Below, piece by piece: positions 1 to 64,000 of a DNA stretch of 64,000 nt. The translations under genes were made by a program, and so were the position numbers. Location of the stretch: the NCBI GenBank assembly GCA_009785425.1, contig WQWI01000001.1, positions 62,001 through 126,000 of the forward strand. Reading direction: 5' to 3'. This DNA comes from Bacteroidales bacterium. Its GTDB lineage: Bacteria > Bacteroidota > Bacteroidia > Bacteroidales > P3. Below the pieces are notes generated by a model. The model saw nothing but the letters and a program-made list of their open reading frames with translations, was not told the origin of the DNA and searched no databases. The stretch's first letter is position 1. Every line of letters begins with the position of its first letter.

Positions 1-1117
1 CAAGCGAGCGATTGTCGTTGATTTGAAACTGTTCGCGATTTAAATTTTGTGTTTCGTTTTTTGTTTCGGAATATGCACCTAATTCGAGTTTTGTTCCACC
101 GTCGATTTGCGAAACGCCGTATTTTAAGGCTTCGTCACGAATGGCTTCCGGCTCTCGTGCTGTCAAAATTAAACCTGTGTAGGGAACAGCCAAGCGTAAA
201 ATCGCAATTAACTTTACAAAATCCTCGTCACTAACCTTATACTTGTCCGAGATATTGGCTTCCGAGAAACTCTGAATACGCGGAAAGGAAATCGTGTGAG
301 GACCCACATTGTAGCAGGCTTCCAAGTGATTGGCGTGCCGAACTAAACCCATCACTTCAAAACGCCAGTCGTAGAGTCCGAACAATGCCCCAATTCCAAC
401 ATCGTCCAAACCGGCTTCCTGTGCACGATCCAAAGCAGTCAGACGATAAGCATAATCGGCTTTTCTTTCACTCGGATGATACGTTTTGTAAGTTTCCGGA
501 TGATAGGTTTCTTGAAAAATTTGATAGGTTCCGATGCCGGCTTCTTTTACCGTTCGAAATCCCAAAACATCCAACGGTGCCGCGTTGATGTTCACACGCC
601 GAATTTCGCCATTTTTGTATTTGGTTGCATACACCAAACGTGCAGTGTGTGCAATGTATTCGGCATTGTATTTGGGATGCTCGCCATAGACCAGAATCAA
701 GCGTTTTTGTCCGGTATCTTCAAGGGCTTTTACTTCGTTTTCAATGTCTTTATCGGATAATGTTAAACGAATGGCTTCTTTGTTTGATGCACGAAAACCG
801 CAGTATAGACAGTTGTTTTTGCATAGACTTCCGATATATAGCGGTGCAAACAGCACAATGCGATTGCCGTAAATAGCTTGCTTTAATTGTGATGCTCCTT
901 CTTTGATTAAACGAATAGATTCTTCATCGTTTGCACTGATTAAAATAGCAGTTTCTTCCAACGATAAGCGATTTTTTCGCAACGATTTTTCGATGATATG
1001 ATTCACGCTTTCCGGCGTGGATTGCGTGTTTTGCAGAATGTCCCAAATCTCGTCGACATCAATGAAAGGTACCATTGATCGGTCGGAAATTTTATAGCGT
1101 TGCGGTGAAAATTTCAT
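1..1117 (-). CDS. hydG: [FeFe]-hydrogenase maturation radical SAM protein HydG (3' part lies outside the window)
   Basis: Open minus-strand frame from ATG at 1117: MKFSPQRYKISDRSMVPFIDVDEIW...LFAPLYIGSLCKNNCLYCGF (CxxxCxxC radical SAM motif) ...LNREQFQINDNRSL at the window edge; not in the ORF track because it is truncated. Confidence 0.85.
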   Translation of the reverse strand, partial: MKFSPQRYKISDRSMVPFIDVDEIWDILQNTQSTPESVNHIIEKSLRKNRLSLEETAILISANDEESIRLIKEGASQLKQAIYGNRIVLFAPLYIGSLCKNNCLYCGFRASNKEAIRLTLSDKDIENEVKALEDTGQKRLILVYGEHPKYNAEYIAHTARLVYATKYKNGEIRRVNINAAPLDVLGFRTVKEAGIGTYQIFQETYHPETYKTYHPSERKADYAYRLTALDRAQEAGLDDVGIGALFGLYDWRFEVMGLVRHANHLEACYNVGPHTISFPRIQSFSEANISDKYKVSDEDFVKLIAILRLAVPYTGLILTAREPEAIRDEALKYGVSQIDGGTKLELGAYSETKNETQNLNREQFQINDNRSL

Positions 1118-1127
1118 GCATTTTTTA

Positions 1128-2129
1128 CTATTTCCTGCATGCACGTGTGCAGCCGGCACAGGCTCTGCTACACGTTCTTTCTACACGTGTTGAGTCGAAC
1201 GTGTAAACAGAAATCGTATTTCGATTCGCAATAAAAACATTGTTTTCTTCGCAAACTCTTATTCTACGGGCGTGTGTTCCGCCACCCAACGCTTGACTAT
1301 CGAACAAAACCATTCGGAAGCTTCCATCACGTCCGAAGCTCGAAATGCGTGGTCGTCCCTTTTCGGAAGTCAAGATATTTCCACCGGGAGTTGCAGCAAT
1401 AAATATCGGATTACAGCATCCGGCAAAGCCTCCGGCTTGTGCTCCCGGAGTTCCAAAATAGGTAATAAACTTACCGTTGAGCGTATAACTTTCGATGCGG
1501 TGCCTTCCGGAATTTGTTACAAAAATTGTATCATTTATTGCGATAATATCAAACGCTTCGGGATCGGGCAAAATAAAACGATCGGGACTTCGGAAAAATC
1601 GCACAACCGAACCATCTTTGCGATACTGAACAACTTGCCTTTCGCCGACATCGGTTACAAAAATATAGTTTTCGGTTATGGCAAATGCACGATAATCGGA
1701 GTTTGGATTATGAGATTCCCAACCGCCAATTTTTTCTACTTCTCGCCCGAGTCTGTACATTCCTATTCGGTTAGGATAAAGCAAATAGATTGTCCTATTG
1801 TTAACAGCGAAAATGTCGCGAATATCATGACCAGCGAAATCGTCCTCAACAATAATCATACCTCCCATACTATCTATAATTGTACGAATAATTCCTCCTT
1901 CAACAACAACAAAAGCCTCACCGTTATAAATATCAAAATTTAAAATGTCAGAGTGAAAACGAGAATAATTTACTAATCTGTAAGGCGAAACAAATGTAGA
2001 TATCTCTTGTCCTTCGCCCAAACGAGGCGTTCTTTGATCAGACGACATTGAACGAATCATAAAAAATCCGAATCCTGCGATAACGAGAAATATCACGACA
2101 TTCAAAGCGATTTTCAAACCTTTATTCAT
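1128..2129 (-). CDS. Membrane-anchored NHL/6-bladed beta-propeller-like protein
   Basis: N-terminal TM segment, then repeated propeller-like blades (FDIIAINDTIFVTNSGRHRIESYTLNGKFITYFGTPG...). Stop lies about 10 nt upstream of the hydG start on the same strand. Confidence 0.6.
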   Translation of the reverse strand: MNKGLKIALNVVIFLVIAGFGFFMIRSMSSDQRTPRLGEGQEISTFVSPYRLVNYSRFHSDILNFDIYNGEAFVVVEGGIIRTIIDSMGGMIIVEDDFAGHDIRDIFAVNNRTIYLLYPNRIGMYRLGREVEKIGGWESHNPNSDYRAFAITENYIFVTDVGERQVVQYRKDGSVVRFFRSPDRFILPDPEAFDIIAINDTIFVTNSGRHRIESYTLNGKFITYFGTPGAQAGGFAGCCNPIFIAATPGGNILTSEKGRPRISSFGRDGSFRMVLFDSQALGGGTHARRIRVCEENNVFIANRNTISVYTFDSTRVERTCSRACAGCTRACRK

Positions 2130-2194
2130 AGTGATGAGTATTTTTTCTACAAAGATACGAAAAATATTTGTATTTTTGCACTCGAATTTTTATC

Positions 2195-5100
2195 ATGACG
2201 ACTTCCGAATTTATTCAAATCTATCAAAAATCGCCGAATGTGCAGACGCTTGTTCAGGCGTTGCAAAATAATGGTAGGGGCGAGGCATGCCTCGCCCCTA
2301 CAGCGAAAATCGGTTTGTCCGGATTCTCGGGGTCATCGCGTGCAGTGATTGCATCGGCAACAATTTCAGAAACTTATCACTATCATTTGTTTGTGTTGCA
2401 AGACAAAGAACAGGCATCGTATTTTCACAACGATTTGGAAAAACTACAGGATGAGTACCAATTGGATTTTGAACAAAAAACGGTATTGTTTTTTCCTGCT
2501 TCCGCCAAACGCCCGTATGATGCGGAATTGGTTGATAATGCTAACGTTTTGCAACGTGCAGAAGTTTTGCATCGCTTAGAAAACAACGACAGAAAAACAG
2601 TTGTGGTCACTTATCCCGAAGCCCTTTCGGAAAAAGTGATTACACAAACGGTTTTACGAAAAAACACCATCAAACTGCAAGCAAAAGAAGCCGTTTCGAT
2701 GGATTTTGTGATTGATTTATTGATGAATTACAATTTTGAACGGGTGGATTTTGTTCTCGAACCCGGACAATATGCTGTTCGAGGTGGAATTTTAGATGTG
2801 TTTTCGTTTGCAAGCGACGATCCGTATCGTATGGAATTTTTTGGCGATGAAATTGAGTCTATTCGTAGTTTTGATGCGGTTTCGCAGTTATCCAAACAGC
2901 GTTACGAAAAAATCACCATTCTGCCAAACATTCAAACACAGGAAAGTATTACCGAGCGAACGTCGATTTTATCCCATTTTCCAAAGGATACAGCGATTTG
3001 GATTGATGATATGGAATCTTGCAAAGCGATTCTAAATCGTTCGTTAGGTAAAGCAACTGCAATTTACGAATCTTTGGAGTCGCTTGTTTCAAGAGCCAAA
3101 CCACAAGAACTGTATTGTTCGGACGAGGAATTTTTACGTGATATGAAATCATTCTCTATTGTTGAATTCGGATTACGAGCAACAGCACGTCATTCCCGCG
3201 AAGGCGGGAATCCCCTGGCGACGGAGGAGGGGGGCAATAGCGAGGGGATTGCGGGTCGAACCCGCAATGACGACCAGAATATCACATTCGAATTTTCTCC
3301 ACAGCCTGCATTTAACAAGCAGTTCGGATTACTTGTCGATACTCTGACAGACCAGTCTGACAACGGCTATACCAACTTAATTTTATCGAATAATCCCAAA
3401 CAAATTCAACGTTTGGAACGCGTATTTTTCGAGTTGGGAAGTGCCGAACGACAGGTGCGTTTCACTCCGCTGAACCTCTCTATTCACGAAGGTTTTATTG
3501 ATCACGGACAAAAAATAGCCTGTTTTACCGACCATCAAATTTTTGAGCGTTATCACCGTTTTACAACGCATCGTCAAATCCAAAACAAGGAAATGATTAC
3601 GCTCAAAGAGTTGTACGACTTGAAGCCGGGCGACTATGTCACACATATCGACCACGGTATCGGACGTTTTGGAGGGCTCGAAAAGACTGAGGTTGGCGGA
3701 CATCAACAAGAAGCCATTCGATTGGTTTACAAAAATAACGATGTACTGTTTATCAGCATTCACGCATTGCATAAAATTTCACGGTATAGCGGAAAGGAAG
3801 GCACAGAGCCGTCTTTGACGCGTTTAGGGTCGAGCACGTGGAGTGCCTTAAAACACAAGGCAAAACAACGGGTCAAAGACATTGCCAAGGATTTAATCAA
3901 ACTTTATGCACAGCGAAAAGCCTCAAAAGGCTTCGCTTTCAGTTCGGATTCGTTTCTGCAAAATGAGTTGGAAGCCTCGTTTTTTTACGAAGATACCCCC
4001 GATCAACTCAAAGCCACGCAAGATGTAAAAAACGACATGGAATCCGTTTCTCCAATGGACAGATTGATTTGTGGCGATGTGGGTTTCGGAAAAACAGAAG
4101 TCGCTATTCGTTCGGCATTTAAGGCGATTGCCGACGGAAAACAAGTGGCGGTTTTAGTCCCTACGACCATTTTGGCGTTTCAACATTTCAAAACATTTTC
4201 CGAACGCCTAAAAGGCATGCCGTGCAAGGTGGAATACATCTCGCGTTTTCGTTCGGCAAAAGAAAAAACACGCATCTTGAAAGAACTCAAAGAAGGAAAA
4301 ATCGACATTTTAATTGGCACACATCGCATTGCCGGAAAAGATGTTGAATTTAAAGATTTGGGTTTGTTGATTGTTGACGAAGAACAAAAATTCGGCGTGG
4401 CGATGAAGGAAAAATTAAAGGCAATGAAAGTCAATGTGGACACGCTGGCACTCTCTGCAACGCCCATTCCACGCACACTTCAGTTTTCGTTGATGGGTGC
4501 AAGAGACATGTCGATTATCAGCACACCACCTCCCAATCGTTTTCCGGTTCATACCGAAATTCATGTGTTCGACGAAGAAATTATTAGAGACGCGATTGTT
4601 CGTGAATTGAGTCGTGGCGGACAAGTTTTTTTCGTACACAGTCGTGTGCAAAACATTATGGATATCGCAGGTTTGGTGCAACGTTTGATTCCGGACGCTC
4701 GAATTGGCGTTGGACACGGACAAATGGACGGCGACAAACTCGAAGATGTGATGATAAAATTTATCGACGGCGAACTGGATATTTTGGTGGCAACTAAAAT
4801 CGTGGAAAACGGCTTGGATATTCCCAACGCAAACACGATTATCATTAACGAAGCACAGGCTTACGGATTAAGTGAATTGCACCAATTACGCGGTAGGGTA
4901 GGGCGCTCGAACAAAAAATCGTACTGTTATCTGATTTCTCCACCGTCCTATATGCTTAGCGATGAAGCAAAAAAACGTTTGCGAGCCATTGAGGAATTTT
5001 CCGAAATCGGAAGCGGTTTTAACATTGCGATGCGTGATTTGGATATTCGAGGAGCCGGCAATGTTTTGGGTGCCGAACAAAGCGGTTTTATTGGTGATAT

Positions 5101-5692
5101 CGGTTTCGATACCTATCACAAAATTTTGGATGAAGCCATTCAGGAATTGCGGGAAACCGAATTTCGGGACCTCGTAGGGGCAGGGTCTGCCTGCCCCGAT
5201 GGGCAGGGCGGGCAAACCCCGCCCCTACAACCAATACAATCATCAAAAGATTGTACCATCGAAACCGATTTGGAATTGTTGTTGCCGGATAATTATGTAA
5301 ATAGCGTTGCCGAAAGACTCAGTCTTTACAAGCAATTGAACGCATTAGATACCGATGATGAGATTGCGAAATTCAAACTTCAATTGCAGGATCGTTTCGG
5401 AAAACTTCCACCTCAAACCACAGAATTGCTTGAAACTATAAAAATGCGACGTTTAGCCAAACAGATCGGCTTGGAAAAAGCGGTTTTGAAACGTCAAAAA
5501 TTTGTGGGAACATTTATTTCCAATTCAAACTCTACGTTTTACCAATCCTCAACCTTTGAAAAGGTTTTGGACTTTGTAAAAAACAACCCGAGGAATTGCG
5601 AATTTAAGGAAGTTCACGGCAAACTAACGATTTCGTTTCCGAATATCAAACGTGTTTCCGATGTTTGTGGTTTGCTTGCGGAGATTATTTAA
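2195..5692 (+). CDS. mfd: Transcription-repair coupling factor Mfd
   Basis: GDVGFGKTEVAIRSAFKA, DEEQKFGV, LALSATPIPRTLQFSLMGARD, LHQLRGRVGRS motifs. Start chosen at MTTSEF after a TATTTTTG promoter motif. Contains three palindromic insertions in frame. Confidence 0.95.
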   Translation: MTTSEFIQIYQKSPNVQTLVQALQNNGRGEACLAPTAKIGLSGFSGSSRAVIASATISETYHYHLFVLQDKEQASYFHNDLEKLQDEYQLDFEQKTVLFFPASAKRPYDAELVDNANVLQRAEVLHRLENNDRKTVVVTYPEALSEKVITQTVLRKNTIKLQAKEAVSMDFVIDLLMNYNFERVDFVLEPGQYAVRGGILDVFSFASDDPYRMEFFGDEIESIRSFDAVSQLSKQRYEKITILPNIQTQESITERTSILSHFPKDTAIWIDDMESCKAILNRSLGKATAIYESLESLVSRAKPQELYCSDEEFLRDMKSFSIVEFGLRATARHSREGGNPLATEEGGNSEGIAGRTRNDDQNITFEFSPQPAFNKQFGLLVDTLTDQSDNGYTNLILSNNPKQIQRLERVFFELGSAERQVRFTPLNLSIHEGFIDHGQKIACFTDHQIFERYHRFTTHRQIQNKEMITLKELYDLKPGDYVTHIDHGIGRFGGLEKTEVGGHQQEAIRLVYKNNDVLFISIHALHKISRYSGKEGTEPSLTRLGSSTWSALKHKAKQRVKDIAKDLIKLYAQRKASKGFAFSSDSFLQNELEASFFYEDTPDQLKATQDVKNDMESVSPMDRLICGDVGFGKTEVAIRSAFKAIADGKQVAVLVPTTILAFQHFKTFSERLKGMPCKVEYISRFRSAKEKTRILKELKEGKIDILIGTHRIAGKDVEFKDLGLLIVDEEQKFGVAMKEKLKAMKVNVDTLALSATPIPRTLQFSLMGARDMSIISTPPPNRFPVHTEIHVFDEEIIRDAIVRELSRGGQVFFVHSRVQNIMDIAGLVQRLIPDARIGVGHGQMDGDKLEDVMIKFIDGELDILVATKIVENGLDIPNANTIIINEAQAYGLSELHQLRGRVGRSNKKSYCYLISPPSYMLSDEAKKRLRAIEEFSEIGSGFNIAMRDLDIRGAGNVLGAEQSGFIGDIGFDTYHKILDEAIQELRETEFRDLVGAGSACPDGQGGQTPPLQPIQSSKDCTIETDLELLLPDNYVNSVAERLSLYKQLNALDTDDEIAKFKLQLQDRFGKLPPQTTELLETIKMRRLAKQIGLEKAVLKRQKFVGTFISNSNSTFYQSSTFEKVLDFVKNNPRNCEFKEVHGKLTISFPNIKRVSDVCGLLAEII
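2274..2301. repeat. GTAGGGGC palindrome inside mfd
   Basis: gtaggggcgaggcatgcctcgcccctac, perfect 14+14 palindrome. Confidence 0.9.
3188..3272. repeat. CGTCATTCCCGCG...AATGACG composite palindrome inside mfd
   Basis: cgtcattcccgcgaaggcgggaatcccc...ggggattgcgggtcgaacccgcaatgacg; translated in frame as RHSREGGNPLATEEGGNSEGIAGRTRNDD. Confidence 0.9.
5174..5228. repeat. GTAGGGGC palindrome (long variant) inside mfd
   Basis: gtaggggcagggtctgcctgccccgatgggcagggcgggcaaaccccgcccctac. Confidence 0.88.
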
Positions 5693-5755
5693 TTTTCACT
5701 CTAAATTTTCCCAGCAACTTACATTGTTTTTCTGCAAAGAAATCCGAACATAGCA

Positions 5756-5921
5756 AGGGGATTCCTCGACTTCGCACACGTTGTGTGCTTCGCTCGGAAT
5801 GACGAGGCGTGACGTAAGGGGGGATGGAAAATGGGGAGTGGCTTTGCCACTCCCCATTTTCCTCTATTCTATTAAAAACTGCCGTCATGTCGAGCGAAGC
5901 GAAGCGGAGTCGAGACATCCC
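5756..5921. repeat. Cluster of three palindromic elements between mfd and clpB
   Basis: ggggattcctcgacttcgcacacg...cggaatgacg; ggaaaatggggagtggc-ttt-gccactccccattttcc (17-bp arms, 5826-5862); cgtcatgtcgagcgaagcgaagcggagtcgagacatcccc. Confidence 0.85.
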
Positions 5922-6059
5922 CATGTTATTGACCTTTCGCAGTGCAAAGACTTTTTGTCATTAAAAATGTTTGTGGTGTCTTTGCAAACGACATTTTGTC
6001 CCGATTTGCAGTTCGGAATAAAATTTGTGGGAACATTCGTAGAAAAAGGAGAAAAAGTT

Positions 6060-8207
6060 ATGAATACACAAAACCCACAACGAAATCAAGGTAAAGCGTT
6101 GGAAAAATACGCAAAAAACCTCAACCAACTTGCACAAAGCGGTAAGTTAGACCCTGTTATCGGTCGTGATGACGAAATCCGTCGTGTGTTGCAAATCCTC
6201 TCACGACGGACAAAAAATAATCCGATTTTGATTGGCGAACCGGGTGTTGGAAAAACCGCAATCGCCGAAGGTTTGGCGCATCGAATTGTCAGCGGAGATA
6301 TCCCAGAGGACTTGAAAACCAAGCAGATTTACTCGTTGGATATGGGTGCGTTGGTTGCCGGTGCAATGTATAAAGGCGAGTTTGAAGAGCGTTTGAAAAA
6401 CGTAATCAAAGAGGTAATCGAATCCGACGGTGAATATATTTTGTTTATCGACGAAATTCACACACTCGTTGGTGCCGGAGGAAGCGGAGAAGGTGCAATG
6501 GATGCGGCAAATATTTTGAAACCGGCATTGGCTCGTGGCGAACTCAGAGCCATCGGTGCTACAACCCTAAAAGAATACCAAAAGTATTTCGAAAAAGACA
6601 AGGCGCTCGAACGGCGTTTTCAAATCGTTATGATTGAAGAACCCGATCAAGACGACACTGTCTCAATTTTGCGAGGGCTTAAAGAACGTTATGAAGTTCA
6701 TCATCGAGTACGCATTCGCGATGAGGCGATTATGGCAGCAGTCGAACTTTCAACACGTTATATCACAGACAGATTTTTGCCGGACAAAGCCATTGATTTA
6801 ATCGATGAGGCTTCCGCAAAATTGCGTTTAGAGATTAATTCCGTTCCCGAAAAATTGGACGAAATCGAACGCCGAATCCGTCAGTTGGAAATCGAACGTG
6901 AAGCCATTAAACGTGAAAAAGACGAGGAAAAATTAAAAACGTTAGCAGAAGAAATTTCACAGTTGAGTTTAGACCGTGACGCGATGAAAGCCAAATGGCA
7001 AGCCGAAAAAAAAGTGGTTGATGCCATTCAGCGCAATGTAAAAAACATCGAAACCTACAAATTTGAAGCCGACAAAGCCGAACGTGCGGGCGACTACGGC
7101 AAAGTTGCCGAATTGCGTTACGGAAAAATCAAAGAAGCCGAAACCGAACTCGAAAACCTAAAAAAACAATTGGCTCAAACCGAGTCTCCGCTTATCAAAG
7201 AGGAAATCGGAAGCGAAGAAATTGCCGATGTCGTTGCACGCTGGACGGGTATTCCCGTCAGCAAAATGTTGCAGAGCGAACGTGAAAAATTGTTGCACCT
7301 CGAAGATGAATTGCACAAGCGTGTGATTGGTCAAGACGAAGCAATCACGGCTGTTTCCGATGCCATTCGCAGAAGTCGTGCCGGATTGAGCGATGCCAAA
7401 CGTCCGGTGGGCTCATTCATTTTTTTGGGAACAACCGGTGTCGGAAAAACCGAATTGGCAAAGGCTTTGGCGGAATATCTGTTCAACGATGAAAATGCGT
7501 TGGTGCGCATTGATATGTCGGAATATCAGGAACAACACACCGTTTCGCGTTTGATTGGTGCCCCTCCGGGTTATGTTGGTTATGATGAGGGCGGACAATT
7601 GACCGAAGCCGTTCGTCGTCGCCCGTATTCCGTAGTGCTTTTGGACGAAATTGAAAAAGCACATCACGATGTTTACAACACCTTACTACAAGTGTTGGAC
7701 GATGGCAGATTGACTGACAACAAAGGGCGTGTGGCGGATTTCAAAAACACAATCATCATTATGACGTCCAACATCGGCTCACAGTTGATTCAAGAAAATT
7801 ACGAACACATGAAAGAGGGCGAGGACGAAAAAACGTTTTCTAAAACACAAACGGAAGTATTGGATTTGCTCCGTCAGACGATTCGTCCGGAATTTTTGAA
7901 CCGAATTGATGAAGTGATTATGTTCCGCCCGATTAGTCGTGAAGAAATCAAAGACATCATCAAAATTCAACTCGCACACTTAGACAAACTCTTGGCAAAA
8001 CAAAACATCATTTTAGAATCAAGTTCGATTGCTTTAGACTATCTCGCAAAAATCGGCTACGACCCGCAATACGGTGCAAGACCGCTCAAACGCATCATTC
8101 AAAAACGCATTATGAACGCACTTTCAAAAGAACTTTTGGCAGGAAAAGTACAGCCCAATTCTACCGTAAAAATGGATGTGTTTGATGATGAATTTGTGTT
8201 TTTTTAA
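6060..8207 (+). CDS. clpB: ClpB/Hsp100 AAA+ disaggregase lacking the N-terminal domain
   Basis: Two AAA+ modules ([17 protein letters not shown]) and the middle coiled coil. ORF-track start at 5781 rejected: the upstream 93 codons come from repeat DNA; ATG at 6060 follows aaaggagaaaaa. Confidence 0.93.
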
Positions 8208-8210
8208 TTT

Positions 8211-8239
8211 GTAGGGGGCAAATAATTATTTGCCCCTAC
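8211..8239. repeat. GTAGGGGC palindrome between clpB and the GNAT-like gene
   Basis: gtagggggcaaataattatttgcccctac; nearly the same sequence as the copy inside hydF. Confidence 0.88.
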
Positions 8240-8286
8240 TTGCTAATTTTCAAATTTTTTTGTACCTTTGCAGTACGATTAAACAC

Positions 8287-8826
8287 ATGGCAAAACGCAC
8301 ACATACCGCCCTCGACTTCGAGATAGACAAACTCACGAATAGTATTGAAAACACGCTAACCAGCGAGAGTTTTCCTACCGAAGTATTTCCGGTTACAAAA
8401 GCCGATCTGACCAAGATAAAGGCTGAAAAAACATTCGGATTTGATTGGAGTAAGGAAAGCAAAAGAACAAATTGTCAACTTTACAAACTTACAACAAACC
8501 TAAATCCTCACGTCATTCACGGCTTAATAAGCATTGAAAAAAAAGCAGATCATATTTACATGTCGTTAATCGAAAGTGCCAAATTTAACAGAGGAAAAAG
8601 TAAAATCTACTTAGGCGTTCCCGGAAACCTTGTCGCCTTCGCTTGTAAACTATCATTTGAATTCGGATTTGGTGGCTACGTCGCATTTGACGCCAAAACA
8701 GCACTCATACATCACTATAAAGAAACACTATACGCCACACATTTCAAAGGGACAAAAATGTATATCGACACACCGGCGTCAGCACGTTTGGTAGCGCAGT
8801 ACTTTTCTAACATTAAAACAATATAG
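8287..8826 (+). CDS. Conserved hypothetical protein, GNAT-acetyltransferase-like C-terminal region; possible toxin-like partner of the next ORF
   Basis: MAKRTHTALDFEIDKLT...IYLGVPGNLVAFACKLSFEFGFGGYVAFDAKTALIHHYKETLYATHFKGTKMYIDTPASARLVAQYF; preceded by TACCTTTG at 8263. Confidence 0.55.
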   Translation: MAKRTHTALDFEIDKLTNSIENTLTSESFPTEVFPVTKADLTKIKAEKTFGFDWSKESKRTNCQLYKLTTNLNPHVIHGLISIEKKADHIYMSLIESAKFNRGKSKIYLGVPGNLVAFACKLSFEFGFGGYVAFDAKTALIHHYKETLYATHFKGTKMYIDTPASARLVAQYFSNIKTI

Positions 8827-8828
8827 CC

Positions 8829-9014
8829 ATGGGACTAATTAAAGAACCTATCGACGTAGATTTCACGGTACAACCAAAAGTATGGACTACCGAAGAAGAA
8901 AGAGAATTTAGCGAACTGATAAGAGAGCAAAAAAAAGCATACAACACTTCAAAATCAGCCGTTTCCGCAAAACGCACACCCACGCCATTGCGAAGAAAAA
9001 AAGTATTAGCATAA
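8829..9014 (+). CDS. Small charged protein, translationally linked to the upstream GNAT-like ORF
   Basis: 61 aa ORF starting 2 nt after the previous stop; MGLIKEPIDVDFTVQPKVWTTEEEREFSELIREQKKAY. Confidence 0.5.
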   Translation: MGLIKEPIDVDFTVQPKVWTTEEEREFSELIREQKKAYNTSKSAVSAKRTPTPLRRKKVLA

Positions 9015-9305
9015 CCCATACAAAAACAATTTAGGTAGCCAATGCAAAACATGTTAAAAAACACTCAAAACTTTTGCCGAAAAAACTTGCTTTTCTCGGA
9101 TTTTTGTGTAAACACACACATACACATCTCCTAAATTCCCACCCACCCGCATTATTTAGTTTTAGAAAAAACCAAATTGCAAAGATATATTTTTTTGCAA
9201 TATGGTGAGTTCTGCACATCGGACGTTGAGCCTGTCGAAACGCCCGATGTGTTTTTTTGTGCAAATAACCCAATAAGCAAACAAACAAATAAACATACAA
9301 TCATT

Positions 9306-10472
9306 ATGAAAAAACCACTTTTATCCCTCGCCCTAATCCTCGCAACAAGCCTTGCAGGGTTCGCTCAAACCTCCGGATTTTCCGGAGACCTAACTTGGGC
9401 TATCGCTGACGACACACTCCGAATTAGAGTAACTCACGCAACCAACACTGCAGGAATGAATAACTTTTCTAATGTAAATGAGGTTACTACTGCTCCCTGG
9501 GGTACAGTCGAAAATCGAGATTTATTCTATGCTGTAATTATAGAGGAACGTGTAACTTCAATCGGAGACCATGCGTTTCGGGGATTAACCGGGCTAACTT
9601 CTGCAACCATTGGCACAAGCGTAACAACAATCGGAAGGGCGGCGTTTAATAACACACGCTTCACCTCAATAATTATTCCTGACAATGTAACCTCAATTGG
9701 AAATGTGGCGTTTTTAGATAATCCAGCGTTAACTTCTGTAACCATTGGCACAGGCGTAACAACAATCGGAGAGGAGGTGTTTGCAAATAGTACTAATCTA
9801 TCGTCAATAACGGTACATCGCACAGTACCGCCAACTGTAGAATCTAATGCTTTTTTGGGTTTGCCGGCTACGGCTTGTTTGCGTGTACCTGAAGCCTCTG
9901 TTTCGGCTTATAAAGATGCTGACGTTTGGCAAGATTTTTCGTGTATTGAGCCAATATCTATCGCAGTAACCAATATCACAAACGTGCCAACAACAGTAAC
10001 AGCAGGCACAACGCTCGCACTAATCGGCACAGTAAATCCGATCAATGCCACAAATCAAACCATCGTGTGGAGCGTTCAAAATGCAGGTACAACAGGTGCA
10101 ACCATCAACGGCAACACGCTCAACGCAACATCGGCGGGAACTATGTCCGTTCGTGCCACAATTGTAAACGGAGCAACTGCAACAACGAATTTTACACAGG
10201 ATTTTAACATTACAGTTACGGCAGAAAGCACCTCAATTATCGACATTGACCAACAAGACGTTTTGAGCGTACACCCCAATCCATTCACAGACCAAATCCA
10301 CATCACCAACGCCGAAATCGGTGCGATGTTATACATTCTCAACGCAACCGGAAACACCGTACACACGCAGCCAATAACAAGCCAAACCCAAACAATTTGG
10401 TTAGGGCATTTGCCAAATGGTGTGTATATTTTGCGTATCGGCGAGCAGTCGATAAGGATTGTGAAGCAGTAA
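9306..10472 (+). CDS. BspA-type leucine-rich repeat surface protein with Ig-like domain and T9SS type A sorting domain
   Basis: Signal peptide MKKPLLSLALILATSLAGFAQ; LRR_5-like repeats (VTSIGDHAFRGLTGLTSATIGTSVTTIGRAAF); C-terminal LSVHPNPFTDQIHI...GVYILRIGEQSIRIVKQ. Confidence 0.8.
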   Translation: MKKPLLSLALILATSLAGFAQTSGFSGDLTWAIADDTLRIRVTHATNTAGMNNFSNVNEVTTAPWGTVENRDLFYAVIIEERVTSIGDHAFRGLTGLTSATIGTSVTTIGRAAFNNTRFTSIIIPDNVTSIGNVAFLDNPALTSVTIGTGVTTIGEEVFANSTNLSSITVHRTVPPTVESNAFLGLPATACLRVPEASVSAYKDADVWQDFSCIEPISIAVTNITNVPTTVTAGTTLALIGTVNPINATNQTIVWSVQNAGTTGATINGNTLNATSAGTMSVRATIVNGATATTNFTQDFNITVTAESTSIIDIDQQDVLSVHPNPFTDQIHITNAEIGAMLYILNATGNTVHTQPITSQTQTIWLGHLPNGVYILRIGEQSIRIVKQ

Positions 10473-10494
10473 AAAAAATGACCTGAAATTTATT

Positions 10495-10522
10495 GTAGGG
10501 GCGTTGCGTGCAACGCCCTTAC
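10495..10522. repeat. GTAGGGGC-type palindrome
   Basis: gtaggggcgttgcgtgcaacgcccttac. Confidence 0.85.
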
Positions 10523-10603
10523 TTATTTTCAGCATTTTGATGATTAAAAAATAATTTGGTGTGTTTGGGATTTTTTTTGTAACTTTGCAGAAAATACACG
10601 GCT

Positions 10604-10840
10604 ATGAGTACGGCAGAATTAAGAACACATATTGTTCACAGATTAGCGACTATCTACGATGCAAATGTTTTGGAAGAAATCAACTCAATGCTTGATTTCA
10701 AAATTTCAGATCCGGTTTTTCGCTGTACAAAAGAGCAACGTGTTGCCATCTCACAGGCACAGCAAGCAGTTGCAAACGGGGAATATGTAAGCCACGAAGA
10801 TGTTCAAAATGCCGTTGAATTATGTTTAAGCGAAAACTAA
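10604..10840 (+). CDS. Antitoxin-like small protein of a type II TA pair
   Basis: 78 aa ORF overlapping the downstream ParE/RelE-like ORF by 19 nt; TAACTTTG promoter motif at 10580. Confidence 0.6.
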   Translation: MSTAELRTHIVHRLATIYDANVLEEINSMLDFKISDPVFRCTKEQRVAISQAQQAVANGEYVSHEDVQNAVELCLSEN

Positions 10841-11124
10841 TTTGGTCGTCTCGTGCCAAAATAGAACTCCTTGAGATATTGGATTTCTACAAAAAACGCA
10901 ATGGCAACGCTAATTACAGCAGAAAACTTTATACTCGAATTGAGGAACTATTGGAATTATGCAAAGCACATAGTTTTATAGGAAAACGAACCGATTTCGA
11001 AAACGTAAGAGTGTTGATTGTTGATGATTATTTGATTTTTTACGAGGTTAGCAATACCGAGATAACCGTACTAACAATTTGGAGTTCTCGGCGAAATTCG
11101 GAAGCCTTACAGATTCGAAGATGA
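10822..11124 (+). CDS. RelE/ParE-family toxin
   Basis: LIWSSRAKIELLEILDFYKKRNGNANYSRKLYTRIEELLELC...RVLIVDDYLIFYEVSNTEITVLTIWSSRRN typical ParE/RelE. Confidence 0.75.
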   Translation: MFKRKLIWSSRAKIELLEILDFYKKRNGNANYSRKLYTRIEELLELCKAHSFIGKRTDFENVRVLIVDDYLIFYEVSNTEITVLTIWSSRRNSEALQIRR

Positions 11125-11810
11125 TAATGAAAACAGCAAAACTATACATAGTCCCCACCCCAATCGGCAATCTCGAAGATTTAACGTTTCGTGCACTTCG
11201 TGTTTTGAAAGAGGTTGACTTGATTTTGGCGGAAGATACGAGAGACTCTGCAAAATTGCTCAAACACTACGACATTCAAACACGTATGCAGTCGTACCAT
11301 TCGTTCAACGAACATCAAAAGGTGCAGTCGTTTGTAGAAAAAATCAAATCGGGGCAAACCATTGCTTTGATTAGTGATGCGGGAACTCCGGCGATTTCGG
11401 ATCCGGGCTTTTTGCTCGTTCGAGAGTGTGCAAATGCAGGGATTGAGGTAGAATGCTTGCCCGGTGCAACGGCATTTGTTCCGGCGTTGGTCAATTCAGC
11501 TTTGCCTTGCGAGCGCTTTATTTTCGAGGGCTTTTTGCCCGTCAAAAAAGGTCGTCAGACCAAACTTGGGCAACTCAAAAATCAAGATTGTACAATGATT
11601 TTTTATGAGTCGCCGTACCGCTTAGTCAAAACATTAGAACAATTTTCCGAAGTTTTCGGAAACGACCGAAAAGCCTGTGTTTGCAGAGAATTAACCAAAA
11701 TATACGAAGAAAACAAACGCGGTACATTGCAAGAATTGATTGCACATTTTTCGGGAAAAGATGTGAAAGGCGAAATAGTTATTGTTGTTGCGGGGAAATC
11801 GAAGTGGTAA
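11121..11810 (+). CDS. rsmI: 16S rRNA (cytidine(1402)-2'-O)-methyltransferase RsmI
   Basis: LYIVPTPIGNLEDLTFRALRVLKEVDLILAEDTRDSAKLLKHY...ALISDAGTPAISDPGF; ATGA overlap with the toxin stop. Confidence 0.93.
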   Translation: MIMKTAKLYIVPTPIGNLEDLTFRALRVLKEVDLILAEDTRDSAKLLKHYDIQTRMQSYHSFNEHQKVQSFVEKIKSGQTIALISDAGTPAISDPGFLLVRECANAGIEVECLPGATAFVPALVNSALPCERFIFEGFLPVKKGRQTKLGQLKNQDCTMIFYESPYRLVKTLEQFSEVFGNDRKACVCRELTKIYEENKRGTLQELIAHFSGKDVKGEIVIVVAGKSKW

Positions 11811-11828
11811 TACGCCACTGCTACAATA

Positions 11829-13829
11829 TTATTTCGTAACAACACGCCCCAAAAGGTTAGATATTTGCACGCGAGCCCGTTCAAATCTTGCCAACTCCGC
11901 AATCAAAATTTGTAAATTGTCCTCGTCTTTTTCGGCTCGTAATTTCTCTCGACGCTCGTCAATCATTTTTTCCAGTTTGCACAAGCGAAAAGCTGACAAA
12001 CACTCCGAAACAACTTGGGAAAGCTGTTCTTCTTCATGTTCTTTTTTCACACGAACACCCTTTTTTTGGTAGTTTTCGCTGATCGCATGCGGAAAATTCA
12101 TCAAGTCAATTGCCAGTTGTTTGATATTCTCGTTTTCGTGATGTGAAAAATAACCGTCGTCGATTTTTGACACAGATTGTGCTTCGGCTTCGCTCAGCAA
12201 CCGATCTGCATCGGTGGAGAAAGCGTCAAAAATCAAGCGATACAACGAATTTTCAAAACCAAGTAATTCATCGTTTGAAATTTCGCTGAAAATATAATTG
12301 CCAACGTTTCTTTTTTCGACTTCGTCTGCATTCTCAACTGCTACGGTAATGTCTGCCTGATGATAATTTATCAAAATTCGAATAATTTCACGTTCAACAG
12401 CATCAATTTGCCCTTCGACCTCGCTCAGGGCACGGGCGTCATCAAGTGCTGAATGGACATTGTCATTGAGCGGAGTCGAAATGCCCACGTCTGTACCAAC
12501 ATTTTCCGAATGCTGTTTTTTGAAATTAGTACGTAGAATTTTATTGATTTCGGCAATCAGAACCGTTTCCGGAAAATCCAAAATTCGACTGCATTCCGCA
12601 GTATAAACCGATCGAGAAATTGCATCGGGAATCAAGGCTATGCTCTCGACAATATCTTTTAGCAAATTTGCCTTTTTTATTGGATCTCCGGCGGTTTCTT
12701 TCAAAAGCAAATTGGCTTTGAAGCGAATAAAATCAACCGCATTTTCCGCAATAAATTTTTGCACGTCTTCCGAGCGGTGCGAACGTGCGAACGAATCCGG
12801 GTCTTGACCATCGGGAAATGACACAATTCGAACATTCAAACCTTCTTTCAAAATCATATCTAACCCTCGAAACGAGGCTTTGATACCCGCTTCGTCACCA
12901 TCGAAAAGTACCACGACATTTTTGGTGTAACGACTGATGAGTTTGATTTGATCAACCGTCAGTGCCGTTCCGGAAGACGCAACCACATTTTCCACGCCTG
13001 CTTGATGCAACGAAATCACATCGGTGTAACCTTCCACCAATAAACACGAGTCTTGCTTAACAATTGCAGATTTCGAAAAATATAATCCGTAAAGAACTTT
13101 GCTTTTGCTGTAAATATCGCTCTCCGGCGAATTCACGTATTTTGCGACTTTTTTATCGCTACTTAGCGTGCGACCTCCAAAACCGATTGTTCGCCCCGAA
13201 AGATTGTGAATTGGAAACATCACACGACCTTTGAAACGATCAAACAGCGTGCCGTCATCTTTGCGAACACTCAGTCCGGTTTTTACCAAATAGTCTGCGT
13301 TGTAGCCTTTAGTTATCGCTGTTTTTGTAAAACTTTCCCACTCGTCCAAACAATAGCCGAGTTGAAATTTTTCGATAGTTGCAGGCGAAAAACCACGTTC
13401 ACGAAAATACGACAAGCCTATAGAACGCCCAATATCATTGTCATGCAGAATTTCAACAAAATATTTTTTAGCAAATTCCGTTACATTGAACAAGCCTTCA
13501 CGCTCGTTCATTTGTTGAATCATTTCCGGCGTTTGCTCTTGCTCTTGAATTGGAATACCGTATTTTTTCGCCAAATGTCGCAATGCTTCGACATACGTGA
13601 AATGCTCGTGTTTCATCAAAAATGACACAGAGTCGCCACCTTCTCCACAGCCGAAACATTTAAAAATATTTCTTGCCGGATTTACATTGAACGACGGCGT
13701 TTTTTCGTTGTGAAACGGACACGAACCAATTAAATTCACACCACGCCTTTTGAGCGATACGAATTCTCCAACCACCTCGTCAATACGAGCGGTTTCGATA
13801 ATGGTTTGGACGGTTTCTTTGGGTATCAT
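11829..13829 (-). CDS. dnaG: DNA primase DnaG
   Basis: Zinc-binding CPFHNEKTPSFNVNPARNIFKCFGCGEGGD; TOPRIM LVEGYTDVISLHQAGVENVVASSGTAL; contains an in-frame repeat-derived segment. Confidence 0.95.
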   Translation of the reverse strand: MIPKETVQTIIETARIDEVVGEFVSLKRRGVNLIGSCPFHNEKTPSFNVNPARNIFKCFGCGEGGDSVSFLMKHEHFTYVEALRHLAKKYGIPIQEQEQTPEMIQQMNEREGLFNVTEFAKKYFVEILHDNDIGRSIGLSYFRERGFSPATIEKFQLGYCLDEWESFTKTAITKGYNADYLVKTGLSVRKDDGTLFDRFKGRVMFPIHNLSGRTIGFGGRTLSSDKKVAKYVNSPESDIYSKSKVLYGLYFSKSAIVKQDSCLLVEGYTDVISLHQAGVENVVASSGTALTVDQIKLISRYTKNVVVLFDGDEAGIKASFRGLDMILKEGLNVRIVSFPDGQDPDSFARSHRSEDVQKFIAENAVDFIRFKANLLLKETAGDPIKKANLLKDIVESIALIPDAISRSVYTAECSRILDFPETVLIAEINKILRTNFKKQHSENVGTDVGISTPLNDNVHSALDDARALSEVEGQIDAVEREIIRILINYHQADITVAVENADEVEKRNVGNYIFSEISNDELLGFENSLYRLIFDAFSTDADRLLSEAEAQSVSKIDDGYFSHHENENIKQLAIDLMNFPHAISENYQKKGVRVKKEHEEEQLSQVVSECLSAFRLCKLEKMIDERREKLRAEKDEDNLQILIAELARFERARVQISNLLGRVVTK
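12409..12488. repeat. TTCGACcTCGCTCA...TGAGCGGAGTCGAA inverted repeat inside dnaG
   Basis: tgcccttcgacctcgctcaggg...tcattgagcggagtcgaaatgccca; in frame on minus strand as ISTPLNDNVHSALDDARALSEVEGQ. Confidence 0.75.
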
Positions 13830-13843
13830 CGTTGTTTTTTGAT

Positions 13844-14977
13844 TTAGCCTATATCCTTCAGCCCCTCTTCGATCTCTTCAATGCTTGGCAGTGCTGACTT
13901 GTAATTTTCCGGCAATAAATTTGATATTTCGTATGCTGAAATTCCTATTGGTTGGCTACTACTCTCGAGCGAGTATTGTGCCATTATGTCGTTTTTGTTT
14001 TTGCAAATAAGCAATCCTATTGTTGGATTGTCGGTTTCCTTTTTTCTTTGATGATTGATAGCCGCAACATACGCCCCCAGTTTACCTGTATGTTCGGGTT
14101 GAAATTCGGTTGCTTTTAATTCAACAACCACATAGCAACGGAGTTCAGTATGATAGAAAAGCAAATCGATAAATCGTTCTGCATCGCCCATTTTTACGAG
14201 CACTTGTCTGCCAACAAAAGCAAATCCTTGTCCTAATTCTAGTAGAAATTTAGTAATGTTGGTAGTTAATGCGTCTTCCATTTCTCTTTCTTTGTAGCCA
14301 TCTGTAAGCGTGAGAAAATCGAAGTTGTATGGGTCTTTGAGAACTTGATTAGCCAAGTCGCTTTGAACTTCCGGCAGATGCCGTGAAAAGTTGGTCAGTG
14401 CTTTTCCTTGTTTTGAATACAGATCGGCATCCATAAAATGATCTAACACTGCTCTACTCCAGCCGTTTTCTATCGTTTTTTGAACGTAAAAAAGAGCCTC
14501 TTTGACAGATTTACATCTCGTAAATATTAAAGTGTGATGACCCCATGGTATTTGAAAAACAGGCAGATTTTGTAATTCGTCAACAAGTTGTTGACGAATT
14601 ATATTATGCTCACTATTATCCATTTGGGAATCATCAACAAGTTGTTGACGAATTGTGTTGCCAACTTGGCGTCGAATTGAAGTATCTTGAGTATAGAATT
14701 GATAAAAATACTTACAATATTTCAAATTTGTGACGGAAAATCCTTTCATGTACGGAAACTCAGAACGCAAGTCCCTACTCAGTTTCTCAAAAAATTTGCT
14801 ACCCCAAGAGGTTTCCATTTGACGAACAACAATATCTTGCCCCATGTCCCAGTAAAGGCGAAGCAATTCCTCATTCACTCGCACAGCAGCCTTGATCTGG
14901 CTTTGGCGAATTTTCGTTTTGAGGTCTATCAGCCATTGGCGATAGTCATTGCTGTCTATTTTTTCCGGCTTATTCAT
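13844..14977 (-). CDS. DUF1016/YhcG-type PD-(D/E)XK nuclease domain protein
   Basis: IPWGHHTLIFTRCKSVKEALFYVQKTIENGWSR...DLLFYHTELRCYVVVELKATEFQPEHTGKLGAYVAAI. Confidence 0.88.
   Translation of the reverse strand: MNKPEKIDSNDYRQWLIDLKTKIRQSQIKAAVRVNEELLRLYWDMGQDIVVRQMETSWGSKFFEKLSRDLRSEFPYMKGFSVTNLKYCKYFYQFYTQDTSIRRQVGNTIRQQLVDDSQMDNSEHNIIRQQLVDELQNLPVFQIPWGHHTLIFTRCKSVKEALFYVQKTIENGWSRAVLDHFMDADLYSKQGKALTNFSRHLPEVQSDLANQVLKDPYNFDFLTLTDGYKEREMEDALTTNITKFLLELGQGFAFVGRQVLVKMGDAERFIDLLFYHTELRCYVVVELKATEFQPEHTGKLGAYVAAINHQRKKETDNPTIGLLICKNKNDIMAQYSLESSSQPIGISAYEISNLLPENYKSALPSIEEIEEGLKDIG
14574..14654. repeat. Direct repeat/palindrome caacaagttgttgacgaatt x2 inside the DUF1016 gene
   Basis: aattcgtcaaca-agt-tgttgacgaatt (14574-14600) and a second copy 54 nt away; encodes (T/I)IRQQLVD twice. 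Confidence 0.85.
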
Positions 14978-15024
14978 ATTTTTTGCAAAGGTACGGTATT
15001 ATTTTTGTTTTCAAAATTTCCGGG

Positions 15025-15912
15025 CTACTGAACACACCGCAATGAAAAACCATTAAACTTACTACCCCAATGCTGTGGATTGATAGTCCCAGTTGAAGAA
15101 AAACGTAAGAGAAATCCGCCGTCTGCGGAATCCCCCGACTGCGACCAGTAGTACCCCCACGTGCCTTGACCGAACAACCCACCACTCGTATTGCAGGCAC
15201 CTCCAAAAGCACCGCCCCAAAGGGTAATATAGTTATTATTGACAAAAGTCGTATTTGTTCGAAACTGTCCGGTTCCGCCCATAGCAATATCCAAATCTCT
15301 AAAATCCTCCCTTGTGGGAACTCGCCAAGGATAGGGGCAAAGCTCCTCTCTCAACTCATACACTGCCTGCCAAGAAAACAAAACGCCTCTTTGATCGGGA
15401 TTTGAACGGCAATCAACGTTATAGCCGGCAGCTAATGACCAACCGCTGAAAGACGTTTTATTCCTACAGTCGTCCGTTTGCACAGCGTCAGACCAGATTT
15501 GAGTGATACTATCGTTTGAAATTTCCCAAGTACTACTCGTAACAAAACTTGCTCTACCAAGCCCTGTTTCCCAGCCTAACACAACCTCTACAACGCTTGT
15601 ATCCGAATGAGTACCATTTTCTGACATAGCGACAATAGCTGTCACACCCGTGTCAATTGCTACTACAACGCCATCGGTAACAGAAGCAATAGAAGCACTG
15701 TCGCTTGACCAAATCACATTTTGGTTAGTGGCATTTGCGGGCGAAATGGTTGCCCTCAAAGTCAAACTGTCGCCAATGGTTAATACGGCTATGGTTTGAT
15801 TGAGCCTTAAATCGTTAACCACAATACTGATGTCATCGTCGTTTCCGCAAGAAACAAAAACAAGGGAAAACGCAACAAGCATAGTCGTTAGGCGGAACAA
15901 ATATTTTTTCAT
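15025..15912 (-). CDS. Lipoprotein with Big_2-like domain and a single FISUMP-like Cys-rich module
   Basis: Lipobox MKKYLFRLTTMLVAFSLVFVSCGNDDD; Ig-like segment; WSDAVQ...VDCRSN...LFSWQ...ELCPYPWRVPTREDFRDLD...GFSLRCVQ. Confidence 0.75.
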   Translation of the reverse strand: MKKYLFRLTTMLVAFSLVFVSCGNDDDISIVVNDLRLNQTIAVLTIGDSLTLRATISPANATNQNVIWSSDSASIASVTDGVVVAIDTGVTAIVAMSENGTHSDTSVVEVVLGWETGLGRASFVTSSTWEISNDSITQIWSDAVQTDDCRNKTSFSGWSLAAGYNVDCRSNPDQRGVLFSWQAVYELREELCPYPWRVPTREDFRDLDIAMGGTGQFRTNTTFVNNNYITLWGGAFGGACNTSGGLFGQGTWGYYWSQSGDSADGGFLLRFSSTGTINPQHWGSKFNGFSLRCVQ

Positions 15913-15952
15913 AGACAGTTGTTTTTGGGTAGAATTATGTCTCAAAACTCGT

Positions 15953-16019
15953 TGTCATTGCGGGCTTGACCCGCAATCCCCTTGCTAATAAGGGATTCCG
16001 CGTCAAGCGCGGAATGACG
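15953..16019. repeat. GTCATTGCGGG...GGAATGACGG composite palindrome
   Basis: tgtcattgcgggcttgacccgcaatcccc...agggattccgcgtcaagcgcggaatgacgg, flanked by tgtctcaaa / tttgagaca. Confidence 0.85.
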
Positions 16020-16043
16020 GACATTTGAGACAGTCCTACGATT

Positions 16044-16421
16044 TTATTTCACCGCAATCGTTTCAATCTCTACAAGCACACCCAACGGAAGTTTTTGCAC
16101 AGCATACGCCACACGAGCAGGTGGATTTGCAGGATAAAATTTTGCATAAACCTCGTTCATTGCGGCAAAATTATCCATTGTGCTCAACAAACACGTTGAT
16201 TTTACAACATCTTCGAACGAATATCCGGCCTCTTTCAAAATAGCTTCGATGTTTTTCAGCACTTGTTCGGTTTGTTCGGAAATACCACCTTCGACAACTT
16301 GTCCGGTTGTCGGGTCAACAGGAAGTTGTCCGGAAATGTACAGTGTACCGTTGGCTTCGATAGCTTGACTGTAAGGACCAATAGCTTTTGGTGCGTTTTG
16401 CGAGTTGATGATTTTTTTCAT
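16044..16421 (-). CDS. ridA: RidA family reactive intermediate/imine deaminase
   Basis: IINSQNAPKAIGPYSQAIEANGTLYISGQLPVDPTTG...NPPARVAYAVQKLPLGVLVEIETIAVK. Confidence 0.9.
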   Translation of the reverse strand: MKKIINSQNAPKAIGPYSQAIEANGTLYISGQLPVDPTTGQVVEGGISEQTEQVLKNIEAILKEAGYSFEDVVKSTCLLSTMDNFAAMNEVYAKFYPANPPARVAYAVQKLPLGVLVEIETIAVK

Positions 16422-16441
16422 GTAATTATGTTTTTTTGTGT

Positions 16442-19264
16442 TTAAAAATTGTATTGTTCTCTGTGTGTTCGTCTTCTGTCATACTTCATCACATCGCCAA
16501 GCATATTTGAATTGAGCCTGATACCGAAACTCCATTCTCTGAACTGTCCGAACGGAGCCCATGTAAACGTCATTGTCCAACAACACAGATCTCGCGTGAC
16601 ATTGAACATGGTATGAGCTAATTGTCGATTGGTAAAATCGTATCCGGAAGTGAATGAAATATGCCATTTATCCGTCAAATTGACATGACCGCTGAACGAT
16701 AAAGTTTGCATAATCGTTCGATCATAATCTCTCCAAACCACAGATTCTCCAACTAACGGACGTCCCCAAATGTCAGTTCGTTGATAGCCGGGACGGAAAT
16801 TGCCTCTATAATTGATGTTGTAACTCACATTCAACGACCATTGTGGAGCAAACGTTGCCCGTTGCATAAAAATATCATCGCTTCCGGCTCCTTGCTCGGC
16901 TCTCTCTGCTCGATCTCTAGAACTTCTAGACCAACTAAAACCTGTACTCATACCTTCGCTTTCTCGCAATAAAAATCTTCGTCTACCCTCGCTCGGTTGT
17001 TGCCACATAAACGTGTTGATACGTGTGATACGAAGAGCACCTCCCGGTAAAGTATCTATCGCTCGAGCATACATATCAAATCGAGCATTGAAATTAATAG
17101 AGAGGTTTCCAAAAAGTCTTGTTGAGCCTGACACGTTGATAGGTGCCCAGTTCAAAGAATCCGCCGCAAGATTGTACGATGTGGAAATTTGCAATCGATC
17201 AATCAGTCTAACTCTCCGTTCTCCTCTAACCGTATCACTTCGATCTCTAACTTTCATCTCAAAGTTGTTGCCAAGTGAGAAATTTATACTTCCGCTTAGC
17301 CCTCCGGTTGGAAATCCGGCCGGACTTCCATCAAACAAATTATACCGTGTATATGTTCCGTCTAAATCTTGAAAATAACGAAACCCGGATCTATATCCTG
17401 CTCGCCCTTCAACAAAATCCGGACTAATCGAAAAACCGATACTCGGTGTTGCAACATGTCGAAACGCTCGGATAGGTCCACGATTGAATCGAGAAATACC
17501 AAATAATGTCGTACTTAAAGATGTTGTATAACTGTAACTTCGCGATGCAAAAAACCCATGTTCGGTATGAATAATTGCGTTTCTCTGAACATTGGGAATA
17601 GTATCTATTCTGATTAGTTCGTCGTTCTCGTCAAATATATTCTCATATCTAAAGCCAATTGTATCCAAGCCTCTGTGATTTTTTCTAAAATTCCAATGTT
17701 CGGTTAGTTGTATCGAATGGCTCCAGTTTACATGCCCATTGAGAATCCTTATATTCAAATCCATCGGGATATTGTGTCTCATGCCGTTTACCATATCTTG
17801 AAATATCTCCGGTATCCAAAACGCACTATCGTTTCCGCTTACTCTATTTACGGCATTCATAGAGTATCCGATTCTAAAACTTTCGTACCATCTTCGAGCT
17901 CCAACCTGGACTCTGCGTTGAAACGGGAAAATAGGTCTCATCGAAAGATTGACGGAAGGGAGCGTTGCGTTTATATTACCTGTTGTGATGTTGTAATCCA
18001 AACTTGCGGTTGCAGCAAGGTTAAAACGACCAAAACGCAGTTGATAAGCGATGTTTGAAGTGGACTGATTGTTAAAGTGGTCGGCGATATTTAAGCTATA
18101 CCGTTGTGAGGCGGTATTAAAAAAGTTTACACTCGCAGAAAACGAACTGTTTTGGTTAGCTTCCGGAGCCTGTGAGTGGGTCCAACCCAATCGAAAGCTC
18201 CTGGTTTGTCCGAACGCATGCGGTCCTTCCATTACACCTCTCTCACCACTCGGCACCATTCCAAGACTAATGTTGAAGTTGCCGCTAAATCTGTAACGAA
18301 GTGCGTATTGCCAAGTGTTTCGGAGTGCCCAGTCGCCACGCGAATAGATGTCTCCTTCTATTCTCCAATGTACAAAATCGTTGATTGCCCAATAAAATCC
18401 ACCACCTCGAAGGAAAAAGCTCGCATTTTGACCGTGAGTTTCGCCATACGTTGGAACAAGTATTCCCGATGCGTACCGACTTGTATTTGGAAACAGTCCG
18501 AATGGTACGGCAAGCGGAGTCGGCACATTATTCAAAAACATCATGGCTCCACCTGTAACTACTTTATCGTTAGGTATAATTCTGGCACGACGTGCAACTA
18601 TATACCAATGCGGATCTTCCAGCGGACAAGTCGTGAAACGTGCTCGCTGTACGAAAGCCGTATTATCCGGAAATTTTTTCACCCTTTCACCGTGAATAAA
18701 CATTTCGTCTTCTTGAGTTATGATGTATCGGATACGAGCCTTTCTTGTTGCAAGATTGTAAGTCAACTCTCGGGCTTCAAACGTTTGTCTGGAATCTCTG
18801 AAAAAAGGACGGTCAATCTCTTGTCCAAGCGAGTCAACCCTCGGAAAAGCACTCAACTCATCTCTATCGAAATGCACATTTATTCTTGCTGCTGTCAGTT
18901 CAATATCTTGATAGTTGACTTGTGCTCTTTCGAAAAGATGGACCGTATTTGTTCGTAAATCAAAAAAAATCGAATCTTGGGCTTGATAGTCAATTCTACT
19001 TTCAATTGCAGATTGCGAACGTGGTATCGAAGGGCGGTTTTCCTCTAAATTTACAGTATCATTCGGAAGTAAGGCAAGAGTATCGTTTTGGATGGAATCT
19101 TGATAATCGTTCTGCACTCCGGCAACGGTATCTTCGCCAAATACCAAACAAGGCATGGCAACACATAATATGAACGATATTAAAATTTTTCTCAGCAATT
19201 TCAAAAATTTTCGTATCTTTGCAGGGTTAAAATAAACTACAAAGATAAGCATTTTTTGCGACAT
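16442..19264 (-). CDS. LptD-like outer membrane LPS-assembly protein
   Basis: OstA-like N-terminal region (IDYQAQDSIFFDLRTNTVHLFERAQVNYQDIELTAARINVHFDRDELSAF) and a long beta-barrel-like C-terminus. Start uncertain; the 19444 start would run across the divergent amidase start. Confidence 0.75.
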   Translation of the reverse strand: MSQKMLIFVVYFNPAKIRKFLKLLRKILISFILCVAMPCLVFGEDTVAGVQNDYQDSIQNDTLALLPNDTVNLEENRPSIPRSQSAIESRIDYQAQDSIFFDLRTNTVHLFERAQVNYQDIELTAARINVHFDRDELSAFPRVDSLGQEIDRPFFRDSRQTFEARELTYNLATRKARIRYIITQEDEMFIHGERVKKFPDNTAFVQRARFTTCPLEDPHWYIVARRARIIPNDKVVTGGAMMFLNNVPTPLAVPFGLFPNTSRYASGILVPTYGETHGQNASFFLRGGGFYWAINDFVHWRIEGDIYSRGDWALRNTWQYALRYRFSGNFNISLGMVPSGERGVMEGPHAFGQTRSFRLGWTHSQAPEANQNSSFSASVNFFNTASQRYSLNIADHFNNQSTSNIAYQLRFGRFNLAATASLDYNITTGNINATLPSVNLSMRPIFPFQRRVQVGARRWYESFRIGYSMNAVNRVSGNDSAFWIPEIFQDMVNGMRHNIPMDLNIRILNGHVNWSHSIQLTEHWNFRKNHRGLDTIGFRYENIFDENDELIRIDTIPNVQRNAIIHTEHGFFASRSYSYTTSLSTTLFGISRFNRGPIRAFRHVATPSIGFSISPDFVEGRAGYRSGFRYFQDLDGTYTRYNLFDGSPAGFPTGGLSGSINFSLGNNFEMKVRDRSDTVRGERRVRLIDRLQISTSYNLAADSLNWAPINVSGSTRLFGNLSINFNARFDMYARAIDTLPGGALRITRINTFMWQQPSEGRRRFLLRESEGMSTGFSWSRSSRDRAERAEQGAGSDDIFMQRATFAPQWSLNVSYNINYRGNFRPGYQRTDIWGRPLVGESVVWRDYDRTIMQTLSFSGHVNLTDKWHISFTSGYDFTNRQLAHTMFNVTRDLCCWTMTFTWAPFGQFREWSFGIRLNSNMLGDVMKYDRRRTHREQYNF
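19214..19221 (+). promoter_or_regulatory. Bacteroidetes -7 type promoter element (TATCTTTG) for the amidase
   Basis: cgTATCTTTGcagg 42 nt upstream of the amidase ATG. Confidence 0.6.
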
Positions 19265-20477
19265 GAAAAAATACAAACTCAAACTTGTGGGAAAATGGGT
19301 TGTTTTTGTCTTGTTTTTAGGGCTCAGCAGCGGTCTTTTAGCAAACTCAAGACCTTGGGTGGTCGTGATTGACCCCGGACACGGCGGAAGAGACCCTGGA
19401 GCCGTCGGACGAATCTCGAGAGAAGCCGACATCAATCTTGCCATCTCTTTGGGACTTGGAAGAAAAATTCAAGAAAATTTGAGTGATGTAAACGTCCATT
19501 TTACACGAACGGAAGATGTGTGTGTACCCCTTTGGCAGCGTCCGCAAATGGCAAACAGACTCAATGCCGATTTGTTTATTTCCATTCATGTCAATTCCAG
19601 CAATCACAGAAGGGGTACGCCTTATCCACGAGGATTTGAAACCTACGTGATGGGATTACACAGAACTGCCGAAAATCTTGCTGTTGCTCAAAGAGAAAAC
19701 GCGTCAATTTTTTTAGAGGAAAATTATGCCTATTTTTATCAGGGATTTAATCCGAATTCACCGGAAGCATACATCATTTTTTCATTGTTTCAGAGTGCTT
19801 ATTTGGAGCAAAGTTTGGATTTTGCATCACGCCTGCAGGCTCATAAAGCCAAGCATATTCCGTCGGTATGCAGAGGCGTAAAGCAAGCAGGATTTTTAGT
19901 ATTGCACGGTACAACCATGCCTGCAGTTCTGACCGAAATAGGATTTATCAACAATCCCGAAGAAGAAAGATTTATGAATTCGCCGGAAGGTCAGGAAAGA
20001 ATCATACGAGCGTTGTTTGACGCATTCAAGGAATATAAACAAGCCGTTGACAGACTTGGCGGTCGTCTCGAAATAGCAACTGTACAACTCGATACTGCAA
20101 GACCAACAGTTGCCACAGTCGAACGACTTTTCCCGCCTTCTCAGACATCAACACAAAGCACACCGGCACACGTTTCAGCAAATAATCCCCCGCAAAATCC
20201 TAATCCGAAAATTGTTTACAAAGTTCAGTTTGCTTCATCATCGGTGGAGATTCCGTTAACTGACCCAAGGTTTAGAGGCATTGAAAACCCGGGCATATAC
20301 TTCCATCAAGGTGCTTTCAGACTCACAGCAGGTGCTGCAAGTTCGACGGAAGAAATCACACCGACATTGCGAGAAATACAAAATAGAGGCTATCAAGATG
20401 CTTTTATTGTAGTATTCAAAGACGGGGAACGTATTACAACAGCAGAGGCTTTGCGAATTTTACAAAGCCGAAATTAA
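19263..20477 (+). CDS. N-acetylmuramoyl-L-alanine amidase (Amidase_3)
   Basis: VVIDPGHGGRDPGAVGRISREADINLAISLG...SIHVNSSNHR...PAVLTEIGFINNPEEERFM; TATCTTTG promoter at 19214. Confidence 0.9.
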   Translation: MKKYKLKLVGKWVVFVLFLGLSSGLLANSRPWVVVIDPGHGGRDPGAVGRISREADINLAISLGLGRKIQENLSDVNVHFTRTEDVCVPLWQRPQMANRLNADLFISIHVNSSNHRRGTPYPRGFETYVMGLHRTAENLAVAQRENASIFLEENYAYFYQGFNPNSPEAYIIFSLFQSAYLEQSLDFASRLQAHKAKHIPSVCRGVKQAGFLVLHGTTMPAVLTEIGFINNPEEERFMNSPEGQERIIRALFDAFKEYKQAVDRLGGRLEIATVQLDTARPTVATVERLFPPSQTSTQSTPAHVSANNPPQNPNPKIVYKVQFASSSVEIPLTDPRFRGIENPGIYFHQGAFRLTAGAASSTEEITPTLREIQNRGYQDAFIVVFKDGERITTAEALRILQSRN

Positions 20478-20487
20478 GTCATCACGT

Positions 20488-21387
20488 ATGAAGATATCCA
20501 AAGAAATAAAAATTGCGATTGTTTCCATTGCAACAATTATAGCGTTCATTCTCGGAGCAAATTTTTTGAAAGGGCGAAACTTTTTTAAACCCGAAACAAC
20601 GTTTTTTGCCTTTTTCGACAATGCCAATAATCTGACACCATCGGCTTCTGTGTTTTTCAGAGGCATGAATGTCGGACGTGTCACCCGCCTGGAGTTTACC
20701 GGTGCGGAGAATCCTCAAATTAGAGCAACAATCGTGATTAACGAGCGTTTAAGTGTTCCAAAAAATTCTGTTGCGCGCATTGCCGTAGGCGATTTGTTCG
20801 GAACAAGAATTATTGAGCTAATGTTTAGTGACGAAACAGAGTTTTTGAGAAACGGCGACACGTTGATTGGCGAAATAGAAACGGGTTTTATGGAAGAAAT
20901 TGCAACGCAGCTAATGCCCGTTGCGAGTAGAGTCGAGAGTTTAGCAATATCTTTAGATTCGCTGGTCATGACGATGAATGCGATGTTCAACGAACAAGCA
21001 CAACAGGAAATTCAAAACAGCATTCAAGATCTGAGCATATCGCTGAACAATGCGAGAAACCTAACCTCAACAGCAAATAGAATGCTGGCAGATCAACGCG
21101 AAAATGTGAACGAAATTCTCACAAATTTTGCAGAAATCAGCAATAATCTGAACAATGTAGATTTTGCAAGCACTGTGAACTCTCTGCAAAACACACTTGC
21201 TCAAGCCGACACGCTGATCCAACGACTAAACGAAGGTGAAGGCACATTAGGGCTGCTTTTGAATGACGAAAGACTTTACGAAGAGTTGACCAATTCTGCT
21301 GCAAATTTGAGCCGACTTTTGGAAGATTTGAAGACCAATCCGAGACGTTATGTAAATTTCTCGCTATTCGGACGAAATCGGGATTAA
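20488..21387 (+). CDS. MlaD/MCE domain protein
   Basis: MKISKEIKIAIVSIATIIAFILGANFLKG...VFFRGMNVGRVTRLEFTG...VPKNSVARIAVGDLFGTRIIEL. Confidence 0.85.
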   Translation: MKISKEIKIAIVSIATIIAFILGANFLKGRNFFKPETTFFAFFDNANNLTPSASVFFRGMNVGRVTRLEFTGAENPQIRATIVINERLSVPKNSVARIAVGDLFGTRIIELMFSDETEFLRNGDTLIGEIETGFMEEIATQLMPVASRVESLAISLDSLVMTMNAMFNEQAQQEIQNSIQDLSISLNNARNLTSTANRMLADQRENVNEILTNFAEISNNLNNVDFASTVNSLQNTLAQADTLIQRLNEGEGTLGLLLNDERLYEELTNSAANLSRLLEDLKTNPRRYVNFSLFGRNRD

Positions 21388-21390
21388 ATC

Positions 21391-22590
21391 ATGTTTACAA
21401 TCGGTATTTTCGGACGACGAAATGTTGGTAAAAGCTCCCTCATCAACGCTCTGACTGAACAAAATTTAGCCATTGTTTCCGACATTGCCGGAACAACCAC
21501 CGATCCTGTCAAAAAATCCATCGAATTGTCTCACATCGGAAAGTCTGTAATCATTGATACTGCAGGATTTGACGATGATAGTGAATTGGGCAAACAACGT
21601 ATCGAAAAAACCAAACAGGTTTTACAAACCATCGACTTTGCGATTTTGGTTTTTAGCGAAAATCAATTTGGAAGTCATGAAAACGAATGGATTGAAAATT
21701 TTCAAACGTTTGATGTTCCCTTTATCATTGTTCACAATAAATGTGATTTGGAACCCGTAGGGGCAAATAATTATTTGCCCCTACACCACACCGTTATTGA
21801 CGTTTCCGTAAAAGAAAAAATCAATTTGCAAGCAATTTTTGATGAAATAGTGTCGTCATTCCCGCGTAAGCGGGAATCCCATAGCAAGGGGGTTGCGGAA
21901 CAAGTCCGCAATGACGGTCTTGTGGCTGATTTGATTTCCCCCAACGACATCGTAATCTTGGTTACCCCTATAGATTCCGAAGCCCCCGTTGGGCGTTTGA
22001 TTTTACCGCAAGTGCAAACCATTCGTGCAATTTTAGACGAAAACGCCATCGCAATAACCTGCAAAACCGAGCAACTGCAACAAACTCTCAACACTCTAAA
22101 AACACCGCCCGCATTAGTGATTACCGATAGTCAGGCATTTGCAGAAGTGGAGGCAATTGTTCCAAAAGATTGTAATTTGACAAGTTTCAGTATTTTATTG
22201 GCTCGTCAAAAAGGCGATTTTTCAACCTACTTGAAAGGTACGCCACATATTGGCAAACTAAACGACGGTGACAAAATTCTCATTTTGGAATCGTGCACAC
22301 ATCAAAGCACCTGCGAAAATATTGCTCGTGTGAAACTTCCGAATTTGCTAAAAAAACAAACGGGAAAAACTTTGCAGTTTGACATTATCTCAGGATTATC
22401 TCCACTTCCCGATGACTGGGAGACTTATGCTATGGTATTTCAATGCGGTGCATGTATGATCACACAAAAACAATTGCACAACCGCCTAAAACCCTTTATT
22501 GACAAAGGAATTCCTGTATCTAACTTCGGTATGGCTTTCGCCTACTTGAATGGTATTTTCGAGCGTGCAGTGTCGTCATTGCGAGCGTAG
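21391..22590 (+). CDS. hydF: [FeFe]-hydrogenase H-cluster maturation GTPase HydF
   Basis: GRRNVGKSSLINALTEQNLAIVSDIAGTTTDPVKKSIEL; C-terminal CTHQSTCENIARVKLPNLL and FQCGACMITQKQLHNRLK. Contains two in-frame palindromic insertions, and its stop lies in a third. Confidence 0.93.
   Translation: MFTIGIFGRRNVGKSSLINALTEQNLAIVSDIAGTTTDPVKKSIELSHIGKSVIIDTAGFDDDSELGKQRIEKTKQVLQTIDFAILVFSENQFGSHENEWIENFQTFDVPFIIVHNKCDLEPVGANNYLPLHHTVIDVSVKEKINLQAIFDEIVSSFPRKRESHSKGVAEQVRNDGLVADLISPNDIVILVTPIDSEAPVGRLILPQVQTIRAILDENAIAITCKTEQLQQTLNTLKTPPALVITDSQAFAEVEAIVPKDCNLTSFSILLARQKGDFSTYLKGTPHIGKLNDGDKILILESCTHQSTCENIARVKLPNLLKKQTGKTLQFDIISGLSPLPDDWETYAMVFQCGACMITQKQLHNRLKPFIDKGIPVSNFGMAFAYLNGIFERAVSSLRA
21757..21784. 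repeat. GTAGGGGC palindrome inside hydF
   Basis: gtaggggcaaataattatttgcccctac, perfect 28-nt palindrome. Confidence 0.92.
21854..21916. repeat. CGTCATTCCCGCG...AATGACG element inside hydF
   Basis: 63 nt; translated as SSFPRKRESHSKGVAEQVRNDG. Confidence 0.9.
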
Positions 22591-22646
22591 CGAAGCAATC
22601 CCGTTGTCTTCTGGATTGCTTCACTGCTTTGCAGTTCGCAATGACG
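22574..22646. repeat. CGTCATTGCGAGCG...CGCAATGACG element at the hydF 3' end
   Basis: cgtcattgcgagcgtagcgaagcaatccc...gattgcttcactgctttgcagttcgcaatgacg; contains the hydF stop codon. Confidence 0.9.
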
Positions 22647-22651
22647 GTAAA

Positions 22652-23027
22652 AAAAAACGCTCTCATAAGCCGGGTTCTGTTTCTAATCTGTCATTTATCT
22701 CGACTTGCAATCACTTACAAACTCTATCGTTCGACCCCCCGTCGTCGCCCGAGCCCGGCTTAGCAGACGGTATATTTGAACTTTCAACCCATGAAGTTTA
22801 CCCCAAGCGTTTGTCGCCAAACGTTGCGGGAGCTCTTACCTCCCGTTTTCACCCTTACTCTTCGATGCTTCGGCTATGCTCAGCACATCGCATCTTGAAG
22901 CGGTAATTTTCTGTGGCACTTGTTGTCGTTGCGTTGCAACGCCTTCCCGTTAGGAAGCATGGTGGCTCAGTGTTGCCCGGACTTTCCTCTGCAAAAAATT
23001 ACAGCGACAGATCGGAGCGTTTTTTCT
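22652..23027 (-). ncRNA. rnpB: RNase P RNA (bacterial class A)
   Basis: Minus strand reads 5' AAAAAACGCTC...GCAGAGGAAAGTCCGGGCAACACTGAGCCACCATGC... and ends ...ACAGAACCCGGCTTATGAGAGCGTTTTTTT. P1 closing helix AAACGCTC/GAGCGTTT; both signature ends present. Confidence 0.92.
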
Positions 23028-23081
23028 TATAGCACAAAGATAAGCAAAAAAGATGAAACTGCCAAATTTTTGTGGTAGCTC

Positions 23082-26000
23082 CTAATTTTTCACAATCCGC
23101 TGTATAATCACGTGTTCTCCGGTATAAATTCGAAGAATGAACATACCTTTGGGCAGAGCAGACATATCTAAAACAACATTGTTTGTGTCAAATCTTCGCT
23201 CGCTCACACGACGCCCTCGCAAATCATACACAACCACTCTGTCAATCGGCGTATCGGGCGATTGAATGTAAAGCCTATCCGTTACCGGATTTGGAAACAC
23301 ATAAACCATTTGCGGCTCAACGATTTCAGGAGTGATAGAAGTAGCCTGTGTTTCATTAACTGTGATGTTCAGCGCTATCGTTTCTGTACCGAAATTACTT
23401 GTTATTCTTGCAACGAGTTCGTTATTTCCAACAGACATTATTTGTCGGATTCTATGACTTATCGTGTCTTGCGTAGTTGAAACGAGTAGTTGATCATTGA
23501 AAAACAAATCAAGTCGTGTATGCCTATTGGCAGCAACTCTTACGTTTATGTCCTCGCCCATTTTGATAATTTGATTATCAACGTTTAGCGAGAAATACGG
23601 CGGAACAATAATATCCGGTATTTCGAACCTTGAACCTCTCGTAAACATAGCAAATCTTCCTGGCGGAATGTTGTTGAACTGCCAGTTTCCGCTTGTGATA
23701 TCTATATGAGGAGGAAAAACATCGCAAGCTGGAAATGCGTTGTAATACCTACCGAGTGGCACACTTTGAACAAGTATATTTTGTGTTACTACATCAAGGT
23801 TTGAAACCGCTATCATAGCGTGCTCTCCATTTTGTGAATGCGTCCATCTCAATCTTCCTTGGTTTCCTGTGCCCACCCAGGCAGTTTGTGGAAATCTCAT
23901 AGCAGGGTGTGTTGTTCTAAAATGAATAAGTGTGCTAAACACATTGAACAAGTTTTGGCGACGTGGGTCTTCCAATAAATCCCAAGGAATCGGCATTCGT
24001 CCCGTACGACACTCTTCGCCACCGTGATGCCCTTCGCCGGTGTAGCGATTATAACAAAAATTGATGGGCCAATGATAACCAATTTCGCCAAATTGCCAAA
24101 TCATTCTTGGTCCGGGAGGCGTTGTAAGGAATATGTTTGCCGTGGCGGCCATACGTAGCAACATCTCTGTGGTATCTCTTGGGTTAGGATATCCGTGGTT
24201 ATTGTGTCCCCATTGGTTACTATTATTCAAAACCCGATAAGGCACACGTTGCTCATCGTGGCTTTCCATATAAGAAATGAAATTTCTTCCTGAGTTCCAA
24301 GCATCAACAATATTATAACCACCTTGACCAGTTCCATCACTTGGCCAGCCCATTGCTAACTCAGAAAATGCCCGCCCTGTGTTTCTCCAAAACATCAAAT
24401 CACACCAATACGACATATGATACTCTTCGTCACGATCTGAAAAATGTTCCATAATCAAAAAAGCGTTTGGATTTATCAGACGAACCTGAGATGCATACCA
24501 ACACAGGTTGTTGATACGTTCCTGGTCGAAACGATTCCACTCTGCCATATTGCCGAGCGATTGCCGTTGTGTAAACCCTTTTGAAAGGTCGAAACGGAAG
24601 CCGTCCAATCTGAATTCTTCCATCCAAAACATAATCGCACGACGAACCATATAGCGTGTAAACGGACTGCAATGGTTGAAATTTTCTCCAACACTGAAAG
24701 GGTGGTTTGCAATTTCATTGTGATATGGGCTATTGGGAGAGGGGTATCCGGGTAGGCGATCTCCAGGTCCTTGCCTCCACATTTGCACCGTTGGCGAATT
24801 TCCAAAAGAGTGGCTGTAAACCACGTCCAAAATCACAGCGATATTTCTGCGGTGTGCCTCGTTGATAAATCGTTTCAATTGCTCTCTTGTGCCATAAGCC
24901 TTGTCAACTGCGAAATAAAATGCCGGATTATAACCCCAACTATCATTGCCGTCGAATTCGTTTAGAGGTAATAATTTAATTGCATTCACGCCAAGGCGTT
25001 GCAGATAAGTCAAGGTGTCAAGTAGGGTTTCAAACGACTCGTGATGCAAGAAATCTCTAATCAACAATTCGTAAATCACTAAGTTTTCGCGAGGTGGCGG
25101 CACAAAATTGGTTTCGATCCAAGGGAAAGCCGGTCGGTTGGTTTGCAATACACCTGCAAAACTGTTGCTTCGTGCACCTGCCGGAAACGGCGGAAAACTG
25201 TTGTTAACCGTTGGAGGAATCCAGTGGTCGTTCCAAGGGTCAAGTACTAATTTTGAAAAAATATCTGTCGTTACGATTGTATCATCAACAATGTATTGAA
25301 ACGCATATTTTTTACCGGGCGTAAGCCCTGTAACTGTAAGCCAATAGCGGTCGCGAGGAAAGCGGTCGTTAGGGAAACCTCGCACTTCGCAAGGTCCTCC
25401 CACCGGTGGACTGCTATACCCGACATACCAATAATGACACAACATATTAACAACCAGATCAGCCGGCCAAGGAGAATTGCGTTGGCGTTTCATTTGAAAC
25501 TCGGGTAGTAGCCGCCAATCGTTGAAATCTCCAATCACAAAAATGTGACTTTTATGCGGTGCGGAAACAATGAACGTTACCGCTGTTCCGCACTCGTGAT
25601 AGTTTATACCGTCCGCAAAATCGTAAGGAATAATCGAGTCGAGCGTTTCGCCCCTTACTGCAAAAAAGATACGTTCTGTTTGAGTTAGCTCGCCTAATCT
25701 ACCAACTAATGTTGCGGTGTAGGAGCCTATCGGAAAACTTCCCGAAAACGAAATTATTGTGTCGTTTGCCACTTCGGCAACACGCTCGCTGTTGATATAA
25801 ATCGCCAGATTTGCGGGCTCGCTACTTTCTCCCGAAAACGTTATTTGCTCTCCTTCTACAAAAAGCCTATCGTTTGGTGGGGTTAGCATTCTCACGTTGA
25901 AGTCGGTTTCAAACACCGGAATAGAAATATCGTTGCCATATCCCGGCGGAAACTCCACATTACCTGCACCATTTCTGATAACGAGCATTATTTCCTGTAC

Positions 26001-26402
26001 TCTTTCATCGGGGTCTGTAACATTATAAAATTCACGGACAGAATTAGGTATTACAAATCTCCACACATGCGTTCCGTACGATTCCGGCATACGTTCCATT
26101 CTAAGTTCTTCGTGAGTTGTTCCCCACGGACCGTCAGTTACACCGCCCGGGTTGAATACGTGATTCCATCTACCCGCCGTTGTAACCAATCCGGTGTGTA
26201 CGTACAAAAAATTGTCTGCTCCACCCGTTCCTGTAAATCCTCGCATACTTTCGGGAACACCCGGAGCAGTTGCATCAAAATAGATATGTGTAGGACCGGG
26301 TGCTGCTTCTACAACGAATGCAGGGACAGTCCGAATGGCTTGTTGTGCTACAACGGCGATTCCGCAGAGGAAAAGTGCTAAAGTTAATAAAATCTTTTTC
26401 AT
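23082..26402 (-). CDS. GH13 alpha-amylase family protein with E-set domain and T9SS sorting domain
   Basis: YELLIRDFLHHESFETLLDTLTYLQRLGVNAIKLLPLNEFDGNDSWGYNPAFYFAVDKAYGT, DGFRFDLSKGFT, YMESHDEQRV; E-set HIFVIGDFNDWR; C-terminal VYVFPNPVTDRLYIQSPD...GMFILRIYTGEHVIIQRIVKN. Confidence 0.88.
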   Translation of the reverse strand: MKKILLTLALFLCGIAVVAQQAIRTVPAFVVEAAPGPTHIYFDATAPGVPESMRGFTGTGGADNFLYVHTGLVTTAGRWNHVFNPGGVTDGPWGTTHEELRMERMPESYGTHVWRFVIPNSVREFYNVTDPDERVQEIMLVIRNGAGNVEFPPGYGNDISIPVFETDFNVRMLTPPNDRLFVEGEQITFSGESSEPANLAIYINSERVAEVANDTIISFSGSFPIGSYTATLVGRLGELTQTERIFFAVRGETLDSIIPYDFADGINYHECGTAVTFIVSAPHKSHIFVIGDFNDWRLLPEFQMKRQRNSPWPADLVVNMLCHYWYVGYSSPPVGGPCEVRGFPNDRFPRDRYWLTVTGLTPGKKYAFQYIVDDTIVTTDIFSKLVLDPWNDHWIPPTVNNSFPPFPAGARSNSFAGVLQTNRPAFPWIETNFVPPPRENLVIYELLIRDFLHHESFETLLDTLTYLQRLGVNAIKLLPLNEFDGNDSWGYNPAFYFAVDKAYGTREQLKRFINEAHRRNIAVILDVVYSHSFGNSPTVQMWRQGPGDRLPGYPSPNSPYHNEIANHPFSVGENFNHCSPFTRYMVRRAIMFWMEEFRLDGFRFDLSKGFTQRQSLGNMAEWNRFDQERINNLCWYASQVRLINPNAFLIMEHFSDRDEEYHMSYWCDLMFWRNTGRAFSELAMGWPSDGTGQGGYNIVDAWNSGRNFISYMESHDEQRVPYRVLNNSNQWGHNNHGYPNPRDTTEMLLRMAATANIFLTTPPGPRMIWQFGEIGYHWPINFCYNRYTGEGHHGGEECRTGRMPIPWDLLEDPRRQNLFNVFSTLIHFRTTHPAMRFPQTAWVGTGNQGRLRWTHSQNGEHAMIAVSNLDVVTQNILVQSVPLGRYYNAFPACDVFPPHIDITSGNWQFNNIPPGRFAMFTRGSRFEIPDIIVPPYFSLNVDNQIIKMGEDINVRVAANRHTRLDLFFNDQLLVSTTQDTISHRIRQIMSVGNNELVARITSNFGTETIALNITVNETQATSITPEIVEPQMVYVFPNPVTDRLYIQSPDTPIDRVVVYDLRGRRVSERRFDTNNVVLDMSALPKGMFILRIYTGEHVIIQRIVKN

Positions 26403-26435
26403 ATCAATCGATTTTTGTGTTATTTTTTTCAACGG

Positions 26436-26613
26436 CAATAGCAAACAGATTCCTCGCTACACTTCGCTTCGCTCGGAATGACAGCATTGCCGAGAAGAAC
26501 AGCGAATAATTTTTGCTTGCGACAACGTCGCAAGCAAAAATTATTCTTCAGCTCCCCACTAAAAGGATGTCATCCCGAAAGAGCATAGCGACTGAGGGAT
26601 CTGTTTGCTATTG
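26436..26613. repeat. Nested composite inverted repeat between GH13 and Calx-beta genes
   Basis: Outer arms caatagcaaacagat...atctgtttgctattg; inner perfect hairpin aataatttttgcttgcgac-aac-gtcgcaagcaaaaattatt (26505-26545). Confidence 0.85.
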
Positions 26614-26641
26614 TTTGTTATGTTCATTACAATTCTCAATT

Positions 26642-29600
26642 TTACTGCTTCACAATTCTAACAACACGTGTACCGATTCTCAACAAGTAAGTTCCGCTTG
26701 GCAGGTGGCTCACATCTATCGTGTTTTCTACGTTTAGGAATATCGCTACACGAACGCCCGACAGCGTGTATATCTCCACAGTTAATGGCTCACCGGATGG
26801 ATTTTCAATGTACAAAATATCCCTTACCGGATTTGGATAAACCAATAATCGAGCATCGTCTGTTTCGAAAATTGATGTTGGTGGTTGCTCATTAACCGTA
26901 AACGTACGCTCTGCTGATGTATACGAATAGCCAACATCGTTCAATGCTACAACGTGGAATGTATGGTTACCGGCCGTTGTTGCTATCCACACAAACGACA
27001 ATGTGTTTGTCGAAACAGGGTGTACAGCTGTTCCGTCAATATACAACCTCTTCGCAGCAGTTGTCGCATTTCCGGTTGCCGTAAACGTGATTGTGTCGCC
27101 AACGTAAATTTCAGTTCCGGTTGCCGGAGCAAGCGAAATCACAGCAGGTGCCGCCAAAGCATTGATGTTTATCGTTGCAAGTTGGCTGTTTTGACATTCA
27201 ACCATTCCGCTCAAATCAACGGCTTTGAGGTAAAATACACTGTCGCCTCGAATCGGATTCAAATCCGAAAGTGTTTTTGTTGCACCGGTTCCGGCAGCAA
27301 ATTCAATCATCAAATCTTCGCCGCTCGCATCACGATAAACTCTGTAAATAAACGCTTCGTTGTAATTCGTAATCGTGAATGTTGCCGTTGTCGCATTGAA
27401 CGAAACATACACCGCAGATTCAACAATTGGTGTCGGTGGCGGCAAACAACTTGCATCACTTATAATTGCTACATTTAGGATTTCGTAAAGTGTGAAATTA
27501 ACACCGGTCAAACCTGTTATACTCGTTACATCAATTGTGGCGGTGCGAGTTTCAAGATTTTCAACAGCTGTAAGTGTTACATAAGCTGATGTTTGTCCGG
27601 CAGGAATGATTATTGTTGTATTTCCTGTGAAATCGGTGCTTTCGAAATCCAGTGTAACCGTAAGTTCTGCGGTTGGGTGAGCAAACGGCACGGTTGCCAC
27701 CACTCTCTTGCTATTTCCTTCGAAAATGCTTGCGCTGTCGGTGGTAAGAGTTACAACGGGGTTGTGAACGGTAACATTGTGGGATACAAGTGAATTTTCC
27801 GGTGCCCAAGGGTTACTCGCCATTCGATAACCTCCCGGGCTTACTGCACGAGCAGTGAATACAAACGTTCCGTTAGTATTCAATTCGTGGGCTCTGTAGT
27901 ATCTACCGCCAACAAAATTTACATTTGCAGGAATAGTCGTAATTATATTGCCATCTCTCAAAAGTTCAATTGGGTAACGCTTGTCATTGACAGTGTCACG
28001 ATACCAAACGTTGTCAAATCTAAGATGCTTTTCATATTCAAACGGAATACTTTCGCCGACATAGTAATTTACCACCCCACCGGCAATCCACAAACTTAAA
28101 GCAAAATCTTGAGTTAAATCTATCCAAAAATCACCGCCTGTTGTCAATCCTTCTTCTGCTCTAATCACAGAAAAGCCACCGTTTCCATCGCTATGGAAGA
28201 AATGGAAGCCCAATCCCATTGGACGGTCTGCCATCCAAGGAGCGAACGCTCCCAAGCCACCATCACTCGTTCCGGTTTCTATCAATTCACGGATATTTTG
28301 AATGTAAAATGTGTAAACACCGTTCTCGAAATCCATTCTGAATCTATCTATCATAGCAGGAATGCCCCAATCTGTAAAAGAAATGGTTTGATAAACGCCC
28401 GGATCCCGTCTGTATCGGTAAAACAGACGAATATACAAATTCTCGCCGGATGTCAAACACGCACAAAGGCTGAGCAAACTTGGGTCGAGAGTGATTGTCA
28501 GGCTTTCGTTGAGTGCTACAAAACCTAAACTTGAATTTGAATGAGAAACTGCATTCTCATTCGATGGACTTGTACAAGGCAATCGTTCAATTTCGACATT
28601 CTCCGAACTCACACAGCCGAAAGTGCTTGTAACAGATATTGCATAAGTTTGCGGAGCAAGTCCTGTTATGAGAATTTCAGAATTGAGAGCAACATTGTTT
28701 ATTGTGCTGTCGCCAACTGTAACCGTGAACGGAGCGTTTCCGCTTGTTACCGTCACAGCAATACTTCCTGTAGCACAATGCGTATGCGTTGGAATTGCAG
28801 TAAATACTGGCAAGGGAGTCGTTCGAACAGGGAACACAGTGACGCTCCATTCACAACCCGATTCTGAAACAGTACCACCTATAATTGTACGGATTACTCC
28901 GAGGATAGTAGTTTGTGATATTACCGGAGTTTCGAACGTTGCAGAAGTTATGTGTTGGATCAACTCTCCACCATCTGCATCCGTTGAGTGAAGAGAATAA
29001 GTAAACAGCGTGTTGTCGAAATTAGTTATTGTAATCGTTGCCGTTGAGCCTACACAAGTACGGACATCATTTGGCACTATCGGTGTAGGTGGAGGCGTGC
29101 ATTCGGTAACCGTAACACCAAACGGCGTTTGCATACAACCGTTGTTGTCGGCTACTTCAACCGTGAAATCACCGGCAGGAACTTCGATAAATTGAGTTGT
29201 TCCCAAATGAGCAGCGATGGTTTGCGTTGTTCCAACTTGAACACCTTCGTCATTTTTCAACACAACAGAAAACGGAAGTGCTCCATTATTTCCCGCTGTA
29301 ACGGTAATAATACCGTAAGGTATAAAAGGTGAAGACTGCTGAGTCATTTCAGCTGTAGCACCGGTAGGTACAGCATTCACGGTCAGAGCGTGTATCGGCG
29401 GAGAAACTCGACAGCCATCGGGCAAACTCATATCAATAGCAACAAGCGTGAATGCGCCTACCGCCAAATGATTCGGAATGGTCAATACGTTGTCATCTTG
29501 TTCAATACCGGTTTGGGCTATATGTGCACTGTTGTACAGTCTGTAAGTTATTCCGTCAGACCAATTGGTGATGGTAAGCGTTGTGCCAAATCCGTAGCAA

Positions 29601-31102
29601 GTTGTGCCCACTGTAAGTTGCGGTTGAGCAGGTATTTCCGCACAGTCGGATAGAGCAACTTCAATGTTTGTCACTTCGTAAATTTGACAGCCTGCAGGAT
29701 TTCCTGTTGCCGTGATAACAGCACGATACACACCGGCATAAAGATTAGAAAATTCTACGGAAGTTACAACTCCCGTTTCTGTGCCGATTTCTACATTTCC
29801 GGCATCGAAAAGAGTTATATCGAACGGACCAACGCCCAACGATCCGGCTGTAAACAAAATACGTCCTGTGTTTTCTCCGATATTTGTCGGAGTAATAAGT
29901 GTGTCAAAATCGCTTGGAGCCTCGACCACAACAACGTTTATCGGAGTTCTTGCCGACACATCGCAGCCCAAAGATAGCGAAGGAACTCGCACTTGCAAGA
30001 AAAATGAAGCATTTGCTGAAAACGGCTCTGCCGGTGTGATTGTTCGTGTTGTTGCATCAAATTCTGTTGTCAATTCTGTGCCACCCGTTGCTGTTGTCCA
30101 AAGTGTGAAAATCGGATCAACATAATCGGCAAGATTAGTAATTTCAAAAATTACTTCAGTTGCATTTCTACAAACATTACCGATTGAAATAGCCGGTGCT
30201 GTCGGAGGTGGACAACCGTAGTCAATATCTCTGATGAAAACCTGTACTTCTTCAGAAAGTGTAAATGTAACTCCCGAGGGTCCTGTTGCCGACAACATAC
30301 CTATGTTTACTGATCTTTGCGGAAATTCATTTTTAGTACGATCATCGTATGCGGTAAGTGTTGTATATGCCGACGTTTGTCCGGCAGGAATGGTTATTGT
30401 TGGACTTCCTGTAAAATCGGTGCCCTCAAAATCCAGTGTAACCGTGATTGCGGTGGTTGGATGAGCAAACGGCACACTTGCCACCACTCTCATGCTGTTT
30501 CCTTCGAGGATGCTTGCACTGTCTGCTGCGAGGGTTATCGTTGGATCGAAAACTCTGAAAGTCGCAGTGTGTATTCTTCCGGTAGGAGGAGTTTCAACAT
30601 TGCTAACTTGTGCCTGCCATACTACTGCCATTTGTAAATTGTACTCTCCTGGTCCATCTAAATTATAAGCCATTTGAAGGATGTCTGTACCGGTCCAAGC
30701 CGTTTGAGTTCTTGTCCAAGCGTTATCTGTCGATCCTACTCTTTCACAGTGATTCATAGCAATTCTACTCCATTCTGTTTCCGGATTTGCAGTATTCGTT
30801 ATTCTGTAAAAAACTGCGAATCTATGCCATAATTCTGTACATGGATCGCCACCGCTCCAAGCCCTACCTCTTGCCCAAGAGAAAATAAGCGTAGTAGGTG
30901 TGCCAAAGTCATGAGAATTAAAATTTTGCGTAAGAGGGAAGGTTTCATTACTTGCACCCCAATTAATACCATTCAAATTAAACGCTACATTAGTGGTAGC
31001 ATTCACCTGTAAAAATACTCCGGCAGGTCCTTCGCCTAATGCCTGTACTGACGACGTCACTACTAACGTCATCGCAACTAATGTTAATAATTTTTTTTTC
31101 AT
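26642..31102 (-). CDS. Large T9SS-exported protein with Calx-beta and PKD/SprB-like repeats
   Basis: Two Calx-beta-like blocks (SASILEGNSMRVVASVPFAHPTTAITVTLDFEGTDFTG), Ig/PKD repeats, C-terminal LLVYPNPVRDILYIENPSG...GTYLLRIGTRVVRIVKQ. Confidence 0.8.
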   Translation of the reverse strand: MKKKLLTLVAMTLVVTSSVQALGEGPAGVFLQVNATTNVAFNLNGINWGASNETFPLTQNFNSHDFGTPTTLIFSWARGRAWSGGDPCTELWHRFAVFYRITNTANPETEWSRIAMNHCERVGSTDNAWTRTQTAWTGTDILQMAYNLDGPGEYNLQMAVVWQAQVSNVETPPTGRIHTATFRVFDPTITLAADSASILEGNSMRVVASVPFAHPTTAITVTLDFEGTDFTGSPTITIPAGQTSAYTTLTAYDDRTKNEFPQRSVNIGMLSATGPSGVTFTLSEEVQVFIRDIDYGCPPPTAPAISIGNVCRNATEVIFEITNLADYVDPIFTLWTTATGGTELTTEFDATTRTITPAEPFSANASFFLQVRVPSLSLGCDVSARTPINVVVVEAPSDFDTLITPTNIGENTGRILFTAGSLGVGPFDITLFDAGNVEIGTETGVVTSVEFSNLYAGVYRAVITATGNPAGCQIYEVTNIEVALSDCAEIPAQPQLTVGTTCYGFGTTLTITNWSDGITYRLYNSAHIAQTGIEQDDNVLTIPNHLAVGAFTLVAIDMSLPDGCRVSPPIHALTVNAVPTGATAEMTQQSSPFIPYGIITVTAGNNGALPFSVVLKNDEGVQVGTTQTIAAHLGTTQFIEVPAGDFTVEVADNNGCMQTPFGVTVTECTPPPTPIVPNDVRTCVGSTATITITNFDNTLFTYSLHSTDADGGELIQHITSATFETPVISQTTILGVIRTIIGGTVSESGCEWSVTVFPVRTTPLPVFTAIPTHTHCATGSIAVTVTSGNAPFTVTVGDSTINNVALNSEILITGLAPQTYAISVTSTFGCVSSENVEIERLPCTSPSNENAVSHSNSSLGFVALNESLTITLDPSLLSLCACLTSGENLYIRLFYRYRRDPGVYQTISFTDWGIPAMIDRFRMDFENGVYTFYIQNIRELIETGTSDGGLGAFAPWMADRPMGLGFHFFHSDGNGGFSVIRAEEGLTTGGDFWIDLTQDFALSLWIAGGVVNYYVGESIPFEYEKHLRFDNVWYRDTVNDKRYPIELLRDGNIITTIPANVNFVGGRYYRAHELNTNGTFVFTARAVSPGGYRMASNPWAPENSLVSHNVTVHNPVVTLTTDSASIFEGNSKRVVATVPFAHPTAELTVTLDFESTDFTGNTTIIIPAGQTSAYVTLTAVENLETRTATIDVTSITGLTGVNFTLYEILNVAIISDASCLPPPTPIVESAVYVSFNATTATFTITNYNEAFIYRVYRDASGEDLMIEFAAGTGATKTLSDLNPIRGDSVFYLKAVDLSGMVECQNSQLATININALAAPAVISLAPATGTEIYVGDTITFTATGNATTAAKRLYIDGTAVHPVSTNTLSFVWIATTAGNHTFHVVALNDVGYSYTSAERTFTVNEQPPTSIFETDDARLLVYPNPVRDILYIENPSGEPLTVEIYTLSGVRVAIFLNVENTIDVSHLPSGTYLLRIGTRVVRIVKQ

Positions 31103-31125
31103 ATCGGTTATTCTTTAATGATTTG

Positions 31126-32250
31126 TTACTCTTTAATCCATCGCAAAACGACATCACCAACTCTCAACATGTATAATCCCGCAGGAAAATTTGATACATC
31201 AATCCTCGTTTCTTCGCCGGTTGTTCTAAACGTACCGACCAGTCGTCCCAACATATTGTAAATCGTAATCTCCGTTCCGATTGGTAGAGGCACACTGCCG
31301 TGCGTATCTGCAGACACAACCACATAGTTTGTCGCAGGGTTGGGAAACACCTGTAGTAGAGGTGCACGGTTGTGAGTCTCTACAATGTTTGTACTAGCTG
31401 TGACGGTAAAATCAACAACATCTAAAACTCTAAATCCAAAACGATTCATCGCAACAGCGGTAATCCAATTATTGCCTGGCTCTGTTGGCGTAAATTGTAT
31501 CGTTTCCGAAAATGTTGGATTGGCAATCGAAAATGTCCTTAGTAAAACATGGTTATGATAAACAGAAACCGAATCGGCGTAGTCTCCACTGATTCCGAAA
31601 GATGCTTGTACATTAGGATTTAGTGTGAGATTATTTTTTGAAATTGTAATGCTTGGTTCTACAATATCTCCGTGCACAATTCGAAACGTTGCAGATACCC
31701 ACTCTGTCGGCTCGGTTATTCCCGCTATGCCTGTTTCTTGATGCCGTTCTCCTATTTGCAGTTCGTAATCACCCTCGCCATTCCAAGTATCTGCTTCGGC
31801 AAGAATGTCGATACTGCTTGGTCTTCCAACTTCTTGGAGATACTGGTTAGACTGTCCCGGAATTCCTGAAACCCATTCCATCAAAAAGGGAGTCCATGCA
31901 GTGGTCTCACCTGTATTTACGTTACGTATTCGATAAAAAATTTTCTGTTTGTTGTTCAAGTCACCCGATCCCACAGACCTGAAAGAAACAATAGTCAAAG
32001 AAGTCGGTATGGCTAAGTCAACACCATCCAAAGAGGAAGACACGGCACTATTGAGAGATCCCGCACTTGGGTCCCAAATGGTTGTATTGATACGATACAG
32101 AGTTGTTCTTTCATTTACGGAAAGGTATACACCCGCTGGTCCGAACCAGCCTGTCTGCTGTGTGTACGAAGTGGTCGCGAATAAGACCGCAATCAAAACT
32201 AAGGTAGTTCTGGCTTTGCATTTCAAAAAGGTAGTCATAGTCTTTATCAA
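31126..32250 (-). CDS. T9SS type A sorting domain protein, otherwise unknown
   Basis: Signal peptide; C-terminal LLQVFPNPATNYVVVSADT...GLYMLRVGDVVLRWIKE; N-terminal half resembles the start of the upstream paralog (GWFGPAGVYLSVNERT vs GEGPAGVFLQVNATT). Confidence 0.72.
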   Translation of the reverse strand: MIKTMTTFLKCKARTTLVLIAVLFATTSYTQQTGWFGPAGVYLSVNERTTLYRINTTIWDPSAGSLNSAVSSSLDGVDLAIPTSLTIVSFRSVGSGDLNNKQKIFYRIRNVNTGETTAWTPFLMEWVSGIPGQSNQYLQEVGRPSSIDILAEADTWNGEGDYELQIGERHQETGIAGITEPTEWVSATFRIVHGDIVEPSITISKNNLTLNPNVQASFGISGDYADSVSVYHNHVLLRTFSIANPTFSETIQFTPTEPGNNWITAVAMNRFGFRVLDVVDFTVTASTNIVETHNRAPLLQVFPNPATNYVVVSADTHGSVPLPIGTEITIYNMLGRLVGTFRTTGEETRIDVSNFPAGLYMLRVGDVVLRWIKE

Positions 32251-32481
32251 AGGTTACAATTATTTGTTTCTAAACTAACGGCTTATTTACCGCACCACAA
32301 ATATAGGCATTTTTTTTGAAAAAAGCAATTTTTTTTTGATTTTTTTTTAGGATGTCTATACTTTGATTGTGCCAATTTCGGAACTTTAACAATTTTTAAG
32401 GATTTTTAACACTTTTTAGGTTTTTTTTTCGAAAAAAACATCGTAACTTTGTGGCGTCAAAATATATCAAAAATTTACGTC

Positions 32482-33594
32482 ATGGAAGAAAATACCTACA
32501 ACGACCGAAAAGTTTACAGTTTGAGCGATGTTGCACAAAGCTTGAAGGGTGTGATTGAACAAAACTATGTTCGGGATTTCTATGTTAAGGCTGAAATTTC
32601 AAAATTAAACTACTATCCTCACAGCGGACATTGCTATCCCGATTTGGTCGAAAAATCCGGAGGACGAATCACAGCACAATTGCGATCTACAATTTGGTCG
32701 AGTGATTATTTTCGTATCCAAAAAAAGTTTGAGGAGGTTACCGGAAATTCACTTTCGGATGGACTTCAAGTGCTCTGTTTGGCACGTGTAACATTTCATC
32801 CGAGTTACGGGCTTTCGTTGCACATTAAAGATGTCGTGCCGGAATACTCGTTAGGCGAATTGGCGAAAGCTAAGCAAGAAACCATTGCACAACTTCAGAA
32901 AGACGGCGTTTTTAATCTGAACAAAACACTCGCTTTTCCGTTGCTTCCGAAGCATATTGCTGTTGTTTCCGTGAGCACGAGTAAGGGTTACGAAGATTTT
33001 ATGAGCATTATGAAACAGGCTCCACATCCGATCAGCACATATCTTTTTCCTGCTTTGTTGCAGGGCGATGGTGCGATTTTATCGATTTCCGAACAACTCA
33101 AAAAAATTGCAACTATGCACGAACACTTTGATGCTGCTGTAATCGTTCGAGGCGGTGGAGGCGATGTCGGGTTGAGTTGTTACGACAACTATGGATTGGC
33201 CTCGTTGGTTGCAAATTTTCCGTTGCCGGTTATCACGGGAATCGGGCATTCGACCAACGTTACGGTTTCTGAAATGGTAGCATATTATGCTGCAATTACG
33301 CCGACAGATACCGCAAATTTTTTACTTGAAAAACAATTGTCTTTTGCAGATAAATTAGAGTATTTTCAAAATAACATCGCCGGATTTGCAGGACAAACAC
33401 TAACTTTGGCACGCCAAAACATTCAACTGACCAAAGAAAAAATCCGTTTGTTAGACCCAAAAAACATCTTGAAACGAGGTTTTTCTTTAACCACAAAAAA
33501 CGGCAAACTTGTGAAATCGTCGAAAGGATTGAAACAAGGGGACGTACTTAAAACGATGTTTAGTGACGGGGAGGCAACGTCTATCATTAAATAG
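32482..33594 (+). CDS. xseA: Exodeoxyribonuclease VII large subunit
   Basis: YSLSDVAQSLKGVIEQNYVRDFYVKAEISKLNYYPHSGHCYPDLVEK...IVRGGGGDVGLSCYDNYGLASLVANFPLPVITGIGH; TAACTTTG promoter at 32444. Confidence 0.94.
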   Translation: MEENTYNDRKVYSLSDVAQSLKGVIEQNYVRDFYVKAEISKLNYYPHSGHCYPDLVEKSGGRITAQLRSTIWSSDYFRIQKKFEEVTGNSLSDGLQVLCLARVTFHPSYGLSLHIKDVVPEYSLGELAKAKQETIAQLQKDGVFNLNKTLAFPLLPKHIAVVSVSTSKGYEDFMSIMKQAPHPISTYLFPALLQGDGAILSISEQLKKIATMHEHFDAAVIVRGGGGDVGLSCYDNYGLASLVANFPLPVITGIGHSTNVTVSEMVAYYAAITPTDTANFLLEKQLSFADKLEYFQNNIAGFAGQTLTLARQNIQLTKEKIRLLDPKNILKRGFSLTTKNGKLVKSSKGLKQGDVLKTMFSDGEATSIIK

Positions 33595-33596
33595 AC

Positions 33597-33676
33597 CGTC
33601 ATTCCCGCGTAGGCGGGAATCCCCCAACGAAGGGAGCGGTCAATTGCAAGGAGATTTCCGCCTACGCAGGAATGAC
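33597..33676. repeat. CGTCATTCCCGCG...GGAATGAC element between xseA and xseB
   Basis: cgtcattcccgcgtaggcgggaatcccc...gatttccgcctacgcaggaatgac. Confidence 0.9.
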
Positions 33677-33693
33677 AACCAAAATCAAAAACT

Positions 33694-33885
33694 ATGAAAA
33701 AAACTTACACCGAAGCCTACGCAGAACTTCAAGCCTTAGTGAGACTTTTGGAAAATGCCGAAATCAGCGTTGACGAACTCTCCGAAAAAATCAAAACTGC
33801 CACCGAACTTATCAAAATCTGTGAAGAAAAGTTAACTGCCACAGAGATTGAAGTTGGCAAAGTTATTCAAGGGTTGAGCGAATGA
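33694..33885 (+). CDS. xseB: Exodeoxyribonuclease VII small subunit
   Basis: MKKTYTEAYAELQALVRLLENAEISVDELSEKIKTATELIKICEEKLTATEIEVGKVI. Confidence 0.9.
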   Translation: MKKTYTEAYAELQALVRLLENAEISVDELSEKIKTATELIKICEEKLTATEIEVGKVIQGLSE

Positions 33886-35493
33886 TTAAATTCTATCGGC
33901 ACTAAACTTTCGAGGAAGCAACCGAAACACAATGGCTAACAGCAACAAAAATCCGGCTAAAAAGAACGCAATACGTCCGATATAATCACCGAATCTCACG
34001 TAAAACGTGATTTGGTCGTTGGCTCTGACTTTTTGCACAATCACATCTTTTGTCCAGTATTGTGTCGGTTGTAGAAAATCGCCCCGCTGATTGATAAATC
34101 CGGAAATTCCGGTGTTGGCAGAACGTGCGATATCTCGACGTGTTTCGATGGCTCGCAATTTGGTGTATCGTGCAATTTGGCGGTGTCCGGGTGTATCGCC
34201 CCACCAACCTTCATTGGTCATTATCGTTAAAAATTCTGCACCATTTCTGACAAATCCGGTTACAAAATCCCCAAAAATCAATTCGTAACAAATTACTGCT
34301 GAAAATGGTGGTGTGCCGTATATTGAGTGAAACACTTTGCGTTCGGCACTTATACCAAGCGTTCCGATAGTTCCACCTAAATCAAGTGCCAATTTTTCTA
34401 AAAACGGAAATTTTCCTACAAACGGCATAATTTCTACACCCGGTGTGAGTTTTGATTTGTAGTACATTTCGGAAAGATAATTTGCACCCACAAGCAAAGC
34501 GGCATTATGTCGTTCATAATGGATGTTGCCAAATTGTCGAGAGGCAAGTGTTGGCTCGGGAACTAATCGCCACGTGGAAAGTCCTGCCATCAATTCCAAA
34601 CTATCAAACTCAGACAAAAATTCTTGTATCTTTATTATACTTGGCGAATACTGAATGCGATGCTCCGCAACAAATTCTTGAATCATACTTTCGGGCGTTA
34701 TGATCAAGCGTGTGTTTGGCGTAACTTTTTGTCGGGCTAAATTCAACATTCGTTCGGTGGCTTCAAGCGGACAGATTTTATACTGCTCTTTGTACGGATC
34801 TATATTGGGCTGAACAACAACGACTTCTACTTTTCGATCGCCTCGCTCTTCGAATGTTTTGTACATTATCACGGAAATAATTATTGGAAAAACAATTATC
34901 GCCAACGGCACATATTCTTTCCAATTTAGCCTTGAAAAAATCTTTGCATCATAGCGTTTTTTTATCATCGAAAACAGTACGATATTTGCGAACCAAACCC
35001 AGACCGAACCACCCAAAGCACCTGTAAATTCATAGAATTGGACAACTTGTGGTAACCACGCAAATACATTTCCGAGCGTGAGCCAAGGCCACGATAAATC
35101 CCAGTCAAAATGAAAATACTCAAACGCCGTAAAAAACACTGCAAAAACCCACAAACAATCTCGTCCTCGAAACGCATGTTTTTTCGCAATGTAATAGAAA
35201 TAGGCCATCAGCGCCATAAGCGAACTATTGGTCAAAAAAGCCAAAACAGCCACAGGTGTAGCGTTCCAAACCCACCATGTTGTAAAAACATTCCAAACTA
35301 AAAAAGCCAAGAATGCATAGCCGTAAAATCGTTTGCCGTTTTTGCGTTCCGGCGTCTTTTCTAAATCGGAAAACACCCAAAAAAGAGGAATGAACGCAAC
35401 AAAAACCAAAAAAACTGTAAACGCTGACGACCAAGCCACGCCTAAAAGGAGTCCGGTCAAAACGGCTAAAGCCAAACGCAATTTTGTACTCAT
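33886..35493 (-). CDS. lnt: Apolipoprotein N-acyltransferase
   Basis: Multiple TM helices plus nitrilase-fold motifs (VVVQPNIDPYKEQYK, RLIITPESMIQEF, AVICYELIFGDFVTGFVRNGAEFLTIMTNEGWWGDTPGHRQIARYTKLRAIETRRDIARSANTGISGFI). Confidence 0.93.
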   Translation of the reverse strand: MSTKLRLALAVLTGLLLGVAWSSAFTVFLVFVAFIPLFWVFSDLEKTPERKNGKRFYGYAFLAFLVWNVFTTWWVWNATPVAVLAFLTNSSLMALMAYFYYIAKKHAFRGRDCLWVFAVFFTAFEYFHFDWDLSWPWLTLGNVFAWLPQVVQFYEFTGALGGSVWVWFANIVLFSMIKKRYDAKIFSRLNWKEYVPLAIIVFPIIISVIMYKTFEERGDRKVEVVVVQPNIDPYKEQYKICPLEATERMLNLARQKVTPNTRLIITPESMIQEFVAEHRIQYSPSIIKIQEFLSEFDSLELMAGLSTWRLVPEPTLASRQFGNIHYERHNAALLVGANYLSEMYYKSKLTPGVEIMPFVGKFPFLEKLALDLGGTIGTLGISAERKVFHSIYGTPPFSAVICYELIFGDFVTGFVRNGAEFLTIMTNEGWWGDTPGHRQIARYTKLRAIETRRDIARSANTGISGFINQRGDFLQPTQYWTKDVIVQKVRANDQITFYVRFGDYIGRIAFFLAGFLLLLAIVFRLLPRKFSADRI

Positions 35494-35520
35494 AATTCGG
35501 AAAAGATAGTTACTTTCCCA

Positions 35521-35549
35521 CAAAGATACGAAAAAAATTGCTATCTTTG
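35521..35549. promoter_or_regulatory. Divergent TATCTTTG promoter elements for lnt (-) and the DUF4301 gene (+)
   Basis: caaagata at 35521-35528 (reverse) and tatctttg at 35542-35549 (forward). Confidence 0.6.
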
Positions 35550-35563
35550 CAAAAAAAATCACC

Positions 35564-37108
35564 ATGTTTACACCAAAAAACATCGAACAAATTGAAAAGC
35601 GCGGAATTACAACCCAAGAAATCGAAGGGCAATTGGCGGTTTTTGTTAAAGGATTTCCATACACGAAATTAGTGCGTTCTGCCTCGAAAAATGACGGGCT
35701 CGAAGTATTTGATGTAAAACAAATCGACAGGTTGTTGGAGAACTACAAAACCAAAACAGGAGGTCGAAATATCATCAAATTTGTTCCGGCTTCGGGTGCT
35801 GCATCACGCATGTTTAAGCAACTTTCCGAATTTCGAGCAACATACAAAATCGACGAAGATAATTCTGCTTTGTTTGAGAAAAAAGACCCGCAATCCATGT
35901 ATTATTTTTTCGAAAACATCCGCAGTTTTGCATTTTTTGATACCTTGAAAAAAAACATGGAAGAAGCAGGAAAATCTATCGAAACCTGTTTGGAAAACAA
36001 AGACTACAACGAAATTTTAGATGCTCTTTTATTGGAATCCGGATTGGACTATTTGAATTTACCCAAAGGATTATTGCATTTTCACAAATATGCCGATGGC
36101 GTGAGAACCGCATTAGAAGAGCATTTGGTGGAAGGTGCAGGCTATGCGGAAAGTGACGGAACAGTCAAACTGCATTTCACGGTTTCGCCCGAACATTTGG
36201 AAAAATTCAAACAACTTGTCGAGCAAATTTTACCGAGTTACGAAACAAAATATAAGGTCAAATACGACATTTCGTATTCAGTGCAAAAACCTTCTACTGA
36301 CACGATTGCTGCGACATTGGACAATCAACCGTTTTTGACTGAAAACAAAGATTTGCTGTTTCGTCCGGGTGGACACGGTGCTCTGATTGAGAATCTGAAC
36401 GACTTAAAAGGCGATTTGATTTTCATCAAAAACATTGACAATGTTACCACTGACAGGAACCGAGTGCCGACAATTACCTACAAAAAAGTTATTGCAAGCC
36501 ACTTGATTGATTTACAAAATCAAACGTTCGAATATCTGAGAGCACTTGAAAACCCTGACATTTCTGACGAACTGTTAACCGAAATTTTTCATTTTGCGTG
36601 GAAAAAACTGCATATTGCGTTCCAACAGTTTTCGAGTTTTTCTCACGAGGAAAAACGCAATGTTGCCATTCAAAAACTTAACCGTCCGATTCGCATTTGC
36701 GGTATGGTCAAAAACGAGGGAGAGCCCGGCGGGGGACCGTTTTGGACGAAGAACTCCAACAACGAAATTTCTTTGCAAATTGTAGAATCGTCGCAGATCA
36801 ATCCAAGCAATCCGCAACAACAAGAAGTGTTGCAAATGGCATCGCATTTCAATCCTGTGGATTTGGTCTGCGGGGTACGAAACTACAAAGGTGAGTTGTT
36901 TGATTTGAAACAATACATCGACCCCGAAACAGGATTTATCAGTGAAAAATCGCATGGCGACAAAACGCTAAAAGCCCTTGAGCTTCCCGGACTTTGGAAC
37001 GGAGCAATGGCAGACTGGATTACGGTTTTTGTAGAAGTTCCGATCGCTGTTTTTTCGCCGGTGAAAACGGTTAATGACTTGCTCAGGAGGGAGCATCAGA
37101 ATGTTTAA
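35564..37108 (+). CDS. DUF4301 family protein
   Basis: MFTPKNIEQIEKRGITTQEIEGQLAVFVKGFPYTKLVRSASKNDG...IIKFVPASGAASRMFKQLSEF; TATCTTTG promoter at 35542. Confidence 0.87.
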   Translation: MFTPKNIEQIEKRGITTQEIEGQLAVFVKGFPYTKLVRSASKNDGLEVFDVKQIDRLLENYKTKTGGRNIIKFVPASGAASRMFKQLSEFRATYKIDEDNSALFEKKDPQSMYYFFENIRSFAFFDTLKKNMEEAGKSIETCLENKDYNEILDALLLESGLDYLNLPKGLLHFHKYADGVRTALEEHLVEGAGYAESDGTVKLHFTVSPEHLEKFKQLVEQILPSYETKYKVKYDISYSVQKPSTDTIAATLDNQPFLTENKDLLFRPGGHGALIENLNDLKGDLIFIKNIDNVTTDRNRVPTITYKKVIASHLIDLQNQTFEYLRALENPDISDELLTEIFHFAWKKLHIAFQQFSSFSHEEKRNVAIQKLNRPIRICGMVKNEGEPGGGPFWTKNSNNEISLQIVESSQINPSNPQQQEVLQMASHFNPVDLVCGVRNYKGELFDLKQYIDPETGFISEKSHGDKTLKALELPGLWNGAMADWITVFVEVPIAVFSPVKTVNDLLRREHQNV

Positions 37109-37144
37109 ATTTGTTTAACGAAGATTTTCAACGCACATCAGCAG

Positions 37145-38284
37145 TTACTCAACAACAAAAATGGAGCGAATTTCAATGTTAGGAGAATTGTAACTGTTAA
37201 AAGGGCTTTGCACCACTCCGTTTCTCCAAAGGCGAGCATTAACGAATGCGTTTTCTTCGCTTCCAATTACGTACACATCGTTGCCGACTACAAAAACAGA
37301 TCGAGTTCTTCCATCGTTGATTCTGTTAAACGGTAAATCTTGTACAATACTATTTTTCCAAAATCGAGGATGAAATCCTATTGAAGAAGATCCGTGCATA
37401 AAGCCCCCTGCCACATATACATCGCCATTGGACACGAAAACGGAGGTAGCACTTGTAGAAGGAGTTCCATAGATAAGGTTTTCTACGCCACTTCTCCAAA
37501 GAGTGGCAAATTCTCTAACATGTCCAACGACAAACACCTCGTTTTCATGTACAAAAACAGAGTTGGCGGCAGAACGAAATTCCGTAAGATGTTGCATTAC
37601 GCCATTTTTCCAAACAGTTGCTACGGTTCCTACATTTGCCTTTTCGACGGTTCCAGCCACATATACATTGCCATTGGCTACGAAAACAGAAGTCGCTGTC
37701 CCCCGATTGGAGGTATCGGTAAGATGTTGTGTTACGCCGTTTTTCCAAAGTGTTGGAATTCGGGAATATCTCGCAATAGGTACAGTACCTGACTCAAAAA
37801 CGAACATAACAGTATCCACTACTATGGTATGTCCTGCTACAAAAACATCGTTATTATACACAAGCACAGAATTGGCGCTTGTCCTCCATCCTCCACGACT
37901 TTCGCTGTCGGGAAGATATTGTGCTATACCGTTTTTCCAGAGCCTCGCAATCCCAGTCCCGAGCCCTTTGATTTCCTCCTCATGTCCAACAACAAAGACA
38001 TCGTTGCCAGATACAAAAACGGAAGTAGCCGCAGTCTGCCCTCCCTGTTTCCAATCTGTAAGATGTTGTATTACTCCATTTTTCCAAATTGCGGCAGCTT
38101 CTCCTCCTCTGTGAGGATCCGGATTCCGAATCGAACCAACTATATAGACATCGCCGGATCTTGGGCTGCCTAACCGCCATGTAGTGTCAAGGTTATCTCT
38201 ATTGTAATACCCTTCATCGCTACAACTTGTAATAGCAAACATCATTGCCATCAAAATTAAATAATTTATTGCGTTTTTTTTCAT
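37145..38284 (-). CDS. Lipoprotein with about seven 'WKNGV.QHLT...SVFV.GNDVYVAG' repeats (beta-propeller-like)
   Basis: Lipobox MKKNAINYLILMAMMFAITSCSDEG; tandem units such as ARLWKNGIAQYLPDSESRGGWRTSANSVLVYNNDVFVAGH. Confidence 0.7.
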   Translation of the reverse strand: MKKNAINYLILMAMMFAITSCSDEGYYNRDNLDTTWRLGSPRSGDVYIVGSIRNPDPHRGGEAAAIWKNGVIQHLTDWKQGGQTAATSVFVSGNDVFVVGHEEEIKGLGTGIARLWKNGIAQYLPDSESRGGWRTSANSVLVYNNDVFVAGHTIVVDTVMFVFESGTVPIARYSRIPTLWKNGVTQHLTDTSNRGTATSVFVANGNVYVAGTVEKANVGTVATVWKNGVMQHLTEFRSAANSVFVHENEVFVVGHVREFATLWRSGVENLIYGTPSTSATSVFVSNGDVYVAGGFMHGSSSIGFHPRFWKNSIVQDLPFNRINDGRTRSVFVVGNDVYVIGSEENAFVNARLWRNGVVQSPFNSYNSPNIEIRSIFVVE

Positions 38285-38321
38285 TGTAATGCTATTTATG
38301 ATTATTAAAACTTGTGAATTA

Positions 38322-39392
38322 TTACTCAACGACAAAGACAGAATTAGCCTCTACCAATCTACTATGCAGACCACCGGTAAGATGTTGTATTATGCCATTT
38401 TTCCAAAGTACAGCTGTACTATGCCCTTGACCCAAAGAGTCTGTAAATTCTGTACGTCCCACTACATACACATCATTACCACGCACGAAAACAGAATTAG
38501 CTACCGATCTTTCTGCTCCGGCAAGATCAAGATTTTGTATGATACCGTTTTTCCAAAGCCTCGCATACCGCAAATCTTCATGTCCCGCAACGTACACATC
38601 ACTGCCTGATACAAAAACAGAATTAGCTTCTGCCCAAGTAGTCCCATCGTTTAGGATTTGTGCTACGCCATTTTTCCACAGTACAGCAAATTCACCTACA
38701 CTTCCAGCGACATAAACATCATTGTCAACAACAAAAACAGAGTTTGCCGACACCCATCTATCCCACAAACCGTCGGTACGATGTTGTACCATACCGTTTC
38801 TCCAAAATACAGCAGTAATATACGCCAGACCGGAGGGGTATCTGAATATTCTATGACCCACTACATAGACGTCATCATTGTATACAAAAACGGAATTAAC
38901 GAATGAGTTTTCAGCATCTTCAAGCTCTTGCACTACTCCGTTTTTCCAAAGTCTTGCAAAACGTCCTTCACTCCCGGTTACAAACACATCACCACCGGAA
39001 ACAAAAATGGAATTTACTTCGGCATTATTAGGATTGGTTTGGTCATTGAAATGCTGAGCAACACCATTTTTCCAAACCGTGGCAAGTTGTGGTCTGTCCC
39101 GAAGAACGGTTCCTGCCACATATACATCGTTGCCATACACAAAAACAGAACTAGTTAAGTTCTGCGATGCAGATAAAAACCAATGCGTATCGGTAAGATA
39201 TTGTACGACACCATTTTTCCAGACCACAACATTAGCGTCATCGCGCCCTACCACAAATACATCACCCGATCTTGGGCTACCTAGTCTCCAAGTTGTATCA
39301 ATTCTATTTGGATCGTCGTGCCCACTATTACAGCCTGTATTAGCAAATACTATTGTTATCAAAATTAAATAATTTGTTAGATTTTTTTTCAT
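38322..39392 (-). CDS. Paralogous lipoprotein with 'WKNGV' repeats
   Basis: Lipobox MKKNLTNYLILITIVFANTGCNSG; same N-terminus (DTTWRLGSPRSGDVFVVG) and repeat as the adjacent gene. Confidence 0.7.
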   Translation of the reverse strand: MKKNLTNYLILITIVFANTGCNSGHDDPNRIDTTWRLGSPRSGDVFVVGRDDANVVVWKNGVVQYLTDTHWFLSASQNLTSSVFVYGNDVYVAGTVLRDRPQLATVWKNGVAQHFNDQTNPNNAEVNSIFVSGGDVFVTGSEGRFARLWKNGVVQELEDAENSFVNSVFVYNDDVYVVGHRIFRYPSGLAYITAVFWRNGMVQHRTDGLWDRWVSANSVFVVDNDVYVAGSVGEFAVLWKNGVAQILNDGTTWAEANSVFVSGSDVYVAGHEDLRYARLWKNGIIQNLDLAGAERSVANSVFVRGNDVYVVGRTEFTDSLGQGHSTAVLWKNGIIQHLTGGLHSRLVEANSVFVVE

Positions 39393-39652
39393 TGTTTTTT
39401 TTGTTTTTTGTTTATATTATTTCGATTTTGGCAATAAAAAAGCGTGCGAATGACTGTACGCTGAAAGGTTTTCCACAACCCGAAATATACACAACCAAAC
39501 GCACACAGAAATGTGCATTTAGCCCAATGTATATTCTAATCTTGAAACTTGTGGAAATTTTTCAGCAATTAGGCATTAAGCGACACAAAGATACAAAAAA
39601 AAATGATCAATTAAAAAAAAAAACCGTATCTTTGCGGAAAAATCACATCAAA

Positions 39653-39883
39653 ATGACACAGATAGTATTAAAAGAAGGCATTGACAATATGCAAATGAGC
39701 GTATTGATGGGACTTTTTGATTCGTGGAATGTGAGAGCAGAAGTAACGGCTGAAAAAAAAGTCGAAAGCAAAAGCTTTTCTCAGCGTTTTACAAAAACTC
39801 GCGGTATGTGGAAAGATTATGATATTGATGCAAAACAATTGCGTCGAGATGCTTGGGGAACAGAAAAACTGACACCTCAATGA
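39653..39883 (+). CDS. Small antitoxin-like protein upstream of a PIN-domain remnant
   Basis: 76 aa MTQIVLKEGIDNMQMSVLMGLFDSWNVRAEVTAEKK...; TATCTTTG promoter at 39627; ATGA overlap with the following short PIN-like ORF. Upstream ORF extension to 39353 rejected. Confidence 0.5.
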   Translation: MTQIVLKEGIDNMQMSVLMGLFDSWNVRAEVTAEKKVESKSFSQRFTKTRGMWKDYDIDAKQLRRDAWGTEKLTPQ

Positions 39884-39972
39884 CACTTTTAGATACAAAT
39901 ATCTTTATTGAAATTTATCGTGGCAAAGATTTTTCATATATTCCAAACTTAAAACTGTATCAATGGGAATAG
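39880..39972 (+). pseudogene. Truncated VapC-like PIN domain (30 codons)
   Basis: MTLLDTNIFIEIYRGKDFSYIPNLKLYQWE*: PIN N-terminal motif LLDTNIFIE; stops 10 nt into the LD-carboxypeptidase ORF. Confidence 0.6.
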
Positions 39973-40886
39973 TTCCAAAATTCCTACAAAAAAACGACAC
40001 AGTAGCACTCGTTTGCACAGCACGAAAAATTGAACATTCGCTGGTTGAAAATGCTCGAAAACACTTTGAAAGCTGGGGATTTCAAGTAATCGTTGGCGAA
40101 TCGGCAACGGCAGAGTATTTTCAATATTCGGGTGATGATGAACTGCGAGCGAGAGATTTTCAAACACAGTTGGACAACCCAAATGTCAAGGCGATTATTT
40201 GCCTGCGTGGAGGTTTTGGAACGGCTCGAATTGTTGACCGATTAAATTTTTCCGAGTTTGTGAAACATCCGAAATGGATTGTCGGTTATAGCGATGTAAC
40301 GGTTATTCAGAATCACGTTTTGAAAAATTTTGGTGTTGCTTCGCTTCATGCCGAAATGCCGTTGAAATTTCCAATTTTTGGCACGGATTACAAATCCGCG
40401 CCAGCGAACGAAAGCTTGGAAGCCTTTAAAAATGCGCTTTTCGGAACATTCGAACCGTTTTGTCTTCAACCGAACTCGCTTAATAAATTTGGTTCGGCAA
40501 AAGCCGAGTTGGTCGGTGGAAATTTGGCAATTTTGTGTAGTTTGTTGAGAAGTTCATCCGAAATAGATACCGAAGGAAAAATCTTGTTTTTGGAAGATGT
40601 CGGCGAATATCTTTACGCTATTGACCGAATGATGATGACCTTGAAACGTGCAGGAAAACTTGAAAAATTAGTCGGCTTGGCGGTTGGTCAGTTTACAAAC
40701 TTGAAAGACAACGAAGCTTCGTTCGGAAAAACCGCTTACGAAATTGTTGCCGAACATGTTGTCGATTACGATTATCCTGTGATTTTCGATATTCCGGCGG
40801 GACATTGTGAAATCAACAAAGCACTGGTTTTTGGTGGAATTTATACAATGAATGTGTCAGAAAAATTTGCGATAATGTGCCTGTAG
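39963..40886 (+). CDS. LD-carboxypeptidase (S66/MccF-like family)
   Basis: PKFLQKNDTVALVCTARKIEHSLVENARKHFESWGFQVIVGESA...IICLRGGFGTARIVDRLNF...WIVGYSDVTVIQNHVL...LVGGNLAILCSLL. Confidence 0.92.
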   Translation: MGIVPKFLQKNDTVALVCTARKIEHSLVENARKHFESWGFQVIVGESATAEYFQYSGDDELRARDFQTQLDNPNVKAIICLRGGFGTARIVDRLNFSEFVKHPKWIVGYSDVTVIQNHVLKNFGVASLHAEMPLKFPIFGTDYKSAPANESLEAFKNALFGTFEPFCLQPNSLNKFGSAKAELVGGNLAILCSLLRSSSEIDTEGKILFLEDVGEYLYAIDRMMMTLKRAGKLEKLVGLAVGQFTNLKDNEASFGKTAYEIVAEHVVDYDYPVIFDIPAGHCEINKALVFGGIYTMNVSEKFAIMCL

Positions 40887-40910
40887 GGGCGTATTGCAAT
40901 ATGCCCCTAC
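40883..40910. repeat. GTAGGGGC palindrome between convergent genes; carries both stop codons
   Basis: gtaggggcgtattgcaatatgcccctac; TAG at 40884-40886 (+) and TAG at 40909-40907 (-). Confidence 0.92.
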
Positions 40911-41803
40911 AGGTATTGAAATGTCTTTTCGGGGTTCGATTTCAAATCGTAAACATGTTGCTTCAAAAGTTCTGCCCATTTTCGATCGTTGAAACGTTTG
41001 TCGAAGGTAGAGTAGGGAATAGGCTTTCCGAAGATTATTTGAATTGGTTTTCCTTCGAAGTTGAACATCTCGTCCACTAAAAACAATTGCTCGATATTGA
41101 ACTTTATGCCTAATTTTTTTCGCCAATATGCCCAGTTGTAGAAACGGTTGGAATTGCGTGCATCAATGTAGGTTGGAATGATGTCGCGTTGATTTTTTCG
41201 TGCCTGTGTGATAACCGTGCTTTTCCAGTCCAAGTCACGAATTTCTTTGTTTTTTTGTCGGCGTGAACATAATCCTGCCGGGAAAAACAAAATCAAACGG
41301 TCGCTTGCAAAAGCGTCAGTCAAGTTTTTGCTGTTTGGTGAATTTTTACCGTATTTATTAATTCCGACAAATACCGGTTGTAGATTAACCAACAGTGTCA
41401 AAACATCATTGACAGGAAACAACACATCGGGTCGGATTTGCCCAACTGTGCTGATCAAAGCAACGCCGTCTAATCCGCCGAGCGGGTGGTTTGCAGAAAT
41501 CAAAAATCGTCCATCCCTCGTGATATATTCTGTCCCCTCAAGAGTTAATTGCGGATTAAATCTTTTCACAACTTGTGTAGCAAAATCAACACCGTGAACA
41601 TCACGATTGATGTGCATAAACTCGTTCACTTGGTCAACATGCAACAATCTGCTCAACCAATTATATACAAATCTTGGCAGGATTTTTGCAAGTTTCGGAC
41701 TTTTTGATGCGATAAATTTTTTGAGATCTATATGGGGTGTTGACACGGTTTTAAGTTTGATTGGTTTGGCAGTTACAAAGATACGAAAAATTTGTAAATT
41801 CAA
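40907..41803 (-). CDS. Lysophospholipid acyltransferase-like (PlsC-type) protein
   Basis: RFLISANHPLGGLDGVALISTVG (HxxxxD), LILFFPAGLCSRRQKNKEIRDLDWKSTVITQARKNQRDIIPTYIDARNSNRFYNWA. True start probably downstream of 41803: a reverse TATCTTTG motif sits at 41776-41783 inside the ORF. Confidence 0.8.
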   Translation of the reverse strand: MNLQIFRIFVTAKPIKLKTVSTPHIDLKKFIASKSPKLAKILPRFVYNWLSRLLHVDQVNEFMHINRDVHGVDFATQVVKRFNPQLTLEGTEYITRDGRFLISANHPLGGLDGVALISTVGQIRPDVLFPVNDVLTLLVNLQPVFVGINKYGKNSPNSKNLTDAFASDRLILFFPAGLCSRRQKNKEIRDLDWKSTVITQARKNQRDIIPTYIDARNSNRFYNWAYWRKKLGIKFNIEQLFLVDEMFNFEGKPIQIIFGKPIPYSTFDKRFNDRKWAELLKQHVYDLKSNPEKTFQYL

Positions 41804-41879
41804 AAAAAAGTTGAAATTTTAACACTTTTTAAGTTTTTTATTCGGGATTTTTCGTGTAACTTTGCAGAAAAATTGAGAT

Positions 41880-42719
41880 ATGCAAAATCTTACACCAGTG
41901 AGCAAAGGCGAAGTTGCTATTTATCAGCCTGATAATTCCATTCATTTGGAAGTTTTAACGGATCAGGAAACCGTTTGGCTTACGCAGGCACAGATGGTAA
42001 TGCTTTTCAATAGAGACAAGTCTGTAATATCAAGACACATAAGAAATATTTTTGACGAGAGCGAGTTGGAAAAAGAAGCAACTGTTGCATATTTTGCAAC
42101 AGTTCAAAATGAAAAAGGCAGACAAGTAGAACGTTTGCTTGAGTACTATAATCTTGATCTTATCATATCCATTGGATATCGTGTAAAATCCAAGCAGGGC
42201 ATTCTGTTTCGTCAATGGGCTACACGAGTTTTGAAAGAGTACATCATCAAAGGTTATGCCATTAATCAACGCCTCGAACGCATTGAAGAACGAATATCAA
42301 ATACGGAACACCAAATAAACTTCTTTGTAAAAACAGCACTTCCACCTGTCGAAGGAATTTTCTATGACGGACAAGTTTTCGATGCTTATGCTTTTGTCTC
42401 CGACTTGATAAAATCTGCGAAAAAATCTATAATTCTGATAGATAATTATGTTGATGAATCCGTATTGTTGCTACTTTCCAAACGCAAAAAAAATGTATCG
42501 GCAAAAATTCTAACAGCAAATTTTAATCAAAGTTTGAAACAAGATTTATCCAAGTACAACGCCCAATATTCACCAATAAAAATAGAAAAATTCACAAAAT
42601 CGCACGACCGTTTTTTAATTATTGATGATACGCAGATATATCACATAGGAGCATCGCTAAAGGATTTGGGCAAAAAATGGTTTGCGTTTTCGAAAATGAA
42701 GCAGTTGCCACTATCATAG
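41880..42719 (+). CDS. RhuM family protein with C-terminal PLD-like domain
   Basis: EVLTDQETVWLTQAQMVMLFNRDKSVISRHIRNIFDESELEKEATVAYFATVQNEKGRQVERLLEYYNLDLIISIGYRVKSKQGILFRQWAT; C-terminal SKKSIILIDNYVDESVL...KSHDRFLIIDDTQIYHIGASLKDLGKKWFAFSK. Confidence 0.82.
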   Translation: MQNLTPVSKGEVAIYQPDNSIHLEVLTDQETVWLTQAQMVMLFNRDKSVISRHIRNIFDESELEKEATVAYFATVQNEKGRQVERLLEYYNLDLIISIGYRVKSKQGILFRQWATRVLKEYIIKGYAINQRLERIEERISNTEHQINFFVKTALPPVEGIFYDGQVFDAYAFVSDLIKSAKKSIILIDNYVDESVLLLLSKRKKNVSAKILTANFNQSLKQDLSKYNAQYSPIKIEKFTKSHDRFLIIDDTQIYHIGASLKDLGKKWFAFSKMKQLPLS

Positions 42720-42720
42720 A

Positions 42721-44568
42721 TTAAAACGACCATAGCAGTGGCAACACGAATATCATTACAAGTGCAAAAATAAGCTGCAGCGGCAAGCCCACTTTGACGT
42801 AATCCATAAACGAGTAACGCCCTGCCGACATGACCAAAGCATTGGGTGGCGTGGAAAACGGACTTGCAAAACACATACTTGCCGCAACGCAAACCGCAAA
42901 CAAAAACGGATACGGACTTACGCCAAGCTCTAATGCCGAACGCACGGCTATTGGAGCAAAAAGTACGGCTGTTGCTGTATTACTGATAAACATCGTGAGT
43001 ATTGAAGTGGCTATATAAATTCCCGCCAAAAGAGCCAATGGGCCGTAACTTCCTAAATTACCGACTAATGTTTCGGCAATGACTTCGGTAATCCCCGTTT
43101 TTTCAAACGCTATCGACATTGGTAGCATAGCCCCAATCAGGACAACCACTTCCCAATTAATGGTTTTGTAGGCTTCCTCAACGTTGCGAAAACACTTTGT
43201 AAGTATCATGCCCATTGCCGCTAAAAGCACGGCAATAACCGGAGGAACTATATTGAATGCAAGCATTGCAACCATTGCAAGCATAATAGTAGCAGCGATC
43301 GGAGCTTTTTCGTCAAACGTAACTTTTGAAGCTTCAACTTGTGGCTCGCCTATGACAACCCACTCAGATGTTTTATGTTTTAAGTTTGCAATATCACTCC
43401 ATTTGCCTTGAGCTAAAAGTATGTCTCCGGCTTGTATTTTTTCGTTTCCTACATCTTGTACAATATAGTCTTTTTTACGGTGAATCCCTAAGATGTTCAC
43501 TTTTCGATTTTCACGAAAACCGCATGCTTTCACAGGTTGGCCGATGAGTTGCGAATCAAAAAGCACCACGAGTTCGACAATTCCGATTTCGTCAAATCGG
43601 TTTTTACCGCCAAAGGTGGGCTGTGCATCGTCTTTTGACTCATCTAACATGTATGATTTCGTTTCGGTTATGAAGTTCCGAATTTGTTTGAAAGATCCGG
43701 AAAGATACAGCACATCATTTTCCAAAACAATTGTATCGGGACCAACTTGTTTTTGCTCAACTGTTCGCAAAAGCGGATTCAAACCGGCAGAACGACGTCG
43801 CAATTCCAAAACATTCAGATTGTATTTTTTCGGAAGTTCCAAATCTCGCATCATTTGTCCAATCAACGTAGAACCTCGAACTGCCCGCACACGAACTAAA
43901 TTTTGATACAATTGATATTCGTTCGCCAAATCTTTGAGAGATTTTGATTTTTGAATATCGCTCTCACTTTCGGTTTTGTCTAATAATTTGCTGAGCGGAA
44001 GCAGTACGGCTATACCGATCGTCATGGTAATTAAACCGATTGGCAAAAATGAGAAAAACCTAAGCCCATCAAAACCGGCATCTCGCAATGCTCCGTCAAT
44101 GACTAGATTTGCAGGTGTTCCAATTAAGGTAAGCATCGCTCCCAAAGTACTTGCAAAAGCCAAGGGCATTAGAAAACGACTTGGACTTAGTTTTGCGGCA
44201 ATGGCTAAACTTATCACAATCGGCATCATCATGGCTACCGTGCCGGTATTACTCACAAAACCTCCGATAACACCGGTAATCAGCATAATCAGAATAAATA
44301 ATTTGGTTTGATTGTCGCCTGCCAAATTTAAAATCTTCCGACTGATAACGTTAGCCAAACCGGTTCTGAAAATCCCTCCACCAACGATAAACAGTCCGAT
44401 CATCATAATCACAATGGGATTTGAGAAGCCGGAAAGAGCTTCGGTAGGTGTTAATATTCCAAACAGTACTAAAGAAATAAGCATCAGCAATGCCACCAAG
44501 TCCGAACGAAGTCTCCCGCTTATAAAAAGTGCGATAGTCACAAACAATATGGCAAGAGTGATGGTCAT
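42721..44568 (-). CDS. SLC13 (DASS) family permease with TrkA-C domains
   Basis: Repeated TM segments, GFVSNTGTVAMMMPIVISLA, FISNTATAVLFAPIAV; central RCK_C-like segments. Confidence 0.9.
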   Translation of the reverse strand: MTITLAILFVTIALFISGRLRSDLVALLMLISLVLFGILTPTEALSGFSNPIVIMMIGLFIVGGGIFRTGLANVISRKILNLAGDNQTKLFILIMLITGVIGGFVSNTGTVAMMMPIVISLAIAAKLSPSRFLMPLAFASTLGAMLTLIGTPANLVIDGALRDAGFDGLRFFSFLPIGLITMTIGIAVLLPLSKLLDKTESESDIQKSKSLKDLANEYQLYQNLVRVRAVRGSTLIGQMMRDLELPKKYNLNVLELRRRSAGLNPLLRTVEQKQVGPDTIVLENDVLYLSGSFKQIRNFITETKSYMLDESKDDAQPTFGGKNRFDEIGIVELVVLFDSQLIGQPVKACGFRENRKVNILGIHRKKDYIVQDVGNEKIQAGDILLAQGKWSDIANLKHKTSEWVVIGEPQVEASKVTFDEKAPIAATIMLAMVAMLAFNIVPPVIAVLLAAMGMILTKCFRNVEEAYKTINWEVVVLIGAMLPMSIAFEKTGITEVIAETLVGNLGSYGPLALLAGIYIATSILTMFISNTATAVLFAPIAVRSALELGVSPYPFLFAVCVAASMCFASPFSTPPNALVMSAGRYSFMDYVKVGLPLQLIFALVMIFVLPLLWSF

Positions 44569-44607
44569 GGATTTTCAAATTTTTTTGCAAAAATACGAAA
44601 AAAATTG

Positions 44608-44615
44608 TATCTTTG
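44608..44615 (+). promoter_or_regulatory. TATCTTTG promoter element for ffh
   Basis: ttgTATCTTTGcaag 21 nt upstream of the ffh ATG. Confidence 0.6.
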
Positions 44616-44636
44616 CAAGTTAAAAATCGACATACC

Positions 44637-45971
44637 ATGTTTCAAAATTTATCCGATAGATTAGACAGAGCATTTAAGGTGCTAAAAGGCGAAGGAAAAA
44701 TCACCGAAATCAATGTTGCAGAAACGTTGAAAGAAGTTCGCAAAGCATTGTTGGATGCCGACGTGAGCTACAAAATCGCCAAGCAATTTACTGAAGATGT
44801 TAAGCAAAAAGCACTTGGACAAAACGTGCTTACGGCTGTTTCGCCAAGTCAGTTGATGATCAAAGTCGTTCATGACGAATTGGCTGAATTGATGGGTAGT
44901 AAAGCCGTTGAGATAAATCTCAAGGGTAGTCCGTCGATCATTTTGATGTCGGGTTTGCAAGGTTCCGGAAAAACCACGCATACTGCGAAATTAGCGAGCT
45001 TCATCAAATCCAAAAAAGGTCGCACGGTATTGATGGTGGCTTGCGACGTGTATCGTCCTGCGGCGATCAATCAGTTGCACGTGCTTGGCGAACAAATTGG
45101 TGTGGAAGTTTTTTCAGACGAAAATGAAAAAGATCCGGTAAAAATCGCAAAAAAAGCAATTGCTTACGCTAAGGAAAAAAATATCCAAACGGTTATTGTC
45201 GATACAGCCGGACGTTTAGCGATTGACGATGCGATGATGGACGAAATTTCAGCCATCAAAAAAGCAATAAATCCGCAGGAAACTCTGTTTGTGGTGGATT
45301 CCATGACGGGGCAAGATGCGGTGAATACGGCAAAAGCGTTTCACGATAGACTGAATTACGAAGGTGTAATTCTTACAAAATTAGACGGTGATACGCGTGG
45401 TGGTGCGGCTCTAACGATTCGTTCGGTGGTCAATGTTCCGATAAAGTTTGTTGGTATTGGCGAAAAAATGGAGGCTCTGGATGTGTTTCATCCTGAGCGA
45501 ATGGCGGACAGAATCTTGGGAATGGGCGATATTGTTTCGCTCGTGGAAAAAGCACAAGAGCAGTTCGATGAAAAAGAAGCCCAGCGTTTGAGTAAAAAAA
45601 TTCATCAAAATACATTTGACTTTAACGATTTCTACAAGCAAATCCAGCAAATCAAAAAAATGGGTAACGTGAAAGATTTGATGGGCATGATTCCTGGTAT
45701 GAGCAAGGCTATGAAAGACGTTGAGGTCGGTGATGATGCGTTCAAAAATATTGAAGCCATTATTCAATCCATGACACCGAAAGAACGTGAGAATCCGAGT
45801 CTTTTGAACGGACAGCGTCGCAAGCGTCTCGCGGACGGAAGCGGAACAAACATCGTGGAAGTTAACAAGCTCATCAAACAAGTCGGCGACATGCAAAAGA
45901 TGATGAAATCTATGTCGGGCGGGAAAGGTATGGCGATGATGAATGCCATGATGGCGAAAGGGAAACGGTAG
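44637..45971 (+). CDS. ffh: Signal recognition particle protein Ffh
   Basis: MFQNLSDRLDRAFKVLKGEGKITEINVAETLKEVRKALLDADVSYKIAKQF; GLQGSGKTTHTAKLA; VDTAGRLAIDDAMM; Met-rich M domain; TATCTTTG at 44608. Confidence 0.96.
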   Translation: MFQNLSDRLDRAFKVLKGEGKITEINVAETLKEVRKALLDADVSYKIAKQFTEDVKQKALGQNVLTAVSPSQLMIKVVHDELAELMGSKAVEINLKGSPSIILMSGLQGSGKTTHTAKLASFIKSKKGRTVLMVACDVYRPAAINQLHVLGEQIGVEVFSDENEKDPVKIAKKAIAYAKEKNIQTVIVDTAGRLAIDDAMMDEISAIKKAINPQETLFVVDSMTGQDAVNTAKAFHDRLNYEGVILTKLDGDTRGGAALTIRSVVNVPIKFVGIGEKMEALDVFHPERMADRILGMGDIVSLVEKAQEQFDEKEAQRLSKKIHQNTFDFNDFYKQIQQIKKMGNVKDLMGMIPGMSKAMKDVEVGDDAFKNIEAIIQSMTPKERENPSLLNGQRRKRLADGSGTNIVEVNKLIKQVGDMQKMMKSMSGGKGMAMMNAMMAKGKR

Positions 45972-46010
45972 GGGCGGGGTTCGCTCTCGCCTCCAATGTC
46001 GTTCAGTTAA

Positions 46011-46410
46011 GGCTGAAAGCCTTGTTACCATTAGCATCGGGCAACGCCCTATGTGTTGGATTTGCTTCGAGCCCTGAAAGGGCGACATCGTCATGTGGCT
46101 GTTGCGCAACTACCGTTTCTATAGCACGGGGATTCCTCGACTTCGCACACTACGTGTGCTTTGCTCGGAATGACGGCGTTTTGCAAAGAGTGAGATGTAG
46201 AGAGGTTTTAGCGGCAAAGCCGCTAAAACCTCTCTACATCTTTTCCTAGTATGACCTTCCGTCATGTCGAGCGAAGCGAAGCGGAGTCGAGACATCTCCT
46301 TGCTTTGTAGTTGTGCAACAGCCACGTCATTATTATGCCCTTTCAGGGCTCGAATGGTACAGGGCAAATCCAACACACTGTGCTATTGATTATGGGCTTT
46401 CAGCCCAAAC
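46011..46410. repeat. Nested inverted-repeat cluster downstream of ffh
   Basis: Outer arms tgttggatttgc..cgagccctgaaagggc...gtggctgttgcgcaac / gtgcaacagccac...gccctttcagggctcg...gcaaatccaaca; inner elements and a perfect 23-bp hairpin. Confidence 0.85.
46193..46241. terminator. Strong hairpin (23-bp perfect arms, AAA loop) followed by T run
   Basis: agatgtagagaggttttagcggc-aaa-gccgctaaaacctctctacatct then ttt. Confidence 0.6.
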
Positions 46411-46480
46411 TATGTAGCCCCACAACTTTTACTGGTGAGCCCCAAAAGCCTTAACTTAACTGAGCGTCACAGCTACACTG

Positions 46481-49400
46481 TTACGGGTTCCGAACGCAGC
46501 GAAGTGCGAAGCCGTTGTATTTGCCGTAATAATCCTGTGGCCACACTTGTGCTTGATGGATACGCAGGAAATGGGCTCGCGAAGCAGAATGCAGCGTAGA
46601 AGACCAGTAGCGAGTTTCGGTGCTGGCAAGAGCTCCGGCATAACCTGTATAACGAGCTCCTCCCCAAATTCCGCCGATTTGCGGATTAGCAGTGCTGCCG
46701 ACAGTAGGCATAAAGGCACCGCTATTGTTGTGCGAAGTGCTATTTCCAATAGCAGGTAGTGTATAACCCAAATTTTGATGCAAAATAGCAAAATCATCGG
46801 TAGTAGGCACTCGCCAAGGATACGGACACAACTGACTTGCAAAACGCATCACAGCACACCACGAAAAGTGGTTACCCGTAAGATTGGTATAAGCCTGACG
46901 GCAATCGGCACGGTAGTCGCCCGTGCTTCCGCCATAGAACGTAGGTTTCTGACAGTTGGAAGCAAACACGTGCCCCGACCAAGTCTGTGCAGGTCTGTCA
47001 CCGGTGCCCGGAACGGTTGATGTTCCGATTTCGATGTTGGTATTGCCAATAGTTCCCCAGCTTACTGCTCCCATACCGGCACCAAAAGCCGGCGTGGCAT
47101 TGCTGCAACTTAGGAGTGGAGCTGCCGTATCCCGAACACAGCGCAGGGCGAATCCGAAATACTTACTGTTACTGCGCTCAGCCCACACATTATGCCCACC
47201 AAAATTCAGACAGCGTGCATTGATACCTGAGACCTCGGTAGACGACCAGTAGTACGAGCCCGCAGCCGTGAGATTATCGACGCGAGCGGTAAACCGAGCA
47301 CCATGCCAAGCTCCACCAATTTGAGGAGCAGCTGCTGAGCCGACTGTACCAATATAGGTGTTTGGTGTAAGGGGAACATGTGCTCCTTGAGCAGCAGGCA
47401 GTGAAAGACCTAAATTTTCATGTAATATGGCAAAATCTTCAGTAGTCGGCACTCGCCAAGGATACGGACAAAATTGATCTCTAAAACGCATCACAGCACA
47501 CCAAGAAAAGAAATCACCCGTCCGGCTCGTGGAACGGTTAGTGACACTAAACAACGTTTGACGACAGTCGGCATTCAAGTTATTTGATACACCGCCGTTG
47601 AATTGGTCATTTTCAGTTGCATCACCTTTGGCACAAGCCGTAGCAAATACAGCACCAGACCAAGTTTGCGAAGGTCTGCTATTGGTGCCCAGGACTGTTG
47701 TTGTCCCGCTTTCGATATTTGTATTTAAAACATTACCCCAAGTGATAGTACCAAGGCTGTCGCCCCAATTCGGAGTGTTGAAGTTGCAACCACGCATTCC
47801 CACAACAATAGTTCCTGTATCTGAGACAGGGTCACACAGGTCTCCAACGGTTGTTATTGTATAAGTAAAAATACCTATCTCTGTCGGAGTACCCGAAATC
47901 GTTACCGGTGTTGTTGTAAAACTTGATACTGTAATTCCGTCAGGCGGAGTGGTCGAATCTGCCGTGCCTGTCCAGGTTATCCTTACCGAGTCTGCGACGC
48001 CACCAAAAGCATAAACGATGTTTGTGATTGCGGCATCTACTGCAACGCTTTGGTTGATTGTACCTACTGCACTTGTACGTGTGAGGGTCTGTGAAACTAC
48101 CGTAATTGCTTGATTGAAATATGATGTAAGACCGGTTTGCATGTTGGTTATCGTAATTCGATAGGTTGTGGTTGTATCCGGTGCTTGAGGCAGGGTAAGC
48201 ACTTTCGAGGTTGCACCTGCAATATCGGTAATGGTACTACCAGTTACAATGCCCCATTGGATGTCCGGGTTTACACCATAATGGGTAAATGTCGGAGAAA
48301 TAATAAGCCCACCTGTAAATGGGAAACAAATTGTATCACCATACGGGTCAACAGTCTTATATCCCACCAACCGCGGTGGTAGCACCGTATGGCGAACACA
48401 GCGGAGGGCAAAACCCTCGCTTTTGAGCTCGCTACCTTGAGGGGTAACTTGCCCCGGATTAAAGTGCAGGGCACGTGCATTGGTAGCATCGATTCCGGTG
48501 GAAGACCAGTAGTGCGAATGCGCATTCTCGGCATGATCCGCAGAGCCTGTAAATCGGGCTCCACCCCAAGTGCCTCCACGGTTGTGCTCACTACCACCCC
48601 CCATGTAACTGTTGTTTCCAAAGGAACCGGTTGCACCCGGGGTAGGTAGTGTATAACCCAAATTTTGATGCAGGTTGGTAAAATCCTCGTCGGTTGGAAC
48701 TCGCCAAGGGTAAGGACACAACTGCTCGGAAAATCTCATAACCATGCACCACGAGAAAAAATTACCATCAAAGGTATTACCACCGGGCACATTGCGACAA
48801 TCGGCATTGAAGTCATCCGTAGTACCGCCATCGAACGTGGTTCTGTTATCACATTCGGTGGTTCGAACGGCATCCGACCAAACTTGGTTAGGTCTGTCAT
48901 CGGTGCCCGGAATAGTCCAAGTTTGGGTTGTTGCAAAATAAGGCGTACCCAGTTCGAATCCAAGCGGGTTTCCATTGCAACCTTGCATGCCTACTATGAT
49001 ATTTACCGTATCAGAAGCAGGTTCACAAGCATCTCCGATGGTTGTTATCACGAAAGTGTAGATACCAAACTGTGCAGGCGAAGTACCCGAAATAGTAATT
49101 GGGCTTGTTGTCAGGTCAGAAACCATGATTCCGTCAGGCGGAGTGAGTGAGTCTGCTGTTCCTATCCAAGTTATCATTACCGAATCGGCAACACCGCCGA
49201 AGGTATAAACAACATCCGTAATCGGAGCGTTAAGAGCAACATCTTGGAAGGCCGGACCTGCCGTGCGTGTGAGCATTTGCTCAATCACGGTAATCGTTAC
49301 TTCGAAGTATGAGGTAAGGTTGGTTTCCTGGTTGTGTACACTTAATCTGTATGTTGTGGTTACGGTTGGTACATCCGCCCCTGCAAGTGTGAGGATAGGT

Positions 49401-52400
49401 GTAGTTGCAATAACCGCCGGGTCGCCTACAATGCTCCACTGCAAGATTGGATTTGCACCCTCTTCTTCAAGTACGGCTTCGATGGTAATCGGACCTGCAT
49501 AGCCTTTACAGATGGTGTCGCTTGGAGAGACGATCATTTCTATCAACTCCGGTGGCATCACTGCTCTCTCGCCACGTACGCAACGGAGAGCAAAGCCTAC
49601 GTACTTTTCCCTGCTGTTTTGTGGCCACACCGTACTTCCGTTAAAGTCTAAGAAACGGGCTGTGTTAGGGTTGATCTCGGTAGATGACCAATAAGGCGAA
49701 GTAGACATTCCCGGGTTATGTGAAAAACCCACAAAGCGAGCACCACCCCATTTACCACCGACTTGCGGACTAACCGTTGTACCGGCAGTAGGCATATACG
49801 CGTAGTTGTTGTTGTGAGCAACACCCCAGCCTACATTTGGCAAATTAAATCCGAGATTTTGATGCAAGATCACAAAGTCCGCCATAGTTGGTACGCGCCA
49901 ATCTCCCGGACAAAGTACATCTGCAAAGCGCATAACGGCACACCACGAGAAGAGGTCACCGGTAATACCGGAATCTCTACCCTGAAGGTATGTATGTCGG
50001 GATTGACGACAGTCTGCATTGAAGTTACCGTTTGTTCCGCCATTAAATTCATTGGCGTTCCATTCATTGCCCTTAGCACACACCGTAGCGAATACAGCAC
50101 CCGACCAAACTTGACCCGGTCTGCCACCTGTGCCCGCAATTGTTGTAATTTCGTCTTCGATATTTGCATTGGACGTATTACCCCAAGTAATAATACCAAG
50201 GCTATCACCAAATTGCGGTGGGTTCAAGTTACATCCTCGCATGCCTACTCTGATTGTTTCCGTTAATGATGCGGACGAGCAGTGGTTGGCAAGTGTAGTA
50301 ATGGTATAGGTATAGAAGCCCTGCATTGTCGGGGTACCTTGAATGAGAATCGAGTCGTTTTGATGAGTTACGGTAATTCCTGCAGGAACTGTGTCTGCAT
50401 GTGCAGTACCTGTCCAGGTTACGGTAGCGCCTGTTGCAGATCCTCCAAGTCTGTAAACGATAAGTGTAATCGGAACACCCACAGCCACACTTTGGTTTTC
50501 GGTTGCCAGCGCACTCAAACGTGTAATGGTGTGCTCTTGGAGCACCGTAATTGTTTGGTCAAACTGTGCTGAAAGCCCACTTGTGGTGTTGGTTACGGTT
50601 ATTCTGTAAGTTGTGGTTACGGTTGGTATATCATTGCCCTGAAGAGTAAGGTTTTGCGACGTTGAGATCGTTGCACCGTCACCTACAATGCTCCATACGA
50701 AGGTTGGGTTATCACCCAGACCGACAAATTTTGGAGATATTACGACACTGTCTCCCATAAACGGGCTACAAATGGTATCTCCCGGATACACGTTTATGTC
50801 ACCAATCAGTTCCGGTGTCGTTATCGTATCCACAAGGATATTGCGCACACAGCGTACAGCAAATCCATTTCCTTTAGTACCTATGCGCTCGGGCCACACA
50901 TTACTCGCTGTGAAGTACAAGTTGTATGCTTCTGTAGCACTTGCCTCTGTGGATGACCAATAGTATGAATTTGCACCTGTAAGATTCTGCACGTGTCCTG
51001 TATATCTTGCACCTCTCCAATCACCTGCAAATTGAGGATATGTTGCAGAACCGGCACTACCCATATAGGTGTTTGCTATAAGCGAAACGCTCGCATTTGG
51101 CGCAGGCAGTGTTGGATAGCCCAGATTGAGGTGTAACTGTCTAAAATCTTCACTGGTTGGCACACGCCAAGGATAAGGACAAAGCGTATCGGCAAAGCGC
51201 ATCACAGCACACCACGAGAAGAAGTCGCCCATCTCGCTTGTGTTGCGATTTCTCACACTTGGTATGGATTGACGGCAGTCTGCATTGAAGTCGCCATCGA
51301 CTCCGGAGTTAAATCCGGATCCATTACCGGTACCACCTTTGTTACAAGATGAGGCAAACACCGTTCTCGACCAAACTTGATCCGGTCTGTCTCCTGTGCC
51401 CTCAATTATTGTTGCTCCGACTTCGATCTCCGTATTGGAATTATTACCCCAAGTGATTAGACCTAAATCGGTGTAATTTCCTCTTACCCAGCCCGGTGTG
51501 TCAAAATTACAACCGCGCATACCTACCACGATGGTTCCTGTATCGGAAACGGACGGACATGTGTTTGCAACAGTAGTAATTACATAGGTGTATATGCCTA
51601 CCTGTGTCGGTGCACCGGTAAATATAATCGAATCGTTGCGATGCGTTACCGTGATTCCGGCAGGCGGCAACGTATCGTATGCTGTTCCTATCCATGTTAC
51701 TGTAGCCTCTGTAGCAGAACCGCCAAGTTGGTAGACTATCGTGCTGATGGTCTCATCTACGGCAACACTTTGACTGACTGTAGCTACCGCACTTGTAAGC
51801 ACAAGTGTATGTGCAGGAAAGATCGAGATGGTTTGATCAAAATATGCGGTAAGACCGGTTTCCGGGTTGGTTACCGTGATTCGATAGGTTGTGGTTGTGT
51901 CCGGTATCGGTGTAATGGTGAGATTTTGTAAGGTATCGCCTACAAGATCAGCACCACCTGCAATACTCCATTGGAAGATCGGACTTGTACCTATGCCGGT
52001 AAATGTCGGAGAGATGACAATGGTGTCCGTAGGTGATGGGGTACAAATCGTGTCGCTTGGCGTAACGGACATGTCTCCAACCAATCCCGGAGGTAATACC
52101 GTATCGCGAACACAGCGTAGTGCCATGCCGACAGACTTAACGTTGTTGAACGCAGGCCACACAGTTGACCAAGTGTAATACAAGAAGAACGCATTCGCAT
52201 CACTATTCTCGGAAAACGACCAGTAGCGCGAATCCTGAACCTCAGGACTGCCTGCGAAGCCTGTAAAGCGAGCACCACCCCAACGGCTATTCGGTGAGTC
52301 GGCTGCATCATCGGCTATATAAGTCCAAGTATCCGGTGCCGATGTTATACCAAGAGAAACCCCTACATTTATTCCCGGAACAGTAGTCCAGCCCAAGTTC

Positions 52401-55400
52401 AAATGCAACTGAGCAAAATCCTCTCTTGTCGGCACACGCCAAGGCGCAGGACAAAGTGAATCCGCAAAACGCATCACAGCACACCAGGAGAAGTAATCAC
52501 CGGCAAAGTTAGTATTACCGTCGGAATTTCTACAGTCTGCATTGAAATTGCCCACAGCACCTCCGCCAAACGTCTCTCTTTCGGCACAAGCAACGGCAAC
52601 TACGACATCAGACCATTCTTGAGAGGCTGCACCGTTACTGACACTTGGAATAAGCCAAGTTTGACTCGTCGCAAAAGAGGCACCTAACAGAGTATCACCC
52701 CAACCGGGTGTAACATTGTTACAGCCTGTCATCATGACGGATGTTACTGTAAGCGTACCTCTAACTGTAGCTTCGTTGCAAGCCGTATCATGGTTGGTTG
52801 TAAAGATTTCGAAGATATACCTGCCTGCCAAAGTGGTTGCACCGCTGAGGGTGTGAGTTGCACCATTGTAGTTGAGACCTGTCGGCATGGCAACATCAAT
52901 CGTATCCAAGGTGAAAGCATCGCCTACACCCGGTATAGTATCAATTCTTTGCCAACGGATAGCTGTGGTTGTAGCCGTTCCTGAAGTTCTCAAATCAAAA
53001 GCAACGCTTACAGGGGCAATGATTTGACCACTGCCTACGGTTTGGTTTGCTGTTGCTGAATCTACTGTGAAGTCGATGATGTCGCATTCGTATTCTCTTA
53101 CGCATCTTACAGCGTGTCCGATGTCTCTTCTGCTACCGCCGTTCACCCATATGTTTCCGATGTTGAAACTCAAACGATGTGATTGGGTGCCGATCTGTGC
53201 AGTTCTGAATGATGACGACCAGTACGTAGAGGTTGACGAAATAATTGTCGTGTCTCCTCTACCTGTCCATCGTGCACCTTGCCACAGTCCTCCGATTTGC
53301 GGAAGTGCTGTAGTACCTGCCGTACCTATATAGGTTCCTGTCGGATTTATAGCAACAAGTTGACCTTCAGCCGGAGGCATAGGATGTCCAAAGTTTTGGT
53401 GCAAGATTTCAAAATCCAACCGCGATGGCACACGCCATGGATACGGACAAAGTTTATCACCATAACGTACTACGGCACACCATGAGAAGAAGTCTCCGGT
53501 GATACCGGCGCCTCTACCTTGCTGGTATGAGTGTAGGGATTGACGACAGTCTGCACTGAAACTACCGAAAACTCCTCCATCGAAATACGGGTCAGGATTC
53601 AGATCAACGGCGTTACCTTTTGCACAAGCTGTAGCAAATACTGCTGCCGACCAAACCTGTGTTGGTCTTCCGCCTGTTCCGTCTATCGTAACAATACCCG
53701 CTTCGATGTTTCTGTTGGTTGTGTTACCCCACGTGACTATTCCCAATCCGTCAGGTCCCCAACCCGGTACGTATGAATTACAGTTTGGACAGCTTAAAGA
53801 GCTTACGATTATCGTACCGCTGACTCTTGTTGTATCGCAACCTGAGCCGATAGTTGGGTCTGCTGTAAGGATTTCGTAGATGAAATGTCCCCATTCGATG
53901 GTTGCACCGGTTATTGTTCCGGCTACCAAATCAACTGTGATTCCTACCGGTGGGTTTGCCATCGCTACTGTATCCGTTCCGTCAAGGCTTACACGCCACC
54001 AATGTACGGCGAGAGTTGTAGCTGTACCCAATGTGGTTGTATCCAATTCAAATATGACTGAGAGTATTGAGTCTCCGTTGCAAACTGCTTGGTGCAGTGT
54101 GCCCGCTTCGCTTATGATGTTGATTGCATCACAATCGGATGGTCTTACGCAACGTAGAGCAGCACCAAAATTCTTTGGTCCTGTTGCGTGAGGTTGCACT
54201 GAAGACGCAGTGAAAGCCAAGGCAAGCGCCTGCGCAGGATCAAATTCTGAAGCCGACCAGTATGCCGAGCTATGATAGTCAAGTATCGCTGTATGAGCTG
54301 TCCATCGTGCACCTCCCCAAGGGCTGTTTGGAGCATTAACAGCATTGTAAGCCGTATAATTCCAAGTGCTTGAAGCCGTATCTATGTTGTGGAACACCGA
54401 GTTGTTTACTGCCGGAATAGTGCTAAATCCGAGGCTCAAATGCAAGCGAGCGAAGTCTGCCGAATCCGGCACACGCCAAGGCGAAGGACAAAGCACATCT
54501 GCAAATCTCATGACCATACACCACGAGAAGTAGGTGCCTTGGAATCCGTTAGTTGCATTTCTACAGTCTGCGTTGAAGTTTGCTGCTACTCCGCCATCGA
54601 AGTTATCGGCTCTTACTTGGCACGCCGGAACTCTTACTGCATCCGACCACGTTTGCGGTCCGACCGTCCACTCTTGTGGAGTGACAAAGAACGCCGTATC
54701 CAATACGATCGGAAGCGGGTCGTTGTTACAACCGCGCATGCCCACCATAATAGTTCCCGTATCGGAAGCAGGTGTACACAGGAGGTTTCCAACGGTTGTT
54801 ATGATGTAGGTATAAACGCCGATTGTTGTCGGAGTACCCGAAATTGTAAGCGTTGGCATCACAAATGAAACTGTAATCCCCTCAGGTGGGGTGTCTGCAT
54901 CTGCTGTCCCTGTCCAAGCTATTGTTACCGAATCGGCAGAGCCACCAAGCGTATAAACGATATCCACAATAGTGGAGTCTACACCAACATTTTGGAAGTT
55001 TGTATCTACCGCACCTGTGAGCTCAAGTGTGTGAGGCTGAACAATGGTAACGATACTACTATCCTGAGTTCCCCAACAGCCTTCTGCAGAGCGTACACGG
55101 TAGAAATAGGTTCCATCAGCGGTTACCGTATCTAATGAAGATGGTCTTGTTATGCTTGTTCCGTTGCTTGTCGTTCCTTGCCAGAAAATTGTGTCGCCGG
55201 TTGCGAGTGTCGCTGAAGCTGTCAAGATGGTAAATCCGCATTCAGGAGTTGCATCAACGGTCACAGTTTGAGGTAGCGCATGAATGGTAATTGATCCCGT
55301 GAGGATTGCCGGAGAACATACTCCATCCGTGGGCGTTGTCGTAATCGTGAAATCATAAACTCCCGGTGCTGCTGTTAGTGCAACAGTTCCGACAATCGAG

Positions 55401-58400
55401 TCTGCCGTTGCATCAAGTCCTTCAGGAGCACTTGTTGTACCACTCGGACCTGTCCAAGTAATTGTAGCGCCTGTTGCTTCACCCGAGAAATAAAAACGAA
55501 TTGGATCTATCGGAGCACCTTGACACAGCCCTTGGTTGGTATCTCCACCCTGGACTGTGATATTGTGTGAAGGAATCACAGCTGCCACTACCGCTGATCT
55601 TGCTACAGACACACAGAAACCGTTGTAGGCTTCAGCCCAGAATGTAGTTGTGTCTGTAATGTTCGGTGTAGTCCAATTTGCACCTGAAACAGTGGTTCCT
55701 ACCGGTGTTCCGCCTGTTTCGACATCAAACCAACGAACTTGCAGTCCTGCAGGACTTGTTATTGCAGAGAGAACTACCGTTCCCTCCGAACAACGCACGC
55801 TGTCCGTAACATCGGCTATCGTAGGTACTGTAAGAACAACAACACTAACTGTATCGCTATACATTGGCGGACAAACGGCGTTTGGTCTCGAAATCACAAC
55901 TCTATACCAAAGGTCAGAAGCAGCACTGTTCGGTACGGTATGACTGCTTAAAGTTGCACCACCGATATTGTTGAACGTAATTCTATCGTCAGAGTACTGC
56001 CACTGGTACGTATGTGCCGGTGTTGAGGATGTCACCGTTACGGAAAGTACAACCGCTGTATCGCCAATACAAATCGTGTCGCCGGTAGGTTGCGTTGTAA
56101 TGACAGCGTCATTAATAACTGTAATGATTTGGTCGAAATAGTCTGTACAGCCCGTTTCGTTGTTGGTTACCGTAATTCGGTATGTTGTGGTTACGGTTGG
56201 AATGTCTGAACCTGTCAAGGTCAGAACGGTATCTGTCGCACCTAAAATATCTCCGGTGCCTACAATACTCCACTGAATGGTTGGGCTTGCACCCAAATTC
56301 GTGAATGATGAAGTAATAACGATATTTCCGGTTCCAAATGGGTTGCAAATCGTATCGTTGGGTGTTACTGTCATTGTGCCGGTCAATACCGGTGCACCGC
56401 TTATGCCCGGAACAGTTACAGTGTCGGAACTTATACAGCCGGCCGGACTTCTGAGGAACATCGTTTGTAGTCCGGTTGGAACATTTGTGAACGTTCGAAT
56501 CGAATCAAAATTAATGCCGTCTATCGAGTATTGTATACCGGTGCCTGCATCGGCAATTACAATAATACCGTTTGGATTAGTACCCGAGCAATCGGAGTTT
56601 CCGGTAACGCTTTCAGCCGTTGGCATTGGTGGAAGGCTGTTAACATTAACGGTGATCACGTTCGAGGCTGTATCTCCGCAGTCGCTCAAGCGCATTCTGC
56701 GGAACCAGGTTGTATCTGTTAATGCTCCGGGTTGGAAGGTCGGATCGTTTGCAAGCGGAATATCGCTCCAAGCGACACTATCCGTTGATATTTGCCATTG
56801 ATAAGCATCAACAGCAGGATTTCCGCCGGTTGCAGAAGTTACGTTCGTAAACTCAGCAGGAATATCGCCATGGCAAATATCCAAAATTGTGCCCTCTGCT
56901 GAGCCAATAACTCCCGGCGTAACGGCATCAAAAACGGTGATTGTTCCGCTTGCCGTCAAACAGCTTGTGTCGGTCATTGCGTGGATTTGGTAGATAAACA
57001 CAGCCGAAGAGCTATCTGTAAAGGTACCGCTAATCGTGAGTTCTGTAGGTGTGATTGCGAAAGTTATTCCTGCAGGAGGCGCAATTTGTGTAGTATCGCC
57101 GCCTGCTACTATGAACCAGCTGATGCCTGCGGATGTAATGCCTGTTGCATTGTAAACAATGTCTGTTATGGTAAGTGTTCCGCAAAGCATTTGGTTGGTT
57201 GTTGTATCGTGACTTGTCAACGGTAGGTTTGTACACGGTATTGTGTCGTCTGTTGCATTTCTTACACAGCGTAGAGCGTGGCCGATAGCTTTTTCGTGCG
57301 AACCATGTGGACCTACGAGGAACTCATGCAAGGTCAGGGCACGGGCAAGTGCCGGATCGTCCTCGGTAGACGACCAGTAGAACGTACTCTCAACATCCTG
57401 AAGGACGCTACTTCCGGTAAATCGCGAGCCCCCCCAGAGACCACCATTAGCACCGAAAGTAGTACCGATGTACCATGCAACGTCGTCAACATAAGCCGGT
57501 CCTATACGGGTCGTGCCATCACCGCCTAAGGCAATATCCAAATTAACAAAATCTTGAGTCGAAGGAACTCTCCAAGGATACGGACAAAGTTCATTCGCAA
57601 AACGCATTACAGCACACCACGAGAAGTAGTGTCCGCTGAAATTAGGATTATTAACAGAATTGCGACAATCTGCATTGAAATTGCTGTTTAGAGGAGTAGC
57701 CCAATCTGCGGCTCCACCGTCAAACTCGGTAGTTCTGTCCTCGCAAGCCGTAGCTACCACAGCATCCGACCATAGTTGCGTACCAACAGTCCATGTTTGG
57801 GTGGTAGCAAAAGATGCTCCCAAAGGACCTGCTCCCCAACCCGGAATGTCACTATTACAATTCGTCATTGGAACAGTTGTAACGGTGAGTGTACCTCTGA
57901 TAGTAGCCTCGCCACATTCCACAGTATGACCTGTTGTAAAGATTTCGAAGATGAAGCTTCCGGAAACGGTTGTAGAGCCTCTGATGGTATCATTAAGGAA
58001 TGTAATTCCTGTCGGAGCAGAGATAACAGTGGTGGTATCCGTGCTGCTAAACCAGCGGATACCAAGCCCTGTGGCTGAACCTGTAGTGTTCGTATCTAAC
58101 TCAACTGCAATCGGAGCAATGATTTGACCACTACCAACAGTTTGGTTTGCCGTAGCCGAATCTACTGTGAAGTGGATGATATCGCAGTCGTACATACGAA
58201 CGCAGCGAAGGGCAAAACCGTGAGGTTTAACCTGGTCGCCCTGAGGCAACACTCTATTCGCATAGAAGGTCAGACCGCGTGCATGGGTACCGGAGACCTC
58301 TGTAGACGACCAGTAGAACGAATACGTAGTTGCGAGATTGCCTGCATGACCGGTCCATCGAGCACCACCCCAAGTACCGTCTATCTCAGGAGCAGCAGTC

Positions 58401-61400
58401 GTACCGGCTGTACCCGTGTAAGTATAGGCTATAAAGGGAACAAGAGTACCCGGAGCAGGTAGTGTGTAACCAAGGTTTTGATGCAAGATAGCAAAATCCT
58501 CAGTAGTTGGTACTCGCCAAGGATAAGGACAAAGCGAATCAGCAAAACGCATCACAGCACACCATGAAAAGAAATCACCCGTCTGACTCGTAGAACGATC
58601 ATTAAAACTACCCAACGACCGACGACAATCAGCATTGAGATTACCAAGTGTTCCGGCGTTAAAAGCATCATTAGCAATTGTATTGTCATTGCCTTTGTCA
58701 CAAGCTTCAGCAAATACAGCTCCCGACCAAATTTGCGTCGGTCTGCCACCTGTGCCCTCAACCATACTTGTTCCGGCTTCAATGTTTGTGTTGTTGATAT
58801 CACCCCAAGTGATAGTACCAAAGCTGTTGCCCCAACCGGGTGTGCTGCTGTTACAATTCGTTGTTGGAATGGTTGTCACCGTAAGCGTACCTCTGATAGT
58901 AGCTTCGTTACAAGCTGTATCGTGGTTGGTTGTAAAGATTTCGAAGATATATCTGCCAGGAATAGCGGTAGCACCGCTAAGGGTGTGAGTTGTGCCATTG
59001 TAGTTGAGACCTGTCGGCATAGCAACATCAACCGTATCCAAATCGCTATTGGCTAAGGTATCGATTCTTTGCCAACGGATATTTGTGGTTGTAGCTGTTC
59101 CCAAAGTTCCCGGAGCAAAATCAACGGTTACGGGAGCAATGATTTGACCACTACCGACGGTTTGGTTTGCAGTAGCAGAATCTACTGTGAAATAGAGCAT
59201 ATCGCATTCGTAGTCGCGAACACAGCGGAGCACAAATCCGGGACCCTTAGAGAAATGGCTCCCAACCCACACAGAATTCGGACTGAGCAACACGGTATAT
59301 GCAAAAGTAGCTAAGGTCCGGCTAACAGTAGAAGACCAATAGCGCGTCGACTCATTCTCGAGAATGACTGTCGAGCCCGTAAACCGAACACCACCCCAAA
59401 TACCACCAACTTCAGGAGCTGTACTTGTGCCTGTAGTACCAAAGTAGGTATCTGCTATAAGAGGAATAGGAGTTACACCTGATATAGTTGTATAGCCCAA
59501 ATTAAAATGCAATATCTCAAAATCCTCAAGAGTCGGAACTCGCCAACCGTCCGGACAAAGCACATCCGCAAAACGCATTACAGCACACCAAGAGAACAGG
59601 TCTCCCGTCGGACTCGTACTGCGGTCAGTGAAACTAAACAACGTCTGACGACAGTCAGCATTGAAACCGCCTGCTGAACTGCTATCGAATTCGTTATTGT
59701 TGGTATCATTTCCTTTGGCACAAGCCGTAGCAAATACTGCACCCGACCAAATCTGTGTTGGTCTGCCGCCAAAGCCCTCAACCATGGTTGCACCGCTATC
59801 AATAACCGTGTTCGAAACACTACCCCAGCTGATCGTGCCTAAGCCATCGGCTCCCCAACCCGGAAGAGCATTGTTACAGTTTGGACATGGAAGAAGAGCT
59901 ACGTTGATCGTTCCTCTTACGCTTACTGTGTCGCAAGTTGCTGCCGGGTCTGTTGTAAAGACTTCAAAAATGAAGTGTCCGACTTCAGTGGTAGAACCGC
60001 TGATGGTGAACGTTGCAGCATCAAAATCAAACCCTGTCGGCATGGCAATACTTGTAGTATCGGTGCCATCAACGCTGAACCAGCGAATGCCAAGAGCTGT
60101 AGCTGCACCCAACGTGGTTGTATCTAATTCAAACGTAATCGGAACAATGTCTTGATCGTTACAAACAAACTGGTTTGTTGTTCCGGCTGCACTTGTTAAG
60201 TTTAATATATCGCAGTCGTACTTGCGAATACAGCGGAGTGCCAAACCGGCACTTTTATTGTTCCATGCCGTAGGCCACACATTCGTTGCATTGAAGAGCA
60301 GACGGTGTGCATTGACAGCGGTCATTTCGGTAGATGACCAGTACCACGAATTGTCACTCGTAGGTTGGGATGAAATACCGGTAAAACGGGCACCACCCCA
60401 AATACCACCAACTTCAGGACTACTACCTGTACCTGTAGCAGGCATATAATGTTCTGCATTACCATGCTCAACCATGTCCCCTAAGGTGAACCCTAAATTT
60501 TGATGCAATATCGCAAAATCTTCAGTCGTTGGAACACGCCAAGGATAAGGGCAAAGCGAATCCCCAAAACGCATAACGGCACACCATGAGAAGAAATCTC
60601 CGGTGAGACCGGTATGAGCAGAACGACAGTCGGCATTGAAATCGCCTGTAGTTCCGCCATCAAAAGTAGTTTTTTGACAGGCCGTAGCAAACACTGCGCC
60701 CGACCAAACCTGCGTTGGTCTGCCGCCGGTGCCCCTAACCAGACTAGTTCCGGTTTCAATATCCGTGTTACCAATAGTACCCCAAGAAATGGTTCCAAGA
60801 GTATCGCCCCAGCCCGGAGTGTCCAGGTTACAGTTTAGGGCTAAAATATCGCACTCTTCTACCGTTAGTCTTGCAATACGTCCGCTTGCCGTCAAACAGC
60901 TTGTGTCGGTCATTGCATGGACTTGGTAGATAAACACGGCTGAAGTGGTGTCTGTAAACGTACCGCTAATCGTGAGTTCTGTAGGTGTGATTGCGAAAGT
61001 TATTCCTGCAGGAGGTGCAACTTGTGTAGTGTCGTCGCCTGCTACTACGAACCAGCTGATACCTGCGGATGTAATGCCTTCTGCATCATAAACAATGTCT
61101 ACTATGGTAAAGGTTCCGCAAAGGGTTTGGTTAGCCGTTGTATCATGGCTGGTCAACTGTATGGTGTCGCATGTTATTGGGTCTTCTGTGCTTCTTATGC
61201 AGCGGAGTGGAAAGCCCATGGACTTAGGTCCGTTTAATTGTGGGAACACTACCAGTGTGGCTCCTCCATGGTTTTCTGCAAAATGTAGTAGACGCGCCTG
61301 TGCCTGGTTTATATTTGTTGACGACCAATAGTTCGAACCCATAGCTGTTTGATTTGTAGCATGTCCTGAGAATCGTGCTCCACCCCATATTCCTCCGTTA

Positions 61401-64000
61401 GGATCTGGTGTAGTACCCATGTATGTTTCTTGTATTCTTGTTGACGTGAAACCTGAGCCAAGTGCCGGCAAGCTAAATCCAAAACTTTGGTGCAATGCAG
61501 CAAAATCTTCAGTTGTCGGTACTCTCCACGGTGCCGGGCATAGTACATCTGCGAATCTCATTACCATACACCATGTGAAGAAGTGCCCGCTAAAGTTAGG
61601 ATTATCTATTGAGCTTCTGCAGTCTGCGTTGAAGCCGGGTGGGTCAGTTCCACCGTCAAATGCAGTATCTCTGAGTTCACAACCCGGAGCTCTTACGGCA
61701 TCCGACCAAAGTTGTTCACCAACCTGCCACGTTTGGTTTGTAGCAAAATAAGGCGTACCAAGTTCAAACGGAAGTGGAGTATTGTTACAACCCGGACATG
61801 GTAGGAGAGCTACGTTGATGCTTCCTGTTACTCTTGCTGTGTCGCAAGTAGCTGCATGGTCTGTTGTAAAGATTTCGAAAATGAAGCTTCCTGCTTGAGT
61901 AGGTGTACCGCTGATGGTTATGGTTGCAGCATCAAAAGCAAGTCCTGTCGGAGCAGAAGCAAGTAGTGTAGTATCGGTAGCATCAGCACTTACGCTGTAC
62001 CAGCGGATGCCAAGGGCTGCAGCTGTGGCTGAACCCAAAGTTCCGGCAACGAAATCAAACGTAATCGGAAGTATGTCTTGACCACTGCAAACAAACTGGT
62101 CTGCTGTGCCTGAATCGCTAACGAGGTGGAGTATATCGCAGTCGTAGTCGCGAACACAGCGGAGTACACGTCCAAGACTTTTCAAACGTAGATTGTTCAT
62201 AGCTAAACTGTTAAGATTGATGCTTCCTGGTAGGTTTAGAGCTAATGCGTGTGCATGCTCGTCACTATATGTTACTGATGTCCAGTATCTTGTAGCGTCT
62301 TCATTTAGGTTTGCAGATGATCCCGTCCATCGGGTTCCACCCCAAATTCCTCCTGTTTGAGGAGCGTTAGCATTGCCTAAATTGCCAACATACAAATCAC
62401 TTACTTCTTGAGCTGATATGCGATTTTGTCCTGTACCACCCATGTTCATATCCAAATCAACAAAATCCAATTCTGTCGGCACCCGCCAAGGATAGGGGCA
62501 AAGCTGATCAGCAAAACGCATCACAGCACACCAAGAGAAGAAGTCTCCTGTAACGCTTGTGGAGCGATTATTGAAACTGGCCAATGTTTGACGACAATCC
62601 GCATTGAAGTTGCCTGCTGTTCCGCCATCAAATTCATCATTATCGGTATCATTACCTTTTGCGCAAGCTGTGGCAAACACAGCACCCGACCAAACCTGTG
62701 GAGGTCTGTTACCGGTGCCCGGAATGAAAGTTGTTCCGGTTTCAATGTCCGTATTGGCAACAGTACCCCAAGAGATAGTTCCAAGGGTATCGCCCCAGCC
62801 CGGTGTGTTTAGGTTACAACCACGCATGCCCACCATAATAGTTCCCGTATCGGAAACAGGTGTACACAGGAGGTTTCCAACGGTTGTTATGATGTAGGTA
62901 TAAATGCCTACTGTTGTAGGAGTACCCGAAATCGTAAGCGTTGGCATCGCAAATGAAACCGTAATCCCCTCAGGTGGGGTGTCAGCATCTGCTGTACCTG
63001 TCCAAGCTATCGTTACCGAATCGGCAGAGCCACCAAGCGTATAAACGATATTCACAAGAGTGGAATCTACACCAACATTTTGGAAGTCTGTGCCTACCGC
63101 ACTTGTAAGTTCAAGTGTGTGAGGCGGAACAATGGTAACGATATAACTGCCCTGCGTTCCCCAACAGCCTTCTGCAGAGCGTACACGGTAGAAATAGGTT
63201 CCGTCAGCGGTTACGGTATCTAATATAGATGGTCTTGCTGTGCTTGTTCCTTCGTTTGTTGTTCCTTGCCAGAAAATTGTGTCGCCTGTTGCGAGTGTCG
63301 CCGAAGCCGTCAAAATAGTAAATCCGCATTCAGGAGTTGCGTTGACGGTTACAGCTTGAGGTAGCGCATGAACGGTAACGGTGATCATGTTTGAAGCCGT
63401 ATCGCCACAAGCATTCAAGTGCATTCTTCGGAAATGTGTTGTCGTTGTTAGCGCTCCTGCTTGGAAAGTCGGACTGTTGGCAGATGAGATGTTATTCCAA
63501 ATTATAGTGTCGGTCGACATTTGCCATTGGTAAACATCCACTGCAGGATTTCCGCCGGTTGCAGAAGTTACGTTTGTAAATTCAGCAGGAGTATCTCCGT
63601 GGCAAATGCTCTGATTTGCACCGATAACTCCAGGCGTAACAGTAGCAAGAACGGTGACTACAATCACGTTCGAAGACACTACTCCACAGTCACTAACAAA
63701 ATTTCTTCTGAACTGCGTTGTTTGCGTCAACGCCCCTGCTTGTAAAGTTGCAGAGTCTGCGCCTGTAATATCAGTGAATGTCGCTCCTGCATCTATAGAT
63801 AGTTGCCACTGATAAGTAGCCCCTGCTGCGCCACCACCACCGGAAACTACCGAAGTAAACGCCACCGGAATAGAGTCTCGACAAATTGTTTGGTCAGTTC
63901 CGATTTCACCTGCGATAAGCGTATCGAAGACAGTGACTGTGATTACGTTGGAAGACACTGTTCCGCAGCTACTAACAAAATTTCTTCTGAACTGCGTTGT
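46481..64000 (-). CDS. Giant secreted/adhesin-like protein (more than 5,800 aa visible, start outside window) with 14 FISUMP-like Cys-rich modules and Ig/PKD-like spacers
   Basis: Continuous minus-strand frame; ORF-track start at 63958 is a GTG and the frame continues to the edge (...TTQFRRNFVSSCGTVSSNVITVTV). 14 copies of FNADCR...FFSWCAVMRFAD.LCPYPWRVPT.DF..L......YWSSTE......L.F...V.P.....K..GFALRCVR. Confidence 0.85.
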   Translation of the reverse strand, partial: TTQFRRNFVSSCGTVSSNVITVTVFDTLIAGEIGTDQTICRDSIPVAFTSVVSGGGGAAGATYQWQLSIDAGATFTDITGADSATLQAGALTQTTQFRRNFVSDCGVVSSNVIVVTVLATVTPGVIGANQSICHGDTPAEFTNVTSATGGNPAVDVYQWQMSTDTIIWNNISSANSPTFQAGALTTTTHFRRMHLNACGDTASNMITVTVHALPQAVTVNATPECGFTILTASATLATGDTIFWQGTTNEGTSTARPSILDTVTADGTYFYRVRSAEGCWGTQGSYIVTIVPPHTLELTSAVGTDFQNVGVDSTLVNIVYTLGGSADSVTIAWTGTADADTPPEGITVSFAMPTLTISGTPTTVGIYTYIITTVGNLLCTPVSDTGTIMVGMRGCNLNTPGWGDTLGTISWGTVANTDIETGTTFIPGTGNRPPQVWSGAVFATACAKGNDTDNDEFDGGTAGNFNADCRQTLASFNNRSTSVTGDFFSWCAVMRFADQLCPYPWRVPTELDFVDLDMNMGGTGQNRISAQEVSDLYVGNLGNANAPQTGGIWGGTRWTGSSANLNEDATRYWTSVTYSDEHAHALALNLPGSINLNSLAMNNLRLKSLGRVLRCVRDYDCDILHLVSDSGTADQFVCSGQDILPITFDFVAGTLGSATAAALGIRWYSVSADATDTTLLASAPTGLAFDAATITISGTPTQAGSFIFEIFTTDHAATCDTARVTGSINVALLPCPGCNNTPLPFELGTPYFATNQTWQVGEQLWSDAVRAPGCELRDTAFDGGTDPPGFNADCRSSIDNPNFSGHFFTWCMVMRFADVLCPAPWRVPTTEDFAALHQSFGFSLPALGSGFTSTRIQETYMGTTPDPNGGIWGGARFSGHATNQTAMGSNYWSSTNINQAQARLLHFAENHGGATLVVFPQLNGPKSMGFPLRCIRSTEDPITCDTIQLTSHDTTANQTLCGTFTIVDIVYDAEGITSAGISWFVVAGDDTTQVAPPAGITFAITPTELTISGTFTDTTSAVFIYQVHAMTDTSCLTASGRIARLTVEECDILALNCNLDTPGWGDTLGTISWGTIGNTDIETGTSLVRGTGGRPTQVWSGAVFATACQKTTFDGGTTGDFNADCRSAHTGLTGDFFSWCAVMRFGDSLCPYPWRVPTTEDFAILHQNLGFTLGDMVEHGNAEHYMPATGTGSSPEVGGIWGGARFTGISSQPTSDNSWYWSSTEMTAVNAHRLLFNATNVWPTAWNNKSAGLALRCIRKYDCDILNLTSAAGTTNQFVCNDQDIVPITFELDTTTLGAATALGIRWFSVDGTDTTSIAMPTGFDFDAATFTISGSTTEVGHFIFEVFTTDPAATCDTVSVRGTINVALLPCPNCNNALPGWGADGLGTISWGSVSNTVIDSGATMVEGFGGRPTQIWSGAVFATACAKGNDTNNNEFDSSSAGGFNADCRQTLFSFTDRSTSPTGDLFSWCAVMRFADVLCPDGWRVPTLEDFEILHFNLGYTTISGVTPIPLIADTYFGTTGTSTAPEVGGIWGGVRFTGSTVILENESTRYWSSTVSRTLATFAYTVLLSPNSVWVGSHFSKGPGFVLRCVRDYECDMLYFTVDSATANQTVGSGQIIAPVTVDFAPGTLGTATTTNIRWQRIDTLANSDLDTVDVAMPTGLNYNGTTHTLSGATAIPGRYIFEIFTTNHDTACNEATIRGTLTVTTIPTTNCNSSTPGWGNSFGTITWGDINNTNIEAGTSMVEGTGGRPTQIWSGAVFAEACDKGNDNTIANDAFNAGTLGNLNADCRRSLGSFNDRSTSQTGDFFSWCAVMRFADSLCPYPWRVPTTEDFAILHQNLGYTLPAPGTLVPFIAYTYTGTAGTTAAPEIDGTWGGARWTGHAGNLATTYSFYWSSTEVSGTHARGLTFYANRVLPQGDQVKPHGFALRCVRMYDCDIIHFTVDSATANQTVGSGQIIAPIAVELDTNTTGSATGLGIRWFSSTDTTTVISAPTGITFLNDTIRGSTTVSGSFIFEIFTTGHTVECGEATIRGTLTVTTVPMTNCNSDIPGWGAGPLGASFATTQTWTVGTQLWSDAVVATACEDRTTEFDGGAADWATPLNSNFNADCRNSVNNPNFSGHYFSWCAVMRFANELCPYPWRVPSTQDFVNLDIALGGDGTTRIGPAYVDDVAWYIGTTFGANGGLWGGSRFTGSSVLQDVESTFYWSSTEDDPALARALTLHEFLVGPHGSHEKAIGHALRCVRNATDDTIPCTNLPLTSHDTTTNQMLCGTLTITDIVYNATGITSAGISWFIVAGGDTTQIAPPAGITFAITPTELTISGTFTDSSSAVFIYQIHAMTDTSCLTASGTITVFDAVTPGVIGSAEGTILDICHGDIPAEFTNVTSATGGNPAVDAYQWQISTDSVAWSDIPLANDPTFQPGALTDTTWFRRMRLSDCGDTASNVITVNVNSLPPMPTAESVTGNSDCSGTNPNGIIVIADAGTGIQYSIDGINFDSIRTFTNVPTGLQTMFLRSPAGCISSDTVTVPGISGAPVLTGTMTVTPNDTICNPFGTGNIVITSSFTNLGASPTIQWSIVGTGDILGATDTVLTLTGSDIPTVTTTYRITVTNNETGCTDYFDQIITVINDAVITTQPTGDTICIGDTAVVLSVTVTSSTPAHTYQWQYSDDRITFNNIGGATLSSHTVPNSAASDLWYRVVISRPNAVCPPMYSDTVSVVVLTVPTIADVTDSVRCSEGTVVLSAITSPAGLQVRWFDVETGGTPVGTTVSGANWTTPNITDTTTFWAEAYNGFCVSVARSAVVAAVIPSHNITVQGGDTNQGLCQGAPIDPIRFYFSGEATGATITWTGPSGTTSAPEGLDATADSIVGTVALTAAPGVYDFTITTTPTDGVCSPAILTGSITIHALPQTVTVDATPECGFTILTASATLATGDTIFWQGTTSNGTSITRPSSLDTVTADGTYFYRVRSAEGCWGTQDSSIVTIVQPHTLELTGAVDTNFQNVGVDSTIVDIVYTLGGSADSVTIAWTGTADADTPPEGITVSFVMPTLTISGTPTTIGVYTYIITTVGNLLCTPASDTGTIMVGMRGCNNDPLPIVLDTAFFVTPQEWTVGPQTWSDAVRVPACQVRADNFDGGVAANFNADCRNATNGFQGTYFSWCMVMRFADVLCPSPWRVPDSADFARLHLSLGFSTIPAVNNSVFHNIDTASSTWNYTAYNAVNAPNSPWGGARWTAHTAILDYHSSAYWSASEFDPAQALALAFTASSVQPHATGPKNFGAALRCVRPSDCDAINIISEAGTLHQAVCNGDSILSVIFELDTTTLGTATTLAVHWWRVSLDGTDTVAMANPPVGITVDLVAGTITGATIEWGHFIYEILTADPTIGSGCDTTRVSGTIIVSSLSCPNCNSYVPGWGPDGLGIVTWGNTTNRNIEAGIVTIDGTGGRPTQVWSAAVFATACAKGNAVDLNPDPYFDGGVFGSFSADCRQSLHSYQQGRGAGITGDFFSWCAVVRYGDKLCPYPWRVPSRLDFEILHQNFGHPMPPAEGQLVAINPTGTYIGTAGTTALPQIGGLWQGARWTGRGDTTIISSTSTYWSSSFRTAQIGTQSHRLSFNIGNIWVNGGSRRDIGHAVRCVREYECDIIDFTVDSATANQTVGSGQIIAPVSVAFDLRTSGTATTTAIRWQRIDTIPGVGDAFTLDTIDVAMPTGLNYNGATHTLSGATTLAGRYIFEIFTTNHDTACNEATVRGTLTVTSVMMTGCNNVTPGWGDTLLGASFATSQTWLIPSVSNGAASQEWSDVVVAVACAERETFGGGAVGNFNADCRNSDGNTNFAGDYFSWCAVMRFADSLCPAPWRVPTREDFAQLHLNLGWTTVPGINVGVSLGITSAPDTWTYIADDAADSPNSRWGGARFTGFAGSPEVQDSRYWSFSENSDANAFFLYYTWSTVWPAFNNVKSVGMALRCVRDTVLPPGLVGDMSVTPSDTICTPSPTDTIVISPTFTGIGTSPIFQWSIAGGADLVGDTLQNLTITPIPDTTTTYRITVTNPETGLTAYFDQTISIFPAHTLVLTSAVATVSQSVAVDETISTIVYQLGGSATEATVTWIGTAYDTLPPAGITVTHRNDSIIFTGAPTQVGIYTYVITTVANTCPSVSDTGTIVVGMRGCNFDTPGWVRGNYTDLGLITWGNNSNTEIEVGATIIEGTGDRPDQVWSRTVFASSCNKGGTGNGSGFNSGVDGDFNADCRQSIPSVRNRNTSEMGDFFSWCAVMRFADTLCPYPWRVPTSEDFRQLHLNLGYPTLPAPNASVSLIANTYMGSAGSATYPQFAGDWRGARYTGHVQNLTGANSYYWSSTEASATEAYNLYFTASNVWPERIGTKGNGFAVRCVRNILVDTITTPELIGDINVYPGDTICSPFMGDSVVISPKFVGLGDNPTFVWSIVGDGATISTSQNLTLQGNDIPTVTTTYRITVTNTTSGLSAQFDQTITVLQEHTITRLSALATENQSVAVGVPITLIVYRLGGSATGATVTWTGTAHADTVPAGITVTHQNDSILIQGTPTMQGFYTYTITTLANHCSSASLTETIRVGMRGCNLNPPQFGDSLGIITWGNTSNANIEDEITTIAGTGGRPGQVWSGAVFATVCAKGNEWNANEFNGGTNGNFNADCRQSRHTYLQGRDSGITGDLFSWCAVMRFADVLCPGDWRVPTMADFVILHQNLGFNLPNVGWGVAHNNNYAYMPTAGTTVSPQVGGKWGGARFVGFSHNPGMSTSPYWSSTEINPNTARFLDFNGSTVWPQNSREKYVGFALRCVRGERAVMPPELIEMIVSPSDTICKGYAGPITIEAVLEEEGANPILQWSIVGDPAVIATTPILTLAGADVPTVTTTYRLSVHNQETNLTSYFEVTITVIEQMLTRTAGPAFQDVALNAPITDVVYTFGGVADSVMITWIGTADSLTPPDGIMVSDLTTSPITISGTSPAQFGIYTFVITTIGDACEPASDTVNIIVGMQGCNGNPLGFELGTPYFATTQTWTIPGTDDRPNQVWSDAVRTTECDNRTTFDGGTTDDFNADCRNVPGGNTFDGNFFSWCMVMRFSEQLCPYPWRVPTDEDFTNLHQNLGYTLPTPGATGSFGNNSYMGGGSEHNRGGTWGGARFTGSADHAENAHSHYWSSTGIDATNARALHFNPGQVTPQGSELKSEGFALRCVRHTVLPPRLVGYKTVDPYGDTICFPFTGGLIISPTFTHYGVNPDIQWGIVTGSTITDIAGATSKVLTLPQAPDTTTTYRITITNMQTGLTSYFNQAITVVSQTLTRTSAVGTINQSVAVDAAITNIVYAFGGVADSVRITWTGTADSTTPPDGITVSSFTTTPVTISGTPTEIGIFTYTITTVGDLCDPVSDTGTIVVGMRGCNFNTPNWGDSLGTITWGNVLNTNIESGTTTVLGTNSRPSQTWSGAVFATACAKGDATENDQFNGGVSNNLNADCRQTLFSVTNRSTSRTGDFFSWCAVMRFRDQFCPYPWRVPTTEDFAILHENLGLSLPAAQGAHVPLTPNTYIGTVGSAAAPQIGGAWHGARFTARVDNLTAAGSYYWSSTEVSGINARCLNFGGHNVWAERSNSKYFGFALRCVRDTAAPLLSCSNATPAFGAGMGAVSWGTIGNTNIEIGTSTVPGTGDRPAQTWSGHVFASNCQKPTFYGGSTGDYRADCRQAYTNLTGNHFSWCAVMRFASQLCPYPWRVPTTDDFAILHQNLGYTLPAIGNSTSHNNSGAFMPTVGSTANPQIGGIWGGARYTGYAGALASTETRYWSSTLHSASRAHFLRIHQAQVWPQDYYGKYNGFALRCVRNP
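54730..55290. repeat. Internal segmental duplication, copy 1 of pair with about 62820-63375
   Basis: cgcatgcccaccataatagttcccgtatcgga...gaggtagcgcatgaa, near-identical DNA in both places. Confidence 0.85.
62820..63375. repeat. Internal segmental duplication, copy 2
   Basis: See 54730-55290. Confidence 0.85.

Follow-up and report, generated by a model that had tools for sequence, protein, structure and literature searches.

A fourteen-module FISUMP protein of a Bacteroidales bacterium and DGR repeats in the arrays of a sister species

Known DGR targets and giant modular proteins

The Fib_succ_major (FISUMP) domain is a recorded target domain of diversity-generating retroelements (DGRs), known from the DGRs of the human microbiome (PMC4159848). 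In the proteins described there, the domain is present once, at the protein end, and the variable segment lies at the end of the domain. The presence of several variable repeats (VRs) in one ORF has also been reported earlier (PMC6642488). In Marichromatium purpuratum, an ORF of 3.4 kb carries three FGE-sulfatase paralogues in tandem and has three VRs; whether it is an artefact was left open by its authors (PMC3521204). The cyanobacterial CLec family comprises DGR targets plus paralogues of varying homology to the template, which are located in separate, dispersed genes (PMC7517822). A large survey has concluded that DGR VRs are nearly always C-terminal, and this was attributed to a required downstream DNA element (PMC8144416).

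Here, we describe a giant ORF in a stretch of 64,000 nucleotides from a Bacteroidales gut bacterium (the window) and compare it with the genomes of its relatives. The giant shares its Pfam domain with the human-microbiome proteins, its variable segments are likewise at the domain end, and adenine-biased pairs occur in its genus too. However, the arrays of the genus hold 6-14 modules instead of a single terminal one, and those of the sister species carry internal repeats. Like the Marichromatium ORF, the giant has several DGR-target domains per ORF, but the three domains of the former are of another target type, whereas the giant exceeds 18 kb and arrays are also found in other MAGs. The arrays resemble the CLec paralogues in combining DGR targets with paralogues of varying template homology; the FISUMP modules, in contrast, are strung in one polypeptide. 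FISUMP arrays of 6-14 modules, with DGR repeats on single modules, internal ones too, are new. The marks of DGR rewriting on single modules of the sister arrays suggest that such giants string together binding sites that were made to measure.

LapA-like giant Ig-rich adhesins are, as the giant, huge modular proteins that are probably exported. The giant differs from them in that its binding modules are FISUMP and no secretion or retention module of the LapA kind was identified in it.

Among the other FISUMP ORFs retrieved, most contain a single module, and no other such arrays were seen in 295 sampled genomes of the order, where up to 10 candidates were scored in each genome. A preliminary description of this DNA had called a multi-module FISUMP protein unusual, and these counts bear it out. 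The giant is probably an exported multivalent ligand-binding protein of a DGR-target family, with its 14 faces now fixed.

Modules and spacers of the giant ORF

The giant is encoded on the minus strand and is listed below from its N-terminal side, followed by a separate FISUMP gene of the window.

46481-64000, minus strand: giant ORF, 3' part (5,839 of at least 6,034 codons); the frame continues past the window edge and off the end of the contig, no start found
62819-64000, minus strand: Ig-like region on the N-terminal side, with weak matches to PKD_6, Fn3 and Ig_7; turns into a 279-bp tandem repeat past the window edge
62150-62818, minus strand: FISUMP module M01
61790-62149, minus strand: Ig-like spacer M01-M02, given as an example, He_PIG 29.7 bits (cut-off 24); aligned with six homologues
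61193-61789, minus strand: FISUMP module M02
60224-60832, minus strand: FISUMP module M03
59216-59878, minus strand: FISUMP module M04
58196-58855, minus strand: FISUMP module M05
57260-57859, minus strand: FISUMP module M06
54731-57259, minus strand: long Ig-like stretch M06-M07, 843 aa, two Ig_7 domains (60.7 bits, cut-off 27.3)
54143-54730, minus strand: FISUMP module M07
53096-53782, minus strand: FISUMP module M08
52106-52723, minus strand: FISUMP module M09
50843-51511, minus strand: FISUMP module M10, top TIGR02145 score (51.1 bits)
49574-50233, minus strand: FISUMP module M11
48392-48979, minus strand: FISUMP module M12
47132-47788, minus strand: FISUMP module M13
46490-47107, minus strand: FISUMP module M14, C-terminal; model pLDDT 90.4
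46490-46666, minus strand: M14 segment equivalent to DGR variable repeats, WGG...RCVR
15025-15945, minus strand: FISUMP gene apart from the giant, one module, lipobox-like N-terminus

A profile derived from the modules finds exactly 14 domains in the giant. TIGR02145 also matches it 14 times, with M10 over the cut-off and the other modules at 22-40 bits. Pfam Fib_succ_major (PF09603) reaches 338.7 bits in 12 stretches on a 4,839-aa part, well over the cut-off of 33.9, while the N-terminal part of the giant scores 32.1 bits, slightly below it. The count of 14 FISUMP modules given in the preliminary description is confirmed by the two 14-fold searches, and all 14 of its WRVP motifs are present, each displaced by 7-16 bases. 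The proposed spacing of mostly 0.95-1.27 kb holds in general; the actual range is wider, 642-3,096 bases, with two outliers: M13 and M14 are 642 apart, and the long Ig stretch sets M06 and M07 3,096 apart. The modules are 196-229 aa in length, and each of the 14 terminates in a segment of 177-195 bases that is like a DGR variable repeat. The spacers, which had been described as Ig/PKD-like, give Ig_7 and He_PIG matches above the cut-offs in a profile search, and the structure model of a spacer is all-beta (pLDDT 81.6).

Fold and export

The structure prediction of a single module, earlier proposed as a check, was carried out on M14 with AlphaFold2 and gave a model of pLDDT 90.4. When compared with the PDB by Foldseek, the matches of this model are weak, with E-values of 0.16 or worse, and are led by the C-type-lectin folds Lcl, Mtd variants, Dectin-1 and LOX-1; TaqVP is found further down the list. 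Against a viral library, there was one good match, a phage protein named as FISUMP. A sequence search of the PDB with the module profile gave no match. Going by the model, the FISUMP modules are probably of the C-type-lectin fold.

The stop of the giant lies two residues past its last module, M14. Por_Secre_tail, the T9SS sorting domain, has 31 matches in the genome, and none is in the giant among the matches listed. The surface fibre put forward in the preliminary description could not be substantiated; the giant is without its start and has no T9SS sorting domain after M14. As for export, a complete 9-module relative (4,279 aa) has at its N-terminus a stretch resembling a signal peptide, together with a DUF1565/beta-helix region, and the N-terminus of a complete 6-module relative (3,157 aa) is similar to it. 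Export of the giant is likely, judging from sequence, because the 9-module relative opens in this manner. T9SS sorting-domain matches are also present in four window ORFs (9177-10472, 23082-26444, 26642-31102 and 31126-32250); other large proteins are thus exported by that route.

Arrays and DGR repeats in the sister species

The relatives compared are Bacteroidales MAGs; we take them to originate from termite guts on the basis of their isolate names (Embiratermes, Labiotermes, Termes). The sister species (G001, records WQWA01, 91% complete) has arrays of 9 modules (contig C3, the complete relative mentioned above), at least 10 modules (C11) and 6 modules (C22), and the complete 6-module ORF belongs to another MAG. 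The C11 and C22 arrays both end at contig ends within FISUMP sequence, and they could be parts of a single gene. In a tree of the window and sister modules, three orthologous groups were found with UFBoot values of 93-100, for example M08 with C3 module 7 (UFBoot 100). The arrays are therefore older than the split of the species. A clade of M06, M07 and M09 together with those sister modules that carry variable repeats had a FastTree support of 0.91 and was set aside, as IQ-TREE did not recover it as such.

The DGR template of the sister (C20) encodes the module type of the giant. It is strongly matched by the C-terminal module of C22 (mismatches at 19/40 adenines and 6/136 non-adenines), by module 9 of C11 (17/40 and 9/136) and by module 3 of the 9 in C3 (20/40 and 16/135). 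These three are its only strong matches and every one of them is in a multi-module giant; by their match to the template outside adenines, the three arrays carry DGR variable repeats. The remaining array modules of the sister differ from the template at approximately 30-55% of the non-adenine positions. In G004 (records WRKV01), the genome's own DGR template pairs with a repeat on C176, with mismatches at 15/53 adenines and 3/139 non-adenines. Across the template/repeat pairs, the p values of the adenine bias (Fisher) range from 1e-6 to 7e-10. G004 has 63 FISUMP matches in its genome, mostly single-module genes, of which its template matches one.

Downstream of C3 module 3 there are 2,325 codons, and C11 module 9 is followed by at least 181 codons up to the contig end. 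At least one template-matched repeat of the sister, that of C3, is internal, and probably two are. Internal array modules with such a clear template match make the rule of the C-terminal VR (PMC8144416) testable.

Where C22 and C11 encode the same residue, their codons agree in 39/40 cases within the repeat as against 35/77 upstream, which implies that homogenisation ends at the template boundary; the other two pairs behave alike, less sharply. The identity of C22 and C11 also drops from 0.89 to 0.55 immediately upstream of the template start. In its 3' flank, C22 has the stretch TTCAGGAACTTT, which is common to templates, whereas C11 and C3 are without it and their coding sequence continues. 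Since the internal repeats of C11 and C3 do not have this common flank, they may have been acquired from another copy by gene conversion.

In the favoured reading, that of a ligand-binding protein with fixed faces, fourteen FISUMP modules would be mounted on a stalk of Ig-like units, and every module would have a hypervariable segment at its C-terminal end. The module family would have arisen as domains of DGR variable proteins were duplicated and shuffled. The DGR of the genus, consisting of a reverse transcriptase, an Avd-like protein and a template repeat, would copy the template, error-prone at adenines, into single array modules, the internal ones included. Modules drifting away from the template would then become fixed. 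We infer that the protein is exported, displayed on the surface and binds ligands with avidity, and that retrohoming acts directly on internal modules.

It may also be, and we put this forward tentatively, that the window protein is an archive, in which the DGR rewrites modules singly, internal ones included, without a downstream non-coding homing element, and the older modules keep past specificities. If it is true that the arrays retain past variants during the rewriting of one module, there would be a repertoire of binding sites in a single molecule.

An ordinary giant adhesin, changed by the usual mutation and selection, would need no DGR in the window gene, and the template-like segments of the sister repeats would have come from DGR target genes through gene conversion. 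The window modules, being without a template match, homogenisation or a clear NNY excess (see below), would suit such an origin, as would the internal sister repeats without the common 3' flank. We nevertheless hold it to be unlikely, as the strong matches of the sister template are confined to arrays and no single-module donor was seen in the genome at 91% completeness. Furthermore, each of the three sister repeats has private adenine mismatches, and the fall in C22-C11 identity occurs at the template start.

The sister also has a second DGR-type reverse transcriptase, on C32, the frame of which ends in an asparagine-rich RGGSWNNNAQNCRVSNRNNNIGFRLAL segment that is FGE-sulfatase-template-like. 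An FGE-sulfatase-like ORF is located near it.

The DGR of the own genome and the window modules

The genome that holds the window (G000) is a short-read MAG of 1.63 Mb in 49 contigs and is 71% complete. Its DGR was found by the TIGR02145 search, and template/repeat pairs were sought by searches and in single stretches. On contig C33 (locus 4895-7608), there is a FISUMP fragment, a 77-aa frame with the last third of the domain only, and a reverse transcriptase directly downstream. The template repeat spans C33:6236-6430, and its translation is asparagine-rich (AAY codons). The reverse transcriptase (325-aa ORF; RVT_1 55.3 bits) has the motif IGNLTSQ, fitting the (I/V/L)GxxxSQ described for DGR reverse transcriptases (PMC3521204). 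Compared with that of the sister, its frame is broken near the 3' end, which is either an assembly error or decay. An Avd-like protein is encoded upstream; its matches to DivGenRetAVD (38 bits, cut-off 80, E 1.6e-9) and bAvd (28.8 bits, cut-off 40, E 1.8e-6) are both below the cut-offs. Between the Avd-like gene and the template there is an ORF resembling an IS200-type transposase (C33 4895-5347). The template pairs with a variable repeat in a single-module FISUMP gene on C40, with mismatches at 23/50 adenines and 9/142 non-adenines (p 2e-9). A second reverse transcriptase of this genome (C8) has no FISUMP template within the locus read.

As a live repeat of this template, the single-module gene at 15025-15945 is ruled out by its mismatches at 30/50 adenines and 43/142 non-adenines. 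In the sister, a relative of this gene (55% identity, 187 aa) directly follows the stop codon of the giant (L107:13294-14055).

None of the templates identified matches a module of the window giant outside adenines. The C33 template gives no match in the giant, and the non-adenine mismatch of the modules with the sister's template is 0.35-0.44; by DNA comparison, live repeats of either template are ruled out. Searches with all 14 segments, over the assembled 71% of the genome, returned only the segments themselves and weak paralogues, and no hidden template. Homogenised segments are also rejected, as the trend runs the opposite way, the same-residue codons of the window modules agreeing at 0.41 in the segment and 0.50 upstream. 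A residual NNY signature of past rewriting was likewise sought, and there is no clear excess (70/100 against a background of 61%). The variety of residues, however, peaks at the columns that are AAY in the sister template (6.5 kinds of residue against 3.1; p 1.4e-4), a coincidence that loop exposure alone could cause. From these comparisons, the window giant appears to carry, at present, 14 fixed and mutually different binding faces.

The faces would not all be fixed if the giant were a live DGR target and the missing 29% of the genome held the template for one module. With an assembly only 71% complete, and one module per sister array matching the template, a single live module is easily missed. 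Against it, the C33 template is without a match in the giant, the sequence after M14 does not have the 3' flank seen behind templates and terminal repeats, and the sole DGR-type reverse transcriptase in the assembled genome is broken; we consider a live target quite unlikely.

Ligand binding or enzyme docking

FISUMP has been proposed to be an analogue of cohesins, and it is abundant both in Fibrobacteres that degrade fibre and in the guts of wood-feeding termites (PMC4704652, PMC3625147). The giant could accordingly be a scaffoldin analogue, with cohesin-like modules that collect the enzymes degrading plant polymers, and its numerous similar modules with spacers in between are reminiscent of a scaffoldin. 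However, dockerin matches were found in 0/5 genomes of the genus, a search that an unrecognised type of partner would escape. The DGR-type variable segments, along with the variety at the putative binding face, also suit many ligands better than one docking partner, and the scaffold has, in our estimate, little chance of being correct. With a ligand-binding giant, the poorly understood FISUMP domain would gain a testable function, that is, diversified ligand binding and not the docking of enzymes.

Extent and assembly of the giant ORF

The minus-strand frame from 64000 to 46481 has zero stops. Beyond the window edge, it extends for another 585 bases to the end of contig C1 (126,587 bases, the window being C1:62001-126000). 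The total open frame amounts to 6,034 codons, or at least 639 kDa, and is stop-free up to the contig end. Thus, the preliminary description was correct in regarding the giant as a single polypeptide, the frame of which is open at the right edge and longer still. Its megadalton scale is unproven, the mass in hand being a lower bound, and following the frame towards a start and signal peptide, a check proposed earlier, gave no start codon up to the end of C1. At this edge, the 5' side of the giant is interrupted inside a 279-bp tandem repeat encoding Ig-like units (3.2 copies, 90% matches); the start is likely missing because the contig breaks in these near-identical repeats.

The 14 window modules are only 36-62% identical in pairwise comparison, and the copies are therefore not made by the assembler. 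Both collapse and expansion of module copies are ruled out by this divergence, and an artefact is also made less likely by the similar arrays of two MAGs that were binned separately. That separate FISUMP genes were fused into a single ORF by assembly is hardly credible: the short-read origin of the MAG and the tandem repeats at the end of C1 would allow it, but the uninterrupted frame, the divergent modules, the complete arrays of the two other MAGs and the modules of the sister's array that are orthologous to those of the window all stand against it.

Opposite the giant, plus-strand ORFs are found at 48665-49150, 49763-50266, 54389-54868, 56277-56801 and 59661-60155, and these are most likely shadow ORFs.
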